A DNA stretch of 64,000 nucleotides from Pelagibius litoralis (GTDB lineage: Bacteria > Pseudomonadota > Alphaproteobacteria > Kiloniellales > Kiloniellaceae). Below are positions 1 through 64,000 of this stretch, piece by piece; the stretch's first letter is position 1, and each line of letters starts with the position of its first letter. Position numbers and translations under genes: made by a program. Location of the stretch: positions 62,001 through 126,000 of the forward strand of contig NZ_JAAQPH010000005.1 of NCBI RefSeq assembly GCF_011683915.1, written 5' to 3'. Below the pieces are notes generated by a model. The model worked only from the letters and a program-made list of their open reading frames with translations. It ran no database searches and was not told the DNA's origin.

Positions 1-362
1 CCACCCGGAGGCGGGCGCTCATAGCGCATCAATGTCACAGCAGCAGGCTTGGTCCCAAGGTATTGTCCGACATAGTGCGCGTGGGGAAAGACACGCGTTT
101 TCATCGCTGGCGGAAGCACATATTTGCGCTCTAACAATCCGGGCCGCGTCTGGCCGTGTACGAAGCATCCACCCACCCGTCGGGCCGCCCGGCGGATGAG
201 GCGCAACCCCCACCGCACATTCTTGCCGTTACGGGACACAGAATTATGGGCCGCCTCGAAAGTGCGGATACCGCTCAGGCCGCAGGCCCGGAGATCGATG
301 ATGAGTGGAAATAGTCTGATGAGGTGTTTCACCGGGATTACAGAATGTGGACGCTGTCCATG
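1..362 (-). pseudogene. Degenerate or partial GT4-like glycosyltransferase, runs off left edge
   Basis: The minus strand is open from 362 to the window start without an obvious start codon. Its translation contains AHNSVSRNG, CFVHGQ and VFPHAHYVGQY. These align in order with VHNLVSH, CFVHSN and VVPHASYVGRY of the glycosyltransferase at 3957-5054, so the two are paralogues. Upstream of an in-frame TGA at 363-365 the similarity seems to continue in another frame (WFRFDRFVTW), which suggests a frameshift near 340-370. This is therefore probably a decayed 5' part of a glycosyltransferase gene whose C-terminal half lies outside the window. Truncation by assembly or a sequencing indel cannot be excluded. 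No other gene is seen in 363-559. Confidence 0.55.
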
Positions 363-559
363 TCACGAATCGGTCGAACCGGAACCAAGAATCATGAAGT
401 CCGGACCCAGGAGAAGCGGCTACGATAGTATGTCACTACACCACAGCCGGCGGTCACGCGAAGTGACAATCTTGAGCGACGCATGACCCGGCAGATGTCT
501 CAATTTTGTCCTTGCATTCATCCGGGCATTCATTCGCGCGGAATAACGGAGGCGGCGGT

Positions 560-2002
560 TTGACGATCCGGAAATCAATCGCCTGGACCTTCAGCGAACA
601 GACCTTTCAATACGGTCTGCAGTTCGCCGCTTCGGTCATTATCGCCCGCCTCCTCACCCCCGACGAAATGGGTATCTTCGTCCTGGCGATGTCGGCGGCG
701 GCGGTGCTGACGTCGCTGCGCACCTTCGGCGTGGGCAACTACCTGCTCAGGGAAGCGGACCTGAACAGCGACAAGATCCGCTCGGCCTTCGGGGTCATGC
801 TGGTCATCTCCTGGACCCTGGGCTTGATGCTGTTTCTTGGCCGGCACTGGATCGCGGCGCTTTACGAGCGGCCCGGAATCGCCGAGGTGATGACGCTGCT
901 GTCGATCAACTTCATCATCGCGCCCTTCGGCGCGCCCGCCGCTGCCCTGCTGACACGCGAGATGCGCTTCCAGGCATTGCACAACATGGGCCTCGCAGCG
1001 AGCATCGGGGGTGCTCTGGTCAGCGTATCGCTCGCCTACGCAGGCTTCAGCTACATGGCGCTGGCCTGGGGCATGCTGCTTTCCAGCACCCTCTCCGCCG
1101 TCCTGCCCATGCTGGTCCTGCCGCGACACGCCCTGATGCTTCCGTCGTTCGTCTACTGGCGCGACATCACCAAGTTCGGCGGCCTCCTTTCACTGGCCAC
1201 CTTGATCGGCACGATGAACGCGCAGGGAACGAAGTTCATCCTCGGCGGTTTTACCGGCCCGGCCCTGGTGGCGCAGTTTACCCGCGCGACCCAGGTCCCC
1301 GCCCTTTACCGGCAGGGCATTTTCGGGCCGGTCGGCCGCGTGCTGACCCCGGCCTGGATGAAAAGAATTCGCGATGGACAGTCAATCGGCCCCGGCGTCG
1401 AAAAACTGGTGGCACTCAACACCGTGCTGGTCTGGCCCGTCTTTCTGGCGCTGAGCCTGATCGCCGTTCCCTTCATCACCCTCGTGTTCGGCCAGAACTG
1501 GCGCCCGGCGGGCGAGATCTTTGCGTGGATCCTTCTCGCCCAGGGCCTCGTCGCCACCCTGCCGCAACCCGAACAGATTCTGGTACCGCACGGAAAGGTC
1601 GGCCGCGTGCTGGGCGTGCGCAGCCTGACGGCGGCGTTCTCCCTCTCCACCGCAGCCTACAGCGCGTCCCTTGGCCTTGAGGCCTTTGCCATTTCCCGCG
1701 TGCTGGCAGCCGGCTTTTTCATCGTCGTCACCTTCCTCGCGATCAAGGGCTCCATCGATTTCCGGCCGCTGCGTTTCGGGGCGATCTATCTTCGATCGGC
1801 GCTTGTCGCCGCCATCGTGTCCGTACCGGCAGCGGTCTATCACTTCAGGGATCAGGATACGATGAGCCTTTTGGAGTTGCTGATCGTGATCGGCAGCAGC
1901 GCGCTGCTTTGGGTCGTCGGCGCCGCGGCGACCAGGCACCTGGTCTGGCTTGAGGGCATGGCTGTGTGGCGACGATTCTGGGGCGAGAAGAGACTGTCAT
2001 AA
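560..2002 (+). CDS. Lipopolysaccharide/exopolysaccharide flippase, Wzx/PST family (MOP superfamily)
   Basis: About 480 residues, dominated by hydrophobic segments from residue 10 to the end, as expected for a 12-14 helix MOP-superfamily exporter. These proteins flip undecaprenyl-linked oligosaccharides across the inner membrane. I chose the TTG at 560 because GGAGG lies at 548-552, 7 nt upstream; a TTG at 506 gives a longer frame without a clear ribosome binding site. The C-terminus overlaps the sulfotransferase start by one base (TAATG), so the two are translationally coupled. The context of glycosyltransferase, methyltransferase, sulfotransferase and GDP-mannose synthesis supports export of a decorated surface glycan. 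The exact substrate cannot be read from sequence. Confidence 0.85.
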   Translation: MTIRKSIAWTFSEQTFQYGLQFAASVIIARLLTPDEMGIFVLAMSAAAVLTSLRTFGVGNYLLREADLNSDKIRSAFGVMLVISWTLGLMLFLGRHWIAALYERPGIAEVMTLLSINFIIAPFGAPAAALLTREMRFQALHNMGLAASIGGALVSVSLAYAGFSYMALAWGMLLSSTLSAVLPMLVLPRHALMLPSFVYWRDITKFGGLLSLATLIGTMNAQGTKFILGGFTGPALVAQFTRATQVPALYRQGIFGPVGRVLTPAWMKRIRDGQSIGPGVEKLVALNTVLVWPVFLALSLIAVPFITLVFGQNWRPAGEIFAWILLAQGLVATLPQPEQILVPHGKVGRVLGVRSLTAAFSLSTAAYSASLGLEAFAISRVLAAGFFIVVTFLAIKGSIDFRPLRFGAIYLRSALVAAIVSVPAAVYHFRDQDTMSLLELLIVIGSSALLWVVGAAATRHLVWLEGMAVWRRFWGEKRLS

Positions 2003-2928
2003 TGAAGCAGATCGCACGCCTGCTGTTCGGTCCCCATCGCAGCCGTCAGAGCTCACGCTCTGCCCAGACCTATGCGGCAAAGCTCGAAGGCCAGCTCGCG
2101 GCCTTCGACTCGCGCTTCAACGGCACTTCGGCGCCGCAAGCGCCTGATGTTCCTTTTTGCGATTCGCCGATTTTCATTCTCTCCGCCGGCTGGCGCTCAG
2201 GCTCGACGCTTCTGCAGCGCATGGTCATGGCGAACAATCCGGCCATCGTCATCTGGGGAGAACCCTATGACATCGCCGCGCCCATTCAGACCCTTGCCGA
2301 CCAGCTACGGCCGTTCTCATCGGACTGGCCGCCGGCCGGCTATTTTTTCGAGGCCCGCGAATCCGATCTTTCCAATCAATGGGTCGCCAACCTCTATCCG
2401 CCGGCCCAGGCCTTTCGCGCTGCGCATCTCGCCTACATGGAGGCCCTCTTCGCGGGCCCGGCGCAGGCCCTTGACCTGCGTCAGTGGGGCCTGAAGGAAG
2501 TTCGCTTCGGCGCGGATCATGTGCGCTATCTGCATTGGCTCTATCCCAAGGCCAAGTTCATCTTCCTGGTTCGCAACCCCCTGGATGCCTACAAATCCTA
2601 CCGCAGCAAGCTGACCTGGTTTGCCGAGTGGCCCGGCAAGATGGTGGCCACGCCCTTTGGCTTCGGTGCCCAGTGGCGCCGCCTCTGCCGCGACTTCCTG
2701 GAGATGCAGAAGCAGGATATCGGTCTGCTGCTGCATTACGAATCGCTTGGCGACGAACAGATACTGTCGAAGCTGAGCGACTACCTGGGCTGGACGGTTC
2801 CGAGCCTTCAGGAGATGTCGAAGATCAGAGGCTGGAAAGACGATCCGGGCAGTCGGCTGGGCGGCATCGAGCGGGCCATGCTGCGTCACGGCACCGGCAA
2901 GATCGCAAACGAACTCGGCTACGGATGA
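2002..2928 (+). CDS. Sulfotransferase family protein
   Basis: 308 residues. The 5'-phosphosulfate loop of PAPS-dependent sulfotransferases is visible as SAGWRSGSTLLQRM near residue 60, and the 3'-phosphate loop as FLVRNPLDAYKSYR near residue 190. The product would transfer sulfate from PAPS to a hydroxyl, most likely on a glycan given the neighbours. The ATG at 2002 overlaps the flippase stop codon; a GTG 36 nt upstream is also open but lies inside the flippase gene. No signal peptide is evident, so it is a cytoplasmic enzyme acting before export. The acceptor sugar is unknown. Confidence 0.82.
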   Translation: MKQIARLLFGPHRSRQSSRSAQTYAAKLEGQLAAFDSRFNGTSAPQAPDVPFCDSPIFILSAGWRSGSTLLQRMVMANNPAIVIWGEPYDIAAPIQTLADQLRPFSSDWPPAGYFFEARESDLSNQWVANLYPPAQAFRAAHLAYMEALFAGPAQALDLRQWGLKEVRFGADHVRYLHWLYPKAKFIFLVRNPLDAYKSYRSKLTWFAEWPGKMVATPFGFGAQWRRLCRDFLEMQKQDIGLLLHYESLGDEQILSKLSDYLGWTVPSLQEMSKIRGWKDDPGSRLGGIERAMLRHGTGKIANELGYG

Positions 2929-3081
2929 TCGCCAGCGCTTCGGACCATCCCGGCAGCCGCGCCAATCCCATCGTTGCCTCTTGTCGGCCGACGACAGACG
3001 CGGCAGGGTTGCAACACCATATCCTAACAACTTTTGCGAACAGGGGGCTGTCCTGGCCTCCCAGAAACGGGATGACGACGG

Positions 3082-3906
3082 ATGGTGCAGCAGTCTGTAA
3101 AGAAACTGGCGAAGGCCGTCCTGCCCAGGCAGGTCGTCAGCCGCATTTCCCATCATCGGGCCCGTCAACGCGAACAAAGCCCGCCGCGTTTCGACGCGCC
3201 GCAGAACAGTGCCGCTGAGATCCTGGGTTGCTGTATCGCCTACACCCCGAGCGGCGGCTTCTGCGTTCCCCTGTCTTCCCGGCATCGTCCGGCGGCGCGG
3301 AGAATCCTGGAAGGCTCGGTGTACGAGCCCGAGACGATCGCGTTCCTGGCAGCCAACTGCGGCAGCGGCGATATCGTCCACGCCGGCACGTACTTTGGCG
3401 ACTTCCTGCCCGCCCTGTCGCGCGCCTGCGACCCGCAGGCGAAGATCTGGGCCTTCGAGCCCAATCCGGAAAGTTTCAGATGCGCGAGCATCACCTGCGC
3501 CATCAACAGCCTGCGGAACGTTCATCTCAAAAACAGCGGGCTGGGCGCCGGGGAAGACAAGGCGGTGATGCAGGTAAAGGATCTCGACGGCCGTGCTTTG
3601 GGCGGCGGCAGTCAACTGCTTTGGCAGACACCGAACCTTCCCGAGAGTCTGACTGCAGAGGTGCATATCGCCGCTTTGGACGATGTCATTCCATCCAACA
3701 GGCCGGTCTCGGTGATCCAACTGGATGTCGAGGGATTCGAGCAACAGGCACTCTCAGGCGCCCTTGAAACGATTGCCCGATGCCGGCCCATCCTGATCCT
3801 GGAAACCGTCCCGGAAGAGACCTGGCTCTCGCCCAATATCCTCAGCCTGGGATACCGGATCGATCGCGAGATCCATGGCAACCGGGTTCTGCTGCCGCCG
3901 TCCTAG
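3082..3906 (+). CDS. FkbM family SAM-dependent methyltransferase
   Basis: 274 residues. A glycine-rich SAM site appears as VHAGTYFGDF followed by the acidic WAFEPNPESF near residues 98-130. The FkbM-type C-terminal signature QLDVEGFEQQALSGA lies near residue 215. FkbM proteins O-methylate sugars or polyketides; in this glycan cluster a sugar hydroxyl is the likely target. The ATG at 3082 has only a weak ribosome binding site. A 153-nt gap without a recognisable element separates it from the sulfotransferase, and 50 nt separate it from the glycosyltransferase that follows in the same orientation. Confidence 0.8.
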   Translation: MVQQSVKKLAKAVLPRQVVSRISHHRARQREQSPPRFDAPQNSAAEILGCCIAYTPSGGFCVPLSSRHRPAARRILEGSVYEPETIAFLAANCGSGDIVHAGTYFGDFLPALSRACDPQAKIWAFEPNPESFRCASITCAINSLRNVHLKNSGLGAGEDKAVMQVKDLDGRALGGGSQLLWQTPNLPESLTAEVHIAALDDVIPSNRPVSVIQLDVEGFEQQALSGALETIARCRPILILETVPEETWLSPNILSLGYRIDREIHGNRVLLPPS

Positions 3907-3956
3907 AATCGCCCCGGTCAAAGACAGCTCATCTCAAACCAGTGGATCCTGCCGCC

Positions 3957-5054
3957 ATGGCGCGCAACAAACGCAAAGTCTTGTTCCTGCCCGACTGGCG
4001 GCAAAGCAATCCCTACCAGACCATGCTGGCGCAAGCGGTCGCCGAGCAGGGTTACGCGGTCGACTTCGCGGACTATCCAAAGGCGCGTCTGGCTTTGTTT
4101 CGCCTGCTTTTGGCCCGGCGCGACGTGGGCCTCGTTCACCTCCATTGGATCACCCCCTGGATCGAATCGCATTTCTGGTCCGCCAACCCGGTGAAGCGCT
4201 GGGTCAAACTGCTTATCCTGCTTCTCGACGTCAGGCTCTGCCGGCTGCTGGGTGTGAAGGTTTTCTGGACCGTCCACAACCTCGTGTCCCATGAGTCCGA
4301 AGACAGCCTTTGGGAAAAGCGTATCCGCCGCGGCCTGGCCCGGCAGGCCACTGCCTGCTTCGTGCACAGCAACGGGGCGCTGCCTCTGCTGGAGCATGAA
4401 TACAACACCCGCCTTGCCGACAAGACAACGGTCGTTCCCCATGCCAGCTATGTCGGACGATACCCCGTATCCGGCCCCGGAGAAATCGCGCGGCTGCGCA
4501 AGACCCTGGGAATCAGCGACCGGGGGCTCGGCAACCGGGATTTCGTCTACCTCTTCGTCGGCATCATCAGAAAATACAAAGGGATCGACGACCTGGTCAC
4601 CGCCTTTCGCTCGATTCCCGACAGCGACGCAAAGCTGGTGATCGCGGGCTCGGTGATCGCGCCGGACCTGCGCGACTGGTTGAACGCCGAGGCGGCGCAG
4701 GATCCGCGGATCATATTTCGCGAAGGCTATATTCCGGATGAGGAACTGCCGGTCTTCCTGGCGCTCGCCGATGCCGTGGTCCTGCCCTACGCCCAGACCC
4801 TGACCTCGGGCGCCGCGTTGCTGGCGATGTCCTATGCAAAACCTCTGGTCCTGCCGGAGACCGCCAGGGTCTATGACGTCCCCGGCGATGCAGGGGCCGT
4901 CTACTTCGATCCGGGCCGGCTTCCCGCCGCGCTCAGCGCAATCCGTAAAGCCGACCTGGCGGCCATGGGCGCTTTCAATATCTCAGAGGCGCGGACCCGC
5001 AGCTGGGCCAATATGGGCGCCATTACCGAGGCCGCCTACGCCCGCCACGGCTAA
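3957..5054 (+). CDS. Glycosyltransferase, GT4-like (GT-B fold)
   Basis: 365 residues. The N-terminal domain has a Rossmann start (KRKVLFLPDW) and the motif VHLHW near residue 60. The C-terminal domain carries YLFVGIIRKYKGIDDL near residue 195 and the donor-site region VFLALADAVVLPYAQTLTSG near residue 265, typical of retaining GT4 enzymes. The ATG at 3957 follows the FkbM stop by 50 nt; the frame is open further upstream but that part overlaps the preceding gene. The protein is paralogous to the relic at 1-362. Donor and acceptor sugars cannot be inferred. Confidence 0.85.
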   Translation: MARNKRKVLFLPDWRQSNPYQTMLAQAVAEQGYAVDFADYPKARLALFRLLLARRDVGLVHLHWITPWIESHFWSANPVKRWVKLLILLLDVRLCRLLGVKVFWTVHNLVSHESEDSLWEKRIRRGLARQATACFVHSNGALPLLEHEYNTRLADKTTVVPHASYVGRYPVSGPGEIARLRKTLGISDRGLGNRDFVYLFVGIIRKYKGIDDLVTAFRSIPDSDAKLVIAGSVIAPDLRDWLNAEAAQDPRIIFREGYIPDEELPVFLALADAVVLPYAQTLTSGAALLAMSYAKPLVLPETARVYDVPGDAGAVYFDPGRLPAALSAIRKADLAAMGAFNISEARTRSWANMGAITEAAYARHG

Positions 5055-5230
5055 GGCGCGATCGGGTTGTGTGGCGCTCCTTGGCGGCGCGCGGGCGGGC
5101 CTGCGGAGCCGCACCATTTGACACGTCAATGTCACCCATTCTGCGCCGTCAGAAACACTCTAATCCGACCCTCTGAGAGCGACCCCGCGTCCGTGACGGC
5201 CGCCGGCGTCCAACGGCAGGAGATTGCACT

Positions 5231-6358
5231 ATCGCGCCCCGGATTCATCCTGTCATTCTGTCCGGTGGTTCCGGCGAGCGGCTTTGGCCGCTGTCGCGCG
5301 CGCAGCGCCCCAAACAACTGCTCTCGCTCGCCACCGAGCGGACGATGCTGCAGGAAACCGCGGCGCGGGTTGCGGCGGTGCCCCTCTGCGCCGCGCCGAT
5401 GGTCATCGCCAACGACACCCACCGCTTCCTCGTCGCCGAGCAGCTTCAGCAGATGGGCGCAGCGGCGCGGCGCATCGTCCTGGAGCCGGCCGGCCGCAAT
5501 ACCGCGCCGGCTGCCGCCGTGGCGGCCCTGTTCCTCAGCGCGGAAGATCCGGAGGCGCTGATGGCGCTGATCCCCTCCGATCACGTGGTCCAGGACAAGG
5601 CCGCTTTCGCCGCCGCCATGGAGAAGGCTCACGCCGCAGCGCTGGCCGGCGCTCTCACGACCTTCGGCATCAGCCCCTCGCGCCCCGAGACAGGTTATGG
5701 CTACATCCGGCCCGGCAAGACCCTGCCGGCCATCGACGGTGCCTACCGGGTGGCGGCCTTTGTCGAAAAGCCGGACCTGGCAGCGGCTGAAGCCTATCTG
5801 GCGGCGGGCGATCATTATTGGAACAGCGGCATTTTCGTTTTCTCGGCCCGGCGTTACCTGGAGGAACTGGAACGCCAGCGCCCGGACATCCTGGCAGCCT
5901 GTCACAAGGCCCTGGACGGCGCTTCGCAAGACCGGGATTTCCTGCACCTGGACCCCGCGGCCTTCGCCGCCTGCCCGTCCGAGTCCATCGACTACGCGGT
6001 CATGGAACGCTCGGAACACACAGTGGTCATTCCCTGCGATATGGGCTGGAGCGACGTCGGCGCCTGGAACGCCCTCTGGGAAATCACCGAGAAGGACGCC
6101 GCCGGAAATGCCTTTCTCGGCAACTGCATGACCCAGGACGTGGAAGGCAGCTATCTGCGCAGCGAGGACGGGCGCCTGATCGCCGCCATCGGTCTTGAGG
6201 ACATGGTGGTCATTTCGACGGAGGATGCGGTTTTCGTGGCGCCGCGCGACAACACCATGGCGGTCAGGGGCCTTGTGAAAAGACTGAAGGATGCGGGACG
6301 CCAGGAAGCCACCCGCGACCTGAGCGCGTCACCCCGCCGCAAGGGCGCTTTCAGTTAA
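5231..6358 (+). CDS. manC: Mannose-1-phosphate guanylyltransferase, probable non-AUG start
   Basis: Makes GDP-mannose from mannose-1-phosphate and GTP for glycan synthesis. The nucleotidyltransferase signature LSGGSGERLWPLSR, the motif FVEKPD and NSGIF are all present. It is about 375 residues and lacks the C-terminal phosphomannose isomerase cupin of the bifunctional enzyme. The signature lies upstream of the first in-frame ATG (5345), and no ATG, GTG or TTG exists in frame between the stop at 5174 and 5345. An AGGAG at 5218-5222 sits 8 nt before an in-frame ATC at 5231, which I take as the start; ATT at 5243 is an alternative. A sequencing indel near the TTG at 5224, which is out of frame, is the other explanation. 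Confidence 0.85.
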   Translation: MAPRIHPVILSGGSGERLWPLSRAQRPKQLLSLATERTMLQETAARVAAVPLCAAPMVIANDTHRFLVAEQLQQMGAAARRIVLEPAGRNTAPAAAVAALFLSAEDPEALMALIPSDHVVQDKAAFAAAMEKAHAAALAGALTTFGISPSRPETGYGYIRPGKTLPAIDGAYRVAAFVEKPDLAAAEAYLAAGDHYWNSGIFVFSARRYLEELERQRPDILAACHKALDGASQDRDFLHLDPAAFAACPSESIDYAVMERSEHTVVIPCDMGWSDVGAWNALWEITEKDAAGNAFLGNCMTQDVEGSYLRSEDGRLIAAIGLEDMVVISTEDAVFVAPRDNTMAVRGLVKRLKDAGRQEATRDLSASPRRKGAFS

Positions 6359-6415
6359 ACGCAAGCCGGCCCTGCGGTCCCGACGTTTGCTTCATTCGGC
6401 TTTCACGCCGTCCGG

Positions 6416-7828
6416 TCAGCTCAGGTCCAGTTCTTCGGGGATCGGGCGGATCGGAAGACCTGATGCGATCTCGAAAGACCGGGCCGCGCAGAGCACGCCA
6501 ACATCGTCATAGCGCTGCCCGACAATCTGAAGCCCAACCGGCAGGTTGTTCTCCACCCAGCCGCAGGGAACCGAGATGGCGGGTTGTTGCGTCAGATTGA
6601 ACGGAAAGGTATTCGACCAGGGTGCAAACGTATCGCCATCATCGAGACCAGGATTGTCCGCGGCATAAGGCAGGACCGGCATTGTCGGTAGAATCAGAAA
6701 ATCGAAGCCATTGATGACTTCCAGCAACCGTTGTCTCAGCGCCTGGGTGCCGAGATAGTCCTCATAGTGCATGGCAGCCGTATAGCTTCGCGCGGCTTCG
6801 GTCCATGCATTGATAACCGGGCTTCGGGCCTGGATGCCGGGTGGCAACTGCTCAAGCTCCGCCAGGCTGCGGACCTGATAAAACCGCTCCGCACAGTCAG
6901 CGTCATTGGCGTCAAACGGCGGCGTCAGTTCGACCAACTCCGCGCCGGCCGCTGCGAATACGTCTACCGCTGCAGAAAAACGTTCGCGCACCGCATTCTG
7001 TAACGGCGCGCCAAAACCCAATCCGCCGAGAACGCCGATACGCAGGCCGCGCAGCGATCCGTCGAGCTTGGCGGTGTAGTCTACGTCTTCGTACTTAAGA
7101 GCGGATACATCCCGCGCATCGGGCAAACACAAAACGTTCAGCAGAAGCGCGGCATCGGTGACATCGCGGGCGATGGGGCCCGCACAGACCGAAGGGCTCG
7201 TCTGAGGATAACAGGGCACACGCCCATAGCTTGGCTTGTGGCCCGTCAACCCGCAGAAAGATGCCGGATTGCGAATCGATCCGACAATGTCGGTGCCAAT
7301 GGTGACGGGGCCGATGCCCGCGGCAACGGCTGCCGCCGATCCCGAACTCGATCCGCCGCAGTTCCTGGATGTGTTCCACGGATTCCGGGTCGTGCCGAAC
7401 TGGGAACTGTAACCGGACGCCAGCATGCCGTGATCGCACATCGTCGTCTTACCCAGGATGATCGCACCATGCTCGATCAGGCGCTCGACACAAGGGGCGT
7501 TTGACTCTGCTGGCCCCAGCTCTTCGGCATTGTTTGCCGCCGATCCACGATAGATGGGCAGGCCTTTCATCATCAAAACATCTTTGATTGCCGTCGGGAC
7601 ACCATCCAGCAAGCCTTGAGGTTTGCCGTTTGCCCAGCGCGACTCTGAGGCGCGCGCGGCGTCCAGCGCCGTATCGGCCTGGACGTAATGGAAAGCATTG
7701 ATGATTGGGTTGACGCGTTCGATGCGCGACAGCATGGCCTCTGTCACCTCAACGGGCGACAGGTCTTTGCTTGCGTATGCTGCGAGCATGTCGCGTGCGG
7801 TGAGGTTGATTAGTTCGGAAACTGACAC
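6416..7828 (-). CDS. Amidase, amidase signature family
   Basis: 470 residues with the full amidase-signature architecture. The catalytic lysine is in GVPTAIKDV (about K82), the serine-rich GGSSSGSAAAVAAG supplies the cis-Ser (about S160), and the nucleophile lies in TDIVGSIRNPA (about S184). These enzymes hydrolyse amides or act as Glu-tRNA amidotransferase A subunits. There is no gatB or gatC nearby, so a stand-alone amidohydrolase is more likely. The gene faces away from the catabolic island and lies outside the direct repeats bracketing it, so co-regulation with the TRAP genes is not supported. Its substrate is unknown. Confidence 0.88.
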   Translation of the reverse strand: MSVSELINLTARDMLAAYASKDLSPVEVTEAMLSRIERVNPIINAFHYVQADTALDAARASESRWANGKPQGLLDGVPTAIKDVLMMKGLPIYRGSAANNAEELGPAESNAPCVERLIEHGAIILGKTTMCDHGMLASGYSSQFGTTRNPWNTSRNCGGSSSGSAAAVAAGIGPVTIGTDIVGSIRNPASFCGLTGHKPSYGRVPCYPQTSPSVCAGPIARDVTDAALLLNVLCLPDARDVSALKYEDVDYTAKLDGSLRGLRIGVLGGLGFGAPLQNAVRERFSAAVDVFAAAGAELVELTPPFDANDADCAERFYQVRSLAELEQLPPGIQARSPVINAWTEAARSYTAAMHYEDYLGTQALRQRLLEVINGFDFLILPTMPVLPYAADNPGLDDGDTFAPWSNTFPFNLTQQPAISVPCGWVENNLPVGLQIVGQRYDDVGVLCAARSFEIASGLPIRPIPEELDLS

Positions 7829-8028
7829 ACATCGCCCCGAGGTTATTTGCGGTGGTCGACAGGCAACGATTCACGACTGGCCTTTGCTACCTACCATATG
7901 GCGCAGGCGTCGAATACGCATAACGCGAAGCCTATACCTGATATCAGCGCTTGGTGAGCAGAGTCTTGGGCTTGCAGGGAGGAAGATTCCCACTCGTCGC
8001 AAGTCTTGATCCCGTTTGGCGATGGGAA

Positions 8029-8103
8029 GAGCTGGTGGCCGAACGCAACGTCAACGTTTCAAGCGAGACCGTGCTTCACTGTTTTCACGTGTTTGAAACC
8101 TAG
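8029..8103 (+). pseudogene. IS6-type transposase N-terminal fragment
   Basis: The plus-strand frame reads ELVAERNVNVSSETVLHC before a stop at 8101. It aligns with the helix-turn-helix segment EDLPSERGIDVSNETVRRW of the IS6-type relic at 14170-14667 and with LLAERGLDISYQTVRRW of the copy at 32463. Only about 25 codons remain and the upstream part is unrecognisable. It is an isolated fragment oriented opposite to the next IS6 fragment. Confidence 0.55.
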
Positions 8104-8159
8104 GCTGCAGTCAATTTGCAGGCCGCAAAGACAGCCGGCCAGACGGACGAAAGTTGAGG

Positions 8160-8333
8160 GTCTTCTGAAAACGAGCATTGGGCCGTCCAACGCCCGGGGA
8201 ATTGGGCTGATCCCGGCGATTTGAAGCTTTGTTGTTCTCGCTCGCGTCGCTGAACCGGCTGATGCGAGTTCTCCGTCCGATTGTTCGCGCGCAGTCCCTG
8301 GTCGTGAACCGCAGACAGCCGTTCTTCACGGCT
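8160..8333 (-). pseudogene. IS6-type transposase C-terminal fragment
   Basis: The minus strand encodes ERLSAVHDQGLRANNR followed by TENSHQPVQRRERE, the conserved region around the last catalytic Glu of IS6-family transposases. Downstream of about residue 55 the frame loses similarity. A 77-bp stretch (8255-8331) is repeated at 14214-14290 with five mismatches in the same orientation. The central DDE domain is absent, so the fragment is not functional. Confidence 0.7.
8255..8331. repeat. Left copy of 77-bp direct repeat bracketing the TRAP/DenD island
   Basis: By eye 72 of 77 positions match 14214-14290, in direct orientation. Both copies lie in the 3' part of IS6-type transposase relics. Direct IS copies of this kind can support recombination or mark the ends of an acquired segment. 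Confidence 0.7.
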
Positions 8334-8337
8334 GCCC

Positions 8338-9057
8338 CTCGACGACTGCTTATACGCCTTACAGGCCACGATCCCCCATCTCACGAGATCGTCTCTGCAC
8401 CGCTGTCTTCAGCGCCACGGCATCTCCCGGCTGCCTGATGTCTCCGGCGATAAGCCTGATAAAAAGAAGTTCAAGGTCTACCTGATCGGCTACTTCCATA
8501 TCGACATTGCCGAAGTTCGGACGGAGGAAGGCAAACTGTACCTATTCGTGGCGATCGACCGGACGTCCAAGTTCGCCTTTGCTCAACTTGTCGAGCGGGC
8601 CAACACGAAAACGGCCAGCGCATTCCTTGATGCTTTGGTCGATGCCGTGCCTTACACAATCCACACCGTATTGACGGACAATGGTATCCAGTTCGCCGAC
8701 CTGCCGAAGAACCGAAAGGGACCAACCGCGATGCTGCGCGGGCATCCCTTCGATCGGATCTGCGCCCGGCATGAAATCGAGCACCGCCTGACCAAGCCGA
8801 ACCATCCCTGGACGAACGGACAGGTCGAAAGGATGAACCGGACCATCAAAGACGCCACCGTCAAGCGATACCATTATGACAGCCACGACAGTTTGCGTAG
8901 CCACCTCGACGACTTCATCGCCGCATACAACTATGCTCGACGCCTGAAGACCCTTAGGGGCCTCACACCCTACGAATATATCTGCAAAATCTGGACAACC
9001 GATCCAGAACGATTCATCCTCAACCCGATCCATCAAATGCCGGGACTAAACACCTAA
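8338..9057 (+). pseudogene. IS481-type transposase, 5'-truncated
   Basis: The frame is open from about 8338 and begins with LDDCLYALQATIPHL, continuing through FHIDIAEVRTEEGKLYLF, VLTDNGIQF and a C-terminal integrase-core region with NHPWTNGQVERMNRT. The acidic residues of the DDE triad are visible in HIDIAEV, LTDNG and GQVERMN. The N-terminal helix-turn-helix domain is missing because the frame fuses to IS6-type relic sequence at about 8335. The GTG at 8548 gives only a 169-residue fragment. It is therefore very likely inactive despite an intact-looking core. Confidence 0.75.
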
Positions 9058-9150
9058 GGAGAGCCAGAGCAGGTTCCGACCAGCTTGTGTGTCATCTACG
9101 CGCCTCGCTGAAGCGGATCGCTTGAAATCCATATTAGAGAAAGCCATTAT

Positions 9151-9165
9151 ACTGGTATGACAAGT
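9151..9165. promoter_or_regulatory. Putative GntR operator overlapping the gntR start
   Basis: ACTGGTATGACAAGT differs from ACTTGTATGATGAGT at 10038-10052 in only a few positions (consensus ACTKGTATGAYRAGT). It overlaps the start codon at 9157, consistent with autorepression. This is inference from motif sharing. Confidence 0.5.
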
Positions 9166-9885
9166 CTCAAACCCAAAGCCACCAAGCAGAATATTGCCCA
9201 TGGGGTTCGCAAACGCCTTCTCGCCATGCTGGAGAGCGAAACGTTCGGACCCGGCGACCCCTTGCCGTCCGAGCGCGAACTGATGGAAATGTTCAACGTG
9301 GGCAGACCGGCTGTCCGTGAAGCAATGCAGAGCCTGCAGGTTATGGGACTTGTGGAGATCCGCCACGGCGGGCGCGCAAAAGTGGCCGAGCCCTCCCTGG
9401 GACGCATGGTCGAACAGATCGGCGAAACCATGCGCCATTTGCTGGCAACCTCTTCGGCCGACCTGGAACATTTGAAGGACGCACGCTTTGCATTCGAGAA
9501 GGCGTCTGCGGAACGGGCCGCCCGGCGGCGCACGGAATCGGATCTTCAGAGACTACGTAACATATTGAAACTTCAGGATGAAGCGCGCGATAACATGAGT
9601 CAGTTTCTGATCCATGACCGGGAGTTTCACCGCTCCATCGCAGCCATCAGCGGTAACCCGATTTACACCGCGCTGAGCGAAGCCATGTTCAGCTGGCTTG
9701 CCGATTTCCATATCGATGTGGTGCTGCTGCCCGGCCGTGAACAGCTCACACTCGATGAACACAACGAGATACTGAATGCCATCGAAGCCCGCGACCCTGG
9801 GCGCGCCGCCAAGGCGATGCATGACCATCTGACCCGGGCAAACGTGCTCTACCATCGCACTCATCTGTCCTCTCCCGACCAATAG
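9157..9885 (+). CDS. GntR-family transcriptional regulator, FadR subfamily
   Basis: 242 residues. The N-terminal winged helix-turn-helix is seen in LPSERELMEMFNVGRPAVREAMQSL (positions 30-60). The C-terminal helical FCD ligand domain carries the conserved DREFHRSI near residue 150 and histidines in LDEHNEI and AMHDHL that usually bind a metal. FCD regulators sense small carboxylates. The gene precedes the TAXI-TRAP transporter and the DenD-like dehydrogenase in the same direction, so it most likely controls their expression in response to an imported acid. Matching operator-like sites lie at its own start and in the transporter promoter. Confidence 0.88.
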   Translation: MTSLKPKATKQNIAHGVRKRLLAMLESETFGPGDPLPSERELMEMFNVGRPAVREAMQSLQVMGLVEIRHGGRAKVAEPSLGRMVEQIGETMRHLLATSSADLEHLKDARFAFEKASAERAARRRTESDLQRLRNILKLQDEARDNMSQFLIHDREFHRSIAAISGNPIYTALSEAMFSWLADFHIDVVLLPGREQLTLDEHNEILNAIEARDPGRAAKAMHDHLTRANVLYHRTHLSSPDQ

Positions 9886-10016
9886 AGCGTTTTCGACTTA
9901 CGTCGCGGCGGCACCTACACAGATCCATCAGGCCCCTTGACCTGAATCAGAAAAGCTTTGTTTTCAAAGCCTTCGTCGCTGTTCTGCGCGCTCCGGCCTT
10001 CGAGCTGCCCCCTTAC

Positions 10017-10057
10017 TTGACAGGCATGAGTTTTTCAACTTGTATGATGAGTTGAAA
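10017..10057 (+). promoter_or_regulatory. Promoter and palindromic operator of the TAXI-TRAP operon
   Basis: A perfect -35 TTGACA lies at 10017-10022 and a -10-like TATGAT at 10043-10048, although the 20-nt spacing is long. The -10 region sits inside an inverted repeat with arms TTTCAACT (10033-10040) and AGTTGAAA (10050-10057). The central ACTTGTATGATGAGT resembles the site at the gntR start. A repressor bound here would block RNA polymerase. Confidence 0.55.
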
Positions 10058-10109
10058 CTAGCAGGAACTGGCAAACAGTTCGCGCAGCTGGCGCAAGGGA
10101 GGAAAAAAT

Positions 10110-11114
10110 ATGAAATCCACGATGCTGAAAATGAAACAGGCTGCCGTTGTTATGACGACGGTCGCGGTACTGGGTGCGATGCCGTTTGCGGCTTATGACG
10201 CCCGGGCCGAGGAGAAGGCCTATACCGTCTCCGCCGGGTCGATCAGCGGCAGCTGGTTTGCGATCGTCACCACGATGTTCGAGACCTATCGCAACAACAT
10301 TCCCGATTTGACCTATACGACCGTCCCGGGCGGCAGCGTCGCCAATCCGATTTCCGTCGGCTCCGGCCAGTCACAGTTCGGCATGTCCTATTCCACGAAC
10401 CTCTTTGCCGCTGCCAGGGGGGATGCGCCCTACAAGTCCAAGATCGATAATGTGCGGGCTATCGCCAACACCGGACTCTCCGCCTACATCCACATCTATG
10501 TGGACAGAAAGCTCGGGGTGGAAAGCATTCGCGCCATTGCCGATGGAAAAATGCCGTTGAAGGTTGATACCGGCCCGCGCGGCGGCGGTGGAGAACTGGC
10601 GGCAGGCCGCGTACTGGCCGCTCATGGCGTGTCCTACGACAACATCAAGGAATGGGGCGGGTCGATCACCTACTCCCCCTATCGCGAAGCCATGGACCGG
10701 GTGAACGACAAACAGATCGACGCCTTCATCAACGACGACCTGCCCGGCGCCCCTCTCTTCGCAGAATTCGCCGCCAAGGAAGACATCCTGCTGCTGCCGC
10801 AGGAACCGCAGGCGATCAAAATCATGGAAGAGCAGTACGGCTACGTGCCTGGCGTTATCAGAGCCGGCACCTACAAAGGACAGACGGAAGATATTGCCAC
10901 GACCTATCAGACGCCGCTCTTCATCACCCGTGCCGACACCGACGAAGAGGTCGTCTACCAGATGACGAAACTGCTGTTCGAGAAGAAGGACGACCTGGTC
11001 ACCGGGCACAGTGCCTTCAAGGCACTGGACATCGAAAAAGCCGCAACGGGGCTGACGATCCCGCTGCACCCAGGGGCCGCCCGCTATTACCGCGAGATGG
11101 GGGTACTGCAGTAG
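10110..11114 (+). CDS. TRAP transporter solute-binding protein, TAXI family
   Basis: 334 residues with a signal peptide (hydrophobic core about residues 12-30, cleavage near DARA|EE). The mature start YTVSAGSISGSWFAI and the later YSTNLFAAARGD region are typical of TAXI periplasmic receptors. It would capture an organic acid and deliver it to the fused permease downstream. ATG at 10110 follows GGGAGG at 10096-10101. A hairpin lies between this gene and the permease, a common way to make more receptor than permease. The ligand is unknown; the adjacent DenD-like enzyme hints at a sugar acid. Confidence 0.9.
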   Translation: MKSTMLKMKQAAVVMTTVAVLGAMPFAAYDARAEEKAYTVSAGSISGSWFAIVTTMFETYRNNIPDLTYTTVPGGSVANPISVGSGQSQFGMSYSTNLFAAARGDAPYKSKIDNVRAIANTGLSAYIHIYVDRKLGVESIRAIADGKMPLKVDTGPRGGGGELAAGRVLAAHGVSYDNIKEWGGSITYSPYREAMDRVNDKQIDAFINDDLPGAPLFAEFAAKEDILLLPQEPQAIKIMEEQYGYVPGVIRAGTYKGQTEDIATTYQTPLFITRADTDEEVVYQMTKLLFEKKDDLVTGHSAFKALDIEKAATGLTIPLHPGAARYYREMGVLQ

Positions 11115-11130
11115 CCTTCTGATACTTGCG

Positions 11131-11161
11131 AGAAGGGCGTCAAGAAAACGGGCGCCCTTCT
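11131..11161 (+). terminator. Hairpin between receptor and permease genes
   Basis: Arms AGAAGGGCG (11131-11139) and CGCCCTTCT (11153-11161) form a 9-bp stem followed by TTTCG. It may attenuate transcription or protect the 3' end of the receptor mRNA. The T-run is short, so full termination is unlikely. Confidence 0.6.
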
Positions 11162-11206
11162 TTCGCTTTCCATACCCGCGCCGCGAACCGACGATTGGGC
11201 AGCTGA

Positions 11207-13102
11207 ATGGCAGTAGAAGTTAGCGGGCAGCGAAAGCTTTCCGGCGCCCATTACCAGGTTCTGCGCTATCTCACCCTGATTGTGATCTTCTATCACCTCT
11301 ACACGGTGCAGTTCGGACAGCCGCAGGTTCTGATGTTCCGCTCGCTCCACGTGGCCATGTACACTTCGCTCGCCTTTATCGCTTATGGCGTGTTGAAAAG
11401 CGCCACCCAAGACCGGGTGCCCTGGTACGATTATCTGTTGAGCGCTCTCGCGTTCGCCCCGGCTGTCTTTATGTTCCTCGACTATGAGCGGGTCTCCACG
11501 CGTTACCCCTATGTCGAACCGCTCACCACCCTCGACTGGGTTGTCGGTCTGATCGCCATCGTCCTTGCGGCCGAAGCCTGTCGGCGGGCGCTGGGTCTGA
11601 CCTTGACACTGATGTTGCTTTTTTTCGTCGGGCACGCGCTGTTCGGACCCTATTTTCCCTCGGTCATGAACCAGCCCGCGATCGGGCCGGAGCGCCTGAT
11701 CGACCACACCTTCATGACGACGGCGGGTCTCTATGGCTCCCTGACCGGATTGTCCGCTACCTACGTGCTGATGTTTGTTCTCTTCGGTGCGATCCTGGAC
11801 TGCGCCCAGGGCGGCAAGTTCTTCATGAATGTTTCCGCCTTGCTCGCGGGGCGCCTGAAGGGCGGATCGGGCAAGGTAGCGGTGTTCGCCAGTGGACTCT
11901 TCGGGTCCATATCCGGCTCCGCCGTGGCCAACGTCTACGCGACCGGCAGCTTCACCATACCCTTGATGATCCGCACCGGATTTAGACCGCGCTTCGCGGC
12001 GGCGATCGAGGCCATCGCTTCGTCAAGCGGGCAATTGGTCCCACCGATCATGGGTTCGGCGGCCTTCCTGATCGCCGACTTCACCGGGGTGGCCTATTTC
12101 GAGGTGGTCAAGGCCGCCGCGATACCCGCTTTCCTCTACCTCTTCGCCGTCTACATGATGGTGCACTTCGAAGCCTCGAAGAATCAGATCCCGGCAATGA
12201 GTGACGATATAATCGCCGGCGCCAAGGCGGATTTCTTCAAATACGTTCACCTCGGCCTGCCGCTGGTTGTCATCGTCTATCTTCTGATAGACGGCCGTTC
12301 ACCCTACAACGCCGCCTACTGGGGTATTATCTCCACCCTGGTACTGGCCCAGGTTTTTCCGGCCACACGCATGACCGTTGCCGGCGTTCTCAATGCCTTT
12401 GAAACCGGCGGACGCATCATCGTGCCCATCGCCATGTCGCTCTTCGTTGCGGCGATGATCATCAGCACCATCGAACTTACCGGTCTGGGCCTGCGGTTTA
12501 CCGCGCTGCTGCTCAGCGTCACCGGCGGCGACCTCACGATCACGCTGATACTGGTCATGTTGAGCTGCATCATTCTGGGCATGGGTCTGCCCACGGCGGC
12601 TGCCTATATCATCGTGGCGATCTTCGCGGCGCCTGCGCTGATCAAGCTTGGTATCTCACCCTTGTCCGCCCATTTGTTCGTCTTCTATTACGCAATCGTC
12701 TCTGCCATCACGCCGCCCATCGCAGTGGCGGCCTATGCGGCTGGCAGTATTGCCGGTGACAAGAATTTGCAAGCTGTCGGCTTCACCGCCATGCGCCTCG
12801 GCGTCGCTGTCTATTTGGTCCCCTTCATCTTTATCGCCACCCCTGCTCTGTTGCTGGAAGGCAGCTGGCCGGAGATCGCTCAGGGTATTGTGACAGCCTC
12901 CGTCGGGATCATCGCCCTTGCCGCCGCAGCACAGGGATTTCTGACACGTTCCGCCAATCCGGCGCTGCGCCTGCTACTGGCGGTTTCCGCCGTATGTCTG
13001 CTTGTCGGCGGAGACCTAACCGACCTGATCGGGTTCGCATTGTTCGGATTGATTTGGGGTTTCCAGATCGTCAGCAAGGCGGCAAGGAAACCAGTCACCT
13101 AA
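11207..13102 (+). CDS. TRAP transporter fused permease (DctQM fusion)
   Basis: 631 residues, almost entirely transmembrane. The N-terminal part (about residues 20-170) corresponds to the small DctQ subunit. The remainder corresponds to DctM, with GLFGSISGSAVANVYATGSF near residue 230 and the MGLPTAAAYI motif near residue 465, both characteristic of fused TRAP permeases. It acts in the inner membrane with the TAXI receptor encoded 92 nt upstream, importing its substrate with sodium or protons. It is followed by the DenD-like gene after 56 nt. Confidence 0.92.
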   Translation: MAVEVSGQRKLSGAHYQVLRYLTLIVIFYHLYTVQFGQPQVLMFRSLHVAMYTSLAFIAYGVLKSATQDRVPWYDYLLSALAFAPAVFMFLDYERVSTRYPYVEPLTTLDWVVGLIAIVLAAEACRRALGLTLTLMLLFFVGHALFGPYFPSVMNQPAIGPERLIDHTFMTTAGLYGSLTGLSATYVLMFVLFGAILDCAQGGKFFMNVSALLAGRLKGGSGKVAVFASGLFGSISGSAVANVYATGSFTIPLMIRTGFRPRFAAAIEAIASSSGQLVPPIMGSAAFLIADFTGVAYFEVVKAAAIPAFLYLFAVYMMVHFEASKNQIPAMSDDIIAGAKADFFKYVHLGLPLVVIVYLLIDGRSPYNAAYWGIISTLVLAQVFPATRMTVAGVLNAFETGGRIIVPIAMSLFVAAMIISTIELTGLGLRFTALLLSVTGGDLTITLILVMLSCIILGMGLPTAAAYIIVAIFAAPALIKLGISPLSAHLFVFYYAIVSAITPPIAVAAYAAGSIAGDKNLQAVGFTAMRLGVAVYLVPFIFIATPALLLEGSWPEIAQGIVTASVGIIALAAAAQGFLTRSANPALRLLLAVSAVCLLVGGDLTDLIGFALFGLIWGFQIVSKAARKPVT

Positions 13103-13158
13103 GCCGGGCCCGACCCTCTTTCAGACCAGGGCCCATCAGACCAGGAAAGTGTATCGCC

Positions 13159-14157
13159 ATGCACGTCATGATCATCGGCGCGGTTGGAATGCTTGGAAAG
13201 AAACTCGCCTCCGTCATTGCAAAAACAAGGCAATGCAACGGCCAGAGCGTAACGCGACTGACACTGGTGGACATCGCAGTTGCCGAGACGCCAGAGAACC
13301 CAGCATTCCCGATCGAAAGCCTTGCATTCGATCTATCTCACACAGACACCGCGCCCCTCCTGACGAAAAGACGACCCGACATCATCTTTCATCTGGCCGC
13401 CATCGTGTCCGGCGAGGCCGAAAACGATTTCGAGAAAGGCTACGCCATCAACCTCGATGGCACGCGCCATCTGTTCGAAGCGATCCGCCGCGAAAGGGAT
13501 AGAAACGGCAATGCAGCAGACTATCGGCCGCGTGTCGTCTTCACCTCTTCGATTGCCGTGTTCGGCGGCCCCTATCCCGATACGATCTCCGATACGTTCT
13601 TCCGCACGCCGCAAACCAGCTACGGCACACAAAAGGCCATCGGCGAACTACTACTTGAAGACTATACCCGGCGTGGATTCATGGACGGTGTTGGCCTTAG
13701 ATTGCCCACAATCTGCATCCGTCCCGGCCTGCCCAACAAAGCCGCCTCAGGCTTCTTTTCAAGCATTCTGCGTGAACCGCTTGTCGGTCAGCCAGCGACC
13801 CTGCCCGTTGAAGATACTGTGCGTCATTGGCATGCCAGTCCGCGCGCCGCTGTCCGGTTCCTGCTTCACGCCGGCACGATGGACAGCTCCCGTTTGGGGC
13901 ATCGGCGAACGCTCAACATGCCGGGACTGTCGGCGACCGTCGCCGAGCAGGTAGAAGCACTGCGAACCGTAGCCGGCAACGATGCCATTGCGCTGATAAG
14001 ACGAGAACCCAACCCGGATATCGCGGCCATCATTGCCGCATGGCCCCAAGACTTCACCGCCGATCGTGCCACCGACCTTGGTTTCAGGGCAGAGCGTTCG
14101 TTCGAAGATATCATTGCCGTTCACATAGAAGATGAACTGGGAGCTACTTCGGCGTAA
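13159..14157 (+). CDS. denD: NAD-dependent epimerase/dehydratase, D-erythronate dehydrogenase (DenD)-like
   Basis: 332-residue extended short-chain dehydrogenase. The NAD-binding GAVGMLGKKLA is at the N-terminus, the conserved HLAAIVSGEAE near residue 75, the catalytic Ser in TSSIAVFG and the YxxxK pair in SYGTQKA. The HLAAIVSGEAE and RLPTICIRPG segments resemble DenD, which oxidises D-erythronate at C2. I start at ATG 13159 because AGGAAAG lies 9 nt upstream. The kinase and decarboxylase usually found with DenD are absent here. The TRAP neighbours support sugar-acid catabolism, but the true substrate may differ. Confidence 0.75.
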   Translation: MHVMIIGAVGMLGKKLASVIAKTRQCNGQSVTRLTLVDIAVAETPENPAFPIESLAFDLSHTDTAPLLTKRRPDIIFHLAAIVSGEAENDFEKGYAINLDGTRHLFEAIRRERDRNGNAADYRPRVVFTSSIAVFGGPYPDTISDTFFRTPQTSYGTQKAIGELLLEDYTRRGFMDGVGLRLPTICIRPGLPNKAASGFFSSILREPLVGQPATLPVEDTVRHWHASPRAAVRFLLHAGTMDSSRLGHRRTLNMPGLSATVAEQVEALRTVAGNDAIALIRREPNPDIAAIIAAWPQDFTADRATDLGFRAERSFEDIIAVHIEDELGATSA

Positions 14158-14169
14158 CCAACGGCTTGA

Positions 14170-14667
14170 TCAAGCAGACACTGTCACAGGAATGAGCTGG
14201 TTGGATCGCCGGACCGGCTGATGCGACTTCTCCGCCCGATTGTTCGCGCGCAGGCCCTGGTCGTGAACCGCCGACAGCCGTTCTTTACGGATGGCGACGG
14301 CGTAGGATTCTAGCTTGTCCGTGGTGATCCGCTTCAGCGCGAAGCCCTGCTCCTTCAGCAACTTCCGGATCAACCGTCTCGCCGATTTAGCGCAGCGCCG
14401 TGGCTGCATCAGAAAGTCCAGCACCTCAGCGCGCAGACTACTGCTGCGAAGAGTGACGGCAACCAATCACCCGAATTTCAGGAACCAGCGCCGCACCGTT
14501 TCGTTCGATACATCGATGCCACGTTCGCTCGGCAGGTCCTCGACATCACGAAATGACAGGGTGAACCGGGTGTAGAGGCAGGCTGCGTATTGAATGATCG
14601 CCGGCGAAAAACGATGACGCTTGAAGGGAATCGGGATCATCGGGAGACCGTAGCGACCTCTGCCCAC
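14170..14667 (-). pseudogene. IS6-type transposase relic with internal deletion
   Basis: An N-terminal part (14467-14667) contains FSPAIIQYAACLYTRFTLS and GIDVSNETVRRWFLKFG, then a stop. A second part (14170-14466) resumes at AEVLDFLMQPRR, RLIRKLLKEQGFALKRIT and ERLSAVHDQGLRANNRAEKS. The catalytic segment that should carry the first two Asp residues (HLDE region) is missing, and the C-terminus ends early. It marks the right end of the TRAP/DenD island and contains the right copy of the 77-bp repeat. Confidence 0.75.
14214..14290. repeat. Right copy of 77-bp direct repeat
   Basis: Matches 8255-8331 at about 72 of 77 positions in the same orientation. Together the copies bracket gntR, the TAXI-TRAP genes and denD, about 5.9 kb. 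Confidence 0.7.
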
Positions 14668-14879
14668 CTCGGCTACCGACTTAGTGTCTCAACGCCCCTA
14701 CATCAGACCATAGACCCGGCCACGGACCCGGATGCGCTAACGATAACGATTTAATATATTCCAAATCTCGTATACGATGCCGTTGTCGTTAGCTCAATAT
14801 TGTCGGAAGACCCTGCGGTTTGCCAAAACGGCCTGCATGTCGGCGGGCCAAGGCCTCGCCGGCAAATTGAGCGGCTGAA

Positions 14880-16517
14880 TTGTCGTCGGACAGCTTTGCA
14901 GAGAATGATCCACATGCGCGTACAGCTTTCCGTCTTTGCTCTATTGCGTGCCTCAGTTTCGTCCGGCGGCGCAAAGCGAACTGCGGCCGATCCAACTTGC
15001 TAGGCCGTCGTCCAGACCCGCTACGTGCGGCAAATGCTTTTGCGATCTTTGCCGTATCCGCCTGCGGGCTCATCGTTGAGATCACCGCCGGGCGGATGAT
15101 GGCCCCTTACCTGGGCATGTCCCTCTATACCTGGACGGCCATCATCGCCGTGGTGCTGGCCGGATTCTCCGCCGGTCACTGGTTCGGCGGCTGGGTCGCC
15201 GAGCGGAACACTGCAAGAGCCTATCTCTGGCTCGCCGCGACCATGACCCTGGGTGCCGCGAGCACAACGGCAAGTCTTTGGTTGGTGCGGCTGCTTTCCG
15301 GGCCTGTCCTGTCGCTACCGATGGACAGGGTCGCGCAGATCTCAGCGCTCACCTTCGCCGTTTTCTTTCTACCCAGTTTCTGCGCCGGCGTGCCCTCGCC
15401 CGTGCTGTCGAAAGTCGCCATCGACCAAGCCCCGCATCGTGCCGGCCGAACGCTGGGCCTGATGTTCGCTCTCAGTGCTCTGGGTGCCATTGCCGGAACC
15501 CTGCTGGCCGGTTTCCTGTTCATATCCTGGATCGGCACGTCCGGTACCATCTTGGCAATCGCCGCCGTTTACCTGACCCTTGCCGTGCTGTTCTTTTCGC
15601 TGGGCGCAAAGGCGCTTCGTGCCATCGCCGCGTCCCTGGCCCTGCTGCTTGCCGCCATCTCTGGTATTGCCGGCCTCGCCCGCATTGCCTCGCCCTGCGA
15701 CGTCGAGAGCGACTACTACTGCATTCGTGTCGTCGACATGACGGAGGATCTTGGGGTTGAGGCCAGGCTGCTTGTCCTCGATCATCTGGGCCATGGCATA
15801 AATCTGAGGGACCAGCCAAGCGGGCTGGTCAGCCCCTACGTCGAGATCATCGATCTTCTCGCCCGTGCTTATCTCGGTGAAAACTCGGACGCTTCAGCCT
15901 ACTTTATCGGTGGTGGCGCCTATACGCTCCCCCGTGCCTGGGCATCATCGGGATGGACCGGTGAGATAACGGTCGCCGAGATCGACCCCGCGGTCACGGC
16001 CGCGGCAGCTTCGTCTCTTTGGGTGGACACAAGCGCCTTCCGCATTGTCCATGACGATGCCCGCGCTGCGCTTTCACGCCAGCCCGCCGAAAGTCTGGAC
16101 GTCATCGTCGGTGATGCCTTCAAGGACATTGCGGTGCCGGCCCACCTGATGACGCGGGAATTTGCTCAGCTTGTCGAACGGCGTTTGTCCTCAGACGGCA
16201 TTTATCTGATGAACCTTGTCGACCGGGGCGATCGGCTCACGGCCCTTTTCTCGATGGTCACGACCCTTCAGCAGGTCTTCCCTGTGGTGGAGGTCTGGGT
16301 CGATCGCGAGCAAGCCGCGGTCTCCGGGCGAATCACCTTCGTCATCCTGGCGGCGCAAAGACCAAGCTCAAGCGATCGCCTATGGTCGCTGTCGGACCCC
16401 GATCGGCAATACTTGCGGTGGCCGGCGCATGATCTCGACGCCAAGGTCGCCGCCGCGGAGGTTCCGATCCTGAGCGATGACTTCACGCCGGTCGACCGTC
16501 TATTGAACCTGCAATGA
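14880..16517 (+). CDS. Fused membrane protein with spermidine synthase-like domain
   Basis: 545 residues if the TTG at 14880 is used. Homology-like sequence begins only at about residue 48 (LRAANAFAIFAVSACGLIVE), so the true start may be later. Residues 50-270 hold about seven hydrophobic helices. The C-terminal half is a SAM-binding, spermidine-synthase-like fold with FIGGGAYTLPRAW near residue 345, VAEIDPAV near 372 and VGDAFKD near 415. Such fusions are widespread but their reaction is mostly uncharacterised. The gene converges on cbbZ, with ends overlapping by 18 nt. Confidence 0.75.
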   Translation: MSSDSFAENDPHARTAFRLCSIACLSFVRRRKANCGRSNLLGRRPDPLRAANAFAIFAVSACGLIVEITAGRMMAPYLGMSLYTWTAIIAVVLAGFSAGHWFGGWVAERNTARAYLWLAATMTLGAASTTASLWLVRLLSGPVLSLPMDRVAQISALTFAVFFLPSFCAGVPSPVLSKVAIDQAPHRAGRTLGLMFALSALGAIAGTLLAGFLFISWIGTSGTILAIAAVYLTLAVLFFSLGAKALRAIAASLALLLAAISGIAGLARIASPCDVESDYYCIRVVDMTEDLGVEARLLVLDHLGHGINLRDQPSGLVSPYVEIIDLLARAYLGENSDASAYFIGGGAYTLPRAWASSGWTGEITVAEIDPAVTAAAASSLWVDTSAFRIVHDDARAALSRQPAESLDVIVGDAFKDIAVPAHLMTREFAQLVERRLSSDGIYLMNLVDRGDRLTALFSMVTTLQQVFPVVEVWVDREQAAVSGRITFVILAAQRPSSSDRLWSLSDPDRQYLRWPAHDLDAKVAAAEVPILSDDFTPVDRLLNLQ

Positions 16518-17192
16518 CGCAGGGGCCAGCGTTTTCAGGACGCCCGGCACCTGATCCAGGTGATCGACGAGGGCATCAGCGCCGAGATCGGCCGGCCCGC
16601 ACCCGCCGTAGCCGAAGGTCACCGCAGCCACCGGCATGCCAAGCGCGCGTGCCATGGCAACGTCGACAGCGGAATCCCCTACCATCACGGCGGCTTCCGG
16701 CCCGACTCCGAGCAAGGTGAGCGCTCGGCGGAGAGGCAGTGGATCGGGTTTCTTGGCTGCTGTGGTATCGCCGCCAACCACGGCAGTGAAGTACCGGAGG
16801 ATGTCGAACTGCGCAAGGATGGCGCACGATACGGCTTCTGGCTTGTTGGTACAGATCGCTTGGCAAAACCCGGCCTCGTCCAGGCTCCGAAGGGTTTCCG
16901 CGGCAGCCGGAAACAGCTTTGTCCTGACGGTTGGCGCCGCGCTATAGATCTCCAGGAAACGGGGCGCAAGATCCGATGCCGAGAGCGTCGACACCGGGTC
17001 CCCGGCGGCGGCAAATCCTCGCTCAATAAGCTTTGCGACTCCGCCACCGATCATGCCCCTAACACGGGCAACATCATGGCCCCGCAGGTCATGGGCGCTC
17101 AGCAGAGCGTTCAGGGCTGCCGCGATGTCGGCTGCGGAATCGATAAGCGTCCCGTCGAGATCCCAGACAACAGCCTGCCGCAAAGTCGTCAT
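16500..17192 (-). CDS. cbbZ: Phosphoglycolate phosphatase
   Basis: 230-residue HAD phosphatase. The nucleophile motif [12 protein letters not shown] starts at residue 8, followed by the lysine region [14 protein letters not shown] and the acidic motif [12 protein letters not shown]. It removes phosphate from 2-phosphoglycolate made by the oxygenase side reaction of RuBisCO. Its ATG overlaps the cbbE stop by 4 nt (ATGA), so the two are translationally coupled. It is the last gene of the cbb operon and its end overlaps the convergent spermidine synthase-like gene. Confidence 0.92.
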
Positions 17193-17869
17193 GCAGCGGT
17201 CTTCACGCCCTGGGCGGCGTTGCGGATCGCGTCGATGTTTGCGGCGTATTCGGCCCGCGTCGTCCCGGCAAAAACGGCCGAGCCGGCGACCAGCACGTTG
17301 GCCCCGGCATCGCGGGCCGCTGCCGCAGTCTTCGTGTTGACACCGCCGTCAACCTGAAGGTCGATGGGCCGTTGACCGATCACGTCGCGCAGCCGGCGGA
17401 TCTTGTCGAGCTGCGACTCCAGAAAGGACTGCCCACCGAAACCCGGATTGACCGTCATCACCAGGACCAGATCCAGCCGGTCCAAAACGTGCTCTGCAAC
17501 GCTGACCGGAGTCGCCGGATTGAGAGAAACACCGACTTTCTTGCCACAGGACCGGATCAGTTGAAGAGACCGGTCAAGGTGCGGTCCAGCCTCCGCATGA
17601 ACGGTAATGATATCGACTCCCGCCTGCGCAAAGGCCTCGATAAATGGATCGCAGGGCGCAATCATCAGGTGCGCGTCGAAAACCTTGCTGCTGTATGGCC
17701 GGATCGCACGAATAACGTCCGGACCCAGCGTCAGATTGGGAACGAAGTGTCCGTCCATCACATCGATGTGGATCCAGTCAGCGCCCGCGGCGTCAACAGC
17801 GGCAACCTCATCGCCCAGGCGGGCGAAGTCGGCCGAAAGGATCGAGGGTGCGATCTTGATTGCGCTCAC
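17189..17869 (-). CDS. cbbE: Ribulose-phosphate 3-epimerase
   Basis: 226 residues from the GTG at 17869; the frame is open further upstream but the conserved protein starts at [17 protein letters not shown]-barrel motifs are [26 protein letters not shown] and QVDGGVN, which carry the metal-binding His and Asp residues. It interconverts ribulose-5-phosphate and xylulose-5-phosphate in the regenerative Calvin phase. It lies between cbbS and cbbZ; a 76-nt gap after cbbS holds stable hairpins. The ribosome binding site is weak. Confidence 0.93.
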
Positions 17870-17884
17870 TGGCAGACCCCATAG

Positions 17885-17947
17885 CAGGAAAAGGGACCGG
17901 TGACCTGCCTGGCGACAAGCCACCGGCAAGTCTTCTGGGAGAAGACT
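17885..17947 (-). terminator. Hairpins directly after cbbS
   Basis: A perfect 8-bp inverted repeat (AGTCTTCT/AGAAGACT, 17929-17947) overlaps the end of cbbS. A second stem with arms CCGGTG and CACCGG follows and is succeeded by TCCCTTTTCC. They probably stabilise the cbbLS transcript or partly terminate it before cbbE. Confidence 0.5.
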
Positions 17948-18302
17948 ATGCCCCGTGATAAACCACCATCGACTGGCCCTGGGTCTGGCGCCTGTTGTCG
18001 TAACCGACGATGCGAATCAGATTGGCTGGGTTTGCCTCGCGGCAGCTCGTCAGTTCGTTCATGATCGCATCGACGTCTCGTTCTCCGAACAGGGGCAACT
18101 TCCACATGTACCAGTAGTCGTCCCCTGCGCGATCCGCCTCGACATGCTCGATGGCGCAGTTCCAGCCCTGCTGGATCATGTAGTCCACCTGCCTGCGGAT
18201 CCCTGCGGCATCCATCGGCGGCAGGTAGGAGAAGGTCCCGTATTTCTTCGAAGCCTTGTCCTTCATGCGGGAATCATAGTCACGTACGGTCATTTCCATC
18301 AC
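17946..18302 (-). CDS. cbbS: RuBisCO small subunit, form IA
   Basis: 118 residues, the length of form IA small subunits and without the C-terminal extension of red-type (IC/ID) subunits. [23 protein letters not shown] and [13 protein letters not shown] are the hallmark segments. It caps the octameric large-subunit core to form the L8S8 enzyme. It follows cbbL by 28 nt. No carboxysome genes are present in the window, so a cytosolic enzyme is likely as far as can be seen. Confidence 0.96.
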
Positions 18303-18330
18303 AGCGCACTCCTTAGCGAGAATTTCCCTA

Positions 18331-19752
18331 TCAGCCGACGGCGGCGTCGAGCTTGTCGACCACGTCGTACTCGAACCGGATCTCCTTCCAGGTTTCCATG
18401 GCAGCGCCGAGTTCAGGCGAATGCTTGGCCGCTTCGGTCAGGATATCGCGCGCCTCCTTTTCAAGGTTCCGTCCCTCATTGCGTGCTTTGACACAGGCCT
18501 CGACCGCGACACGGTTGGCGGCTGCGCCGGCGGCGTTGCCCCAGGGATGGCCGAGCGTTCCGCCGCCGAATTGCAGTACGGCATCGTCGCCGAAGATCGA
18601 AACCAGCGCCGGCATGTGCCAGACATGAATGCCACCGGAAGCGACCGGAAAAATACCGGGCATGTGGCCGAAATCCTGATCGAAGAAGATGCCGCGCCCA
18701 CGGTTCTCCGGAATGAAGGACTCCCGCATGATATCGATCCACCCAAGGGTGGCCTCGCGGTCGCCTTCCAGCTTTCCAACCACCGTGCCGGAATGCAGGT
18801 GATCGCCGCCGGAAAGGCGCAGGCACTTGGCCAGCACCCGGAAGTGGATGCCGTGATGGCGATTGCGATCGATCACCGCATGCATGGCCCGGTGGATGTG
18901 CAACAGCATGCCGTTGTCGCGGCACCAGTTCGCCAAAGAGGTATTGGCGGTGAAGCCCGCGGTCAGAAAGTCATGCATGATAATCGGCATGTCGAGCTCC
19001 TTGGCGAACTCGGCACGCTTGTACATTTCTTCGACGTTCGGCGCGGTGACATTGAGATAATGCCCCTTGCGCTCGCCGGTCTCGGCCTGGGCCTTCTTCA
19101 CGGCTTCGGCGACAAACTCGAAACGCTGGCGCCAGCGCATGAAGGGCTGTGAGTTGACGTTCTCGTCATCCTTGGTGAAGTCGAGTCCACCGCGCAGGCA
19201 CTCATAAACCGCCCGGCCGTAGTTCTTCGCCGAGAGACCGAGCTTCGGCTTGATCGTGCAGCCGAGCATGGGCCGGCCGTACTTGTTCATTTTGTCGCGC
19301 TCGACCACCATGCCGTTGGGCGGCCCTCCGCAGGTCAGCACATAGTGCAGCGGAAAGCGGATGTCCTCCAGGCGCAGTGCCCGGATCGCCTTAAAGCCGA
19401 AAACGTTCCCGACCAAGGAGGTCAGCACGTTGACGATCGAGCCCTCCTCGAAAAGGTCAATGGGGTAGGCGACGAAGGCATAGAAGCAGGTATCGTCGCC
19501 CGGCACGTCCTCCACCCGGTAGGCCCGGCCTTTGTAGTATTCCAGGTCGGTCAGAAGATCGGTCCAGACCGTGGTCCAGGTGCCGGTCGACGACTCCGCA
19601 GCCACCGCCGCCGCCGCTTCTTCCCGCGGCACACCCTCTTGCGGCGTGATCTTGAAACAGGCCAGCAGGTCGGTGTCTTTCGGCGTATAGGATGGGTCCC
19701 AATATGTCTGCCGATAGTCTTTGACTCCGGCGTCGTAGGTCTTGGTTGTCAT
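18331..19752 (-). CDS. cbbL: RuBisCO large subunit, form IA
   Basis: 473 residues from ATG 19752, preceded by AGGAGGAGA. The start [20 protein letters not shown] and the strong similarity to green-type sequences place it in form IA. The carbamylated lysine is K194 in [11 protein letters not shown] with D196 and E197 as Mg ligands. K168 in [10 protein letters not shown]287 in LHIHRAMHA and loop-6 K327 in GTVVGKLEG are all present. It carboxylates ribulose-1,5-bisphosphate. A frame extension upstream overlaps the cbbA end and was rejected. CbbQ/CbbO activase genes, usual for form IA, are not in the window. Confidence 0.98.
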
Positions 19753-19771
19753 GATCGATCTCCTCCTGGCG

Positions 19772-20854
19772 TTAGGCCGCAGCGTTGGAAACGGCGGGAC
19801 AAGGGTCGAGCGCAGCGGCATCGTAGCGCTTGGCCATTTCTGACAGCGGCAGCGGCCTGATCTTCGAGGCCTGCCCGGCCGTGCCGAATTGCTCGTAGCG
19901 CTCGACGCAGAGCTTGCGCAGGGCTTCGAGCGCAGGTTTAAGGAATTTGCGCAGGTCGAACTCTTCGGGCTGTTCCCTGGCGGTCTTGCGAACCATGCCG
20001 GTCATGGCCAGGCGGCAGTCCGTATCGATGTTTATCTTGCGGACGCCATAGGCTATGCCCCGTTGAATCTCCTCCACCGGCACGCCGAAGGTCTGCGGCA
20101 TGGCACCGCCATTGGCGTTGAACAGGTCCTGCAGGGCCTGGGGGACGCTGGAGGAACCGTGCATCACCAGATGCAGCTCCGGCAGCCGTTCGTTGATCGC
20201 CTGGGCAACCTGCATGGCCAGGATTTCGCCGTCCGGCTTGCGGCTGAACTTGTAAGCGCCGTGTGACGTTCCCATGGCGATGGCCAGGGCATCGACCTTG
20301 GTCCGGGTAACGAAGTCGACGGCTTGGTCCGGGTCGGTCAGAAGCTGATCGCGCGACAGCGTGCCGTCAAAGCCGTGGCCGTCTTCCTTCTCGCCCTTGC
20401 CGCTTTCGAGGGAGCCGAGACAGCCAAGTTCCCCCTCCACCGAGACCCCCACAGCATGGGCCGCCTCGGTCACCTTGCCGGTGATCGACAGGTTGTAGTC
20501 GTAAGAGGCCGGTGTCGCAGCGTCGGCCTCCAGGGAGCCGTCCATCATCACCGAGGTGAAGCCTGCCTGAATGGCGGAAAAGCATGTCGCCTCGCTGTTG
20601 CCGTGATCCTGATGCAGGCAGACCGGAATCTCCGGATACATGGCCTCCACTGCCTCGACCATCTTGGTGATCATCGCATCGCCGGCATAGGCGCGGGCGC
20701 CGCGGCTGGCCTGCAGGATCACCGGTGCATCGGTCAGCCGCGCAGCCTGCATGATCGCGAGTATCTGCTCCATGTTATTTATGTTAAAGGCCGGTACGCC
20801 ATAGCCTTCTTCGGCAGCGTGGTCCAGAAGTTGCCGCAACGTGATGCGTGCCAT
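19772..20854 (-). CDS. cbbA: Class II fructose-bisphosphate aldolase, Calvin type
   Basis: 360 residues. Zn-binding and active-site segments are [39 protein letters not shown] and KINIDTDCR. It forms fructose-1,6-bisphosphate and sedoheptulose-1,7-bisphosphate. The start is 3 nt after the stop of the 59-aa ORF, whose end supplies GAGGAGA as ribosome binding site, so it is probably translationally coupled. It precedes cbbL by 19 nt. Confidence 0.96.
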
Positions 20855-20857
20855 GGC

Positions 20858-21037
20858 TTAGTCTCCTCGGTCTAGGGATGCTTCGGCGGAGCAGCGGGGC
20901 GGGACGGCCCCAACCGCCACCTCAGGGTTGGGACTCGACGCAGCAGCTTTCGGCTGAGCAACCGGCCGCGGCACCTTCTGAGCGCCACGGCCGAATACCC
21001 TGAGGGCAAAGCCGTTGGCGGCGATGTGTGTTGTCAT
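20858..21037 (-). CDS. Small ORF in the cbbG position; possible GAPDH relic
   Basis: 59 residues. ATG 21037 is preceded by GGAGG with normal spacing, 14 nt after the cbbT stop, and its stop is 3 nt before cbbA. The start MTTHIAANGFALRVFGRG resembles the NAD-binding start of glyceraldehyde-3-phosphate dehydrogenase (M-T-x-x-V-A-I-N-G-F-G-R), while the rest (AQPKAAASSPNPEVAVG) does not. cbbG occupies exactly this slot in some alphaproteobacterial cbb operons. I infer a deletion remnant retained as a translation coupler. A genuine small protein or chance similarity are alternatives. Confidence 0.5.
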   Translation of the reverse strand: MTTHIAANGFALRVFGRGAQKVPRPVAQPKAAASSPNPEVAVGAVPPRCSAEASLDRGD

Positions 21038-21051
21038 GGGCTTGCCTCCGT

Positions 21052-23061
21052 TCATCCGGCCAGGTCGCGCGCGGCCTTCACGGCGGCGTCGACGGTAACG
21101 CCGAAGTACTGATAGAGATCCGGCGCCGGGGCCGAGGCACCGAAGCCCTGCATGCCGACAAAACGGTCGCCCTCGCGCAGCCAGCGGTCCCAGCCGTCGC
21201 GCACAGCGGCTTCGATCCCGAGACGCGGCGCGGCACCGAGAACGGCGCGGCGGTAGGCCGGGGACTGGCGTTGGAACAGCTCCCAGCAGGGCATTGACAC
21301 AACGGCCGCCTGAAGACCTTCGGCAGACAGCTGCTCGGCGGCCTCCATGGCGATGGACACTTCCGACCCGCTGGCCAGCAGGGTAACGTCGCGATCGCCC
21401 TTGACCTTGCGGATCAGATAGCCTCCAAGCGCCACCGAGTTGACGGTGATATGCCGCCGGCGCAGCGTCGGCAGGCCCTGCCGCGAGAGGCAGAGGATGG
21501 AGGGCGTAGCTTCTTCGTTGAGGGCGCATTGCCAAGCCTCGGCGGTCTCCACCGCATCGGCCGGGCGGAAAACCAGCACGTTCGGGATGGCCCGCAGACC
21601 GGCAAGGTGCTCAACCGGCTGGTGGGTCGGCCCGTCTTCGCCCAGGCCGATCGAGTCATGGGTCATGACATGGATAACCCGCAACCCCATCAGCGCAGAA
21701 AGCCTCATCGCCGGCCGACCGTAGTCCGCAAAGACCAGAAAGGTGCCACCATAGGGGATGAAGCCACCGTGCAGCGCCAGGCCGTTCATCGCCGCGGCCA
21801 TGGCGTGCTCGCGGACGCCGAAGTGGATGTAGTTGCCACCAAAGCACTCGGCGCTGACCGGCTGGTAGCCGCTGGTCCTGGTCCCGTTCGATCCGGTTAG
21901 ATCGGCCGAGCCGCCGATCAGGTTGGGCAGAGCCCCGGCCAGGGCCTCCAGCACCTCTTGCGAGGACTGCCGGGTCGCAAGCTTGGGTGCTTCCTCGGCA
22001 AAACGCCGTTTCACGGCGGTAACGGTCTCGTCAAAATCAGAGGGCAAGGCACCGCTCAATCCGTCTTCAAAACAGCGCCGGGCGTCGGGCGTCGCCGCGG
22101 CGAGCCTTTCCTCCCAACGTTTCCGTTCCTGCCGCCCCCGCAGGCCCGCCCCGCGCCAGGCCATGAGGATCGTTTCCGGTATCTTGAAGGGCTCGTATGG
22201 CCAGCCGAGAGCTTCGCGCGCCGCGGCAACCTCTTCGGTGCCCAGCGGGCTGCCATGGGTCGCCGCCGTTCCCTGCTTGTGGGGCGCACCGAAACCGATA
22301 ACCGTTTTGCAGGCGATGAGAGAGGGTTGGTCGCTCGCTTTCGCGCGCTCGATCGCTTCGGCGATCTCCGCCGTGTCATGGCCGTCGATAGACTGGACAT
22401 GCCAACCCGCAGCGGCGAAACGGGCGGGCTGATCCATCGAAGTCGCCAGGTCCGTCGACCCATCGATCGAAATCCCGTTGTCGTCAAAGAGGACAATGAG
22501 CTTCGACAGCTTCAGATGGCCGGCCAGGTCGATAGCCTCGTGGCTGATCCCCTCCATCAGGCAACCGTCTCCGGCGATCACGTAGCTATGGTGATCGACC
22601 AGACCATCTCCATGACGCGCAGACTGCATACGCTCGGCAAGGGCCATGCCGACCGCTGTTGCAATGCCCTGGCCCAGCGGCCCCGTGGTCATCTCGATAC
22701 CGGCGGCGTGCCCGTACTCGGGATGTCCGGCCGTTCTCGCGCCCAGGCGGCGGAAGCGTTTCAGTTCCTGCAGGGTCATATCCGGGTAGCCGGTCAGATG
22801 GAGCAGCGCATAGAGCAGCATCGATCCATGCCCGGCCGACAGCACGAAGCGGTCACGGTCGGGCCAGTCCGGCGCGCCGGGATCGAACTTCAGGAAGCGA
22901 GTGAACAACGTGGTCGCCACGTCCGCCATCCCCATCGGCATGCCCGGGTGGCCCGACTGCGCCGCCTCGACGGCATCCATGGAGAGCGCGCGGATAGCAT
23001 TGGCGAGGTCCCTCGGCGCCACTTCGATTGCCGCTTCGGTCTCTAACTGCGCTGTGGTCAT
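21052..23061 (-). CDS. cbbT: Transketolase
   Basis: 669 residues from ATG 23061 (GGAGAG just upstream); an ATG 12 nt earlier is also possible. Thiamine diphosphate motifs include [13 protein letters not shown] near residue 150 and the region [13 protein letters not shown] near 415; histidines in SGHPGMPMG and HGSPLG match catalytic positions. It regenerates pentose phosphates from hexose and sedoheptulose phosphates. It sits between cbbP and the cbbG-position ORF, 20 nt downstream of cbbP. Confidence 0.96.
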
Positions 23062-23080
23062 AAGGCTCTCCATCGGTTCA

Positions 23081-23953
23081 TCATGCCCGCCGTTTGCGCT
23101 CGACCAACTTCAAGATCATCGGAGTCAGGATGAGCTGCATCGCAACGTCGAGTTTGCCGCCCGGAATGACGATCGAGTTCGCCCGGGACATGAAGCTGTC
23201 GTGAATCATCGACAGCAGATAAGGGAAGTCGATGCCGCGGGGGTTGCGAAAACGGATCACCACTATCGATTCATCGGCAGTCGGAATCCAGCGGGCGACG
23301 AAGGGATTCGAGGTATCGACCGTCGGCACCCGTTGAAAATTAATGTCGGTCTCTGTGAACTGCGGGCAGATGTAGCGGACATAGTCAGGCATGCGGCGCA
23401 GGATGGTGTTCATCACCGCTTCGGTGGAATAGCCGCGGGCGACCTTGTCGCGCTGGACCTTCTGAATCCATTCGAGATTGATGACCGGCACGACACCGAT
23501 CTTGAGGTCGGGGTGCTGGGCCACATCGACCCTGTCCGTAACGACGGCGCCGTGCAGACCTTCATAGAAAAGCAGGTCGCTCTCTGCGGGAAAGTTCTCC
23601 CAGTCCGTAAAGCTGCCCGGTGGAACGCCGTAGAACGCCGCCTCCTCCTGGTCATGGACATAGTGCCGCGAGCGCCCGCCACCGTTCTCGCCGTACTGGC
23701 GGAACGTTTCCGCGAGTTCTTCGAGGAGGTTGGCATCGGGCCCGAAGTGACTGAAGGTCGCATCGCCTTTCGTCTCGGCTTCCGCCATGGCCCGCTTCAT
23801 GGCGGTGCGATCATGACGATGGAAGGCGTCACCTTCGACCGACACGGCATCGACCCCCTCGCGCCGGAAAATCTGGTCGAAGGTATGCTTTACCGTCGAA
23901 GTTCCCGCGCCTGACGAGCCGGTCACCGAGATGATGGGGTGTTGTTTCGACAA
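23081..23953 (-). CDS. cbbP: Phosphoribulokinase
   Basis: 290 residues, the usual proteobacterial length. The P-loop [16 protein letters not shown] is at the N-terminus; [11 protein letters not shown] and EGLHGAVV follow, with catalytic Asp and Glu. It phosphorylates ribulose-5-phosphate to the RuBisCO substrate and is unique to the Calvin cycle. The homology starts at [11 protein letters not shown], so I chose the TTG at 23953, which has GAGG 8 nt upstream and begins 10 nt after the cbbF stop. The longer frame to 24148 overlaps cbbF. Confidence 0.95.
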
Positions 23954-23963
23954 GGCCGCGTCC

Positions 23964-25001
23964 TCAAGCCCGAAACAGGCCGCGCCGCGCGAACAGGGGT
24001 GAGCGCTCGGCGATGCTGTGGGGATCTTTATGGTAGCGGGCGACCCGTTCGACCTTGTCACGGGCGCCAAACACCAGGGGAACCCGCTGATGCAGGGCAT
24101 CCGGCTGGATCTCCAGAATACGCCGCTCTCCATCCGTCGCTGCGCCACCTGCCTGCTCGACCAGAAAGGCGATGGGGTTGGCTTCGTAGATCAGGCGCAG
24201 GCGCCCATCCTGATAGCCGGGACGGGAATCCCGCGGATAGAGGAAGATCCCACCGCGGGCGAAGATGCGCGACGTTTCCGCCACCAGGGAAGCGATCCAC
24301 CGCATGTTGAAGTTCTCGCCCCGCGGCCCCTGGGTACCGGACATACAGTCGTCGATATAGCTGCGGACAGCATCGTCCCAGTAGCGGTAGTTCGAAGCGT
24401 TGATGGCGTATTCACGGTGGCCTTTCGGGATCGTCACCGCCGGTTGCGTCAGCCGAAAGCAGCCTTGCGCGCGATCGAGCGTGAAAAGGCAGGTACCCTG
24501 CCCCAGCGTAAGCGCCAGCGTCGTCTGAGGACCGTAGACCACCATACCCGCCGCCAGCAGAGCGGTGCCGCGCTGCAGGACGGCAGGCCCGGCGACAGAG
24601 CCGGTTGCCGGCAGGATCGAGAAAATCGTGCCGAGCGAAACATTGGTATCGATGTTCGACGATCCGTCGAGTGGGTCGATAGCGACGGCAAGCTGCCCGC
24701 CATCGTTCAAAGGCAGGGCTGTTTCGTTTTCCTCGGAAGCGAAGACGGCAACCGGCGTAGCGCGCAGGGCAGCAAGGAAAAGCTCATCGGCGCGGATGTC
24801 GAGTGCCTTCTGGGCGTCGCCGTCGCTGTTCTCGCCGACCACCGCCGCCAAGGCCCCGGCAAGAGCCCCCTGTCCGATCAGTGTCGCCAGTTGAATGGCG
24901 GCGCCGGCAAGAGCTTCAACTGTCTGGACGATTGCACGGCGTTCCGGGTCGGCGGCAGCCCAGACCTCAAAATGCCGGGAAAGACTTGCAAACTCACCCA
25001 T
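23964..25001 (-). CDS. cbbF: Fructose-1,6-bisphosphatase class I
   Basis: 345 residues from ATG 25001, with GGGAG 8 nt upstream. The metal-binding motifs are visible as FASEENE (near 95), AIDPLDGSSNIDTN (near 118) and the distal LIYEANPIAFLVEQAGG (near 280). It dephosphorylates fructose- and probably sedoheptulose-bisphosphate. It is the first gene of the cbb operon, with cbbR divergent across 157 nt. An upstream frame extension to 25274 crosses the control region and cbbR and was rejected. Confidence 0.96.
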   Translation of the reverse strand: MGEFASLSRHFEVWAAADPERRAIVQTVEALAGAAIQLATLIGQGALAGALAAVVGENSDGDAQKALDIRADELFLAALRATPVAVFASEENETALPLNDGGQLAVAIDPLDGSSNIDTNVSLGTIFSILPATGSVAGPAVLQRGTALLAAGMVVYGPQTTLALTLGQGTCLFTLDRAQGCFRLTQPAVTIPKGHREYAINASNYRYWDDAVRSYIDDCMSGTQGPRGENFNMRWIASLVAETSRIFARGGIFLYPRDSRPGYQDGRLRLIYEANPIAFLVEQAGGAATDGERRILEIQPDALHQRVPLVFGARDKVERVARYHKDPHSIAERSPLFARRGLFRA

Positions 25002-25113
25002 TGTTTTCTCCCGGCAGTCCTTAGGGCCTCGGCGACATACTTGCGCCGCAGCAAGAGCCAACACAGAGCGCATTTTTCCCGGGCGCCTCATGCGCCGCAG
25101 CTGCCGGGAAATA

Positions 25114-25148
25114 TCACCATTCTTGAATATAAAGTAAATTTGAATTAA
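25114..25148. promoter_or_regulatory. CbbR-box array between cbbF and cbbR
   Basis: TNA triplets occur at 25114 (TCA), 25124 (TGA), 25135 (TAA) and 25146 (TAA), with spacings of 10, 11 and 11 nt. This fits the TNA-N7/8-TNA arrangement known for CbbR, on one helix face, just upstream of the cbbR start. The segment is strikingly AT-rich compared with its surroundings. Confidence 0.6.
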
Positions 25149-25158
25149 CTTTGGCAGT

Positions 25159-26118
25159 ATGAAAGAAAAACTAAACTCCTCCATACAACGAGTATCGCTG
25201 AAACAGCTGCGCGCCCTGGCAGCCACGGTGCGCAGCGGAACCGCTTCCGGTGCCGCCCAGGCGCTGAACATCACGCCGCCGGCCGTCTCCCTTCAGCTCC
25301 GCCTGTTGGAGCAGAACGCCGGACTGCCGCTCCTTGAAAGGAGCCATGAGGGTTTACGGGTCACCCAGGCGGGACAGGAGCTGCTTGCCACCGCCGAGCG
25401 TATCGAGATCGCACTGGCAGACTGCGGCGAAGCGCTACGCGCCCTGATCAGCAGCGATGGTGGCCGTGCTTCCGTCGGCGTCGTCAGCACAGCAAAGTAT
25501 TTTGCCCCGCGGGCCCTTGCCGAATTCGCCAAATCGCATCCGAACGTGGACATCCGTCTGCAGGTCGGCAATCGCGAGGAAACCATCGCCGCGCTGGGCG
25601 ATCACAATCTCGACTTCGCCGTGATGGGCCGGCCGCCGATAGATTACGCTGTGGAGAAAGCGGTTATCGGCGATCATCCCCATATCATCGTCGCCCCCAT
25701 CGACCACCACCTCGCCGGGCGCAAGCGGCTCGCTCTCAAAGACCTGGCGCAGGAAACCTTTCTGCTGCGCGAGAAAGGCTCAGGTACCCGGCTGCTGATG
25801 CAGCGTTTGTTTTCAGATGCCGGGCTCAGCCCGAACCTCGGCATGGAAATCGGTAGCAACGAAACCATCAAGCAGGCCGTCATGGCAGGCCTCGGGATCG
25901 CGCTGATCTCGGCCCACACGGTTTCCGCCGAGATCGAATACGGCCGCCTCGCCGCACTGCCGGTCAAAGGCCTGCCGATCGTGCGTCAATGGTTTGTGGT
26001 TCGCCCGCAGGAAAAGCGCCTGCTCCCTGCGGCACAAGCCCTCTGGGATTTCTTCGCAACCTCAGGAGCCGAGCACCTGCCCGCCGTCTCGACGCGGAAA
26101 ATCGCGCGGAGGCGCTGA
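25159..26118 (+). CDS. cbbR: LysR-family regulator of the Calvin operon
   Basis: 319 residues. The N-terminal helix-turn-helix covers SLKQLRALAATVRSGTASGA to LLEQNAG, with the conserved PPAVSLQLR recognition segment. The rest is a periplasmic-binding-like effector domain with VGVVSTAKYFAPR typical of CbbR. It is divergent from cbbF, the standard arrangement, and would activate the operon in response to Calvin-cycle metabolites. The start codon is 11 nt after the last TNA element, so autoregulation is expected. Confidence 0.94.
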   Translation: MKEKLNSSIQRVSLKQLRALAATVRSGTASGAAQALNITPPAVSLQLRLLEQNAGLPLLERSHEGLRVTQAGQELLATAERIEIALADCGEALRALISSDGGRASVGVVSTAKYFAPRALAEFAKSHPNVDIRLQVGNREETIAALGDHNLDFAVMGRPPIDYAVEKAVIGDHPHIIVAPIDHHLAGRKRLALKDLAQETFLLREKGSGTRLLMQRLFSDAGLSPNLGMEIGSNETIKQAVMAGLGIALISAHTVSAEIEYGRLAALPVKGLPIVRQWFVVRPQEKRLLPAAQALWDFFATSGAEHLPAVSTRKIARRR

Positions 26119-26469
26119 TGTCCAAATCAGCACGGCCGACAAATAGAAAGCAGCGATGGATGTATGGATCCAGAGAGTTCAGGGTTTTCGAGAAGTGACG
26201 CTCTCAATCGAGCATTTGTCCGACTGGACGCTTTCCTTCTGGCCGTAGCTGCGCCGGCAGACCTCGGCATAGTCCTTGACCCGAGCCTTGAGCTCGATAG
26301 TCTGACAAGGCGTCGATCCTCGGATTCCATCAGGGCCCGCAGTGAAGAAGATGCTGCATCGAGAGGCCGGATAGATGACTGCAAACCCAGCCCGCCTCTA
26401 ATCATCAAAACCACTTGCAATCAGGGGGGTGTCCATAGATGACAATACCCGCGGTACCCTTGCACCAGA
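26119..26469. other. Gene-free stretch after cbbR with a coding-like relic
   Basis: No intact gene is seen. On the minus strand, about 26179-26340 can be read as a frame ending at a TGA that includes IELKARVKDYAEVC, RRSYGQKESV and CSIES. It has coding-like composition but no start or recognisable family. It may be the 3' end of a lost gene. Confidence 0.35.
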
Positions 26470-27183
26470 TCAAGAAGTCGGCGGTCGAGCCTTTCCAGAT
26501 GCCCTGCCCACCCCCTCGGTGAGCACGATCAACGACAGGGCAATAACGGCTCCACCGGTGGCCAGGACGGTATCTTTCTGCGCATCGAAGACATCACCCT
26601 GGGTACCGAGAAAGGCCATGGCAGCATCCGGACTAAGGATCATGGCGACGCCCCATTCGAGCATCTCATAGATGCCGCTGAAGGCCAGAACGACCGCAAA
26701 GGCAATGCCATAGCTGCACCAGCCGGCAAGGCGCGTGCCGCGCCTCACCACCTCCCAAAGCGGATAACTGCACATCAGACCAAAGAGGAAATGCACAACC
26801 CGGTCGTAGTGGTTGCGCTCCCACTCAAGAAGCTCGACGAGCCACCAGCCGAAGGGCGTCTTCGAATAGGTATAGTGGGCACCGACGGCGTGCAGCCCGA
26901 GAAAAACCGCCAGCAGCAGGTAGGACAAGCTCGAGAGCGGAAAGGCGCGATAGGTCACTGCCAGCAGACCGACGAAGAAGAACACCAGTAGGTTTTCCAG
27001 AAACCAGTCAAAGCGGTTGACAGGCGCGATGGCCAGCGCCAGCCACAGCAGCACATAGGCGAGGGTTATCCCCTGCAGCAGACGGTTGCCGGCGAAATCA
27101 GCCGTAACCGGGCCTGCGGCGGTGGTGAACAGTCGATATCCCCTATCCGCTGCTTTTGGCGGCCAGATAGGCGATGGCACCAT
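26470..27183 (-). CDS. DUF2238 (YjdF-like) integral membrane protein
   Basis: About 237 residues with six or so hydrophobic helices. The family signature HAVGAHYTYS, HYDRVVHFLFG and YEMLEWG is clear. The function of this family is unknown. Its only in-frame ATG (27183) lies 41 nt inside the acyl carrier protein gene; a later non-AUG start near residue 18 is possible. It is the last member of the acs-dehydrogenase-ACP cluster, so a membrane role connected to that pathway is inferred from position alone. Confidence 0.85.
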   Translation of the reverse strand: MVPSPIWPPKAADRGYRLFTTAAGPVTADFAGNRLLQGITLAYVLLWLALAIAPVNRFDWFLENLLVFFFVGLLAVTYRAFPLSSLSYLLLAVFLGLHAVGAHYTYSKTPFGWWLVELLEWERNHYDRVVHFLFGLMCSYPLWEVVRRGTRLAGWCSYGIAFAVVLAFSGIYEMLEWGVAMILSPDAAMAFLGTQGDVFDAQKDTVLATGGAVIALSLIVLTEGVGRASGKARPPTS

Positions 27184-27391
27184 CGATCGTCACCAACTCG
27201 CCATAGTCAGATTCGGGAATGTCGAGTCCCAGCCGTTTGTGCAAGGCGATAACCAAGTTCAGCAAATCCATGGAATCGATATCCATGGCGTCGCGGATAT
27301 CTTCCTGGGGATCGATCTCGGCCGGGTCCCACTCCGGGGCGATGTTGCCCAGTTCTTCGAAGAACACACCACGTGCCTCGTCGGGGGTCAT
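27143..27391 (-). CDS. Acyl carrier protein, stand-alone
   Basis: 82 residues. The phosphopantetheine attachment serine is S40 in AMDIDSMDLLNL, equivalent to the DSL motif. Acidic residues dominate, as in carrier proteins. Its ATG overlaps the E2 stop by 4 nt (ATGA). This is not the primary fatty-acid AcpP context: fab genes are absent. A carrier protein coupled to a 2-oxoacid dehydrogenase E2 suggests it receives or donates an acyl group in this pathway; this is inference. Confidence 0.88.
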   Translation of the reverse strand: MTPDEARGVFFEELGNIAPEWDPAEIDPQEDIRDAMDIDSMDLLNLVIALHKRLGLDIPESDYGELVTIDGAIAYLAAKSSG

Positions 27392-28563
27392 AACGCTTCG
27401 GGCTCCTGTAACAGACGGTCGATCTCGTTCAAGAAAACGGCGCCCCGGTGACCGTCGCTCACCCTGTGATCGCCTGCCAGGGTGACCGTCACGACGGGCC
27501 TGAGCGCTATCTCACCCGCAACCGGCCAGGGGCGCTCAACCACCTTCCCGATACCGAGGATCGCCACCTGTGGCGGGTAAATGATGGAGAACATGCCCTC
27601 GACCCCGCGCTCGCCAAGGCTGGAGACTGTTACCGTCGGGGCCGACAGTTCGGAACTGCGCAGGCTGCCGGTCCTGACCCGCGCCACCAGGTCGCGCATG
27701 CGCGTCATAATCTCGTCGAGGCCGAGTTGATCCGTGTTGTGGATGGCCGGCGCCACCAGACCGCCGCCGCGGATCGACACGGCAGTGCCGATATGGATAT
27801 CGGCGTTCGCCAGAAAGCCCTCCTCGCCGTAAAAACCGTTAAAGGCCTTGTGCTTGGTCAAGGCCAGCGCCACGGCCTTGAGCAGCAGCGCACCCATCAG
27901 CAGGCGCTCGATCGGTTCGCGTGCGGCGTTGGTCCGTTCCAGCCAGGCTGCAGCGGCAGCCAGATCCACATCGTGGGAGAGGTAGTAGTGCGGGATTTCC
28001 TGCTTGGACCGGCTCATTGCCGCGGCAATGGCTTTGCGCATCTCTTCCAGATCCACACCTCGGGGCCTGACCTTCGCCGGAGCGGTGCCTGGCGCCGGCC
28101 CGCTGCCCGCCCCCAGGTCGGACAACACCACCGCACCGCCCGGGCCGCTGCCGGTGAGGACATCCAGATCGAGGCCGCGCTCGGCAGCCAGCTTACGCGC
28201 CGCCGGCGAGGCCAGGACGCCCGCGGCGCCTGGCAACGGCAGAGCTTGCGGCGGCGGGGCTGGTATCGGCAGCGGCGCCGGTTCCGGCACTTGCGGTGGC
28301 GCCGCTTCAGGCGGCGGCGCGGTTTCGCCAGCGCCCTTCAGGCGCGCCAGCGGCATGCCCACCGGCACGGTCTGACCGATCTCGACAAGCTGCTCTTCAA
28401 TCACGCCGTCTTCGAAGATCTCGATCTCGATCGCACCTTTCTGGGTTTCCACCACGGCCACGATATCGCCGCGATGCACGGCCTCCCCAGGCGCTTTCAA
28501 CCATTCGATAAGAGTGCCGGCCTCCATGTCGGAGCCAAGCGACGGCATGAGGAATTCGCTCAT
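27388..28563 (-). CDS. 2-oxoacid dehydrogenase E2, dihydrolipoamide acyltransferase
   Basis: 391 residues. The lipoyl domain occupies residues 1-78 with K42 in [11 protein letters not shown], a variant of the usual ETDKA. A Pro/Ala linker leads to a peripheral-subunit-binding domain near residues 113-147 ([17 protein letters not shown]). The catalytic domain ends with [14 protein letters not shown], carrying the active-site His and Asp. It transfers the acyl group from lipoate to an acceptor, normally CoA. The start overlaps the E1 stop by 4 nt. No E3 gene is nearby. Confidence 0.92.
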
Positions 28564-30554
28564 GTCCGGTGCAGCGTACGTTTGGCAGCAGCGACAATGT
28601 CCGCCGGCTGCGGCAGGGAGGCCTGCTCCAGATGCCGCGGATAGGGAATCGGCACCTCGGCACCGCAGACGCGTTCCACCGGCGCATCCAGCGACCAGAA
28701 ACACTCCTCCGTGATTCGTGCCGAAATCTCCGCCGCCAGGCTGCCGGAGCGCCAGCCATCGTCGACGATGACGGCACGCCGTGTCTTGGCGACCGAGGCG
28801 GCAATGGTTGCGTCGTCCAGCGGCCTGAGGCAACGCAGGTCTACGACCTCCGCCTCGATGCCCGCCTCGGCCAATTCCTCCGCCGCGGTCATGGCCCGCC
28901 ACAGGCCGCCGCCATAGGCGATGACCGTCACATCCTTGCCGGTGCGGCGCAGCGCCGCCTGCCACACGCTTTCCGGCGAAAGCCCAATGGAGGCATCCGC
29001 TTCGGCGCGGCGATTGTAGAGCATGACGTTCTCGAAAATCAGCACCGGATCGGGGTCGGCCAGTGCCGGAGCCAGCATGGCGCGTGCATCGGCCACGGTG
29101 GCCGGCGCCAGAATCTTGATGCCGGGAATATGCGCGAACCAGCCTTCCAGGCTGTGCGAATGCTGCGCCGCCAATTGCTTGCCGGCGCCGGTCGCCATGC
29201 GGATCACCAGCGGCACACCGAACTGCCCACCGGACATGTGGCGCAGGGTCGCCGCCGAGTTAAGAATCTGATCGAGCGCCAGCAAGCTGAAGTTCACCGT
29301 CATGACCTCGACGATCGGCCGCATGCCACCCAAAGCAGCACCAATGCCAGCGCCAGTGAAACCGGATTCCGACAGCGGCGTATCGCGAATACGCTCCGGC
29401 CCGAATTCATCCAACAATCCCATGGAAACCGCGTAGCAACCGCCGTAGTGAGCAACGTCCTCGCCCATCAGGAAGACCCGCTCGTCCCGGGTCAGTGCTT
29501 CGCGCAGGGCTTCGCGCATGGCCTCGCGATAGGTCATCTCCGGTGGCGGCGCAGCGGCTGCTTTAACAGCCGTATCGGCCGCGCCGTCGGCATAGGTATC
29601 GGCGAGCAGGTTTTCGACCGGCTCCCAGGTTCCCTGTTCGGCGAAATCCACCGCGACCTGGACCTCCGCCGCCACTTCCGCCTCCATGGCCTCGACATCG
29701 CTGCCGTGCAGGATGCCGGTTTCGCGCAGCCAGGTCTGGTAGCGCAGGATCGGCCCGTGCTCTTTCCATTTTTCGACCTCGCCCTTCTCGCGGTAGAGCT
29801 GGGCGTCGAACATCGAGTGTGCGCGGAAGCGGTAGGTGCGGCATTCCAGGAAGCGCGGCTTGCCTTCGGTCCGGATCGCCTCGACCGCGGCCTGGGCGGC
29901 CGCCTCCACCGCCACCACATCCATGCCGTCGACGACCTCGGAGGCAATGCGGTAGCTTTCGGCTTTCTTGTGGATATCGGTCTCGGACTCGGAGATCTCC
30001 AAGGCCGTGCCCATGGCATAGAGATTGTTTTCGCAAACGAAGAACACCGGGAGGTTCCACAAGGCCGCCAGGTTCAGGCTCTCGTGGAACTCGCCTTCGG
30101 CCACCGCGCCTTCGCCGAAGAAGCAGGCGGTGACGCGATCGCGCCCCTGCAGTTTGTCGGCCAGCGCCAGGCCCACAGCGAGCGGCAGTCCGCCGCCGAC
30201 GATGGCGTTGCCGCCGTAGAAATTGGTTGCCGCATCGAAGATGTGCATGGAGCCGCCGCGCCCGCCGCTGCAACCCTCCTGCTTGCCGTACATCTCCGCC
30301 ATGACACCGTCCATAGAGACGCCGCGGGCCAGGGCGTGGCCGTGCTCGCGGTAAGTGGCGACCACCGCGTCATCGGGGGCGAGCGCCTGCATGACGCCGA
30401 CGGCGTTGGCCTCCTCACCGATGTAGAGATGTAGAAAGCCCCTGATCTTTTCCTGGGTATAGAGCTCGGCGCATTTCTCTTCGAAACGGCGGATACGCAG
30501 CATCTCTCTCAGCAAATGCAGAGCGTGCTCACGGCTTAGGTGCGGTTTGCTCAT
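28560..30554 (-). CDS. 2-oxoacid dehydrogenase E1, alpha-beta fusion
   Basis: 664 residues. Residues 1-325 are the alpha subunit ([30 protein letters not shown], and thiamine-diphosphate segment [17 protein letters not shown] with NN). An Ala/Pro linker around 330-345 joins the beta subunit ([37 protein letters not shown]). It decarboxylates a 2-oxoacid and acylates lipoate on E2; pyruvate is the best guess but acetoin- or branched-type substrates cannot be excluded. Overlaps of 4 nt with the gene on each side show tight coupling. Confidence 0.92.
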
Positions 30555-32362
30555 CGCTCGTCGCTTTCCAGGGTCGAGAGATCACCTTCCGGCAAACCCA
30601 ACTCTCGCGCCTTCAAGAGGCGGCGCATGATCTTGCCGCTGCGGGTCTTCGGCAGGTTGGCACGGAATGCGATGTCACGCGGCGCCACCGCGGGCCCCAA
30701 GCGCTTGCGGGCATGGCCCAGCAGTTCCCTGCGGAGGGCATCGCTCGCCTCGAACTGGGGCTTAAGGCCGACATAAGCCTTCACAACCTCTCCGGCCGTC
30801 TCGTCGGGAATGCCGATCACCCCGACCTCCGCCACAGCGGGGTGTTCCATGAGGGCGCTCTCCACCTCGAAGGGGCCGATCAGGTGGCCGGCACTCTTGA
30901 TGACGTCGTCGGCGCGGCCGACGAACCAGAAGTAGCCATCAGAATCGCGCATCGCCAAGTCGCCGGAAAGATACCAGCCGTCGGCGAAGCACTTCTGGTA
31001 GCGCGCCTCCTCGTCCAGGTAACCGCGCATCATCGATGGCCAGCCGGGCCGCAACGCCAATTCACCCATGGCCATCGGTTTGGCGATTTCCTCGACACCG
31101 CCGTCGGGCCTGCGCTCGACGATGCCGGCGGTGATGCCGGGCAAAGGCCGCCCCATGGAGCCGGGCTTCACGTCCTCTGCGGCGAAGTTGGCGATCATGA
31201 TGCCACCGGTTTCGGTCTGCCACCAGTTGTCATGAAACGGCTTGCCGAAAGTTTCCTGGCTCCAGACTACCGCTTCGGGATTGAGCGGCTCGCCGACGCT
31301 GGCGAGAAAGCGTAAGCTGCTAAGATCGTAGCGGTCAGCGACCCCCCGTCCGGCGCGCATCAGCATGCGGATTGCAGTCGGCGCCGTGTACCAAACCGTG
31401 ACTTTGCGGTCCTGGATGATGCCGTACCAGCGCTCGGCGTCGAACTCCGCCTCGTCGACGATCATGGTAACGCCGTTGGTTAGCGGCGCGACTATGCCGT
31501 AGGAGGTGCCGGTCACCCATCCTGGGTCGGCGGTACACCAGTAGACGTCGCCAGGGTGCAGGTCGAGGGCATAGCGCCCCGTGATGTGATGCGCCACCAC
31601 GGCCTCGTGCACATGGATTGCGCCCTTGGGTTTGCCGGTGGTGCCGCTGGTAAAATGCAACAGTGCCCGATCCTCGGGCTCGGTTTCGGCGATCTCGAAG
31701 ACCTCGGATGCCTCGGCCAGGGCGGCTGTGAGGTCGACGGTATCCGGCGGCAGCGCCTTGTCGGTGGTGCGCAGCAACAGCACGAGACGCAGATCTGGCA
31801 GTTCGCTGCGCCAAGCCGCCACTTTGCGGCTGTAGAGCCTATCGGTGGTTACCAGCGCCTGGGCGCGGCCGATGGTCATCCGGGCTTTCAGGGGCTCCGG
31901 CCCGAAGGCGGAGAACAGCGGCGAAAAGACGTTGCCGTTCTTCCAGGCTCCAAGTGCCGTCAGATACAACTCCGGTCGTCGCCCCATAAGCCCGAATACA
32001 ACGGCACCGCGCTCCAGCCCGAAGCCCTTCAGCACAGAGGCAAAGCGATTGCTCTGCGCAGCCAGTGCACCATAGGTAAAGTCCTGCTGGCCTCCATCCT
32101 TGCCAAGCCAGCGCAGAGCCACCTTCTCGCTGCGCCCATGCGCCAAATGCCGGTCGACTGCCTCAAAAGCGATGTTAAGGCCGCCGCCAGGCAGGCCGTC
32201 CAATTCCGCGCGGGCTTCCAGCCAGGAGAAACGACCGTAGACGCTGTCATAATCGCGCAGATTAGCGCGCTGCAGCAGGGCTGGGTCTTGCTTATGGATA
32301 GTGTCCAATGAAGGCTTGCTCCGGCGGTTCGGGATGCCGAGTTCCAGTCGAAGCATACTCAA
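30551..32362 (-). CDS. acsA: Acetyl-CoA synthetase-like acyl-CoA ligase
   Basis: 603 residues, shorter than the 650-residue canonical Acs. The AMP-binding loop [16 protein letters not shown] is near residue 240, WWQTETGG near 370, the hinge [17 protein letters not shown] near 480, and the C-terminal catalytic lysine in [10 protein letters not shown]. It activates acetate or another short acid to acyl-AMP and then to a CoA (or pantetheine) thioester. It is first in a five-gene overlapping cluster. A degenerate IS6-type element begins about 100 nt upstream of its start. Confidence 0.9.
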
Positions 32363-32462
32363 GCGGTTCCGACAGACCCTCCATGACCTAAATCAAGCCT
32401 CCACTGGGCATTGTCACACGAACGAGCCAGTCAAATTGATGGCGGCGCGTTAGCGTTGTCGC

Positions 32463-33164
32463 GTGTTGAAAACCTCGTATTCCCGCTGTCAGTTTCCTCC
32501 GAGTATCATACAGCACGCGGTCTGGCTGTATCTGCGGTTCAACTTGAGCCTTAGGGACGCCGAGGACCTGCTTGCCGAGCGTGGCTTGGACATCAGCTAC
32601 CAGACAGTCCGCCGTTGGGCCGTGAAATTCGGCACGGCCTATCCTAGTATCTTGCGCCGGCGGCGGACTACACCCAGCGACCGCTGGCATCTGGACGAAA
32701 TGTTCGTTTCGATCGGCGGGCGACGGATGCATTTGTGGCGCGCTGTCGATGCCGCAGGCGAAGTCCGCGACGTCCTGGTTCAGCCGCGGCGCGACAAGCG
32801 CGCAGCCAAGAAGCTGATTCGGAAGCTGCTGAAAAAGCCGGGCATTTCGCCAACATCAGTAGTGACTGACAAGCTTCGCTCCTACGGCGCGGCTCTGAGT
32901 GATCCGGGGCTAAATTGCGTCACAAGACGGGCGGCCGACTGTGCAATCGGGCCGCGAATTCCCATCAGCCGCTACGGCGGCGAGAGCGATCGTGGATCGG
33001 ATTCAAGCGACCAGGATCGACACAGCGATTTCTCTCTGCCCAAGCCGTCGTCTACAACTGCTTCAACCTCCAACGCCACCTCATCTCCAGAAGCACGTTT
33101 CGAACCTTCCGAGACGCGGCATTCACCGAGTGGCGGAAGGCAGTCCAAACGGCGTCATACGAGC
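32463..33164 (+). pseudogene. IS6-type transposase, frameshifted and lacking the catalytic Glu
   Basis: The first frame has the N-terminal helix-turn-helix (LLAERGLDISYQTVRRW), the catalytic segments DRWHLDEMFV and LWRAVDAAGEV with two Asp residues, and RLIRKLL-like AKKLIRKLLKKPGI. At about 32910-32940 homology moves to another frame (CNRAANSHQPLRRRE, QRFLSAQAVVYN, RHLISRSTFRTF). In that frame the expected Glu of NRAENSH is Ala. Both defects make it inactive. It is oriented away from acsA and next to tRNA-Lys. Confidence 0.8.
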
Positions 33165-33381
33165 GTGTTCCCTTGGACCCGTGTACTCACCGCACGAAGA
33201 TGTGCACTGGCGCCCACCGGCCCCAATTGCTGTTGAGCGTTCAGTGCACGCCGGCGGACCAATCTGGCGGATGCGCCCGCCTTGCGTCATCGGCTCACGG
33301 CGGTTTTTCCCAAATGCCGCGCAGGCGGGATTCCAAATGGAAACCCGCACCATTTCAAGTCGTTGACAATCCTGGAGAAAA

Positions 33382-33457
<76 letters not shown>

Positions 33458-33678
33458 CCAAAAGACGTCCCGGCTCTGGCCCACGTTTCCGCAGGCACGT
33501 CTGGCAAGGGCCGGAAATCGCGCCGGCCGCCGGGATGCGGGGTGATAGCAAGTCCGCCGGGCTTTGTCGAGGGGGCTGAGGCCGGAAATCCGGCAAAAGG
33601 ACATTTTCGTCGGAAATCCTCTCGAATTCCGACAAAGATCTTGGATTTTCGGCTGGATAACGGGCCCCGGGGCAACCC

Positions 33679-34833
33679 TCAGACCTCTGCGGTACCGCGC
33701 CGGGAGATGCGGATATCGCGGTGGATGTAGCAGGAGATAACCAGGCCCATGGCGGTCATTAAGGTCAACAGCGCAGTGCCGCCATAGGAGACCAGAGGCA
33801 GCGGCACACCAACCACGGGGAAGACCCCCATCACCATGGCCATGTTGATGAAGACATAGAGGAACAGATTGGTGGTGAGGCCGATGGCCAGCAGGCGGGC
33901 GAACTGGTTGCGCGCCCGAAAGGCAATGGCAAAGCCATAGACCAGCAGCAGGAAATAGAGCGCCAGGAGGCCCAGGCTGCCCATCAGGCCGAATTCCTCA
34001 GCCAGCATGGTGAAGATGAAGTCGGTCTGTTTCTCCGGCAGGAAGTTCAGGTGGCTTTGCGTGCCCTGCATGAAGCCCTTGCCGGTAACGCCGCCCGAAC
34101 CGAAGGCGATCATCGCCTGCATGGCGTGATAGCCGGCGCCCAGAGGGTCATTCTCCGGGTTCAGGAAGGTCATCACCCGCGCCTTCTGGTAGTCATGCAG
34201 GAACTGCCAGCCGATCGGAACGGCGGCGAGACCCGCAACGAAGACCAGGGCGAACTTCCACCAGCGCACGCCGGCGCAGAGGAACACGGCAGAGGCCGCC
34301 AGCAGAAGCATGCCGGAGGTGCCGAGATCCGGCTGTTTCAGCACCAGCGCCGCCGGCGCCATGACCAGGGCCAGCGGCAGCATCAGATAGGTCGGTCGGC
34401 CGATGTCCTCCATGGAAACGCCATGGAAGTATCGGGCCAGCGCCAGGATCAGTGAAACCTTCATGACCTCAGAGGGCTGCAGGCGGATGAAACCCAGGTC
34501 GATCCAGCGCTGCGCGCCCATACCGATGGTGCCCATGACCTCCACCGCGACCAGCAGAGCAAGGCTGCCGAGGTAGATGAGATAGGCATGGCGGAACCAG
34601 AACCTGACATCGATCAAGGCCACCACGAACATGATGAAGAGGCCGATGCCGAAGCGCATCAGCTGGCGCGAAGCCCAGGGCGACATGGAGCCGTTGGCCG
34701 CCGAATAGAGCATGGCAAAACCGACGCCGGCAATCAGACAGAGCAGAATCACCAGGCCCCAGTTCAGCTGCCAGATCTTCTGGCGCAGGGTTATTTCCGG
34801 ATTGCGGTTGGACAGGAAGATATCGGCCGGCAT
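33679..34833 (-). CDS. rodA: Rod-shape SEDS peptidoglycan glycosyltransferase RodA
   Basis: 384 residues, about ten membrane helices. SEDS motifs include GAQRWIDLGFIRLQPSE near residue 110, QPDLGTSGMLLL near 168 and the C-terminal VVGVPLPLVSYGGTALLT. It polymerises lipid II glycan strands for side-wall growth with PBP2. It starts 4 nt after the mrdA stop and is the last gene of mreBCD-mrdA-rodA. Confidence 0.96.
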   Translation of the reverse strand: MPADIFLSNRNPEITLRQKIWQLNWGLVILLCLIAGVGFAMLYSAANGSMSPWASRQLMRFGIGLFIMFVVALIDVRFWFRHAYLIYLGSLALLVAVEVMGTIGMGAQRWIDLGFIRLQPSEVMKVSLILALARYFHGVSMEDIGRPTYLMLPLALVMAPAALVLKQPDLGTSGMLLLAASAVFLCAGVRWWKFALVFVAGLAAVPIGWQFLHDYQKARVMTFLNPENDPLGAGYHAMQAMIAFGSGGVTGKGFMQGTQSHLNFLPEKQTDFIFTMLAEEFGLMGSLGLLALYFLLLVYGFAIAFRARNQFARLLAIGLTTNLFLYVFINMAMVMGVFPVVGVPLPLVSYGGTALLTLMTAMGLVISCYIHRDIRISRRGTAEV

Positions 34834-34837
34834 GGTC

Positions 34838-36733
34838 TCAGCCCTGCTGTGTCGGCAGGCCGACCGCCAGGATCGGCATGGAAGGCCGCCCCGCCGGGTC
34901 CCGGCGCTGGGTTTCGATCAGGAGGTCGCGGGCGATCGGCGCCGCCACCTTGGAGCCGCCACCGCCATGTTCGACGACCACCGCACAGCAGTAGCGCGGC
35001 TTGTGCACCGGCGCGAAGGACACAAAGAGCGCATGGTCACGCCGCCGCCAGGGCAGGTGCTCGTTCTTGGTCACGCCTGCGGCGCGCTCCGCCATGGTGA
35101 TACGGCGAACCTGGGACGTACCGGTCTTGCCGGCCAGTTCCCAGCCCTCTTCCTGGATACGGGCGCGATAGGCCGTGCCGCGCGGGTGATTGCTGACCGC
35201 ATCCATCGCCTCACGGACGATATTCAGGTGTGCTTCCGGCACGTCCAGCGTCGCGAAATCAGGCACCGGCGGCTCACCACCCTCCGGCCCCTCACCCTCG
35301 GCGCGCACGCCCCGGGTCAGCCGTGGCGTCACCGCCTTGCCGCTGGCAAGGCGCGCGGTCATGACCGCGAGTTGCAGTGGCGTTGTCAGCACAAAACCCT
35401 GGCCGATTGAAGCGATCAACGTCTCGCCGCCCTGCCAGGGTTCACCAATATTGGCCAGCTTCCAATCGCGGGTCGGGATCACGCCGCCCTTTTCGCCGTT
35501 CAGATCGATACCCACCGGCTCGCCAAGGCCGAACTGGCGAGCCATGGCGGCGATGTTGTCGATGCCGACTTTGCGGGAGATCTCATAGAAGAAAACGTCG
35601 CAGGAGTGCTGGATGCCGCGGATCATATCGACCCAGCCGTGACCCGGACGCTTCCAGCAGTGGAACCGCGCCCGCCCCAGGGTCATGTGCCCGGGACAGA
35701 AGGCGCGGTGGTCAGGACTGATACCGGCCTTCAGCGCGGCCAGGGCCACCACCATCTTGAAAGTGGAGCCCGGCGCATAGAGCCCGGTGGTCGCCTTGTT
35801 GTTCAGGGGCTTCAGCGGATCGTTGATCAGGTTGTTCCATTGCTTGACGGTCAGCCCGATATTGAAGGCGTTGGGATCGTAGCTGGGGGTCGAAGCCAGC
35901 GCCAGCACATCGCCGTTTTCGATATCCATCACCACGGCAGAGGCGCTCTTTTCGCCCAGCAGCCGCTGGTGGGTAAAGGTCTGCAGGCCACCGTCCAGGG
36001 TCAGCACCAGTTCGTCGCCCGGCTTGCCCTCTTCCCGGTTCAATTCGCGAATGACGCGACCGTAGGCATTCACCTCGATCTGGCTGTTGCCGGCCGCACC
36101 GCGCAGCGGCAGATCGTACTTCTGTTCGATGCCGTTCTTGCCGATACGAAAGCCCGGCAGTTCCAACAGCGGGTCGCCGGTCAGATCGCGCTCCGCCACC
36201 GGCGCGACGTAACCCAGAACATGAGACATGCCGGCGGCATAGGGATAGTCGCGGATCTGGCCCATTTCGATGGACACGCCCGGCAGGTCGGGGCCGTTCA
36301 CCTCGACCCGGCTGACTTCGTCCCAGGTCAGGTTCTCGCGCACCGTCACCGGCACGAAGCCGCGTTTGCGCGACGCTTCGCGCAGCACCCGCTTGTAGTC
36401 GTGTTCGCCGAGAACCATCAGGCGGGAAAGTGCATCCAGCACCCGCTCCACGTCGCCGGCCTGCTCGCGCACCAGCACCACCCGGAAATTCTGCCGGTTG
36501 CTGGCCAGGGGATAGCCGAAACGATCGAGGATGCGCCCGCGCGGCGGCGGCAGCAGGCGCAGGTTGATGCGGTTGTCTTCGGCCAGGGTCTTGTAACGGT
36601 CGGCCTCGACCACCTGCAGGTAATACATGCGACCGGCCAGACCGGCCAGCAGCAGGGACTGCGCGCCGCCCAGCAGCAGGCCGCGGCGTGAAAAGGCGCG
36701 GTGGCGTTCGTTGTCTTCGTTTTTCTGCAGCAT
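34838..36733 (-). CDS. mrdA: Penicillin-binding protein 2, peptidoglycan transpeptidase
   Basis: 631 residues. A single N-terminal membrane anchor (about residues 14-35) is followed by the dimerisation domain and the transpeptidase domain. The transpeptidase motifs are SxxK in APGSTFKMV, SxN-like SCD in QHSCDVFF and KTG in AGKTGTSQVR. It crosslinks side-wall peptidoglycan with RodA. It begins 9 nt after mreD. Confidence 0.96.
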   Translation of the reverse strand: MLQKNEDNERHRAFSRRGLLLGGAQSLLLAGLAGRMYYLQVVEADRYKTLAEDNRINLRLLPPPRGRILDRFGYPLASNRQNFRVVLVREQAGDVERVLDALSRLMVLGEHDYKRVLREASRKRGFVPVTVRENLTWDEVSRVEVNGPDLPGVSIEMGQIRDYPYAAGMSHVLGYVAPVAERDLTGDPLLELPGFRIGKNGIEQKYDLPLRGAAGNSQIEVNAYGRVIRELNREEGKPGDELVLTLDGGLQTFTHQRLLGEKSASAVVMDIENGDVLALASTPSYDPNAFNIGLTVKQWNNLINDPLKPLNNKATTGLYAPGSTFKMVVALAALKAGISPDHRAFCPGHMTLGRARFHCWKRPGHGWVDMIRGIQHSCDVFFYEISRKVGIDNIAAMARQFGLGEPVGIDLNGEKGGVIPTRDWKLANIGEPWQGGETLIASIGQGFVLTTPLQLAVMTARLASGKAVTPRLTRGVRAEGEGPEGGEPPVPDFATLDVPEAHLNIVREAMDAVSNHPRGTAYRARIQEEGWELAGKTGTSQVRRITMAERAAGVTKNEHLPWRRRDHALFVSFAPVHKPRYCCAVVVEHGGGGSKVAAPIARDLLIETQRRDPAGRPSMPILAVGLPTQQG

Positions 36734-36742
36734 CGGCCCGGC

Positions 36743-37252
36743 CTAGCGCTGGAACAGCCGCTGGCCGCGCAGGAAAACCCAGGCCAGGCAGGGATAGATC
36801 GCGACGGTCATCAGGAACTGGAAGAAAACCGGCTCCGGATCGATGTAAGTCATCATGGCCATGCAGGTGAACATCCAGGTCACCGCCATGGCGACGGCGG
36901 CCACCAGCATGAAGACGCACCAGATCAGGACGAAAGAGGCCGCCAGGAAGAAGCGGTGCTGCCAGGCCACCAGCGCATGAGCCACCAGCAGACCCACGAT
37001 CCCCGGACCCCAGGCCCCGCCGGTCAGAAGGTCCTGTACAAATCCGATGATGAAGACCGCCCAGATCGGCATCAGGTCCGGCCGATGGACCGACCAGAAG
37101 AACACCCCGATCAGGGCGACCGCCGGCACGATGGGGCCGAAATCGGTGACCCTGATGGGCAGTAATGCCATCAGGACCAGCAGCAGAGTGACGAAGAACG
37201 GCGAGATGTTGCGGGCAACGCCGTCCAGGCGATGAAAGACGCCCTGGCTCAC
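36743..37252 (-). CDS. mreD: Rod shape-determining protein MreD
   Basis: 169 residues with five or six hydrophobic helices and the conserved segment GFVQDLLTGGAWG. It is an inner-membrane member of the elongasome that connects MreC to MreB and RodA/PBP2. The start overlaps the mreC stop by 4 nt. Confidence 0.92.
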   Translation of the reverse strand: MSQGVFHRLDGVARNISPFFVTLLLVLMALLPIRVTDFGPIVPAVALIGVFFWSVHRPDLMPIWAVFIIGFVQDLLTGGAWGPGIVGLLVAHALVAWQHRFFLAASFVLIWCVFMLVAAVAMAVTWMFTCMAMMTYIDPEPVFFQFLMTVAIYPCLAWVFLRGQRLFQR

Positions 37253-38178
37253 CGGCTCGCCTCCTCCTGCGCCGCAGCAGCGCGCTCGGCGCGCTCGGCT
37301 TCGACCGATTGGAAGTCGAGAATACCGCTCATCTCGTAGTCGACGATGCGCAGGACCTCCATATGGGACCAGTCGACAAAGGGTTCGACCCGAATGGCAG
37401 TCTCCCCGACGGCCGAAACCACGCCGATCGGCAGGCCCGGCGGAAACACGCCGCCATGACCGGAGGTGCTCACCTGATCGCCGACCTGCAGCTGGGCGGT
37501 GGGGCCGAGGTAGAGCAGTTGCGGGGCGTTGGTGTTATCACCGGCCAAAACCGCACGTTCGCGGCCATCACCGACCGCCACCGGAATCCGGCTGTTGATA
37601 TCGGTCACCAGCAGCACCCGCGCCGAACGCACGCCAACCTCGGCAACGCGGCCGGCCAAGCCGGCACCGGTTGTCGCCGCCTGTCCTTTTTCCACGCCGT
37701 TGCGCTCACCCGCATTGATCAACACAGAGCGGACGAAGGCGCCGCCGGGATCGCCGACCACCCGCGCGGTGATGTGGCGCATCCCGGGATCGGGGACCAT
37801 CTGGTTCAGATCGCGCAGGGCGGCATTCTCCGCCTCCAGGCGGCGCGCCACGGCCTGCCAATGCAGCAGGCGGGCGTTCTGCTCTTTCAGAGACACATTC
37901 TGGCTTTGCAGGTTGGCCAGGGTTTCCGCCTGATCGATGACACCGCTGAAGGTATCGACCGGCTGGGAAACCGCATCCAGGATCGGGGTCACCATGTCGG
38001 TAACGGCGGTGCGGGTTTCTTCGACGAGGAAGCTGTTGGTGCGGCCGATCAGCATCAGCCCGAAGGCTGCTCCGACGAGCAGCAACAGAGCAAAGCGACT
38101 CGCCCAGGCCTTGAGCGGCGAGGCAACGCGAATCTCTGAGCCGGTCGGTTTGTTCACAGATCCTCCAGTCGCGGCCAT
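37249..38178 (-). CDS. mreC: Rod shape-determining protein MreC
   Basis: 309 residues. One membrane helix (about 26-46) is followed by a coiled coil (residues 80-125, LANLQSQNVSLKEQNARLL) and a periplasmic beta domain with ARVVGDPGGAFVRSVLINAG and GLAGRVAEVG. It scaffolds PBP2 in the periplasm. It lies about 100 nt downstream of mreB. Confidence 0.94.
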   Translation of the reverse strand: MAATGGSVNKPTGSEIRVASPLKAWASRFALLLLVGAAFGLMLIGRTNSFLVEETRTAVTDMVTPILDAVSQPVDTFSGVIDQAETLANLQSQNVSLKEQNARLLHWQAVARRLEAENAALRDLNQMVPDPGMRHITARVVGDPGGAFVRSVLINAGERNGVEKGQAATTGAGLAGRVAEVGVRSARVLLVTDINSRIPVAVGDGRERAVLAGDNTNAPQLLYLGPTAQLQVGDQVSTSGHGGVFPPGLPIGVVSAVGETAIRVEPFVDWSHMEVLRIVDYEMSGILDFQSVEAERAERAAAAQEEASR

Positions 38179-38275
38179 CCCCCCAGGGGCCTACGAGCGA
38201 CCGATTCGGGCTAAGTTACCGAAACATCAAAACAAATACAAATGAAGAAACCATTGATCACCAATCAACCGGTGA

Positions 38276-39977
<1,702 letters not shown>

Positions 39978-41633
39978 TCAGCCTTGGTGCACAGCCCAGC
40001 CGGCCTGGTGGTGCCGATAGAGCTTGTAGAGCGCATAAACAATCAGCAACAAGCCGATCCCGGGCCGCACGATGCCGCCCATCATGATCAGTGGTACCGA
40101 AAGCGCCAGGCTGGCCAGAGGTACATAGACCAGGGTCCACTGCTTCTTGCCGAAGTTCCGCTGATACCACGGAAAAGCGGCCGAAAAAGCGGCGACGATC
40201 AGGAAGAACAGCGACCAGGGCCTGGTGATAAAGAGCGTCAGGTCGTCGCTGGTGCCGATCGCACGCGACAGGTTCAGCTCAGCGATGTGGCCCAGAACGA
40301 CACCCAGGATGATCGGCGCCAGGGGAAAACCGAGGGTTTTCATGATGTAACCGATGATGCCGAAGACGAAGAGCACCCAGATGCTGAAGACCGCGTTGTC
40401 CAGCGCAAAGACGCCGATGGCGCAGTACAGCAGAATGACCGCCGCCAGGAAGTACATCGGCATCCGCACGATCATCAGGAAAGCGCGCAGACAGAAAGCC
40501 TGCATGACGATCATGATGAAGTGGGCCAGGAAGAAGGCGACGAAGATGCCGTAGGCAAGCTGCGGATTGTCGGTGATGAAGGTCGGGCTGGGCTGCACAT
40601 TGTGGATCAGCAGCGCGCCCAGCATCACTGCAGTGACGATGTCGCCGGGAATACCCAACGCCATCATGGTGATCAGCGCGCCGCCCGCGGTGGCATTGTT
40701 GGACGCCTCAGGCGCGATAATGCCCTCGGGCGATCCCTTACCGAACTCTTCCGGTGCCTTGGAAGCTTTCTTGGCCTGGTCGTAAGCCAGGATATTGGAA
40801 ATCGAGCCGCCCGCCGCCGGCAGGATACCGGTAAAGACGCCGATGCAGGCGGAGCGGACAAGGTTTACCCAGTGGCGCAGGATCATTTTGATCGCTGCGA
40901 TGTGTTCGACCCTGACCGCCTTGGCGGAACTTTCCATCAGGGGCTGGCGGGCCTTGCGGCGATCACGCACGTCGCTCAGCAACTGGGAGAAAGCGAACAG
41001 ACCGACCAGCACCGGTAGAAACTTCAATTCATTCTGCAGGATCTCGGTGCCGAAGTTGAAGCGGGCGACGCCGTTCACCTCGTCCGAGCCGATGGTCGCG
41101 ATCATCAGCCCCAGCAGGCCGGCGATGATGCCTTTGGTCAGGTTTTCGCCCGACAGACTGGCCGTAATGGTGAGGGCGAAGAGCACCAGCGAGAAGAAGT
41201 CCCAGGGCCCGAACTCCAGCCCGATGCGCGCCAGCTGCGGCGCCAGCAGAACCAGGATGACAGCCGAGATGATCCCGCCGAAGAAGGATGACCAGACCCC
41301 CAGGCCCAGCGCCAGCCCGGGTTTGCCCCTGCGCACCAGGGGAAAACCGTCGAAGACCGTGGCCACCGATGACGGCGTGCCGGGAATACCGGTCAGCATG
41401 CCCGACATCAGGCCGCCGGAAAGGCCGCCGACGAAGACGCCGATCATGGTCGACAGACCTTCAACCGGCGACAATCCGAAGGTAAAGGGCAGCGTCAGCA
41501 CCACCGCCATGGTGATGGTGAAGCCGGGGATCGACCCGGCGATCAGACCGGCGGTGACCCCGACGAACATCAGGACCAGATTGCCCGGCGCGAAAACCTC
41601 GCCGAAGGCGCCGATAAGCGACTCAAATCCCAT
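39978..41633 (-). CDS. tctA: Tripartite tricarboxylate transporter, large permease TctA
   Basis: About 551 residues with a dozen membrane helices. The TctA signature GLIAGSIPGFTITMAVVL near the N-terminus and MSGMLTGIPGTPSSVATVFD near residue 85 are diagnostic, as is GILPAAGGSISNILAYDQAK. I start at ATG 41633; a TTG 12 nt upstream is also open. It imports the substrate delivered by TctC, with TctB. Confidence 0.94.
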   Translation of the reverse strand: MGFESLIGAFGEVFAPGNLVLMFVGVTAGLIAGSIPGFTITMAVVLTLPFTFGLSPVEGLSTMIGVFVGGLSGGLMSGMLTGIPGTPSSVATVFDGFPLVRRGKPGLALGLGVWSSFFGGIISAVILVLLAPQLARIGLEFGPWDFFSLVLFALTITASLSGENLTKGIIAGLLGLMIATIGSDEVNGVARFNFGTEILQNELKFLPVLVGLFAFSQLLSDVRDRRKARQPLMESSAKAVRVEHIAAIKMILRHWVNLVRSACIGVFTGILPAAGGSISNILAYDQAKKASKAPEEFGKGSPEGIIAPEASNNATAGGALITMMALGIPGDIVTAVMLGALLIHNVQPSPTFITDNPQLAYGIFVAFFLAHFIMIVMQAFCLRAFLMIVRMPMYFLAAVILLYCAIGVFALDNAVFSIWVLFVFGIIGYIMKTLGFPLAPIILGVVLGHIAELNLSRAIGTSDDLTLFITRPWSLFFLIVAAFSAAFPWYQRNFGKKQWTLVYVPLASLALSVPLIMMGGIVRPGIGLLLIVYALYKLYRHHQAGWAVHQG

Positions 41634-41694
41634 AGGAACAACCAATCATTGTCATGCTATCTCGCCTCATCGGGTCCCGCTTCAATTGCCCAGG

Positions 41695-42201
41695 TCAATT
41701 AAACGAGATCAGCATGCCCTCGGGCAGGAAGACCCGCAGTCCGAAGGTGAAAACGGCCCACATGGCGCCGACCGTGCCGACCGCGACGGCGGCGTGGATC
41801 GGCACCAGCCTGAGCTCCAGGGAGCCGAGAACGGTCAGGGCGAGGAAAACGAAAAGAATGCCGCCGATCAGCATGCCGAAGACCGGCAGCGTCAGCAGGA
41901 AAAGCAGGAACAGGCCGTAGCAGAAAAAGGCGTTGCGGTAGCTGGCGAGCCAGGCAAGCAGGCCCCGCTCCTCCGGCGCCCCGTCCTCTGACTTCGTTTC
42001 AGCCGCAAAGTCACCGCGCAGCGCCTGGGCAAGATAGATCACGCTTGCCAGCGCCAAGGCCGCCAGCAAGGCACGCGGCCAGACGGCAGAGTTCATCTGG
42101 CCGTAGTCGGTCAGCCTTATATTGAAGGACTCCCAGAAAAAGACCCCGCAAAAAAGCAGCAGCAAAAGCGCTACCACCACATCCCGGTTCACGCGCGTCA
42201 C
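41695..42201 (-). CDS. tctB: Tripartite tricarboxylate transporter, small subunit TctB
   Basis: 168 residues with four hydrophobic helices and no soluble domain. It lies between tctC and tctA in the same direction, matching the small-subunit position and the family length. Confidence 0.88.
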   Translation of the reverse strand: MTRVNRDVVVALLLLLFCGVFFWESFNIRLTDYGQMNSAVWPRALLAALALASVIYLAQALRGDFAAETKSEDGAPEERGLLAWLASYRNAFFCYGLFLLFLLTLPVFGMLIGGILFVFLALTVLGSLELRLVPIHAAVAVGTVGAMWAVFTFGLRVFLPEGMLISFN

Positions 42202-42307
42202 CGGCAGTCTCCCTCAAAGCATCCCTGACGATCGTTGTTATGACATTGCGGCCCCGGCGGCGGAAACCGCCGGGGCCGATTCAATGCCGGTCTTGGTCTC
42301 CCGGGCG

Positions 42308-43288
42308 TTATTCGCCCTTGTAGAGCCCGACTTCCTTGGCGATCCGCTTCCAGTTGGTGAAGGTCTCCTCGAAGTAAGCCGTGTACTCCGCCGGGCCGTA
42401 GTAGACCACCTCGGTGCCCTTGGCGTTCATCTGTGCCACCACCTCGGGGTCGGTCGCCGCCTTCTGGAACAGCGCGCCGTAGTGATCGATGATCTCCTGC
42501 GGGGTGTCCTTGGGCAGCATGATGCCGCGGTCAGTGCCGTAGACCATGTCGTAACCCTGTTCCTTCAGGGTCATGACGTCGCCGATCTCGCTGTTGCGGT
42601 CCGGCGTGGTGATGCCCAGCGCCTTCAGCTCACCGGTGGTGATGTACTTCTTGGCCGAGGCCAGATTGATTTCACCCAGCTCGATGTTCTTGGCCAGCAG
42701 CGCGGTCATGCGCTGGCGGGTGCCGTCATAGGAAACGTGCTTGAACTTGATGCCGGCCGCATCTTCCAACAGCAGGAAGACGAAGTGGCTGGTCGAGCCC
42801 AGGGTGCCGCCGGCGACGATCTCGCCCGGCTTCTTCTTGGCCTCTTCAACCAGTTCCTTGATGTTGCTGTAGGGCACATCCGGGTTGGCGCCGAAGATAG
42901 CCGGGGTGCGGGTCAGCATGGCCACCGGCTCAAAGGCGTCCCACGTGAAGTCCACACGGCCATTCAGGTAGGACGTGATGGCGCTCTGGTGGATGGCAAA
43001 GAGCGTGCAGCCGTCAGCCTTCGCCTTCACAGCCTCTTTGGCGCCCTTGTTGCCACCCTGGCCGCCGATGTTGACCACCTGCAGCTGCGGCTCGGCGCCC
43101 TGCTTGTTCACCGCTTCGACGAAGACGCGGAAAATCACGTCGGTGCCGCCGCCGGCGCCCCAGGGCACGATCAGCTTGGCGGTCCGGCAGGAAATGTCCG
43201 CCGCCTCGGCCGGGCCCGTCGATACGCCGCCGGTCGCCAGAGCCGCCGCCAGGGCCGCTGCCCCCAATAGAAGTTTGCCTCTCAACAT
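42308..43288 (-). CDS. tctC: Tripartite tricarboxylate transporter receptor TctC
   Basis: 326 residues with a signal peptide (MLRGKLLLGAAALAAALATG, cleavage near AEA|AD). The mature start KLIVPWGAGGGTDVIFR and VVNIGGQGGNKGA match the carboxylate-binding pocket of Bug/TctC receptors. ATG 43288 is preceded by GGGAG. The open frame continues antisense into nadX, which is not real. The ligand is unknown but probably a di- or tricarboxylate. Confidence 0.92.
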   Translation of the reverse strand: MLRGKLLLGAAALAAALATGGVSTGPAEAADISCRTAKLIVPWGAGGGTDVIFRVFVEAVNKQGAEPQLQVVNIGGQGGNKGAKEAVKAKADGCTLFAIHQSAITSYLNGRVDFTWDAFEPVAMLTRTPAIFGANPDVPYSNIKELVEEAKKKPGEIVAGGTLGSTSHFVFLLLEDAAGIKFKHVSYDGTRQRMTALLAKNIELGEINLASAKKYITTGELKALGITTPDRNSEIGDVMTLKEQGYDMVYGTDRGIMLPKDTPQEIIDHYGALFQKAATDPEVVAQMNAKGTEVVYYGPAEYTAYFEETFTNWKRIAKEVGLYKGE

Positions 43289-43544
43289 GTTCTTCGTTCT
43301 CCCTTCCCAACTAATCGGGTTCGATGTTCTTGTTCGGTATTCCCTTGGGCCCGTCTCGATCAACCCCTTCCCGGGGCCGACCCGGCGGACCGGAAAGCAA
43401 TCAACTGCCCTGCCCCCGGCCGCCCTCTGGCGAGAGCGGGGATGGCGTGCGGTCGCCTCGTTGTTACTGTACCCTGCCCGGCCCCTGAGACAACAGCCCA
43501 AGGCCGTCAAAAAGGCCCGACTTCGCCCATCAGGAGTAACAATC

Positions 43545-44357
43545 TTGTCAGCACAAATCAGAGTGGCAATCGCCGGCTTCGGTGCAATCGGCTTTGCCGT
43601 CGCAGAGGCTCTGGACAACGGGATCGGGGGCCTGGAACTGGCCGCGGTCTCGGCCCGCGATGCGGCCAGGGCCCAAAACCGTATGTCTGCCTTCAAAAAC
43701 CCGGTGCCGGTGCTGCCCTTTACCGATCTGGCAGCGCAGGCCGATGTGGTGATCGAGTGCCTGCCCGCCGCCCATTTCGCCGAACTGGCGGTCAGCGTGC
43801 TGGGCCGGGGCGGGACCCTGATCCCGCTTTCCGTCGGCGCCCTGCTGCCGCGCCCGGAGCTGATCGACCTGGCGCGGGCGAAGGGCGGCACCATCATCGT
43901 GCCGACCGGCGCCCTGCTGGGCCTCGATGCCGTCCGGGCCTGCGCCGAGGGACCGGTGGAAAGCGTCACCCTGGTGACCCGCAAACCACCGGGCGGCCTC
44001 GCCGGGGCGCCGCACCTCGTCGACAACGACATCTCCGTCGAGAACCTGACAGAGCCCAAACTGGTCTTCGAAGGTACCGCCCGCGACGGCGCCAGGGGCT
44101 TTCCCGCCAACGTGAACGTCGGCGCGGCCCTCAGCCTCGCCGGCATCGGCCCCGACAAGACCACACTGCAGATCTGGGCCGACCCGACCGTCACCCGCAA
44201 CACCCACACCGTGCAGGTGGAGGCCGATGCCGCGCGCCTCACCATGACCATCGAAAACGTGCCGACGGAAGAAAACCCGAAGACCGGCAAGATCACCGCC
44301 TTGTCGGTGTTGGCGACGCTGCGGCGGATGGCGGGTCCGCTGCGGGTGGGAACCTAA
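43545..44357 (+). CDS. nadX: Aspartate dehydrogenase
   Basis: 270 residues from the TTG at 43545, which has AGGAG 8 nt upstream. The NAD-binding VAIAGFGAIGFAVAEAL is at the N-terminus. The segments PTGALLGLDAVRA, KPPGG and ANVNVGAALSLAG, followed by RNTHTVQV with the conserved His, match L-aspartate dehydrogenase. The enzyme makes iminoaspartate for NAD synthesis or deaminates aspartate. It is divergent from tctCBA across 256 nt. NadA/NadC are not nearby, so an amino-acid catabolic role is also possible. Confidence 0.88.
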   Translation: MSAQIRVAIAGFGAIGFAVAEALDNGIGGLELAAVSARDAARAQNRMSAFKNPVPVLPFTDLAAQADVVIECLPAAHFAELAVSVLGRGGTLIPLSVGALLPRPELIDLARAKGGTIIVPTGALLGLDAVRACAEGPVESVTLVTRKPPGGLAGAPHLVDNDISVENLTEPKLVFEGTARDGARGFPANVNVGAALSLAGIGPDKTTLQIWADPTVTRNTHTVQVEADAARLTMTIENVPTEENPKTGKITALSVLATLRRMAGPLRVGT

Positions 44358-44394
44358 GCGGCGCTGCGCCGCCCCTCACCAGCCCCTCCGCCGT

Positions 44395-44419
44395 CATACT
44401 TGGGCTTGGCCCGAGTATG
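44395..44419. repeat. Extragenic palindrome
   Basis: CATACT..GGGC, a short loop, and GCCC..AGTATG form a 25-nt hairpin after nadX. Similar extragenic palindromes are common in alphaproteobacteria. It may act as a bidirectional terminator between nadX and the convergent GNAT gene. Confidence 0.55.
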
Positions 44420-44517
44420 CATGGCAGCGGCAGACCCGAACCCTTCCGACAGAAGCTCCAGCGCGCGGCACCATGGACCTCGGAACAAGTGCGAGGGTGA
44501 CAGTGGCTGCAAGGGCC

Positions 44518-45120
44518 TCAGCCTGCAAGGTCTGCTCTCACCGCCCAATTGTCCCGCCGCATCCGATACAGCACATGGCGCTCCAGCCGGTGGCCCCTCG
44601 CCACCTTGGGGTGATCGAAATCGTCCGCCGGGTCGTGGGTCATGCCGAGACGCTGCATGACCTTTTGCGACGGCGTGTTCGTCGTCGTCGTGAAGGAGAC
44701 GATTTCCCTCAGGCCCAGGTCCTGGAAGCCGAAGCGCAGGCATTCGCGGGCGCCCTCGGTGGCGTAGCCCTTGCCCCAGTGTTCCTTGGCGAGGCGCCAG
44801 CCGATCTCAACGATGGGGTCTTGGACCGAGGTGAAGGGTGCGTCGAAGTTGGGCGCCCAGAGGCCGATGAAACCGATGAAGGGGGCAACGCCCGGCACCT
44901 CCACCGCCCACCAGCCGAAGCCGTGCTTTGCCATCTCCTGACGGATGCGCGCCATCGCGGTCTCAGTTTCCGCGCGAGTCTGGATCGCGGGGAAGTGTTC
45001 CATCACCACCAGATCGGCGTTCAGCGCCGCGAAAGGCTCGATGTCCGCGTCGCGCCAGGGCCGCAGAATCAGGCGTTCGGTCTTCAGCGTTGGCAGGGTG
45101 TCGGTTTGCATGGGCCTCAT
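44518..45120 (-). CDS. GNAT-family N-acetyltransferase, RimJ/RimL type
   Basis: 200 residues. TERLILRPWRDADIEPFAAL is the standard RimJ/RimL-type start. The acetyl-CoA pyrophosphate loop is LAKEHWGKGYATEGARE near residue 115, followed by SQKVMQRLGM. The acceptor amine (protein N-terminus, antibiotic or small metabolite) cannot be predicted. Confidence 0.87.
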   Translation of the reverse strand: MRPMQTDTLPTLKTERLILRPWRDADIEPFAALNADLVVMEHFPAIQTRAETETAMARIRQEMAKHGFGWWAVEVPGVAPFIGFIGLWAPNFDAPFTSVQDPIVEIGWRLAKEHWGKGYATEGARECLRFGFQDLGLREIVSFTTTTNTPSQKVMQRLGMTHDPADDFDHPKVARGHRLERHVLYRMRRDNWAVRADLAG

Positions 45121-45201
45121 CCGGTCAGTGCGGCGGCGCGCAACCTAGCCGAAGATGTTGCGCGGGGCCAGCCCACTCACATTTCCCCTGTGCGGAAGGC
45201 C

Positions 45202-45346
45202 CCCTCACCCTCCCGCTATCGCGGGAAGCCCCCTCACCCCGACCCTCTCCCACGAGGGGAGAGGGGGAAACAAAAAAGGGCGCCGCTGTAATGCCCTCTC
45301 CCCTCCGTGGGAGAGGGAGGGGCCCGCGTAGCGGGAGGGTGAGGGG
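45202..45346. repeat. Nested inverted-repeat extragenic element
   Basis: The outer arms (CCCTCACCCTCCCGC and its complement GCGGGAGGGTGAGGG) enclose inner arms (CCCTCTCCC/GGGAGAGGG). It matches the style of interspersed palindromic elements of alphaproteobacteria. The open frame across it on the minus strand is an artefact. The rest of 45121-45425 holds only the ilvC terminator. Confidence 0.7.
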
Positions 45347-45352
45347 GACCCC

Positions 45353-45396
45353 AAAAAACACTTCGGGCCCCGTGCCGGTCAGCACGAGGCCCGAAG
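45353..45396 (-). terminator. Rho-independent terminator of ilvC
   Basis: On the minus strand a 9-bp stem CTTCGGGCC/GGCCCGAAG with extra pairing inside ends in TGTTTTTTG. It lies 30 nt past the ilvC stop. Confidence 0.85.
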
Positions 45397-45425
45397 CCGA
45401 GCGTTGAAGCCCGAAGGAAAGGCGC

Positions 45426-46496
<1,071 letters not shown>

Positions 46497-46619
46497 CTAA
46501 TGCGCCAGCAGGCAAAGCGCAACGGGATTCCCGGCATGGCCGCCTGCAAGGGGCGCATAGCCGGGGTTTGTCCGGTTTTCAGCGGTTTTCGGGCAGCAAT
46601 TCCGCCGCCTGGCGCCGGA

Positions 46620-47420
46620 TTACTCCGCGGCGGCCCGCAGGAAATCCAGACTCTCGAAGCTGACCGCGCGGTCCGGGCCGACCATGAGGACCCGGTTGGC
46701 CGGCAAAGCCTGCCAGGTATCGGGCCCTTCCAGGGGCTCGGAGACGATGGAAACGCCATCACCCTGCCCTGCCGGATCGCCTGACCGCCAATAGAGACTG
46801 GGCGGCCGGTCGTCGCTGGCATAGCGCAGGGCATAGATCGAACGCCCGTCGGTGAGGGCCGAGGTAAAGCGCAGCGGCTGCTTCACCCCCGCCGCCGCCA
46901 TGACGCCGCCGACCTGGGCCAGGGTCCGCGACAGGGCGCCCAGCGGGTCATCCTCCAGGCCGTTGGCGAAGAGCAGCAGGAACAGGATCTCGCTGTCCGT
47001 GGTGCCTTCGCGGTTATCGTAGAGTGGATCGGGGATCAAAGCCTCCAGCCGGCGGCGGAGCTTCAGATAACCGCCGATCTGGCCGTTGTGCATGAACAGC
47101 CAGCGGCCCCGGGCGAAGGGGTGGCAGTTGGGCCGGGAGGACGAGGTGCCGGTAGAGGCGCGGACATGGGCGAAGAACAGCCCGGCGCGGAGCTGATGGG
47201 CCAGGCTGGCGAGGTTCTGGTCGTTCCAGGCCGGCAGGACTTCGCGGTAGAGCCCCGGTTCCGCCCGCTCGCCATACCAGCCGATGCCGAAACCGTCGCC
47301 GTTGGTCGGGGTCTTCGCTTCATTGGCGCAGAGGCTCTGGGCCACCAGGGAATGATCCGGCTTGCAGATCAGTTCATCGAGAAACACCGGTTCCCCGGTG
47401 TAGGCCAGCCAGCGGCACAT
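46620..47420 (-). CDS. Class II glutamine amidotransferase, YafJ/EgtC-like
   Basis: 266 residues starting MCRWLAYTG, so that Cys2 becomes the N-terminal nucleophile of an Ntn hydrolase after Met removal. NGDGFGIGWYG, FAHVRASTG and HPFARGRWLFMHNGQIGGY form the glutaminase site. A longer frame to 47486 would bury the Cys and is wrong. The family member is unassigned: egtC neighbours are absent, so the ammonia acceptor is unknown. It lies between ilvH and ilvC by position only. Confidence 0.88.
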   Translation of the reverse strand: MCRWLAYTGEPVFLDELICKPDHSLVAQSLCANEAKTPTNGDGFGIGWYGERAEPGLYREVLPAWNDQNLASLAHQLRAGLFFAHVRASTGTSSSRPNCHPFARGRWLFMHNGQIGGYLKLRRRLEALIPDPLYDNREGTTDSEILFLLLFANGLEDDPLGALSRTLAQVGGVMAAAGVKQPLRFTSALTDGRSIYALRYASDDRPPSLYWRSGDPAGQGDGVSIVSEPLEGPDTWQALPANRVLMVGPDRAVSFESLDFLRAAAE

Positions 47421-47585
47421 CAGGCATTCTCTCTCGTTCTCAGTCCCCGGACAGAATAACCGGGAAGAATGGAGAAAGCCTTGCAAAGGCCCGCCAAGAC
47501 GGCCCCGGAACGATGAAAATCGTTCTTATTTCAGCAGTTTCGTAGGAAATTTTACCCCGGCTGCGCCGAAAGACCCCAAAGCAAC

Positions 47586-48101
47586 CTAGAGTCCCTGGGG
47601 TCCGCGGGAAATCGCCACCACGCCGGTGCGGCTGACGTCGACCAGGCCGAGGGGCCGCATGAGGTCGATGAAGACGTCGAGCTTCTCACTCTTGCCGGTC
47701 ATCTCGAAGACGAAGTGGTCGTGGCTGGAATCGACCACGCTGGCGCGGAAGATATCCGCGATACGCAGGGATTCGACGCGCTTCTCCCCGGCGCCGGCCA
47801 CCTTCACCAGGGCCAGCTCGCGCTCTACCGAGGGGCCCTCCATCGACAGGTCGCTGACCCGCTGGATCGGCACCAGGCGGTCGAGCTGGGCCTTGATCTG
47901 CTCCAGGATCTGCGGCGTGCCGGAGGTGACCACGGTAATGCGCGACAATTTCTCACGCGGATCGACCTCGGTCACCGTCAGGCTCTCAATGTTGTAGCCG
48001 CGCCCGGAGAACAGGCCGATGACCCGGGCCAGCACACCCGGTTCGTTGTCCACCAGCACCGCGATGGTGCGCGTTTCGATCTCTGTGCTCTTGTTCACCA
48101 T
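47586..48101 (-). CDS. ilvH: Acetolactate synthase, regulatory small subunit
   Basis: 171 residues. The N-terminal ACT domain (TIAVLVDNEPGVLARVIGLF, GYNIESLTV) binds valine, and the C-terminal domain contains FEMTGKSEKLDVFIDLM. It confers feedback inhibition on IlvB. It lies 112 nt downstream of ilvB. Confidence 0.96.
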   Translation of the reverse strand: MVNKSTEIETRTIAVLVDNEPGVLARVIGLFSGRGYNIESLTVTEVDPREKLSRITVVTSGTPQILEQIKAQLDRLVPIQRVSDLSMEGPSVERELALVKVAGAGEKRVESLRIADIFRASVVDSSHDHFVFEMTGKSEKLDVFIDLMRPLGLVDVSRTGVVAISRGPQGL

Positions 48102-48213
48102 GGATATCGCCGGCCGCAGGGCCGCTTTCTTCGTCTACAGTCGTGTCTCAAAAAAGGTGGTGCGGTGCCGGTTGCGGGCGCTACGGCTAAGTTCCGCGGA
48201 ACTTGGCCGGTCC

Positions 48214-49995
48214 TTATACGAGCACCATGCCTTCCTCGGAAATCGGCTTGGCGGCCTTGTCATCCGGGCCCAGCAGCATCTCATAGTGCGCCGCGCCCGA
48301 GGGGATCATCGGGAAACAGTTCTCGTCCTGGGCCACCAGGCAGTCGAAGATCACCGGCTTGGGCGTCTCGATCATCTCCATGATCTTGTCGTCCAGGTCG
48401 TCGGCTTTCTCGCAACGGATGCCCACCGCGTGGAAGGACTCGGCCAGCTTCACGAAGTCCGGCAGAGAGGCCGAGTAGCTTTCCGAATAGCGTCCGCCGT
48501 GCAGCAGCTCCTGCCACTGGCGCACCATGCCCATCCACTGATTGTTCACGATGAAGACCTTCACCGGCAGATCGTACTGCGCGATGCAGGACAGTTCCTG
48601 GATGTTCATCAGGATCGAGGCCTCCCCGGCGACGTCGATGACCAGCGCATCGGGATGGGCCCGCTGCACGCCCAGGGCGGCGGGCATGCCGTAGCCCATG
48701 GTGCCCAGCCCGCCGGAGGTCATCCAGTGGTTCGGCTCCTCGAACTTGAAGTACTGGGCCGCCCACATCTGATGCTGGCCGACCTCGGTCGTGATGTAGG
48801 GCGCGCGATCCTTGGTCAGCTCATAAAGCCGCTTGATCGCGTGCTGCGGCTTGATGATCTGGCCCTTCTGCTCGAACTTCAGGCAGTCGCGGGCGCGCCA
48901 CTCCTCGATCTGCGCCCACCAGGCCTTCAGGGCCTTCTGGTCGAGCTGCAATTCCTTGGCCTTCCAGGCCGCCAGCAGGTCTTCCAGCACCGAGGCCGCA
49001 TCACCGACGATGGGCAGGTCGACCATGACGTTCTTGTTGATCGAGCTGGCGTCGATGTCGACGTGAATCTTCTTGGAGTTGGGCGAGAACTCGTCGAGGC
49101 GCCCGGTCACCCGGTCGTCGAAGCGCGCGCCGATGTTGATCATCACATCGCAGTTGTACATGGCCAGATTGGCCTCGTAGGTGCCGTGCATCCCCAGCAT
49201 GCCGAGGAACAGCGGATCGCTGCCGGGATAGGCGCCCAGGCCCATCAGGGTGTTGGTACAGGGCACACCCAGCAGACGCACGAAGCGGGTCAGCAGCTCC
49301 GAAGCCTTGGGCCCGGCGTTGATCACCCCACCGCCGGCATAGACGATCGGCCGCTTGGCCTGGGCGATCATCGCCACGGCCTCGGCGATCTTGTCTTCTT
49401 CCGCCTTCACCTGCGGGCGGTAGCTGCGGTGCTTCACCTCTTCCGGCGGGATGTAGCAATCGCTCTTCGCCTGCATCACGTCCTTGGGCAGGTCGATGAC
49501 CACCGGACCGGGCCGCCCGTTCTGCGCCACGTAAAAGGCCTCGTGCAGGGTCCGCGGCAGGTCCTCGACATCCTTCACCAGATAATTGTGCTTGGTGCAG
49601 GGCCGAGTGATCCCGGTCGTATCGGCCTCCTGAAAGGCGTCGTTGCCGATCAGATGGGTCGGCACCTGGCCGGTCAGGCAGACCACGGGAATGGAATCCA
49701 TCAGGGCATCGGTCAGGCCGGTCACCGCGTTGGTCGCACCGGGCCCGGAAGTCACCAGCACCACGCCGACCTTGCCGGTCGAACGGGCATAGCCCTCGGC
49801 CGCATGAACCGCGCCGCCTTCCTGGCGCACCAGGATGTGCTGGATCTCGTTCTGCTGGAAAAGCGCATCGTAGATCGGCAGGACGGCGCCGCCGGGATAG
49901 CCGAAAATGACATCGACACCCTGGTCCTTCAGGGCCTTGATCAGCATCTCGGCCCCGTTCATCGTCCGCGCACCGCTTTCCTTGTTTCCAGCCAT
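48214..49995 (-). CDS. ilvB: Acetolactate synthase, catalytic large subunit
   Basis: 593 residues from ATG 49995, preceded by GGAGGAGAAGG. The catalytic glutamate lies in VRQEGGAVHAAEGYA near residue 62 and the thiamine-diphosphate motif in VAGEASILMNIQELS near residue 460. It condenses pyruvate units for valine, leucine and isoleucine. The upstream extension to 50118 has no support. Confidence 0.97.
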   Translation of the reverse strand: MAGNKESGARTMNGAEMLIKALKDQGVDVIFGYPGGAVLPIYDALFQQNEIQHILVRQEGGAVHAAEGYARSTGKVGVVLVTSGPGATNAVTGLTDALMDSIPVVCLTGQVPTHLIGNDAFQEADTTGITRPCTKHNYLVKDVEDLPRTLHEAFYVAQNGRPGPVVIDLPKDVMQAKSDCYIPPEEVKHRSYRPQVKAEEDKIAEAVAMIAQAKRPIVYAGGGVINAGPKASELLTRFVRLLGVPCTNTLMGLGAYPGSDPLFLGMLGMHGTYEANLAMYNCDVMINIGARFDDRVTGRLDEFSPNSKKIHVDIDASSINKNVMVDLPIVGDAASVLEDLLAAWKAKELQLDQKALKAWWAQIEEWRARDCLKFEQKGQIIKPQHAIKRLYELTKDRAPYITTEVGQHQMWAAQYFKFEEPNHWMTSGGLGTMGYGMPAALGVQRAHPDALVIDVAGEASILMNIQELSCIAQYDLPVKVFIVNNQWMGMVRQWQELLHGGRYSESYSASLPDFVKLAESFHAVGIRCEKADDLDDKIMEMIETPKPVIFDCLVAQDENCFPMIPSGAAHYEMLLGPDDKAAKPISEEGMVLV

Positions 49996-50180
49996 CGCTG
50001 CCTTCTCCTCCGGCCCCTCTCGGCCCTGCCCCGACTGCCCCGCCGGCGCCTCGCGGCGCCCCGGCAAATCGCCATCGGTCACAAAATAGGCCGGCAGAAC
50101 CGGCCACGATCTCATCATCAGCGGCCAAAAGGCCGCAGTTCAGCCCGTTTTCAGGGCCGACGGAGCGCGACCCTATCCCC

Positions 50181-51155
50181 TTACCCGGGCTTGGTCAACA
50201 GGATTTGGCGAATTTTTGAAAAAATTTCTGGCATTAGACTTTCTGAATATTGCGCCTCGATGACCATGACATTCGGATCATTACCCACATACTGATGGCG
50301 AAACCAGGTCATCTGGCGCTTGGCATAGCGCCGGGTGGCCTGGCGGGCCTGGGCCAGGGCGCTTTCAAGGTCGCTTTCGCCGGCCAGATGGGCGGCAAAT
50401 TCCGGAACCCCCAGGGCCTTCATGACCGGCAGGCCGGGATCGAGCCCCAGGGTCAGCAGGCTTTCGACTTCGGTCAGCGCCCCGTTATCGAGCATCGCCG
50501 CCAAGCGCCGGTCGCAGCCGGCATAGAGCAGCTCGCGGGGCGGCAGCAGGCAGAGCTTTACGAAGCGAAAAGGGGCGGGAACCGCGCGCTCCGCCTGCCA
50601 ATCGGCCAGGGAACGCCCGGTGGCGGTCAGCACCTCCCAGGCGCGGGCCAGGCGCTGACCGTCGTTCGGCGCGAGGCGTGCCGCCATGAGCGGATCCCTG
50701 ACGGCAAGCTTTTCATGCAGCGCCGCAGGTCCGGCCCGCGCCAGTTCCACCCTGGTCGCGGCGCGAATCTCCGCCGGGATCTCCGGCACCGCGTTCAGCC
50801 CCTGTTCGAAACCGCGCAGGTAAAGACCGGTCCCGCCGGTCAGGATCGGCAGGTGATCGCCGGCCAGGGCCTCATTCACCTCGCTCATGGCCAAATCGCG
50901 CCACCGCCCGACCGAACAGGCCGATTCGCCACTCAGGACGCCGTAGAGACGGTGCGGCGCCGCCGCCAGGTCCGCCGCGCCCGGGCGGGCGGTCAGGACA
51001 GAGAGCTCCCGATAGACCTGCATGGAATCGGCGTTGATGACAACGCCGCCGAGCCTCTGCGCCAGCGCCACCGCCAAAGCGGACTTACCGGAAGCTGTCG
51101 GGCCGGCGATCATCACCACCGTCCGGCGGTCATTGGCATCAGGCGTGTCAGTCAT
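50181..51155 (-). CDS. miaA: tRNA dimethylallyltransferase
   Basis: 324 residues. P-loop IAGPTASGKSALAVALA at the N-terminus, NADSMQVYREL, GGTGLYLRGF and the C-terminal QATRRYAKRQMTWFRHQ are typical. It prenylates A37 of tRNAs reading U-starting codons. It is divergent from serB with 52 nt between starts. Confidence 0.96.
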   Translation of the reverse strand: MTDTPDANDRRTVVMIAGPTASGKSALAVALAQRLGGVVINADSMQVYRELSVLTARPGAADLAAAPHRLYGVLSGESACSVGRWRDLAMSEVNEALAGDHLPILTGGTGLYLRGFEQGLNAVPEIPAEIRAATRVELARAGPAALHEKLAVRDPLMAARLAPNDGQRLARAWEVLTATGRSLADWQAERAVPAPFRFVKLCLLPPRELLYAGCDRRLAAMLDNGALTEVESLLTLGLDPGLPVMKALGVPEFAAHLAGESDLESALAQARQATRRYAKRQMTWFRHQYVGNDPNVMVIEAQYSESLMPEIFSKIRQILLTKPG

Positions 51156-51171
51156 AACCCGTCAGCGCGCC

Positions 51172-51207
51172 TTGCAGAATAGGGCGCGGCCTCTGTATAA
51201 GCCGCCG
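51172..51207 (+). promoter_or_regulatory. Putative serB promoter, start codon at or near the transcript start
   Basis: -35 TTGCAG (51172-51177), an 18-nt spacer and -10 TATAAG (51196-51201). Transcription would begin around 51208, the serB ATG, and no ribosome binding site is present. Confidence 0.45.
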
Positions 51208-52128
51208 ATGGACTATGTGCTTACCGTGATCGGGGACCCGGGCTCAAGGCCGTTGAATGCGGCCTTGATCGAAGCCGTGCGTGGCGCCGTCACCGAAAGC
51301 CGCTGCACGGTCGGTGAAGCGGACTGGCTGGCCGAAGGCATCGCCTGCGACATTCCCTTCAATGGCGGCGAGCCGACGATCACCCAGGCGCTGGTGCGCG
51401 ACACCCTGGGCCCGGCGCCGCTGGATCTGGTCATCCAACCGGCCGTCGGCCGGCGTAAGCGTCTGTTGGTAGCCGATATGGAATCGACCATCATCGCCGA
51501 AGAAATGCTGGACGAGCTTGCCGCCGGCGCCGGAATCGGCGAGCAGGTCGAAGAGATCACCGCCCTGGCCATGGCGGGCGAACTGGATTTCGAAGCGGCG
51601 CTGCGCGAGCGGGTCGGCCTGCTGACGGGTACGAGCGAAGAGACCCTCAATGCGGCCGCGGAAAAGATGACCCTGAACCCGGGCGCCAAAACGCTGGTCG
51701 CCACCATGCACGCCGCCGGTGCTTACTGTGCGCTGGTATCCGGGGGTTTTACCTGCTTCACCAGGAAAGTTCGCATCGCCTGCGGCTTCAGCGAGGACCG
51801 CGCCAACCAACTTGAGATCGAAGGCGGGCAGCTCACCGGCCGGGTGCTGGATCCCATCCTCGGCCGCGCCGCAAAGCTGATGGCGCTGGAGGAACTGACG
51901 AAGAGCCTGGGGCTGACCCTGCAGGAAACTTTGGCAGTGGGCGACGGCGCCAACGATCTGGCGATGCTGGGGGCGGCCGGACTGGGTGTCGCCTACTACG
52001 GCAAACCCAAGGTCAGGGCCGCGGCGCGGGTCCGGATCGATCACGGCGATCTCACCGCCCTGCTTTACATGCAGGGCTACCACCGCACCGAGTTCCGCGA
52101 AGACGAAGCGGCGGCAGGCAACGCTTGA
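51208..52128 (+). CDS. serB: Phosphoserine phosphatase
   Basis: 306 residues. An N-terminal regulatory-like region (1-85) precedes the HAD domain with nucleophile motif VADMESTIIAEEMLDEL, ALVSGGFTCF and the C-terminal VGDGANDLAML. It makes serine from phosphoserine. It lacks a Shine-Dalgarno sequence and may be leaderless. Confidence 0.95.
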   Translation: MDYVLTVIGDPGSRPLNAALIEAVRGAVTESRCTVGEADWLAEGIACDIPFNGGEPTITQALVRDTLGPAPLDLVIQPAVGRRKRLLVADMESTIIAEEMLDELAAGAGIGEQVEEITALAMAGELDFEAALRERVGLLTGTSEETLNAAAEKMTLNPGAKTLVATMHAAGAYCALVSGGFTCFTRKVRIACGFSEDRANQLEIEGGQLTGRVLDPILGRAAKLMALEELTKSLGLTLQETLAVGDGANDLAMLGAAGLGVAYYGKPKVRAAARVRIDHGDLTALLYMQGYHRTEFREDEAAAGNA

Positions 52129-52130
52129 AG

Positions 52131-52170
52131 CAAAAAAAACGGCGGCGCGCAAAAGCACGCCGCCGTCTTT
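52131..52170. terminator. Bidirectional terminator between serB and degP
   Basis: Arms ACGGCGGCG and CGCCGCCGT around an AAAA loop, with a poly-A run before and CTTTC after, so it can serve both convergent genes. Confidence 0.85.
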
Positions 52171-52186
52171 CAATCAGACATGTCGC

Positions 52187-53725
52187 TTAGCTTTGGTCGA
52201 TCCGCACCGCGACCCATTGGAAATCGCCCTGGCGGAACACCAGCAAGGTCACCACGCGGTACCCCTCGGACTTGGCTTTTTCCACCTTCTCGACCACCTC
52301 GGCCGGGGACTGCACTTCTTCCTGATCCACCTCGACGATCACATCGCCAGGACGCAGACCCTTTTCAGCGCCGGAGCCGCCTTCTTCGACCTCGGTAATG
52401 ACAACACCCTTGGTGTTTTCGTCCAGCTCGAAACGGACCCGCAGTTCCGGCGTGATCTTGCCGAGCGCCAGACCGAGGGATTCCATATCGCTCGGCGAAA
52501 CCGCCTCCGGCGTCTGATCCGCCGGGGCCGTGGCGACCTGATCGGCTTCCAACTCGCCGATCTTCACCTTGACCTTCTCTTCCTTGGATCGCCGCCAGAT
52601 CGTCACATCCACCGTCGCATCGACCGCGGTCTCGGCAACCATGGCCGGCAGCCGGCGCATCTCGGTCACTTCGCGGCCGTTGAACTCAAGGATCACGTCG
52701 CCCTGCCTGATGCCGGCGACTTCGGCCGGGCCACCCTCGGTGACCGCCGCAACCAGGGCGCCGCGCGGCCGTTCGAGACGCAGGCCCTCGGCCAGTTCGT
52801 CAGTCACATTCTGGATGCGCACACCCAGCCAGCCGCGCCGAACCTCACCGGAATCGCGCAGTTGGGCGATAATGTTCTTCGCCATCGACGACGGGGTGGC
52901 AAAGCCGATCCCCACAGAGCCGCCTGACGGAGAGAAGATCGCCGTGTTCACGCCGATCACCTGTCCGTCGAGATTGAACATCGGACCGCCGGAGTTGCCC
53001 TTGTTGATGGCCGCATCGGTCTGCAGGAAGTTGTCATAGCGCCCGGCATTGATGTCCCGCTGGCGTGCCGAAACGATACCCGCCGTCACCGTGCCGCCGA
53101 GGCCGAAGGGATTGCCGATGGCAACCACCCAATCGCCGATGCGGGTTTCGTCTGAGTCACCCCATTCGGTGGACGGCAGGGGGCTGTCGGTCTCCACCTT
53201 CAACAGGGCCAGGTCGGTATCCTTGTCGCTGCCCACCACGGTGGCTTCCAGCTTGGTGCCGTCGGCGAGCACAACTTCGACCTCGTCGGCATCCGCAATG
53301 ACGTGGTGATTGGTAACGATGAGGCCGCCCGGATCGATCACAAAGCCGGAGCCGAGGGAAGAGCCGCGCCGCTGCTGCTGTTGGGGCGGCGGCTCGCCAC
53401 CCTCGCCGCGCCGCTCGAAGAACTCTTTGAAGAACTCCTCGAACTGCTCGGCCTGGCCGCCTTCGATGGTTTGCCGGGTCTGGATATTCACCACCGCCGG
53501 CAGCAGGCCCTCCACCATGTCGGCGAAGGAGTCCGGCGCCGAACGCGCCTGAACGGCCGCCGACCAGGCCAGCATGGTGAAAGTGCAAAGCAGAAGCGCC
53601 GCACCAATCAGCCAGCGCCGCGCGGTGGCCGACTGTTCTGCCGCAAGAGCTACCGCCTTGCGCCGTCGCGTTGTGGAATTTCGCGTCACTTTAGGTCTTC
53701 TCCCTCGCTTGGAGCTCTGCTCCAT
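52187..53725 (-). CDS. degP: Periplasmic serine protease DegP/HtrA, Do family
   Basis: 512 residues. A basic N-terminal region of about 40 residues precedes the membrane signal segment (RWLIGAALLLCTFTMLAW); the true start may be later. The catalytic triad is His in NHHVI, Asp in DTDLALLK and Ser in GNSGGPMF, followed by two PDZ domains (near 310-400 and 420-510). It degrades or chaperones misfolded envelope proteins. It lies downstream of hflKC and the DUF2065 gene in the same direction. Confidence 0.95.
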   Translation of the reverse strand: MEQSSKRGRRPKVTRNSTTRRRKAVALAAEQSATARRWLIGAALLLCTFTMLAWSAAVQARSAPDSFADMVEGLLPAVVNIQTRQTIEGGQAEQFEEFFKEFFERRGEGGEPPPQQQQRRGSSLGSGFVIDPGGLIVTNHHVIADADEVEVVLADGTKLEATVVGSDKDTDLALLKVETDSPLPSTEWGDSDETRIGDWVVAIGNPFGLGGTVTAGIVSARQRDINAGRYDNFLQTDAAINKGNSGGPMFNLDGQVIGVNTAIFSPSGGSVGIGFATPSSMAKNIIAQLRDSGEVRRGWLGVRIQNVTDELAEGLRLERPRGALVAAVTEGGPAEVAGIRQGDVILEFNGREVTEMRRLPAMVAETAVDATVDVTIWRRSKEEKVKVKIGELEADQVATAPADQTPEAVSPSDMESLGLALGKITPELRVRFELDENTKGVVITEVEEGGSGAEKGLRPGDVIVEVDQEEVQSPAEVVEKVEKAKSEGYRVVTLLVFRQGDFQWVAVRIDQS

Positions 53726-53996
53726 AAGTCGCCGGAACCGGACCGAGAAGGTCAGAGGTCCGGCCAGGCTTCACCGGCCGAAGCCGCAGGGGGTGAAGAT
53801 TGCCAGCCGCCTGCAGCCCTGACCATACCCCCTAGTCTGCCAATTTGGACCTTTTCCCCCACCGTTTGTAGGCCCTCTCAACAAAAAGTGTAGCACCGGA
53901 AGCCTGGGATACGAAGTGGGCGAATTTATGGCGGGCCCAGACATACCCAGAGGTTTGTGCGGAAAGCAGCCCTCTTCAGGCTTCCCATCGTCCGGA

Positions 53997-54182
53997 TCAG
54001 CCGCGCAGCAGCCATACGCAGAACACCCCCAGCGCGGCGGCACAGAGGCCGCCCAAACGCAGGCGCTCCGGCGTCATCTCCTCCAGCATCTGGAGGATCT
54101 GGCGCAGCCGATGGGGAAATGCGGCCAGAAACACGCCCTCTATGACCAGGACCAGGGCCAGTGCAGTCAGGAAATCGGTCAT
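53997..54182 (-). CDS. DUF2065 small membrane protein
   Basis: 61 residues with two hydrophobic helices flanking FPHRLRQILQMLEEM and ERLRLGGLCAAALGV. The family is of unknown function and is often found between hflC and degP, as here. It is separated from hflC by a terminator-like hairpin. Confidence 0.85.
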   Translation of the reverse strand: MTDFLTALALVLVIEGVFLAAFPHRLRQILQMLEEMTPERLRLGGLCAAALGVFCVWLLRG

Positions 54183-54210
54183 ATCGCCGCGAAAACCAAT
54201 CCCCGGTCAT

Positions 54211-54244
54211 AAGAAAGAAGGGCCGGCGCAATGGCCGGCCCCCT
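54211..54244 (-). terminator. Terminator after hflC
   Basis: GGGCCGGC and GCCGGCCC arms with a 6-nt loop, followed on the minus strand by TTCTTTCTT. Confidence 0.75.
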
Positions 54245-54284
54245 TTTCACGTCTCGCAGTCCTTCAATCACCGGATTGCCACAA

Positions 54285-55163
54285 TCAAGGAAGATTGGGG
54301 TTCACTGTCTGGTTGAAGAAGCTGAAGAACTCGCTGTCCGGCGACAGCACCATGAAGGTGCTCGTGCTGTCCAGCGCCTGGGTATAGGCCTGCATCGAGC
54401 GGTAGAAGTTGAAGAAATCCGGGTCCTGACCATAGGCACCGTTCAGGATCTCCGTGCGAAGCCCTTCGCCCTGACCACGTAGAATCTCCGACTCCCGCGT
54501 GGCCTCGGCGGCGATAACCGTGGCTTCACGGTCAGCGGCAGAAGTGATGCGCTGGGACTGCTCGAAACCCTGCGCCCGGAACTCGGCCGCTTCACGCTCA
54601 CGTTCGGAACGCATCCGGTCGTAGACCGATTCGCGGGTCTCGTCCGGCAGGTCCGCCCGGCGAATACGCACGTCGACCAGGGCAATGCCGAAGCGCTGGG
54701 TCTCCCGATCGACGTTTTCGCGAATGCTCGCCAGGATACGGATACGTTCGTCGGAGAGAACCGCGGTCAGGGTCTCATTACCCAGCACCTGGCGCAGACG
54801 ACCGTTGATGATGCCGCCAAGACGCTGACGCGCCACGTTCTCGGTGCGCACGGTCTGGAAGAAGAGGAGCGGGTCGGTGATCTTGTAACGCGCGAAGGCG
54901 TCGACGATCAGCCGCTTCTGATCCGACAGCAGGATGTTTTCCGCCGGCGGGTCGAGGTTCAGAACGCGATTTTCGTAGTACTGCACGTTCTGGATAAGCG
55001 GCATCTTCCATGCCAAGCCCGGCTCGGGGATTACCCGCTTGGGCTCACCGAACTGCATTACGATCGCTTGCTGACGCTCATCGACCGTGAACAGGGAACC
55101 ATAGGCGACCATGCCGAGGATAATGAGGACGATACCGATGATCGGGCCGGTAAATTTTCCCAT
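54285..55163 (-). CDS. hflC: HflC, prohibitin-type modulator of FtsH
   Basis: 292 residues. One N-terminal membrane helix (about 5-25) then an SPFH domain (FTVDERQQAIVMQFGEPKR) and coiled coil. SDERIRILASIRENVDRE and VRIRRADLPDETRESVYDRM are characteristic. With HflK it forms a periplasmic cage around FtsH. It begins 11 nt after hflK. Confidence 0.96.
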   Translation of the reverse strand: MGKFTGPIIGIVLIILGMVAYGSLFTVDERQQAIVMQFGEPKRVIPEPGLAWKMPLIQNVQYYENRVLNLDPPAENILLSDQKRLIVDAFARYKITDPLLFFQTVRTENVARQRLGGIINGRLRQVLGNETLTAVLSDERIRILASIRENVDRETQRFGIALVDVRIRRADLPDETRESVYDRMRSEREREAAEFRAQGFEQSQRITSAADREATVIAAEATRESEILRGQGEGLRTEILNGAYGQDPDFFNFYRSMQAYTQALDSTSTFMVLSPDSEFFSFFNQTVNPNLP

Positions 55164-55174
55164 GTCAGTGCTCC

Positions 55175-56326
55175 TCAGCCGCCGCTGCCGGGCGTCGTGG
55201 CCCGACCGCGCAGTTCATTCAGGGGAAGGTAAGGAATGGCGCCGGAGCCCTGCGGCCCGCTCTCCATGATCACCTTGTCGGTGTCGCTCAACACGCCCTG
55301 CATGGTTTCCAGGTACATGCGCCGCCGGGTTACGTCCGGGTTTTGCTGATAGGCCCTGAAAACCGACAGGAAGCGTTCCGCTTCACCCTCGGCTTCGTTC
55401 TTGAGCTGCTCTTTGTAGGCCTCGGCCCCCTGGACGACACGCTGGGCATCACCACGGGCACGCGGCAGGACGTCGTTGCGATATTTATCGGCTTCGTTAC
55501 GCAGCCGATCGCGGTCCTGCTGGGCGCGCAGCACGTCGTTGAAGGCATCGATCACCGCACTGGGCGGCTGAACGTCCTGCAGGACAAGCTCGGTAATCTC
55601 GATCCCGGCTTCGTACTCATTGAGGGTTGCCTGCAGCAGGCTGCGGGTTTCCGCCTCCACCGTACCGCGCGCTTCGGTCAGCGCCGGCTGAATGTCGGTG
55701 CGCCCGATGATCTCACGCATCGCGCTTTCCGCTGCGATCTTCACGGTCGCCTCGGGTTCGCGAATGTTGAACAGATACTGGCCGGCATCGGCAATCTTCC
55801 ACTGCACCGAAAAGTCGATATCGATAATGTTCTGATCGCCGGTCAGCATCAGGCTTTCTTCTTCGACATCGCGCCGCGCGGTGCGGGCGCGCTCGTTGCC
55901 TGCCGCCCTGAAACCGACGTCGATCTGGCGAACGCTGGTCACGCTGGGCGTTTCGACCGATTCGACCGGCCAGGGCAGATGCCAGTTCAGTCCGGGCTGG
56001 GTTGTCTCGGTCCACTGGCCGAAACGCAGCACCACGCCCTGTTCGTTGGTCTGCACGCGGTAGAAGCCGGTGAACAGCCAGATAGCCACCAGGCCCAGGG
56101 CGATGAGGATGTAAACAGATTTGCCGAGGCCGCCGCCCGGGATAATGCTGCGGACCCGATCCTGGCCTTTTTTTATGAATTCTTCGATGTCGGGGGGACG
56201 CTGTCCACCGCCGGAGCCGCCGCCGCCCCAGGGGCCCCCGCCCCCGGATCCACCGGATCCGCCAGACCCACCACCGCCGCCGCTGCCCCATGGGCCGCCG
56301 CCGCCACCTTTATTTTCCCAAGGCAT
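55175..56326 (-). CDS. hflK: HflK, prohibitin-type modulator of FtsH
   Basis: 383 residues. A Gly/Pro-rich cytoplasmic N-terminus (residues 1-45, GGGGSGGSGG) precedes the membrane helix (SVYILIALGLVAIWLF) and an SPFH domain (TNEQGVVLRFGQWTET). It partners HflC. The start follows a divergent region shared with mrp. Confidence 0.96.
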   Translation of the reverse strand: MPWENKGGGGGPWGSGGGGGSGGSGGSGGGGPWGGGGSGGGQRPPDIEEFIKKGQDRVRSIIPGGGLGKSVYILIALGLVAIWLFTGFYRVQTNEQGVVLRFGQWTETTQPGLNWHLPWPVESVETPSVTSVRQIDVGFRAAGNERARTARRDVEEESLMLTGDQNIIDIDFSVQWKIADAGQYLFNIREPEATVKIAAESAMREIIGRTDIQPALTEARGTVEAETRSLLQATLNEYEAGIEITELVLQDVQPPSAVIDAFNDVLRAQQDRDRLRNEADKYRNDVLPRARGDAQRVVQGAEAYKEQLKNEAEGEAERFLSVFRAYQQNPDVTRRRMYLETMQGVLSDTDKVIMESGPQGSGAIPYLPLNELRGRATTPGSGG

Positions 56327-56521
56327 AACACATTATCCCGTTGCCTGAATTAAACGCCCCAATTGGCTATCCTGCCGAATTGACTAAACTGCGCCGAAGC
56401 GCTCGGATTCGAGGCTGCAATCGCCGCGCGCCGGACTTATATCACGCTTGGGCCAATGTTCTAGACGAGTCTGGCAGGATCGTCCTGCCTGCATATCGGC
56501 CCGTTTGGGGAGTTTTCAAGG

Positions 56522-57658
56522 ATGAGTGGAGTAACGGAGGCCAGCATTCTCGCTGCCCTACAGGGTATTATCGAGCCCAAGAAGAAACAGGACATCGTCA
56601 CCCTGGGCATGATTTCCGGCCTGATCGTCAAAGACGGCAACATTGGTTTCGCCATCGAGGTCGACCCCAAGGAGGGCGCCGCGATGGAGCCGCTGCGCAA
56701 AGCGGCCGAAAAAGCCGTCCACGACCTTCCTGGCGTAACCTCGGTCACCGCCGTACTGACCGCCGAAAAATCGGGCGCCGGCGCCGCGCAGCAGGCGCCG
56801 CAAAATCAGCCCCCCCCCCAACAGCAGGCAGGCGGGGAACAACGGGCCATGGTCCCGGGGGTGCGCTCCATCGTCGCGGTGGCCAGCGGCAAGGGCGGTG
56901 TCGGCAAGTCCACCACCACGACAAACCTGGCAATGGGCCTGGCGCGGCTCGGCCTGAAGGTCGGGGTGCTCGACGCCGATATCTACGGCCCATCGCAGCC
57001 GCGCATGCTCGGCATCAGCGGCCGCCCCACGTCACCGGACGGCAAGATCCTCAACCCGATGGAGAACTACGGCATCAAGTGCATGTCCATGGGCTTCCTG
57101 GTGGCCGAGGACACGCCGATGATCTGGCGCGGGCCGATGGTGCAGAGCGCCTTGCAGCAGATGCTGCGCGACGTCGACTGGGGGGAACTGGATATCCTGG
57201 TGGTCGATATGCCGCCGGGCACCGGCGATGCGCAGCTGACCATGGCCCAGCAGGTGCCGCTGACCGGCGCGGTAATCGTCTCCACGCCGCAGGACATTGC
57301 GCTGCTGGATGCGCGCAAAGGCCTCAACATGTTCCGCAAGGTCGACGTGCCGGTGCTCGGCATCGTCGAAAACATGAGCATGTTCATCTGCCCGAACTGC
57401 GGTCATGAATCCCATATCTTCAGCCACGGCGGCGCCAAGCGCGAGGCGGAGAAGCTGGGAATGGAATTCCTCGGCGAGGTGCCGCTGGATATCGAAATCC
57501 GCGAAACCTCGGACGAGGGCCGGCCGATCGTGGTGTCCAACCCCGATGCGCCGCTTGCCCAGGCATACTGCGCCATTGCCCAGCGGGTCTGGGACAAGGT
57601 CGCGCTGCAGATCGAGGCCGGCGGCGCCCGCCAGGCTCCCAAGATCGTCATGCAGTAG
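56522..57658 (+). CDS. mrp: Mrp/ApbC iron-sulfur cluster carrier ATPase
   Basis: 378 residues. An N-terminal DUF59/MIP18-like domain (about 1-85) and a Gln/Pro linker are followed by the deviant Walker A VASGKGGVGKSTTTTN and a C-terminal CPNCG pair that holds the cluster. It delivers Fe-S clusters to apoproteins. ATG 56522 has a short AGG just upstream. Confidence 0.95.
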   Translation: MSGVTEASILAALQGIIEPKKKQDIVTLGMISGLIVKDGNIGFAIEVDPKEGAAMEPLRKAAEKAVHDLPGVTSVTAVLTAEKSGAGAAQQAPQNQPPPQQQAGGEQRAMVPGVRSIVAVASGKGGVGKSTTTTNLAMGLARLGLKVGVLDADIYGPSQPRMLGISGRPTSPDGKILNPMENYGIKCMSMGFLVAEDTPMIWRGPMVQSALQQMLRDVDWGELDILVVDMPPGTGDAQLTMAQQVPLTGAVIVSTPQDIALLDARKGLNMFRKVDVPVLGIVENMSMFICPNCGHESHIFSHGGAKREAEKLGMEFLGEVPLDIEIRETSDEGRPIVVSNPDAPLAQAYCAIAQRVWDKVALQIEAGGARQAPKIVMQ

Positions 57659-57796
57659 GCCAAGGCCTCTACACCCCGCCCGGACTCGCAGAAATGTGAC
57701 ATGCCGTTGAATTGCCGCAGAGCCACGACGCCACCATTCTCTCGGTCATCAGACAAGCCCGCAAAAGGGGCCGGCCTGTAAGAAAGGGGAAAGACG

Positions 57797-58276
57797 ATGG
57801 TGCAAAAAGCTGTGTCCCGCCGAGGCTTCGGCGGCTTGGTGATGGCAGCCGGCCTGACGGCGGCAGCGCTTATTTCCGCGCGCCCGGCCTGGGCGATTGA
57901 CCCGGTCTTCACCAAAGGCGGGTTGGCGATCCGCGGTTTCGATCCCGTCGCCTATTTTACCGAAGGTACGCCGGTCGAAGGCAAGCCGCTGTTCACCCAT
58001 CGCCACGACGGCGCGCTCTGGCAGTTCGCCTCGGCCGCCAATCGCGATGCCTTCGCAGCCGATCCCGAGCGCTACGCCCCGCAGTACGGCGGCTACTGCG
58101 CCTGGGCCGTGTCGCAAGGCTATACCGCCTCCATCGACCCCGAAGCCTGGCGCATCGAAGACGGCAAACTCTATCTGAACTATTCGAAATCGGTTCAGCG
58201 CCGCTGGGAACGCGACATTCCGGGCAACATCGTCAAAGCCGACAGCAACTGGCCGGATATCAAAACCGGCGGCTGA
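57797..58276 (+). CDS. YHS-domain protein with Tat-like signal
   Basis: 159 residues. The N-terminus SRRGFGGLVMAAGLTAAALI has twin arginines and a hydrophobic core, with cleavage near AWA|ID. The YHS-like region is IRGFDPVAYFTEG and YGGYCAWAVSQGY. YHS proteins often bind metal, but no clear ligand set is visible. The role is unknown; it lies downstream of mrp. Confidence 0.8.
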   Translation: MVQKAVSRRGFGGLVMAAGLTAAALISARPAWAIDPVFTKGGLAIRGFDPVAYFTEGTPVEGKPLFTHRHDGALWQFASAANRDAFAADPERYAPQYGGYCAWAVSQGYTASIDPEAWRIEDGKLYLNYSKSVQRRWERDIPGNIVKADSNWPDIKTGG

Positions 58277-58333
58277 TTCCAGTAAGATACAGAGGACCGA
58301 CTGCCCGGCACTGCGGGGCCGGAAGTCCCCAGC

Positions 58334-58753
58334 TCAGCCGCCGAACATGCGCTTCAGGTTTTCGAAGCCGGCCTCGTAAATCTGGCTGATCTGCTCGACG
58401 GCGATGTTCTCCGTCGCGCCGGAAGCCTCGAACTCGCTCGACCAGACGACGGTGCAGCCGCCGCTGTCCGATTCACGCACCCGCAGGGTGGCTGTGTAGT
58501 TGGCGACCGGCAGGGGGCTGGACAGGATCGAATAGGTATAGAGCCTTTCCTTGTCGTCGACCTGTTCGAGCTTTTCCTCGATGGTGCCACCGCCCATCAA
58601 CGAGAGGGTCCGTACCGTGGTGTCGCCTTCCTGCTTGCTCTCGCTCTTCTGCACCGCCGGGTGCCAGTCCGGCAGGCCGTTGAAGTTGCCGATCATCGAC
58701 CAGACCGCCTGGGCCGGAACCGGAAGATCCGTGGTGGAGCTCACCTTTGGCAT
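58334..58753 (-). CDS. SRPBCC-fold protein, polyketide cyclase-like
   Basis: 139 residues with the START-like pattern LPVPAQAVWSMIGNFNGLPDWHP at the N-terminus and a C-terminal helix GFENLKRMFGG. The fold binds hydrophobic ligands; no specific function can be given. Confidence 0.75.
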   Translation of the reverse strand: MPKVSSTTDLPVPAQAVWSMIGNFNGLPDWHPAVQKSESKQEGDTTVRTLSLMGGGTIEEKLEQVDDKERLYTYSILSSPLPVANYTATLRVRESDSGGCTVVWSSEFEASGATENIAVEQISQIYEAGFENLKRMFGG

Positions 58754-58845
58754 GATTGCAACGCCTCCCCTTCATTTGATGGTGGAGGCTTTACCTTAGA
58801 GCGTTTTGAAGACGGTTTGAACCATCCAGCGTGTGGGGCCGCCGC

Positions 58846-59376
58846 TCAGCCGCCGCGCCGTTCCAGAATGACGAAGCTGAAGGCCGGCTGGCCCTCGCCC
58901 GGTGAGGCCTGCCGCTCGCGCTCAAGCTCCCGCCATTCCGCCGGATCGAGATCCGGGAAAAAGGTGTCTCCGTCAGGCGCGGCATGAACCTCGGTCAGAT
59001 AGAGGCGCTCGGCAAGCGGCAGGGTCATGGCATAGATCTGGCCACCGCCGATGATCATGATTTCACGGCGCGGCCCCTCCGCCGGCATTTCCGCCGCCAG
59101 GTCGCGCGCGCGGGCCAGCGCGGCGGCCAGATCGGGGAACACCTCCGCTCCCTCGGGCCGAAAGGCCGGGTCGCGGCTGATCACCAGATTGGGTCTTCCC
59201 GGCAGGGGCCGGCCGATGGACTGAAAGGTCTTGCGGCCCATGACGACGGGCTTGCCGAGGGTCTGGGCCTTGAAAAACTTCAGGTCGCCGGAGAGATGCC
59301 AGGGCAGTCCCCCTTCGCGGCCGATGACGCCGTTTTCGCCGCGGGCCAGAATCAAGGCCAGAGGAATCTCAGACAT
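58846..59376 (-). CDS. folA: Dihydrofolate reductase
   Basis: 176 residues from ATG 59376. LILARGENGVIGREGGLPWH, the NADPH-binding VVMGRKTFQSIGRPLPGR and IIGGGQIYAMTLPLAERL are diagnostic. It lies 18 nt downstream of thyA and recycles the dihydrofolate that ThyA produces. Confidence 0.96.
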   Translation of the reverse strand: MSEIPLALILARGENGVIGREGGLPWHLSGDLKFFKAQTLGKPVVMGRKTFQSIGRPLPGRPNLVISRDPAFRPEGAEVFPDLAAALARARDLAAEMPAEGPRREIMIIGGGQIYAMTLPLAERLYLTEVHAAPDGDTFFPDLDPAEWRELERERQASPGEGQPAFSFVILERRGG

Positions 59377-59394
59377 CGGCACCAAACAATCGCG

Positions 59395-60189
59395 TCACAC
59401 CGCCACCGGCGCCGAGATATGCGGATGGGCCGCGTAGTTCAGCAGTTCGAAATCCTCGAAACGAAAGGCAAAGAGATCGCGGACATCCGGGTTGATCTTC
59501 ATGCCCGGCAAAGTCAGGGGGCTGCGCTGCAGCTGGAGGTCGGCCTGCTGCTGATGGTTCACATAGAGGTGCGCATCGCCCAGGGTGTGCACGAAGTCGC
59601 CCGGCTCCAGGCCGCTGGCCTGCGCCATCATCATGGTGAGCAGCGCATAGGAGGCGATGTTGAACGGCACGCCGAGAAAGACATCGGCACTGCGCTGGTA
59701 GAGCTGGCAGGAAAGCCGTCCCTCGGCCACATAGAACTGGAACAGGCAGTGGCAGGGCGGCAGCGCCATGCGGTCGATCTCCGCCACGTTCCAGGCGGAA
59801 ACCACCAGGCGGCGGGAATTGGGATTGGTTTTCAGTTGCTCCAGGACCTGGCTGATCTGGTCGATATGGCGGCCGTCCGGCGTCGGCCAGGACCGCCACT
59901 GCGCGCCGTAAACAGGCCCAAGGTCACCGTTCTCGTCGGCCCATTCATCCCAGATGCGCACCCCGTTGGCCTTCAGATAGGCGATGTTGGTGTCACCCTG
60001 AAGAAACCACAAAAGCTCATGAACAATCGACTTCAGGTGCAGCTTCTTGGTGGTCAGCATGGGGAAGCCGTCGGCCAGATCGAACCGCATCTGATGGCCG
60101 AAGAGGCTCTGCGTGCCGGTCCCGGTGCGGTCGCCCTTATAGCTGCCCGTTTCGCGCAACAGACGCAGCAGATCGAGGTATTGCTTCAC
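59395..60189 (-). CDS. thyA: Thymidylate synthase
   Basis: 264 residues. Catalytic Cys in [12 protein letters not shown] near residue 146, folate and dUMP sites [17 protein letters not shown] and DAHLYVNH. It methylates dUMP. It forms an operon with folA. Confidence 0.98.
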
Positions 60190-60383
60190 GGCAGGCCTTT
60201 TCTGTTGATTTGAGTTCCGGTCGATTTCAGTCGCGACAACCGCCAGCCAGGGCCCCGGTGCCGCGGCGGAGCCGAATCGCCTTCGGCAATTCTAGCCTTT
60301 TTGCCCAGATCTGGGCAGTGCTAAGCGCGGGACCATAGGGTTAATGGAGAGAAAAGGGAGCCCGCCAACTTGGCCAGGAGTCC

Positions 60384-60412
60384 TTTCAACGGCCTGAGAA
60401 AGGGCCTATATT
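60384..60412 (+). promoter_or_regulatory. ssrA promoter
   Basis: -35 TTTCAA (60384-60389), 17-nt spacer, -10 TATATT (60407-60412). The predicted transcript start is near 60420, the 5' side of the acceptor piece. Confidence 0.65.
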
Positions 60413-60419
60413 GAATATG

Positions 60420-60760
60420 CCGGTTCGCCGGCTATGGCGCTAAACAGGCTCGTGAAATAAGCGCAACGGACCCGGGGGCAGTACCCGGCGCCTCCACCAT
60501 TTCTGGCCGTTTCACCGAACAGATCGGTGCCTGACGGCGGTTTATGGGGGCGAAATAGGATCGACGTGCGTGGTAAAGATGGGTTTGGTTCCCGGCATGG
60601 TACCGCCGTTATCGGGCCATACTCTAGTTGCGAATGACAACTACGGTGAGGCACGCCTCGCTGCTTAATGCAGTCAGGTTAGCCAAATTAAGTCCTGGGC
60701 TTTCACAAGCTTAGGCGGGGTTCGGGGCGCACCTGGCAACAGAAGCGCCCCACCGGGGCG
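60420..60760 (+). ncRNA. ssrA: tmRNA, circularly permuted two-piece form
   Basis: The acceptor piece (about 60420-60499) comes first and ends with the T-arm CCGGGGGCAGTACCCGG and CGCCTCCACCA. An intervening segment (60500-60545) is removed. The coding piece starts GGGGGCG at 60546, which pairs with CGCCTCC of the acceptor, and includes AAATAGGATCGACG. The tag frame at 60630-60668 follows. This permuted order is typical of alphaproteobacteria. The outer ends are estimated to about 10-20 nt. tmRNA rescues stalled ribosomes and tags the peptide for ClpXP. Confidence 0.93.
60630..60668 (+). other. tmRNA tag reading frame
   Basis: Encodes ANDNYGEARLAA and a TAA stop. The hydrophobic LAA end is the ClpX recognition signal. 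Confidence 0.95.
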
Positions 60761-60882
60761 TAAACGATAACGGAAACGCCCCGCCCGTGCCCAAGCTTCC
60801 AACGGCCGATGGCCGTAAAGGACAAAAGAGCGGCAATCGGCAGGGGTCTGCGTGCAGGGAGCGCAAGAGCGTGGTGGAGGTT

Positions 60883-61443
60883 ATGGCGAAAGAGGAACTG
60901 CGATACGATCGCATGGTGGAAGATGCCCTGCGCAGCGTTGTGCGGCGGGCACTGGTTTACGTGTCGGAACAGGGATTACCCGGCAACCATCATTTCTATA
61001 TTACCTTCCGCACCGAGCATGCCGGGGTTGATATTCCCAAGGCGCTGAAAGAGCGCTACCCCGGCGAGATGACGATCGTCCTGCAGCACCAGTTCTGGGG
61101 CCTCGAGATCTCCGAGAAGCAGTTCGCCGTGACCCTCAGCTTTGCCGACGTGCCGCATCGTCTGGTGGTCCCTTTCGATTCCGTCACCGCTTTTGCCGAC
61201 CCTTCCGTGCGCTTCGGCCTGCAGTTCGATGTGGAATCCCTCGACGGCAGCAAATCGCCCTCTGAGACCGGCGATCCCGCGGCCCTGCCGGAAGGCGCCC
61301 AGGCCGGCCTTGCGGAACCGCCAAGACTGGCCGGAAATACGGAATCCGGGACGCCGCCATCCCCAAGCGAGGATGGCGAGAAGAGTGACGCGGCCGAGAG
61401 TGCCGAGAAGGTCGTCACCCTGGATGCTTTCAGAAAGAAATAG
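60883..61443 (+). CDS. sspB: SspB, ClpXP specificity-enhancing adaptor
   Basis: 186 residues from ATG 60883; GTG codons at 60871 and 60874 are alternatives because GGAGG is only 2 nt before the ATG. The substrate-binding domain carries GLPGNHHFYITFRTEH and MTIVLQHQFWGLEI, with a disordered acidic linker and a C-terminal ClpX-binding VVTLDAFRKK. It delivers tmRNA-tagged proteins to ClpXP. It begins about 120 nt after the tmRNA gene. Confidence 0.93.
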   Translation: MAKEELRYDRMVEDALRSVVRRALVYVSEQGLPGNHHFYITFRTEHAGVDIPKALKERYPGEMTIVLQHQFWGLEISEKQFAVTLSFADVPHRLVVPFDSVTAFADPSVRFGLQFDVESLDGSKSPSETGDPAALPEGAQAGLAEPPRLAGNTESGTPPSPSEDGEKSDAAESAEKVVTLDAFRKK

Positions 61444-61476
61444 GTTTTCGCGCGGCGCGCTGAGGTTGTGCGCCGG

Positions 61477-61683
61477 TTAAGACGAACGGCGCTTGCCCAT
61501 GCTGGCCGGATCCCAACGCTGGACCTTTTTTTCCGGCGGTTTCACGCCCGGCTTGTCGGGCGAGGACGAGCGGCGCATCAGGCCGACGAACTCCTCAAAA
61601 CGCCGCTTCAGTTCCCGGCGTTCTTCCAGACTCATCTCGTCCTCCGGAATCTGGCTGAGGTCGCGATGGCGAATGTCGTCCAT
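61477..61683 (-). CDS. Small hypothetical protein
   Basis: 68 residues, highly charged, with a predicted helix SLEERRELKRRFEEFVGLMR and a basic Pro-rich tail. No family recognised. It converges on sspB with 33 nt between the stops. Confidence 0.6.
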   Translation of the reverse strand: MDDIRHRDLSQIPEDEMSLEERRELKRRFEEFVGLMRRSSSPDKPGVKPPEKKVQRWDPASMGKRRSS

Positions 61684-61884
61684 GGGCTGCTCCTTTAGGT
61701 TCTGCCCTGATCTTATTCCACCTGACGACGCCGGCAGGACGGGTCAAGGGGAGGAGGAGGCGGACAAAACTTCGATGCCCCCTTATCATCGCGGCGCTTG
61801 GTTAAGAGAGCGTTAGTATCCGCAAATTCAACGCCTGGCAGATTGTCCGGCTGAGTGGAAAGTGCCGAAAAAGGGCCGCGAGCT

Positions 61885-62526
61885 ATGAGTGAGAATACCC
61901 GATTGCCTGACTTTCTGACCGATGGTCCGGCATCAGCGGCCCTGACCTTCGTCTTTGCCCATGGCGCCGGGGCCCCCATGGACACCCCCTTCATGACATT
62001 CTTCGCCGAAGGCCTGGCAGCGCGGGGCTGGCGGGTGATGCGTTTCGAATTTCCTTACATGGCCAGGCGCCGTGAGGACGGCAGGAAGCGTCCGCCGGAC
62101 CGCATGCCGGCCCTGCTCGAATCCTGGCGGCAGGTGATCGAGGCCATGGGGCCTGAAAAACTGGTGATCGGCGGGAAATCCATGGGCGGGCGCATGGCCA
62201 GCCTGATCGCGGCGGAGACCGCTGTGAAGGGCCTCGCCTGCCTGGGGTATCCCTTCCACCCCGCCGGCAGGCCGGAGCGCCTGCGTACCGAACACCTGGC
62301 GGATCTCGCGACCCCGACCCTCATCCTGCAGGGCACCCGCGACACGCTGGGCAATCAGACGGAGGTCGCCGGCTACGATCTTTCCCCGAACATCCGCCTT
62401 CATTGGGCCGAAGACGGCGATCACGACCTGAAGCCCCGCAAGGCCAGCGGCCGCAGCCAGGCGCAGAACTGGCAGGAAGCCCTCGCCGCCCTGGATAGCT
62501 TCCTGCAGAACCTCACCAACGAATAG
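61885..62526 (+). CDS. Alpha/beta hydrolase, KANL3/Tex30-like
   Basis: 213 residues. TFVFAHGAGAPMDTPFM is the oxyanion region, the nucleophile elbow is GGKSMGGRMAS, and LQGTRDTLG and DGDHDLK hold the acid and His. The substrate is unknown. Confidence 0.85.
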   Translation: MSENTRLPDFLTDGPASAALTFVFAHGAGAPMDTPFMTFFAEGLAARGWRVMRFEFPYMARRREDGRKRPPDRMPALLESWRQVIEAMGPEKLVIGGKSMGGRMASLIAAETAVKGLACLGYPFHPAGRPERLRTEHLADLATPTLILQGTRDTLGNQTEVAGYDLSPNIRLHWAEDGDHDLKPRKASGRSQAQNWQEALAALDSFLQNLTNE

Positions 62527-62527
62527 A

Positions 62528-63025
62528 TCACGCCACGACAGAGGCACTGGCCTGGGGCGGCAGGTGCACCAGTTCGAACTTCATGCCGTCGGGATCGGCG
62601 AAAAACAGGGCATAGTAGCCGGGCTCATAGTCGTAGTCGGCCGGCGGGTCGAGAATCTCGACCCCCAGGTCGCGCAGATAGCTGTAACAGCGGTCCACGG
62701 TTTGGCGGCTGTCGGCGTTGAAGGCGAAGTGGTGGAAACCCGGCGCGTAGCGCTCCGGCCTTCGGCCGGCGTGCTGGGGTTTCGCCTGCCAGAGATTGAC
62801 CGCGCAACCGGCGGCGCAAAGCCAGACCGACATTTCCGCCTCCTCCACAATCGGCTCATAGCCGAGAAAGCGCAGCAACGGGCCGTAGAAACGATCCGTC
62901 GAATCAGCCAGATCGCTTACCGTGATGCCAACATGGTTCATGGTGCCCAGGACGGTCGTGGTACCCGAGGCGGCGGCGGTGGTTGAAGCGGGCAGGGTAT
63001 CGGCTTGCAGGGTATCAGTAGGCAT
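62528..63025 (-). CDS. VOC-family protein (glyoxalase/dioxygenase fold)
   Basis: 165 residues. MNHVGITVSDLADSTDRFYG, GFHHFAFNA and FFADPDGMKFELVHL contain the usual metal-ligand positions (His, His, Glu). A start at 63058 is possible, but the ATG at 63025 has a GAGAG upstream. The substrate is unknown. Confidence 0.82.
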   Translation of the reverse strand: MPTDTLQADTLPASTTAAASGTTTVLGTMNHVGITVSDLADSTDRFYGPLLRFLGYEPIVEEAEMSVWLCAAGCAVNLWQAKPQHAGRRPERYAPGFHHFAFNADSRQTVDRCYSYLRDLGVEILDPPADYDYEPGYYALFFADPDGMKFELVHLPPQASASVVA

Positions 63026-63073
63026 ATCGGTCGTTCTCTCTCTTGTCGTTCTTGTCACTCAAGGCGTTGCCGT

Positions 63074-63568
63074 TCAGCCCAGCGCCGGTTCGATCAGCGC
63101 CAGGCGGGCCGTCTCCCGGGTCCCGGTCCGCTGCCCCTTGCCGCTGTCCCCGGACTGATCGGCGTATTGATCGGCATAGGCTGCCGTCGGTTCGGTCAGG
63201 GCATAGAAATCCAGCACGATCCCGTTCGGGTCCTGGATGGCGAAATGGCGCTGACCCCAGGGTTCGTCCCTCAGGCCCACCTCGATCTCAAAGCCGCGGC
63301 GCAGCAGATCGTCATGCACGGCATCGACATCCGCGATCTCAAGACCCAGGAACAGGCCCTTGCCGGAGAAACGGGTCTGAAACAGAGGATGCTGATCGGG
63401 CTGCTCCGGCCGCATGAAGGCCAGTTGCAAAGCCGGGTTACCGGGCCAGATCAGGTGAAAATACCATTCCCCTTCAAAGGCATAGGTAAACTGAAGCGCC
63501 CTGTAGAAGGTCTTGGTCTCGGCAAAACGCTCGGTGGTGACGATGGGATGCAGGCTGCTCATCCGCAT
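63074..63568 (-). CDS. VOC-family protein
   Basis: 164 residues, starting MRMSSLHPIVTTERFAETKTFY. FAIQDPNGIVLDFY carries the distal acidic strand. It lacks an obvious N-terminal metal His-x-Gly pattern, so it may be a binding protein rather than an enzyme. It is divergent from the WYL-type regulator and shares the operator between them. Confidence 0.8.
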   Translation of the reverse strand: MRMSSLHPIVTTERFAETKTFYRALQFTYAFEGEWYFHLIWPGNPALQLAFMRPEQPDQHPLFQTRFSGKGLFLGLEIADVDAVHDDLLRRGFEIEVGLRDEPWGQRHFAIQDPNGIVLDFYALTEPTAAYADQYADQSGDSGKGQRTGTRETARLALIEPALG

Positions 63569-63652
63569 GGCGGCGGGTCTCCGTAATCGGGGGGTTTCGG
63601 TCAGGCTGTTTTCGGGTTTTGTTCTCTACGCCAAGGTGTAGCAAATCCCTCC

Positions 63653-63668
63653 TGACAACATGCTGTCA
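63653..63668. promoter_or_regulatory. Palindromic operator between VOC gene and regulator
   Basis: TGACAACATGCTGTCA, a near-perfect 16-bp palindrome with 5-bp arms TGACA/TGTCA, lies between the divergent genes. A YafY/WYL regulator bound here could control both. Confidence 0.6.
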
Positions 63669-63706
63669 GCATGCTTTTGTTATCTTGCCTGTCAGGAGGA
63701 GACAGT

Positions 63707-64000
63707 ATGCGCCGTGCCGACCGCTTGTTTCAGATTGTCCAGGAGCTTCGCCGCCACAAGCTGGTGACCGCGAAACGCCTGGCCGAGACCTTGGAGGTCT
63801 CGGAAAGAACCATTTACCGGGACATCCGCGATCTCGCCGCCACCGGTGTGCCGATCGAGGGCGAGGCCGGCGTGGGCTACGTGCTGCAGCGCGGTTTCGA
63901 CCTGCCGCCGCTGATGTTCACCGAGGAGGAGATCGAGGCCCTGGTGCTCGGCGCCAGGATCATCGAATCCTGGGCCGACCCGGCCCTGGCCAAAGCCGCC
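63707..64000 (+). CDS. YafY-like WYL-domain transcriptional regulator, truncated by window end
   Basis: The first 98 residues are visible. A DeoR-like helix-turn-helix covers LVTAKRLAETLEVSERTIYR, followed by DIRDLAATGVPIEGEAGVGY and the region leading to the WYL effector domain. ATG 63707 follows AGGAGGAGAC. It probably represses or activates the divergent VOC gene. Confidence 0.88.
   Translation, partial: MRRADRLFQIVQELRRHKLVTAKRLAETLEVSERTIYRDIRDLAATGVPIEGEAGVGYVLQRGFDLPPLMFTEEEIEALVLGARIIESWADPALAKAA

Follow-up and report, generated by a model that had tools for sequence, protein, structure and literature searches.

A conserved four-gene operon, acsA–E1–E2–ACP, as a candidate low-oxygen module for activating two-carbon units

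In its domains, lipoyl lysine, catalytic histidine and E3-binding domain, the cassette described here resembles the pyruvate dehydrogenase (PDH) complex that has an alpha-beta E1 and a mitochondrial-type E2. Unlike that complex, it adds acsA and an ACP, as a rule lacks an E3 of its own, and coexists with other E2-containing complexes. The adenylating enzyme of the locus under study resembles PRK04319-type AcsA, which we take to be the Bacillus subtilis kind, and exceeded the curated cut-off of that profile (905 bits versus 729). The cassette copy differs in keeping company with E1, E2 and ACP instead of acetate-control genes, acuABC for example.

Two further systems combine related activities. 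According to the accessible part of one report, the acyl-CoA synthetase MbcS and the 2-oxoacid dehydrogenase Bkd of S. aureus both provide acyl thioester to one and the same end (PMC10026030). So far as that text goes, the unit is like the cassette in using a short-chain acyl-CoA synthetase plus a 2-oxoacid dehydrogenase as sources of acyl thioesters, but its acyl groups are branched and destined for fatty acids. To our knowledge, it has no dedicated ACP. DltA is part of the Dlt D-alanylation system. DltC, DltB, DltX and DltD are named as components of the same system in the available text of PMC12148441. The cassette shares with Dlt an adenylating enzyme and a stand-alone carrier, to which two related loci, L163 and L164, add an MBOAT with an FXYXXF tail and a partner gene. 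By contrast, the cassette adenylase is of the acetate type, and an MBOAT search with one query found no match in the window or in the 80, 26 and 10 E1–E2 cassette loci introduced below.

FnrL/Dnr (PMC5398030), FnrN (PMC11784457) and OsdR/DevR (PMC5069765) are described, in the available sections of these papers, as controlling low-oxygen regulons. As in the loci analyzed here, universal stress proteins and small heat-shock proteins appear in those sections together with anaeroboxes or regulators that act at low oxygen; the cassette is not mentioned there. A literature search found no published description of the four-gene set in the text available to it, many subscription papers lying outside its scope.

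Gene layout and protein identities in the window

The window, a 64,000-nt stretch of the Pelagibius litoralis genome, contains a cluster of five overlapping ORFs as described in the earlier note, all on the minus strand, and the names of all five are backed by Pfam and NCBIfam profiles. acsA (30551..32356, ATG start) encodes a 601-aa short AMP-forming acetate–CoA ligase; a TTG at 32362 is a possible alternative start. It overlaps by 4 nt the gene for a 664-aa E1 alpha-beta fusion of the pyruvate dehydrogenase type (28560..30554), which in turn overlaps by 4 nt the gene for a 391-aa E2 (27388..28563). An 82-aa stand-alone ACP with a PP-binding domain and Ser40 (27143..27391) follows with a further 4-nt overlap, and its gene shares 41 nt with that of a 237-aa DUF2238 membrane protein, a local neighbour (26470..27183).

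The closest solved structure to the window AcsA was the acetyl-CoA synthetase 9g79. Exactly one gene exceeded the PRK04319 cut-off in 14 of the 15 genomes searched, namely the cassette copy in 12 and, in 2, the copy of an AcsA–ACP pair described below; lower-scoring Acs-like genes also occurred in each of the 15. E1 carries E1_dh plus transketolase domains and exceeded the cut-offs of TIGR03182 (446.8 bits; cut-off 393.85) and NF006667 (389.8; cut-off 321), and fell under that of NF008854 (389.6; cut-off 454). Its thiamine motif was GEG in 63/80 and GDG in 15/80 of the most similar loci (the best 80 of at least 587 relatives).

E2 comprises lipoyl, E3-binding and catalytic acyltransferase domains, and the translation bears out the lipoyl motif ETQKG read previously. 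It also has the His/Asp pair of PDH, His366 and Asp370. Together with Lys42, these residues were kept in 69/69 cassette E2 proteins; in a wider alignment of 30 rows, Lys42 and His366 were invariant and Asp370 was present in 29, the exception being a histidine in Sinorhizobium fredii L137. The window E2 scored under the cut-off of each curated E2 model that it matched, including those for PDH E2, of which the best was TIGR01349 (223.1 bits versus 445). Acetoin dehydrogenase was rejected as an identity (63.9 bits against NF011457; cut-off 307).

The reported absence of E3 applies to the locus alone: an E3-binding domain is present in E2, and elsewhere the genome encodes two lipoamide dehydrogenases that exceed the curated cut-off. 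In Halomonas L051, an E3-like gene follows ACP. The window genome also holds two other E2 genes, so the cassette encodes an extra complex, not a housekeeping one; at least three E2-domain matches were found in 19/19 host genomes.

Fatty-acid enzymes recognize the acidic helix II of ACP. The window ACP exceeded the cut-off of PF00550 (33.4 bits versus 20.8) but not that of the AcpP model TIGR00517 (28.5 versus 70.45), and a true AcpP is encoded elsewhere in the genome. The attachment serine, Ser40, was kept in 70/70 cassette ACPs and in 38/38 of a second set. The mean charge of helix II was −0.27 in cassette ACPs (n = 70) versus −5 in AcpP (12 recovered of 14), and was +1 in the window ACP. Lacking the acidic helix, the cassette ACP is, as judged from its residues, of a non-FAS type.

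Conservation of the cassette among relatives

acsA, E1, E2 and ACP were all present in 67 of 80 loci picked by likeness to the window E1 (the best 80 of at least 587 relatives). Among the 13 incomplete loci, nine hit a contig edge before ACP, L079 starts inside E1, L077 contains assembly Ns, L080 has frameshifts, and L057 is without acsA upstream of E1. Given its runs of unknown bases, L077 was dropped as a case of E1–E2 without AcsA and ACP. Of the 67 complete loci, 63 have an E2 ORF whose end reads ATGA or GTGA. In 26 loci sampled by profile, E1 was split in 20, fused in 5 and incomplete in 1. The fused E1 is thus the minority form, over-represented among the 80 because these were picked by similarity to the window E1.

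In 385 alphaproteobacterial genomes, ACP lay directly after E2, with profile ends overlapping or within about 21 nt, in 17/17 strong cassette-type matches (E up to 1e-110; weaker E2 were left out of the count). E1 and E2 lay upstream of 14/14 ACP matches in 398 Pseudomonadota genomes, a set that has 4 genomes in common with the former. Long open frames around some ACP matches represented merely an open frame upstream. A plasmid locus, L141, with an ACP-like fragment but no cassette was excluded from the counts. Fusion of ACP to E2 or AcsA, considered as a clue to the loader, was not seen in the loci examined. Overall, the cassette was found in six phyla, plasmids included. The places of these 17 E2 and 14 ACP matches, in very different bacteria, uphold the view that the dedicated ACP is an integral operon member, and acsA–E1–E2–ACP almost certainly constitutes a conserved four-gene operon.

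Beyond the four genes, no recurring ORF family occurred in more than 23 of the best 80 of at least 587 loci, and the biggest such family, which reached 23, received no name from a profile search. No shared downstream enzyme to use acetyl-ACP was conserved among related loci. DUF2238 had been put forward as a membrane partner; however, tblastn found no match to it in 80, 26, 10 and 3 related loci, which places it outside the conserved module. Of the two neighbours that might have proved independently scattered in relatives, the ACP stays with the cassette and DUF2238 is absent from the loci searched.

In three genomes of one family (L163, L164 and L184), ACP occurs with AcsA but without E1 or E2 in the locus; conversely, ACP occurs once, in L057, with E1–E2 and no adjacent acsA. 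The AcsA proteins of the AcsA–ACP pair formed a single clade (100/99), and a 100/100 branch set off 14 of 15 outgroup Acs sequences; the remaining one, L254, was a long-branch outlier. As to an origin of the pair by loss of E1 and E2, the tree did not resolve its place beside the cassette AcsA. In L163 and L164, the pair lies tail-to-tail with the MBOAT, which ends in FXYXXF, and with the conserved partner gene. L184 also carries the partner gene, and its contig stops before any MBOAT. The partner gene had no Pfam match, so its designation as 'SGNH' is a guess from position. The three pair loci contained neither a stress marker nor an exact anaerobox.

Low-oxygen and stress context

In Rhizobium leguminosarum, TTGA-N6-TCAA functions as an anaerobox for FnrN, according to the available part of PMC11784457. 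The exact motif occurred upstream of acsA in 26/72 similar loci (from the best 80 of at least 587) and in 10/23 profile-sampled loci with upstream sequence, versus 0.5% of 3000 control pieces. Among 10 plasmid loci, only three had it, and it was missing from every actinobacterial one. In the window, a possible FNR/FixK-type box with two mismatches, TTGATTTAGGTCAT (32383..32396, minus strand), lies 27–40 nt upstream of the acsA ATG; the next-best alternative in the 550 nt scanned had 4 mismatches. Two or fewer mismatches were reached by 12.7% of control 361-nt pieces, making the window box weak alone.

Annotated neighbours of the cassette in relatives include USP, Hsp20, CBS, Crp/Fnr or ppsA. 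At a loose threshold, stress or dormancy markers lay near 20 of the 26 profile-sampled cassettes versus 0/20 control E2 loci (regions around one other E2 per genome for 18 hosts, plus two such regions from the window genome). No markers were taken from these 26 loci, some of whose genomes may coincide with those of the 80. At the same threshold, markers lay near 39/80 similar loci (best 80 of at least 587) and 10/10 plasmid loci, counts that are partly circular because the markers were picked from those loci. At 80 bits, the numbers were 12/26 for the sampled and 31/80 for the similar loci (best 80 of at least 587). No stress marker was found in the 64-kb window. Taken across relatives, the cassette probably serves most of its hosts at low oxygen or in dormancy. 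This setting had been missed in the earlier note.

Proposed role of the ACP and alternative explanations

We tentatively propose that the four genes form a mobile module for activating two-carbon units, mainly at low oxygen, by which pyruvate or acetate would yield an acetyl thioester. Pyruvate would be decarboxylated by E1 and the acetyl group passed to the lipoyl arm of E2, which an E3 encoded elsewhere would re-oxidize; acetate would be activated by AcsA via acetyl-AMP. Both branches would end as a thioester, with the dedicated ACP as the most likely shared acceptor, and the resulting acetyl-ACP would stay separate from both the CoA pool and the fatty-acid pool. We infer the substrates, the loading of the ACP, the way P. 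litoralis regulates the operon and the enzyme that uses its product.

Since the ACP is integral in very different bacteria, acyl loading by AcsA or E2 is a sound hypothesis, and both enzymes are possible loaders. Pairing as it does with AcsA alone and, in L057, with E1–E2, the ACP looks like a shared hub. It may be a true acyl acceptor, a reading we adopt guardedly. Plain acetyl-CoA output by E2 is also possible, as the histidine with which CoA-dependent E2s catalyse transfer is retained. A more specific reading, in which E2 and the acetyl-AMP-forming enzyme both load a private ACP to give a CoA-independent acetyl-ACP pool at low oxygen, appears unlikely. On that reading, the AcsA–ACP pair with its neighbouring MBOAT, which ends in the acyl-shuttle motif FXYXXF, and the partner gene would be an acetyl version of Dlt and would suggest acetyl-ACP as a donor for envelope or exopolysaccharide acetylation.

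Mitochondrial ACP is a subunit of other complexes. It is conceivable, albeit somewhat unlikely, that an auxiliary low-oxygen PDH and AcsA make ordinary acetyl-CoA, with the ACP serving as a subunit for structure, assembly or regulation and carrying no acetyl group during turnover. Consistent with this, the scores of E1 and AcsA are those of ordinary pyruvate and acetate enzymes, E2 retains its catalytic histidine and E3-binding domain, and the Halomonas locus has its E3-like gene. By contrast, the phosphopantetheine serine is invariant (70/70), and the ACP is not simply an E2 subunit because it also pairs with AcsA in loci without E2.

A role of the ACP as dedicated octanoyl carrier in lipoylation of the cassette E2, via LipB and LipA, seems to us improbable. 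E2 requires lipoylation, and the available text of PMC9307952 gives octanoyl-ACP as the LipB donor, but the ACP lacks an acidic helix II, is found next to AcsA in loci without E2, and has no fatty-acid synthesis or lipoylation genes among those recurring neighbour families that were scanned. A partly reversed electron sink, in which acetate passes via acetyl-ACP to acetyl-lipoyl-E2 and E1 frees acetaldehyde for an alcohol dehydrogenase, is very improbable. Zn-type alcohol dehydrogenases scoring above 390 bits occur near L045, L041, L003, L023 and L052 (5/80; best 80 of at least 587), and one adjoins the Streptomyces cassette. ACP is followed directly by NiFe-hydrogenase genes in L065 and L153, and also in L149, where the contig end leaves them partial; however, a hydrogenase might just as well oxidize NAD(P)H supplied by a PDH running forward, and the thermodynamics of the sink are unfavourable. 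We know of no precedent for a reversed sink of this kind. Finally, a chance or lineage-specific cluster near the Calvin operon, to which the Calvin genes adjoining it in the window might point, is untenable given the conservation counts and the spread of the four genes over six phyla. The suggested Calvin link did not extend to the 116 related loci, which had no match to PRK, FBPase or transketolase and a single RuBisCO-like match (32%, at L008).

As a candidate module for two-carbon activation, the operon occurs in at least six phyla, on plasmids and often amid dormancy genes, which suggests a general, unstudied two-carbon step without oxygen. If E2 loads the ACP, a 2-oxoacid dehydrogenase would feed a carrier protein instead of CoA, of which we know no earlier case. 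The cassette ACP represents a distinct subfamily for which we found no assigned function. In the available portions of the literature, the acetyl donor of a cellulose acetylation system is called unknown (PMC10302187) and PatA accepts acetyl-CoA in vitro (PMC12148441). If the proposal is true, the cassette ACP would offer a testable acetyl carrier for envelope acetylation.

The four-gene unit and its distribution

The five ORFs that the earlier note had grouped as an acyl-activation cluster lie where it placed them, with overlaps of 4 nt at acsA/E1, E1/E2 and E2/ACP and of 41 nt at ACP/DUF2238. The ORF names were backed by profile searches. AcsA scored above the curated cut-off of the PRK04319 acetate–CoA ligase model and both halves of E1 exceeded the pyruvate dehydrogenase cut-offs. 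E2 contained lipoyl, E3-binding and catalytic domains and scored below the cut-off of all curated E2 models that it matched. Similarly, ACP matched PP-binding and was under the cut-off in every curated ACP family matched. The Pelagibius litoralis genome, as searched, is 99.5% complete and encodes elsewhere two more E2s and two E3s that scored above cut-off, as well as a separate, true AcpP. The cassette (acsA, E1, E2 and ACP) therefore represents an additional complex. The window also carries a permuted alphaproteobacterial tmRNA gene (60380–60754), on which Rfam and ARAGORN concur.

AcsA–E1–E2–ACP is a real four-gene unit. Among the 80 loci ranked highest by E1 similarity (the best 80 of 587 relatives), 67 have the genes in this order; in nine of the other 13 the contig ends ahead of ACP, and L057, L077, L079 and L080 are special cases. 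The usual overlap with the ACP start, ATGA or GTGA at the end of E2, was present in 63 of the 67 complete loci among these best 80. Two profile-based genome samples were free of the bias of the E1-similarity list. Among 385 alphaproteobacterial genomes, 16 contained a total of 17 strong cassette-type E2 places, and a cassette ACP followed directly in all 17. Strong ACP places numbered 20, in 19 genomes, leaving out four weaker matches near E=1e-13; the three beyond the 17 were one at a contig start with E2 still visible (G105) and two AcsA–ACP pairs (G345 and G166). In 398 Pseudomonadota genomes, ACP was found in 14, four of them shared with the alphaproteobacterial sample, and was preceded by E1 and E2 in 14/14. 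E1 was fused in five and split in 20 of the 25 sampled loci with a complete E1.

The distribution of the cassette is patchy. The four-gene unit extends to Nitrospirota, Chloroflexota, Deinococcota and Myxococcota, and plasmid-borne cassettes include those of Rhodococcus, Streptomyces, Cupriavidus, Burkholderia, Sinorhizobium, Azospirillum, Methylocystis and Leisingera. The 385-genome sample had two further members of the family to which the window belongs, and both lacked it. Two elements of the earlier proposal did not extend to relatives: no DUF2238 gene was found beside the cassette, and Calvin genes are not a conserved feature of the neighbourhood in related loci.

The cassette ACP and its proposed acyl loading

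The lipoyl Lys42 and the His366 and Asp370 of E2 were kept in 69/69 cassette E2 proteins; in a wider 30-row E2 set, His replaces Asp370 in one relative. The ACP serine was kept in 70/70. Conservation of these residues suggests that the parts are catalytically alive. The cassette ACPs form a subfamily of their own. Charge on their recognition helix averages −0.27 (n = 70), as compared to −5 for the host genomes' AcpP (recovered in 12 of 14). An acidic ACP helix has a role with fatty-acid enzymes, and service to these enzymes is therefore unlikely for the cassette ACP.

Three genomes, all from the same family (L163, L164 and L184), have ACP with AcsA and without E1–E2. At one locus, L057 (402–6293), ACP occurs with E1–E2 and without an adjacent acsA, which is replaced directly upstream by a phosphoenolpyruvate synthase gene. 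ACP is thus the element common to both halves. This fits a putative pathway in which acetate, through AcsA, and pyruvate, through E1–E2, would converge on acetyl–ACP. The main rival is that the enzymes make ordinary acetyl–CoA and that ACP has another role.

Directly downstream of ACP and on the same strand, L065, L153 and L149 carry a NiFe hydrogenase beta subunit gene, partial in L149 and followed by those for the gamma and large subunits in L065 and L153. In Halomonas beimenensis (L051), the gene directly downstream of ACP encodes an E3-like pyridine nucleotide-disulphide oxidoreductase (13472–14887) that scores far below housekeeping E3. The hydrogenase and E3-like genes agree with a forward reaction whose NADH needs re-oxidation. 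On the plasmid island that carries the cassette of Rhodococcus sp. DK17 (L136), two genes (2156–4118) encode ketoacyl–ACP synthase III-like proteins, which are possible users of acyl–ACP. On a Cupriavidus plasmid (L138), genes for two more AMP-binding proteins (7369–11947) lie directly upstream of acsA.

The AcsA–ACP pair of L163 and L164 faces two convergent genes, one for an MBOAT with the ending FIYFQF and the other a conserved partner gene. A divergent gene encodes a Pat-like protein with ATP-grasp and GNAT domains, and at L164 a LuxC-type reductase lies in between. Both the partner gene and the LuxC-type reductase recur at L184, where the contig stops before any MBOAT. According to PMC12148441, bacterial MBOAT–SGNH transferases have FXYXXF as their acyl-shuttle motif, and the acyl group that DltB receives comes from a carrier protein. 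L163 and L164 resemble Dlt in placing an MBOAT with an FXYXXF-type end beside an adenylase–carrier pair. By this analogy, drawn from one family, an acetyl version of Dlt is conceivable.

Promoter and neighbourhood

A TTGA-N6-TCAA anaerobox, which according to PMC11784457 functions as an FnrN site in Rhizobium leguminosarum, precedes acsA by no more than ∼350 nt in 26 of 72 similar loci (from the best 80 of 587). Halomonas beimenensis (L051) and Hoeflea alexandrii (L056) are among the hosts with an exact box. Over the same distance it preceded acsA in 10 of 23 sampled loci versus 0.5% of 3000 control pieces. The box was exact in 3/10 plasmid loci and 0/3 AcsA–ACP loci. Across 73 similar loci, 29 boxes fell in the 300 nt before acsA, five in the preceding 600 nt, and none inside the first 900 nt of acsA. 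The acsA promoter of the window has only an imperfect match, TTGATTTAGGTCAT. A DDE transposase-type ORF (32463–33236), part of whose protein matches the IS240 family, begins ∼107 nt upstream of acsA and is followed by a tRNA-Lys gene (33382–33457). This possible insertion site may have altered the promoter. Given the imperfect box and the nearby transposase-type ORF, regulation in the window is therefore uncertain.

The context of the cassette is often one of low oxygen and dormancy. Its neighbours in annotated plasmid loci are drawn from universal stress proteins, Hsp20, CBS, BON and DUF2267 proteins, FtsH, Lon, phosphoenolpyruvate synthase, nicotinate phosphoribosyltransferase and Crp/Fnr regulators. 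The Rhodococcus DK17 cassette neighbours a GAF histidine kinase with a response regulator and a dsRBD-fold protein, and a DUF1876 protein is encoded near the Streptomyces plasmid cassette. The only such neighbour is a universal stress protein at the Methylocystis plasmid cassette and Hsp20 in Burkholderia savannae. Stress markers accompanied 20 of the 26 profile-sampled cassettes, 39 of the best 80 of 587 and 10/10 plasmid loci, the last two figures being partly circular as the marker set was drawn from these loci. None of the 20 controls, taken from the surroundings of other E2 genes in the host genomes, had markers of this set nearby. Raising the threshold to 80 bits gave 12/26 sampled, 31/80 (best 80 of 587), 10/10 plasmid and 0/20 control. 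The marker set had no match in the window or in the three AcsA–ACP loci.

No description of the cassette operon was found in the open-access literature searched. The kinds of enzyme it encodes are already known; what appears to be new is that a private ACP is a constant member of the set, together with the low-oxygen context.
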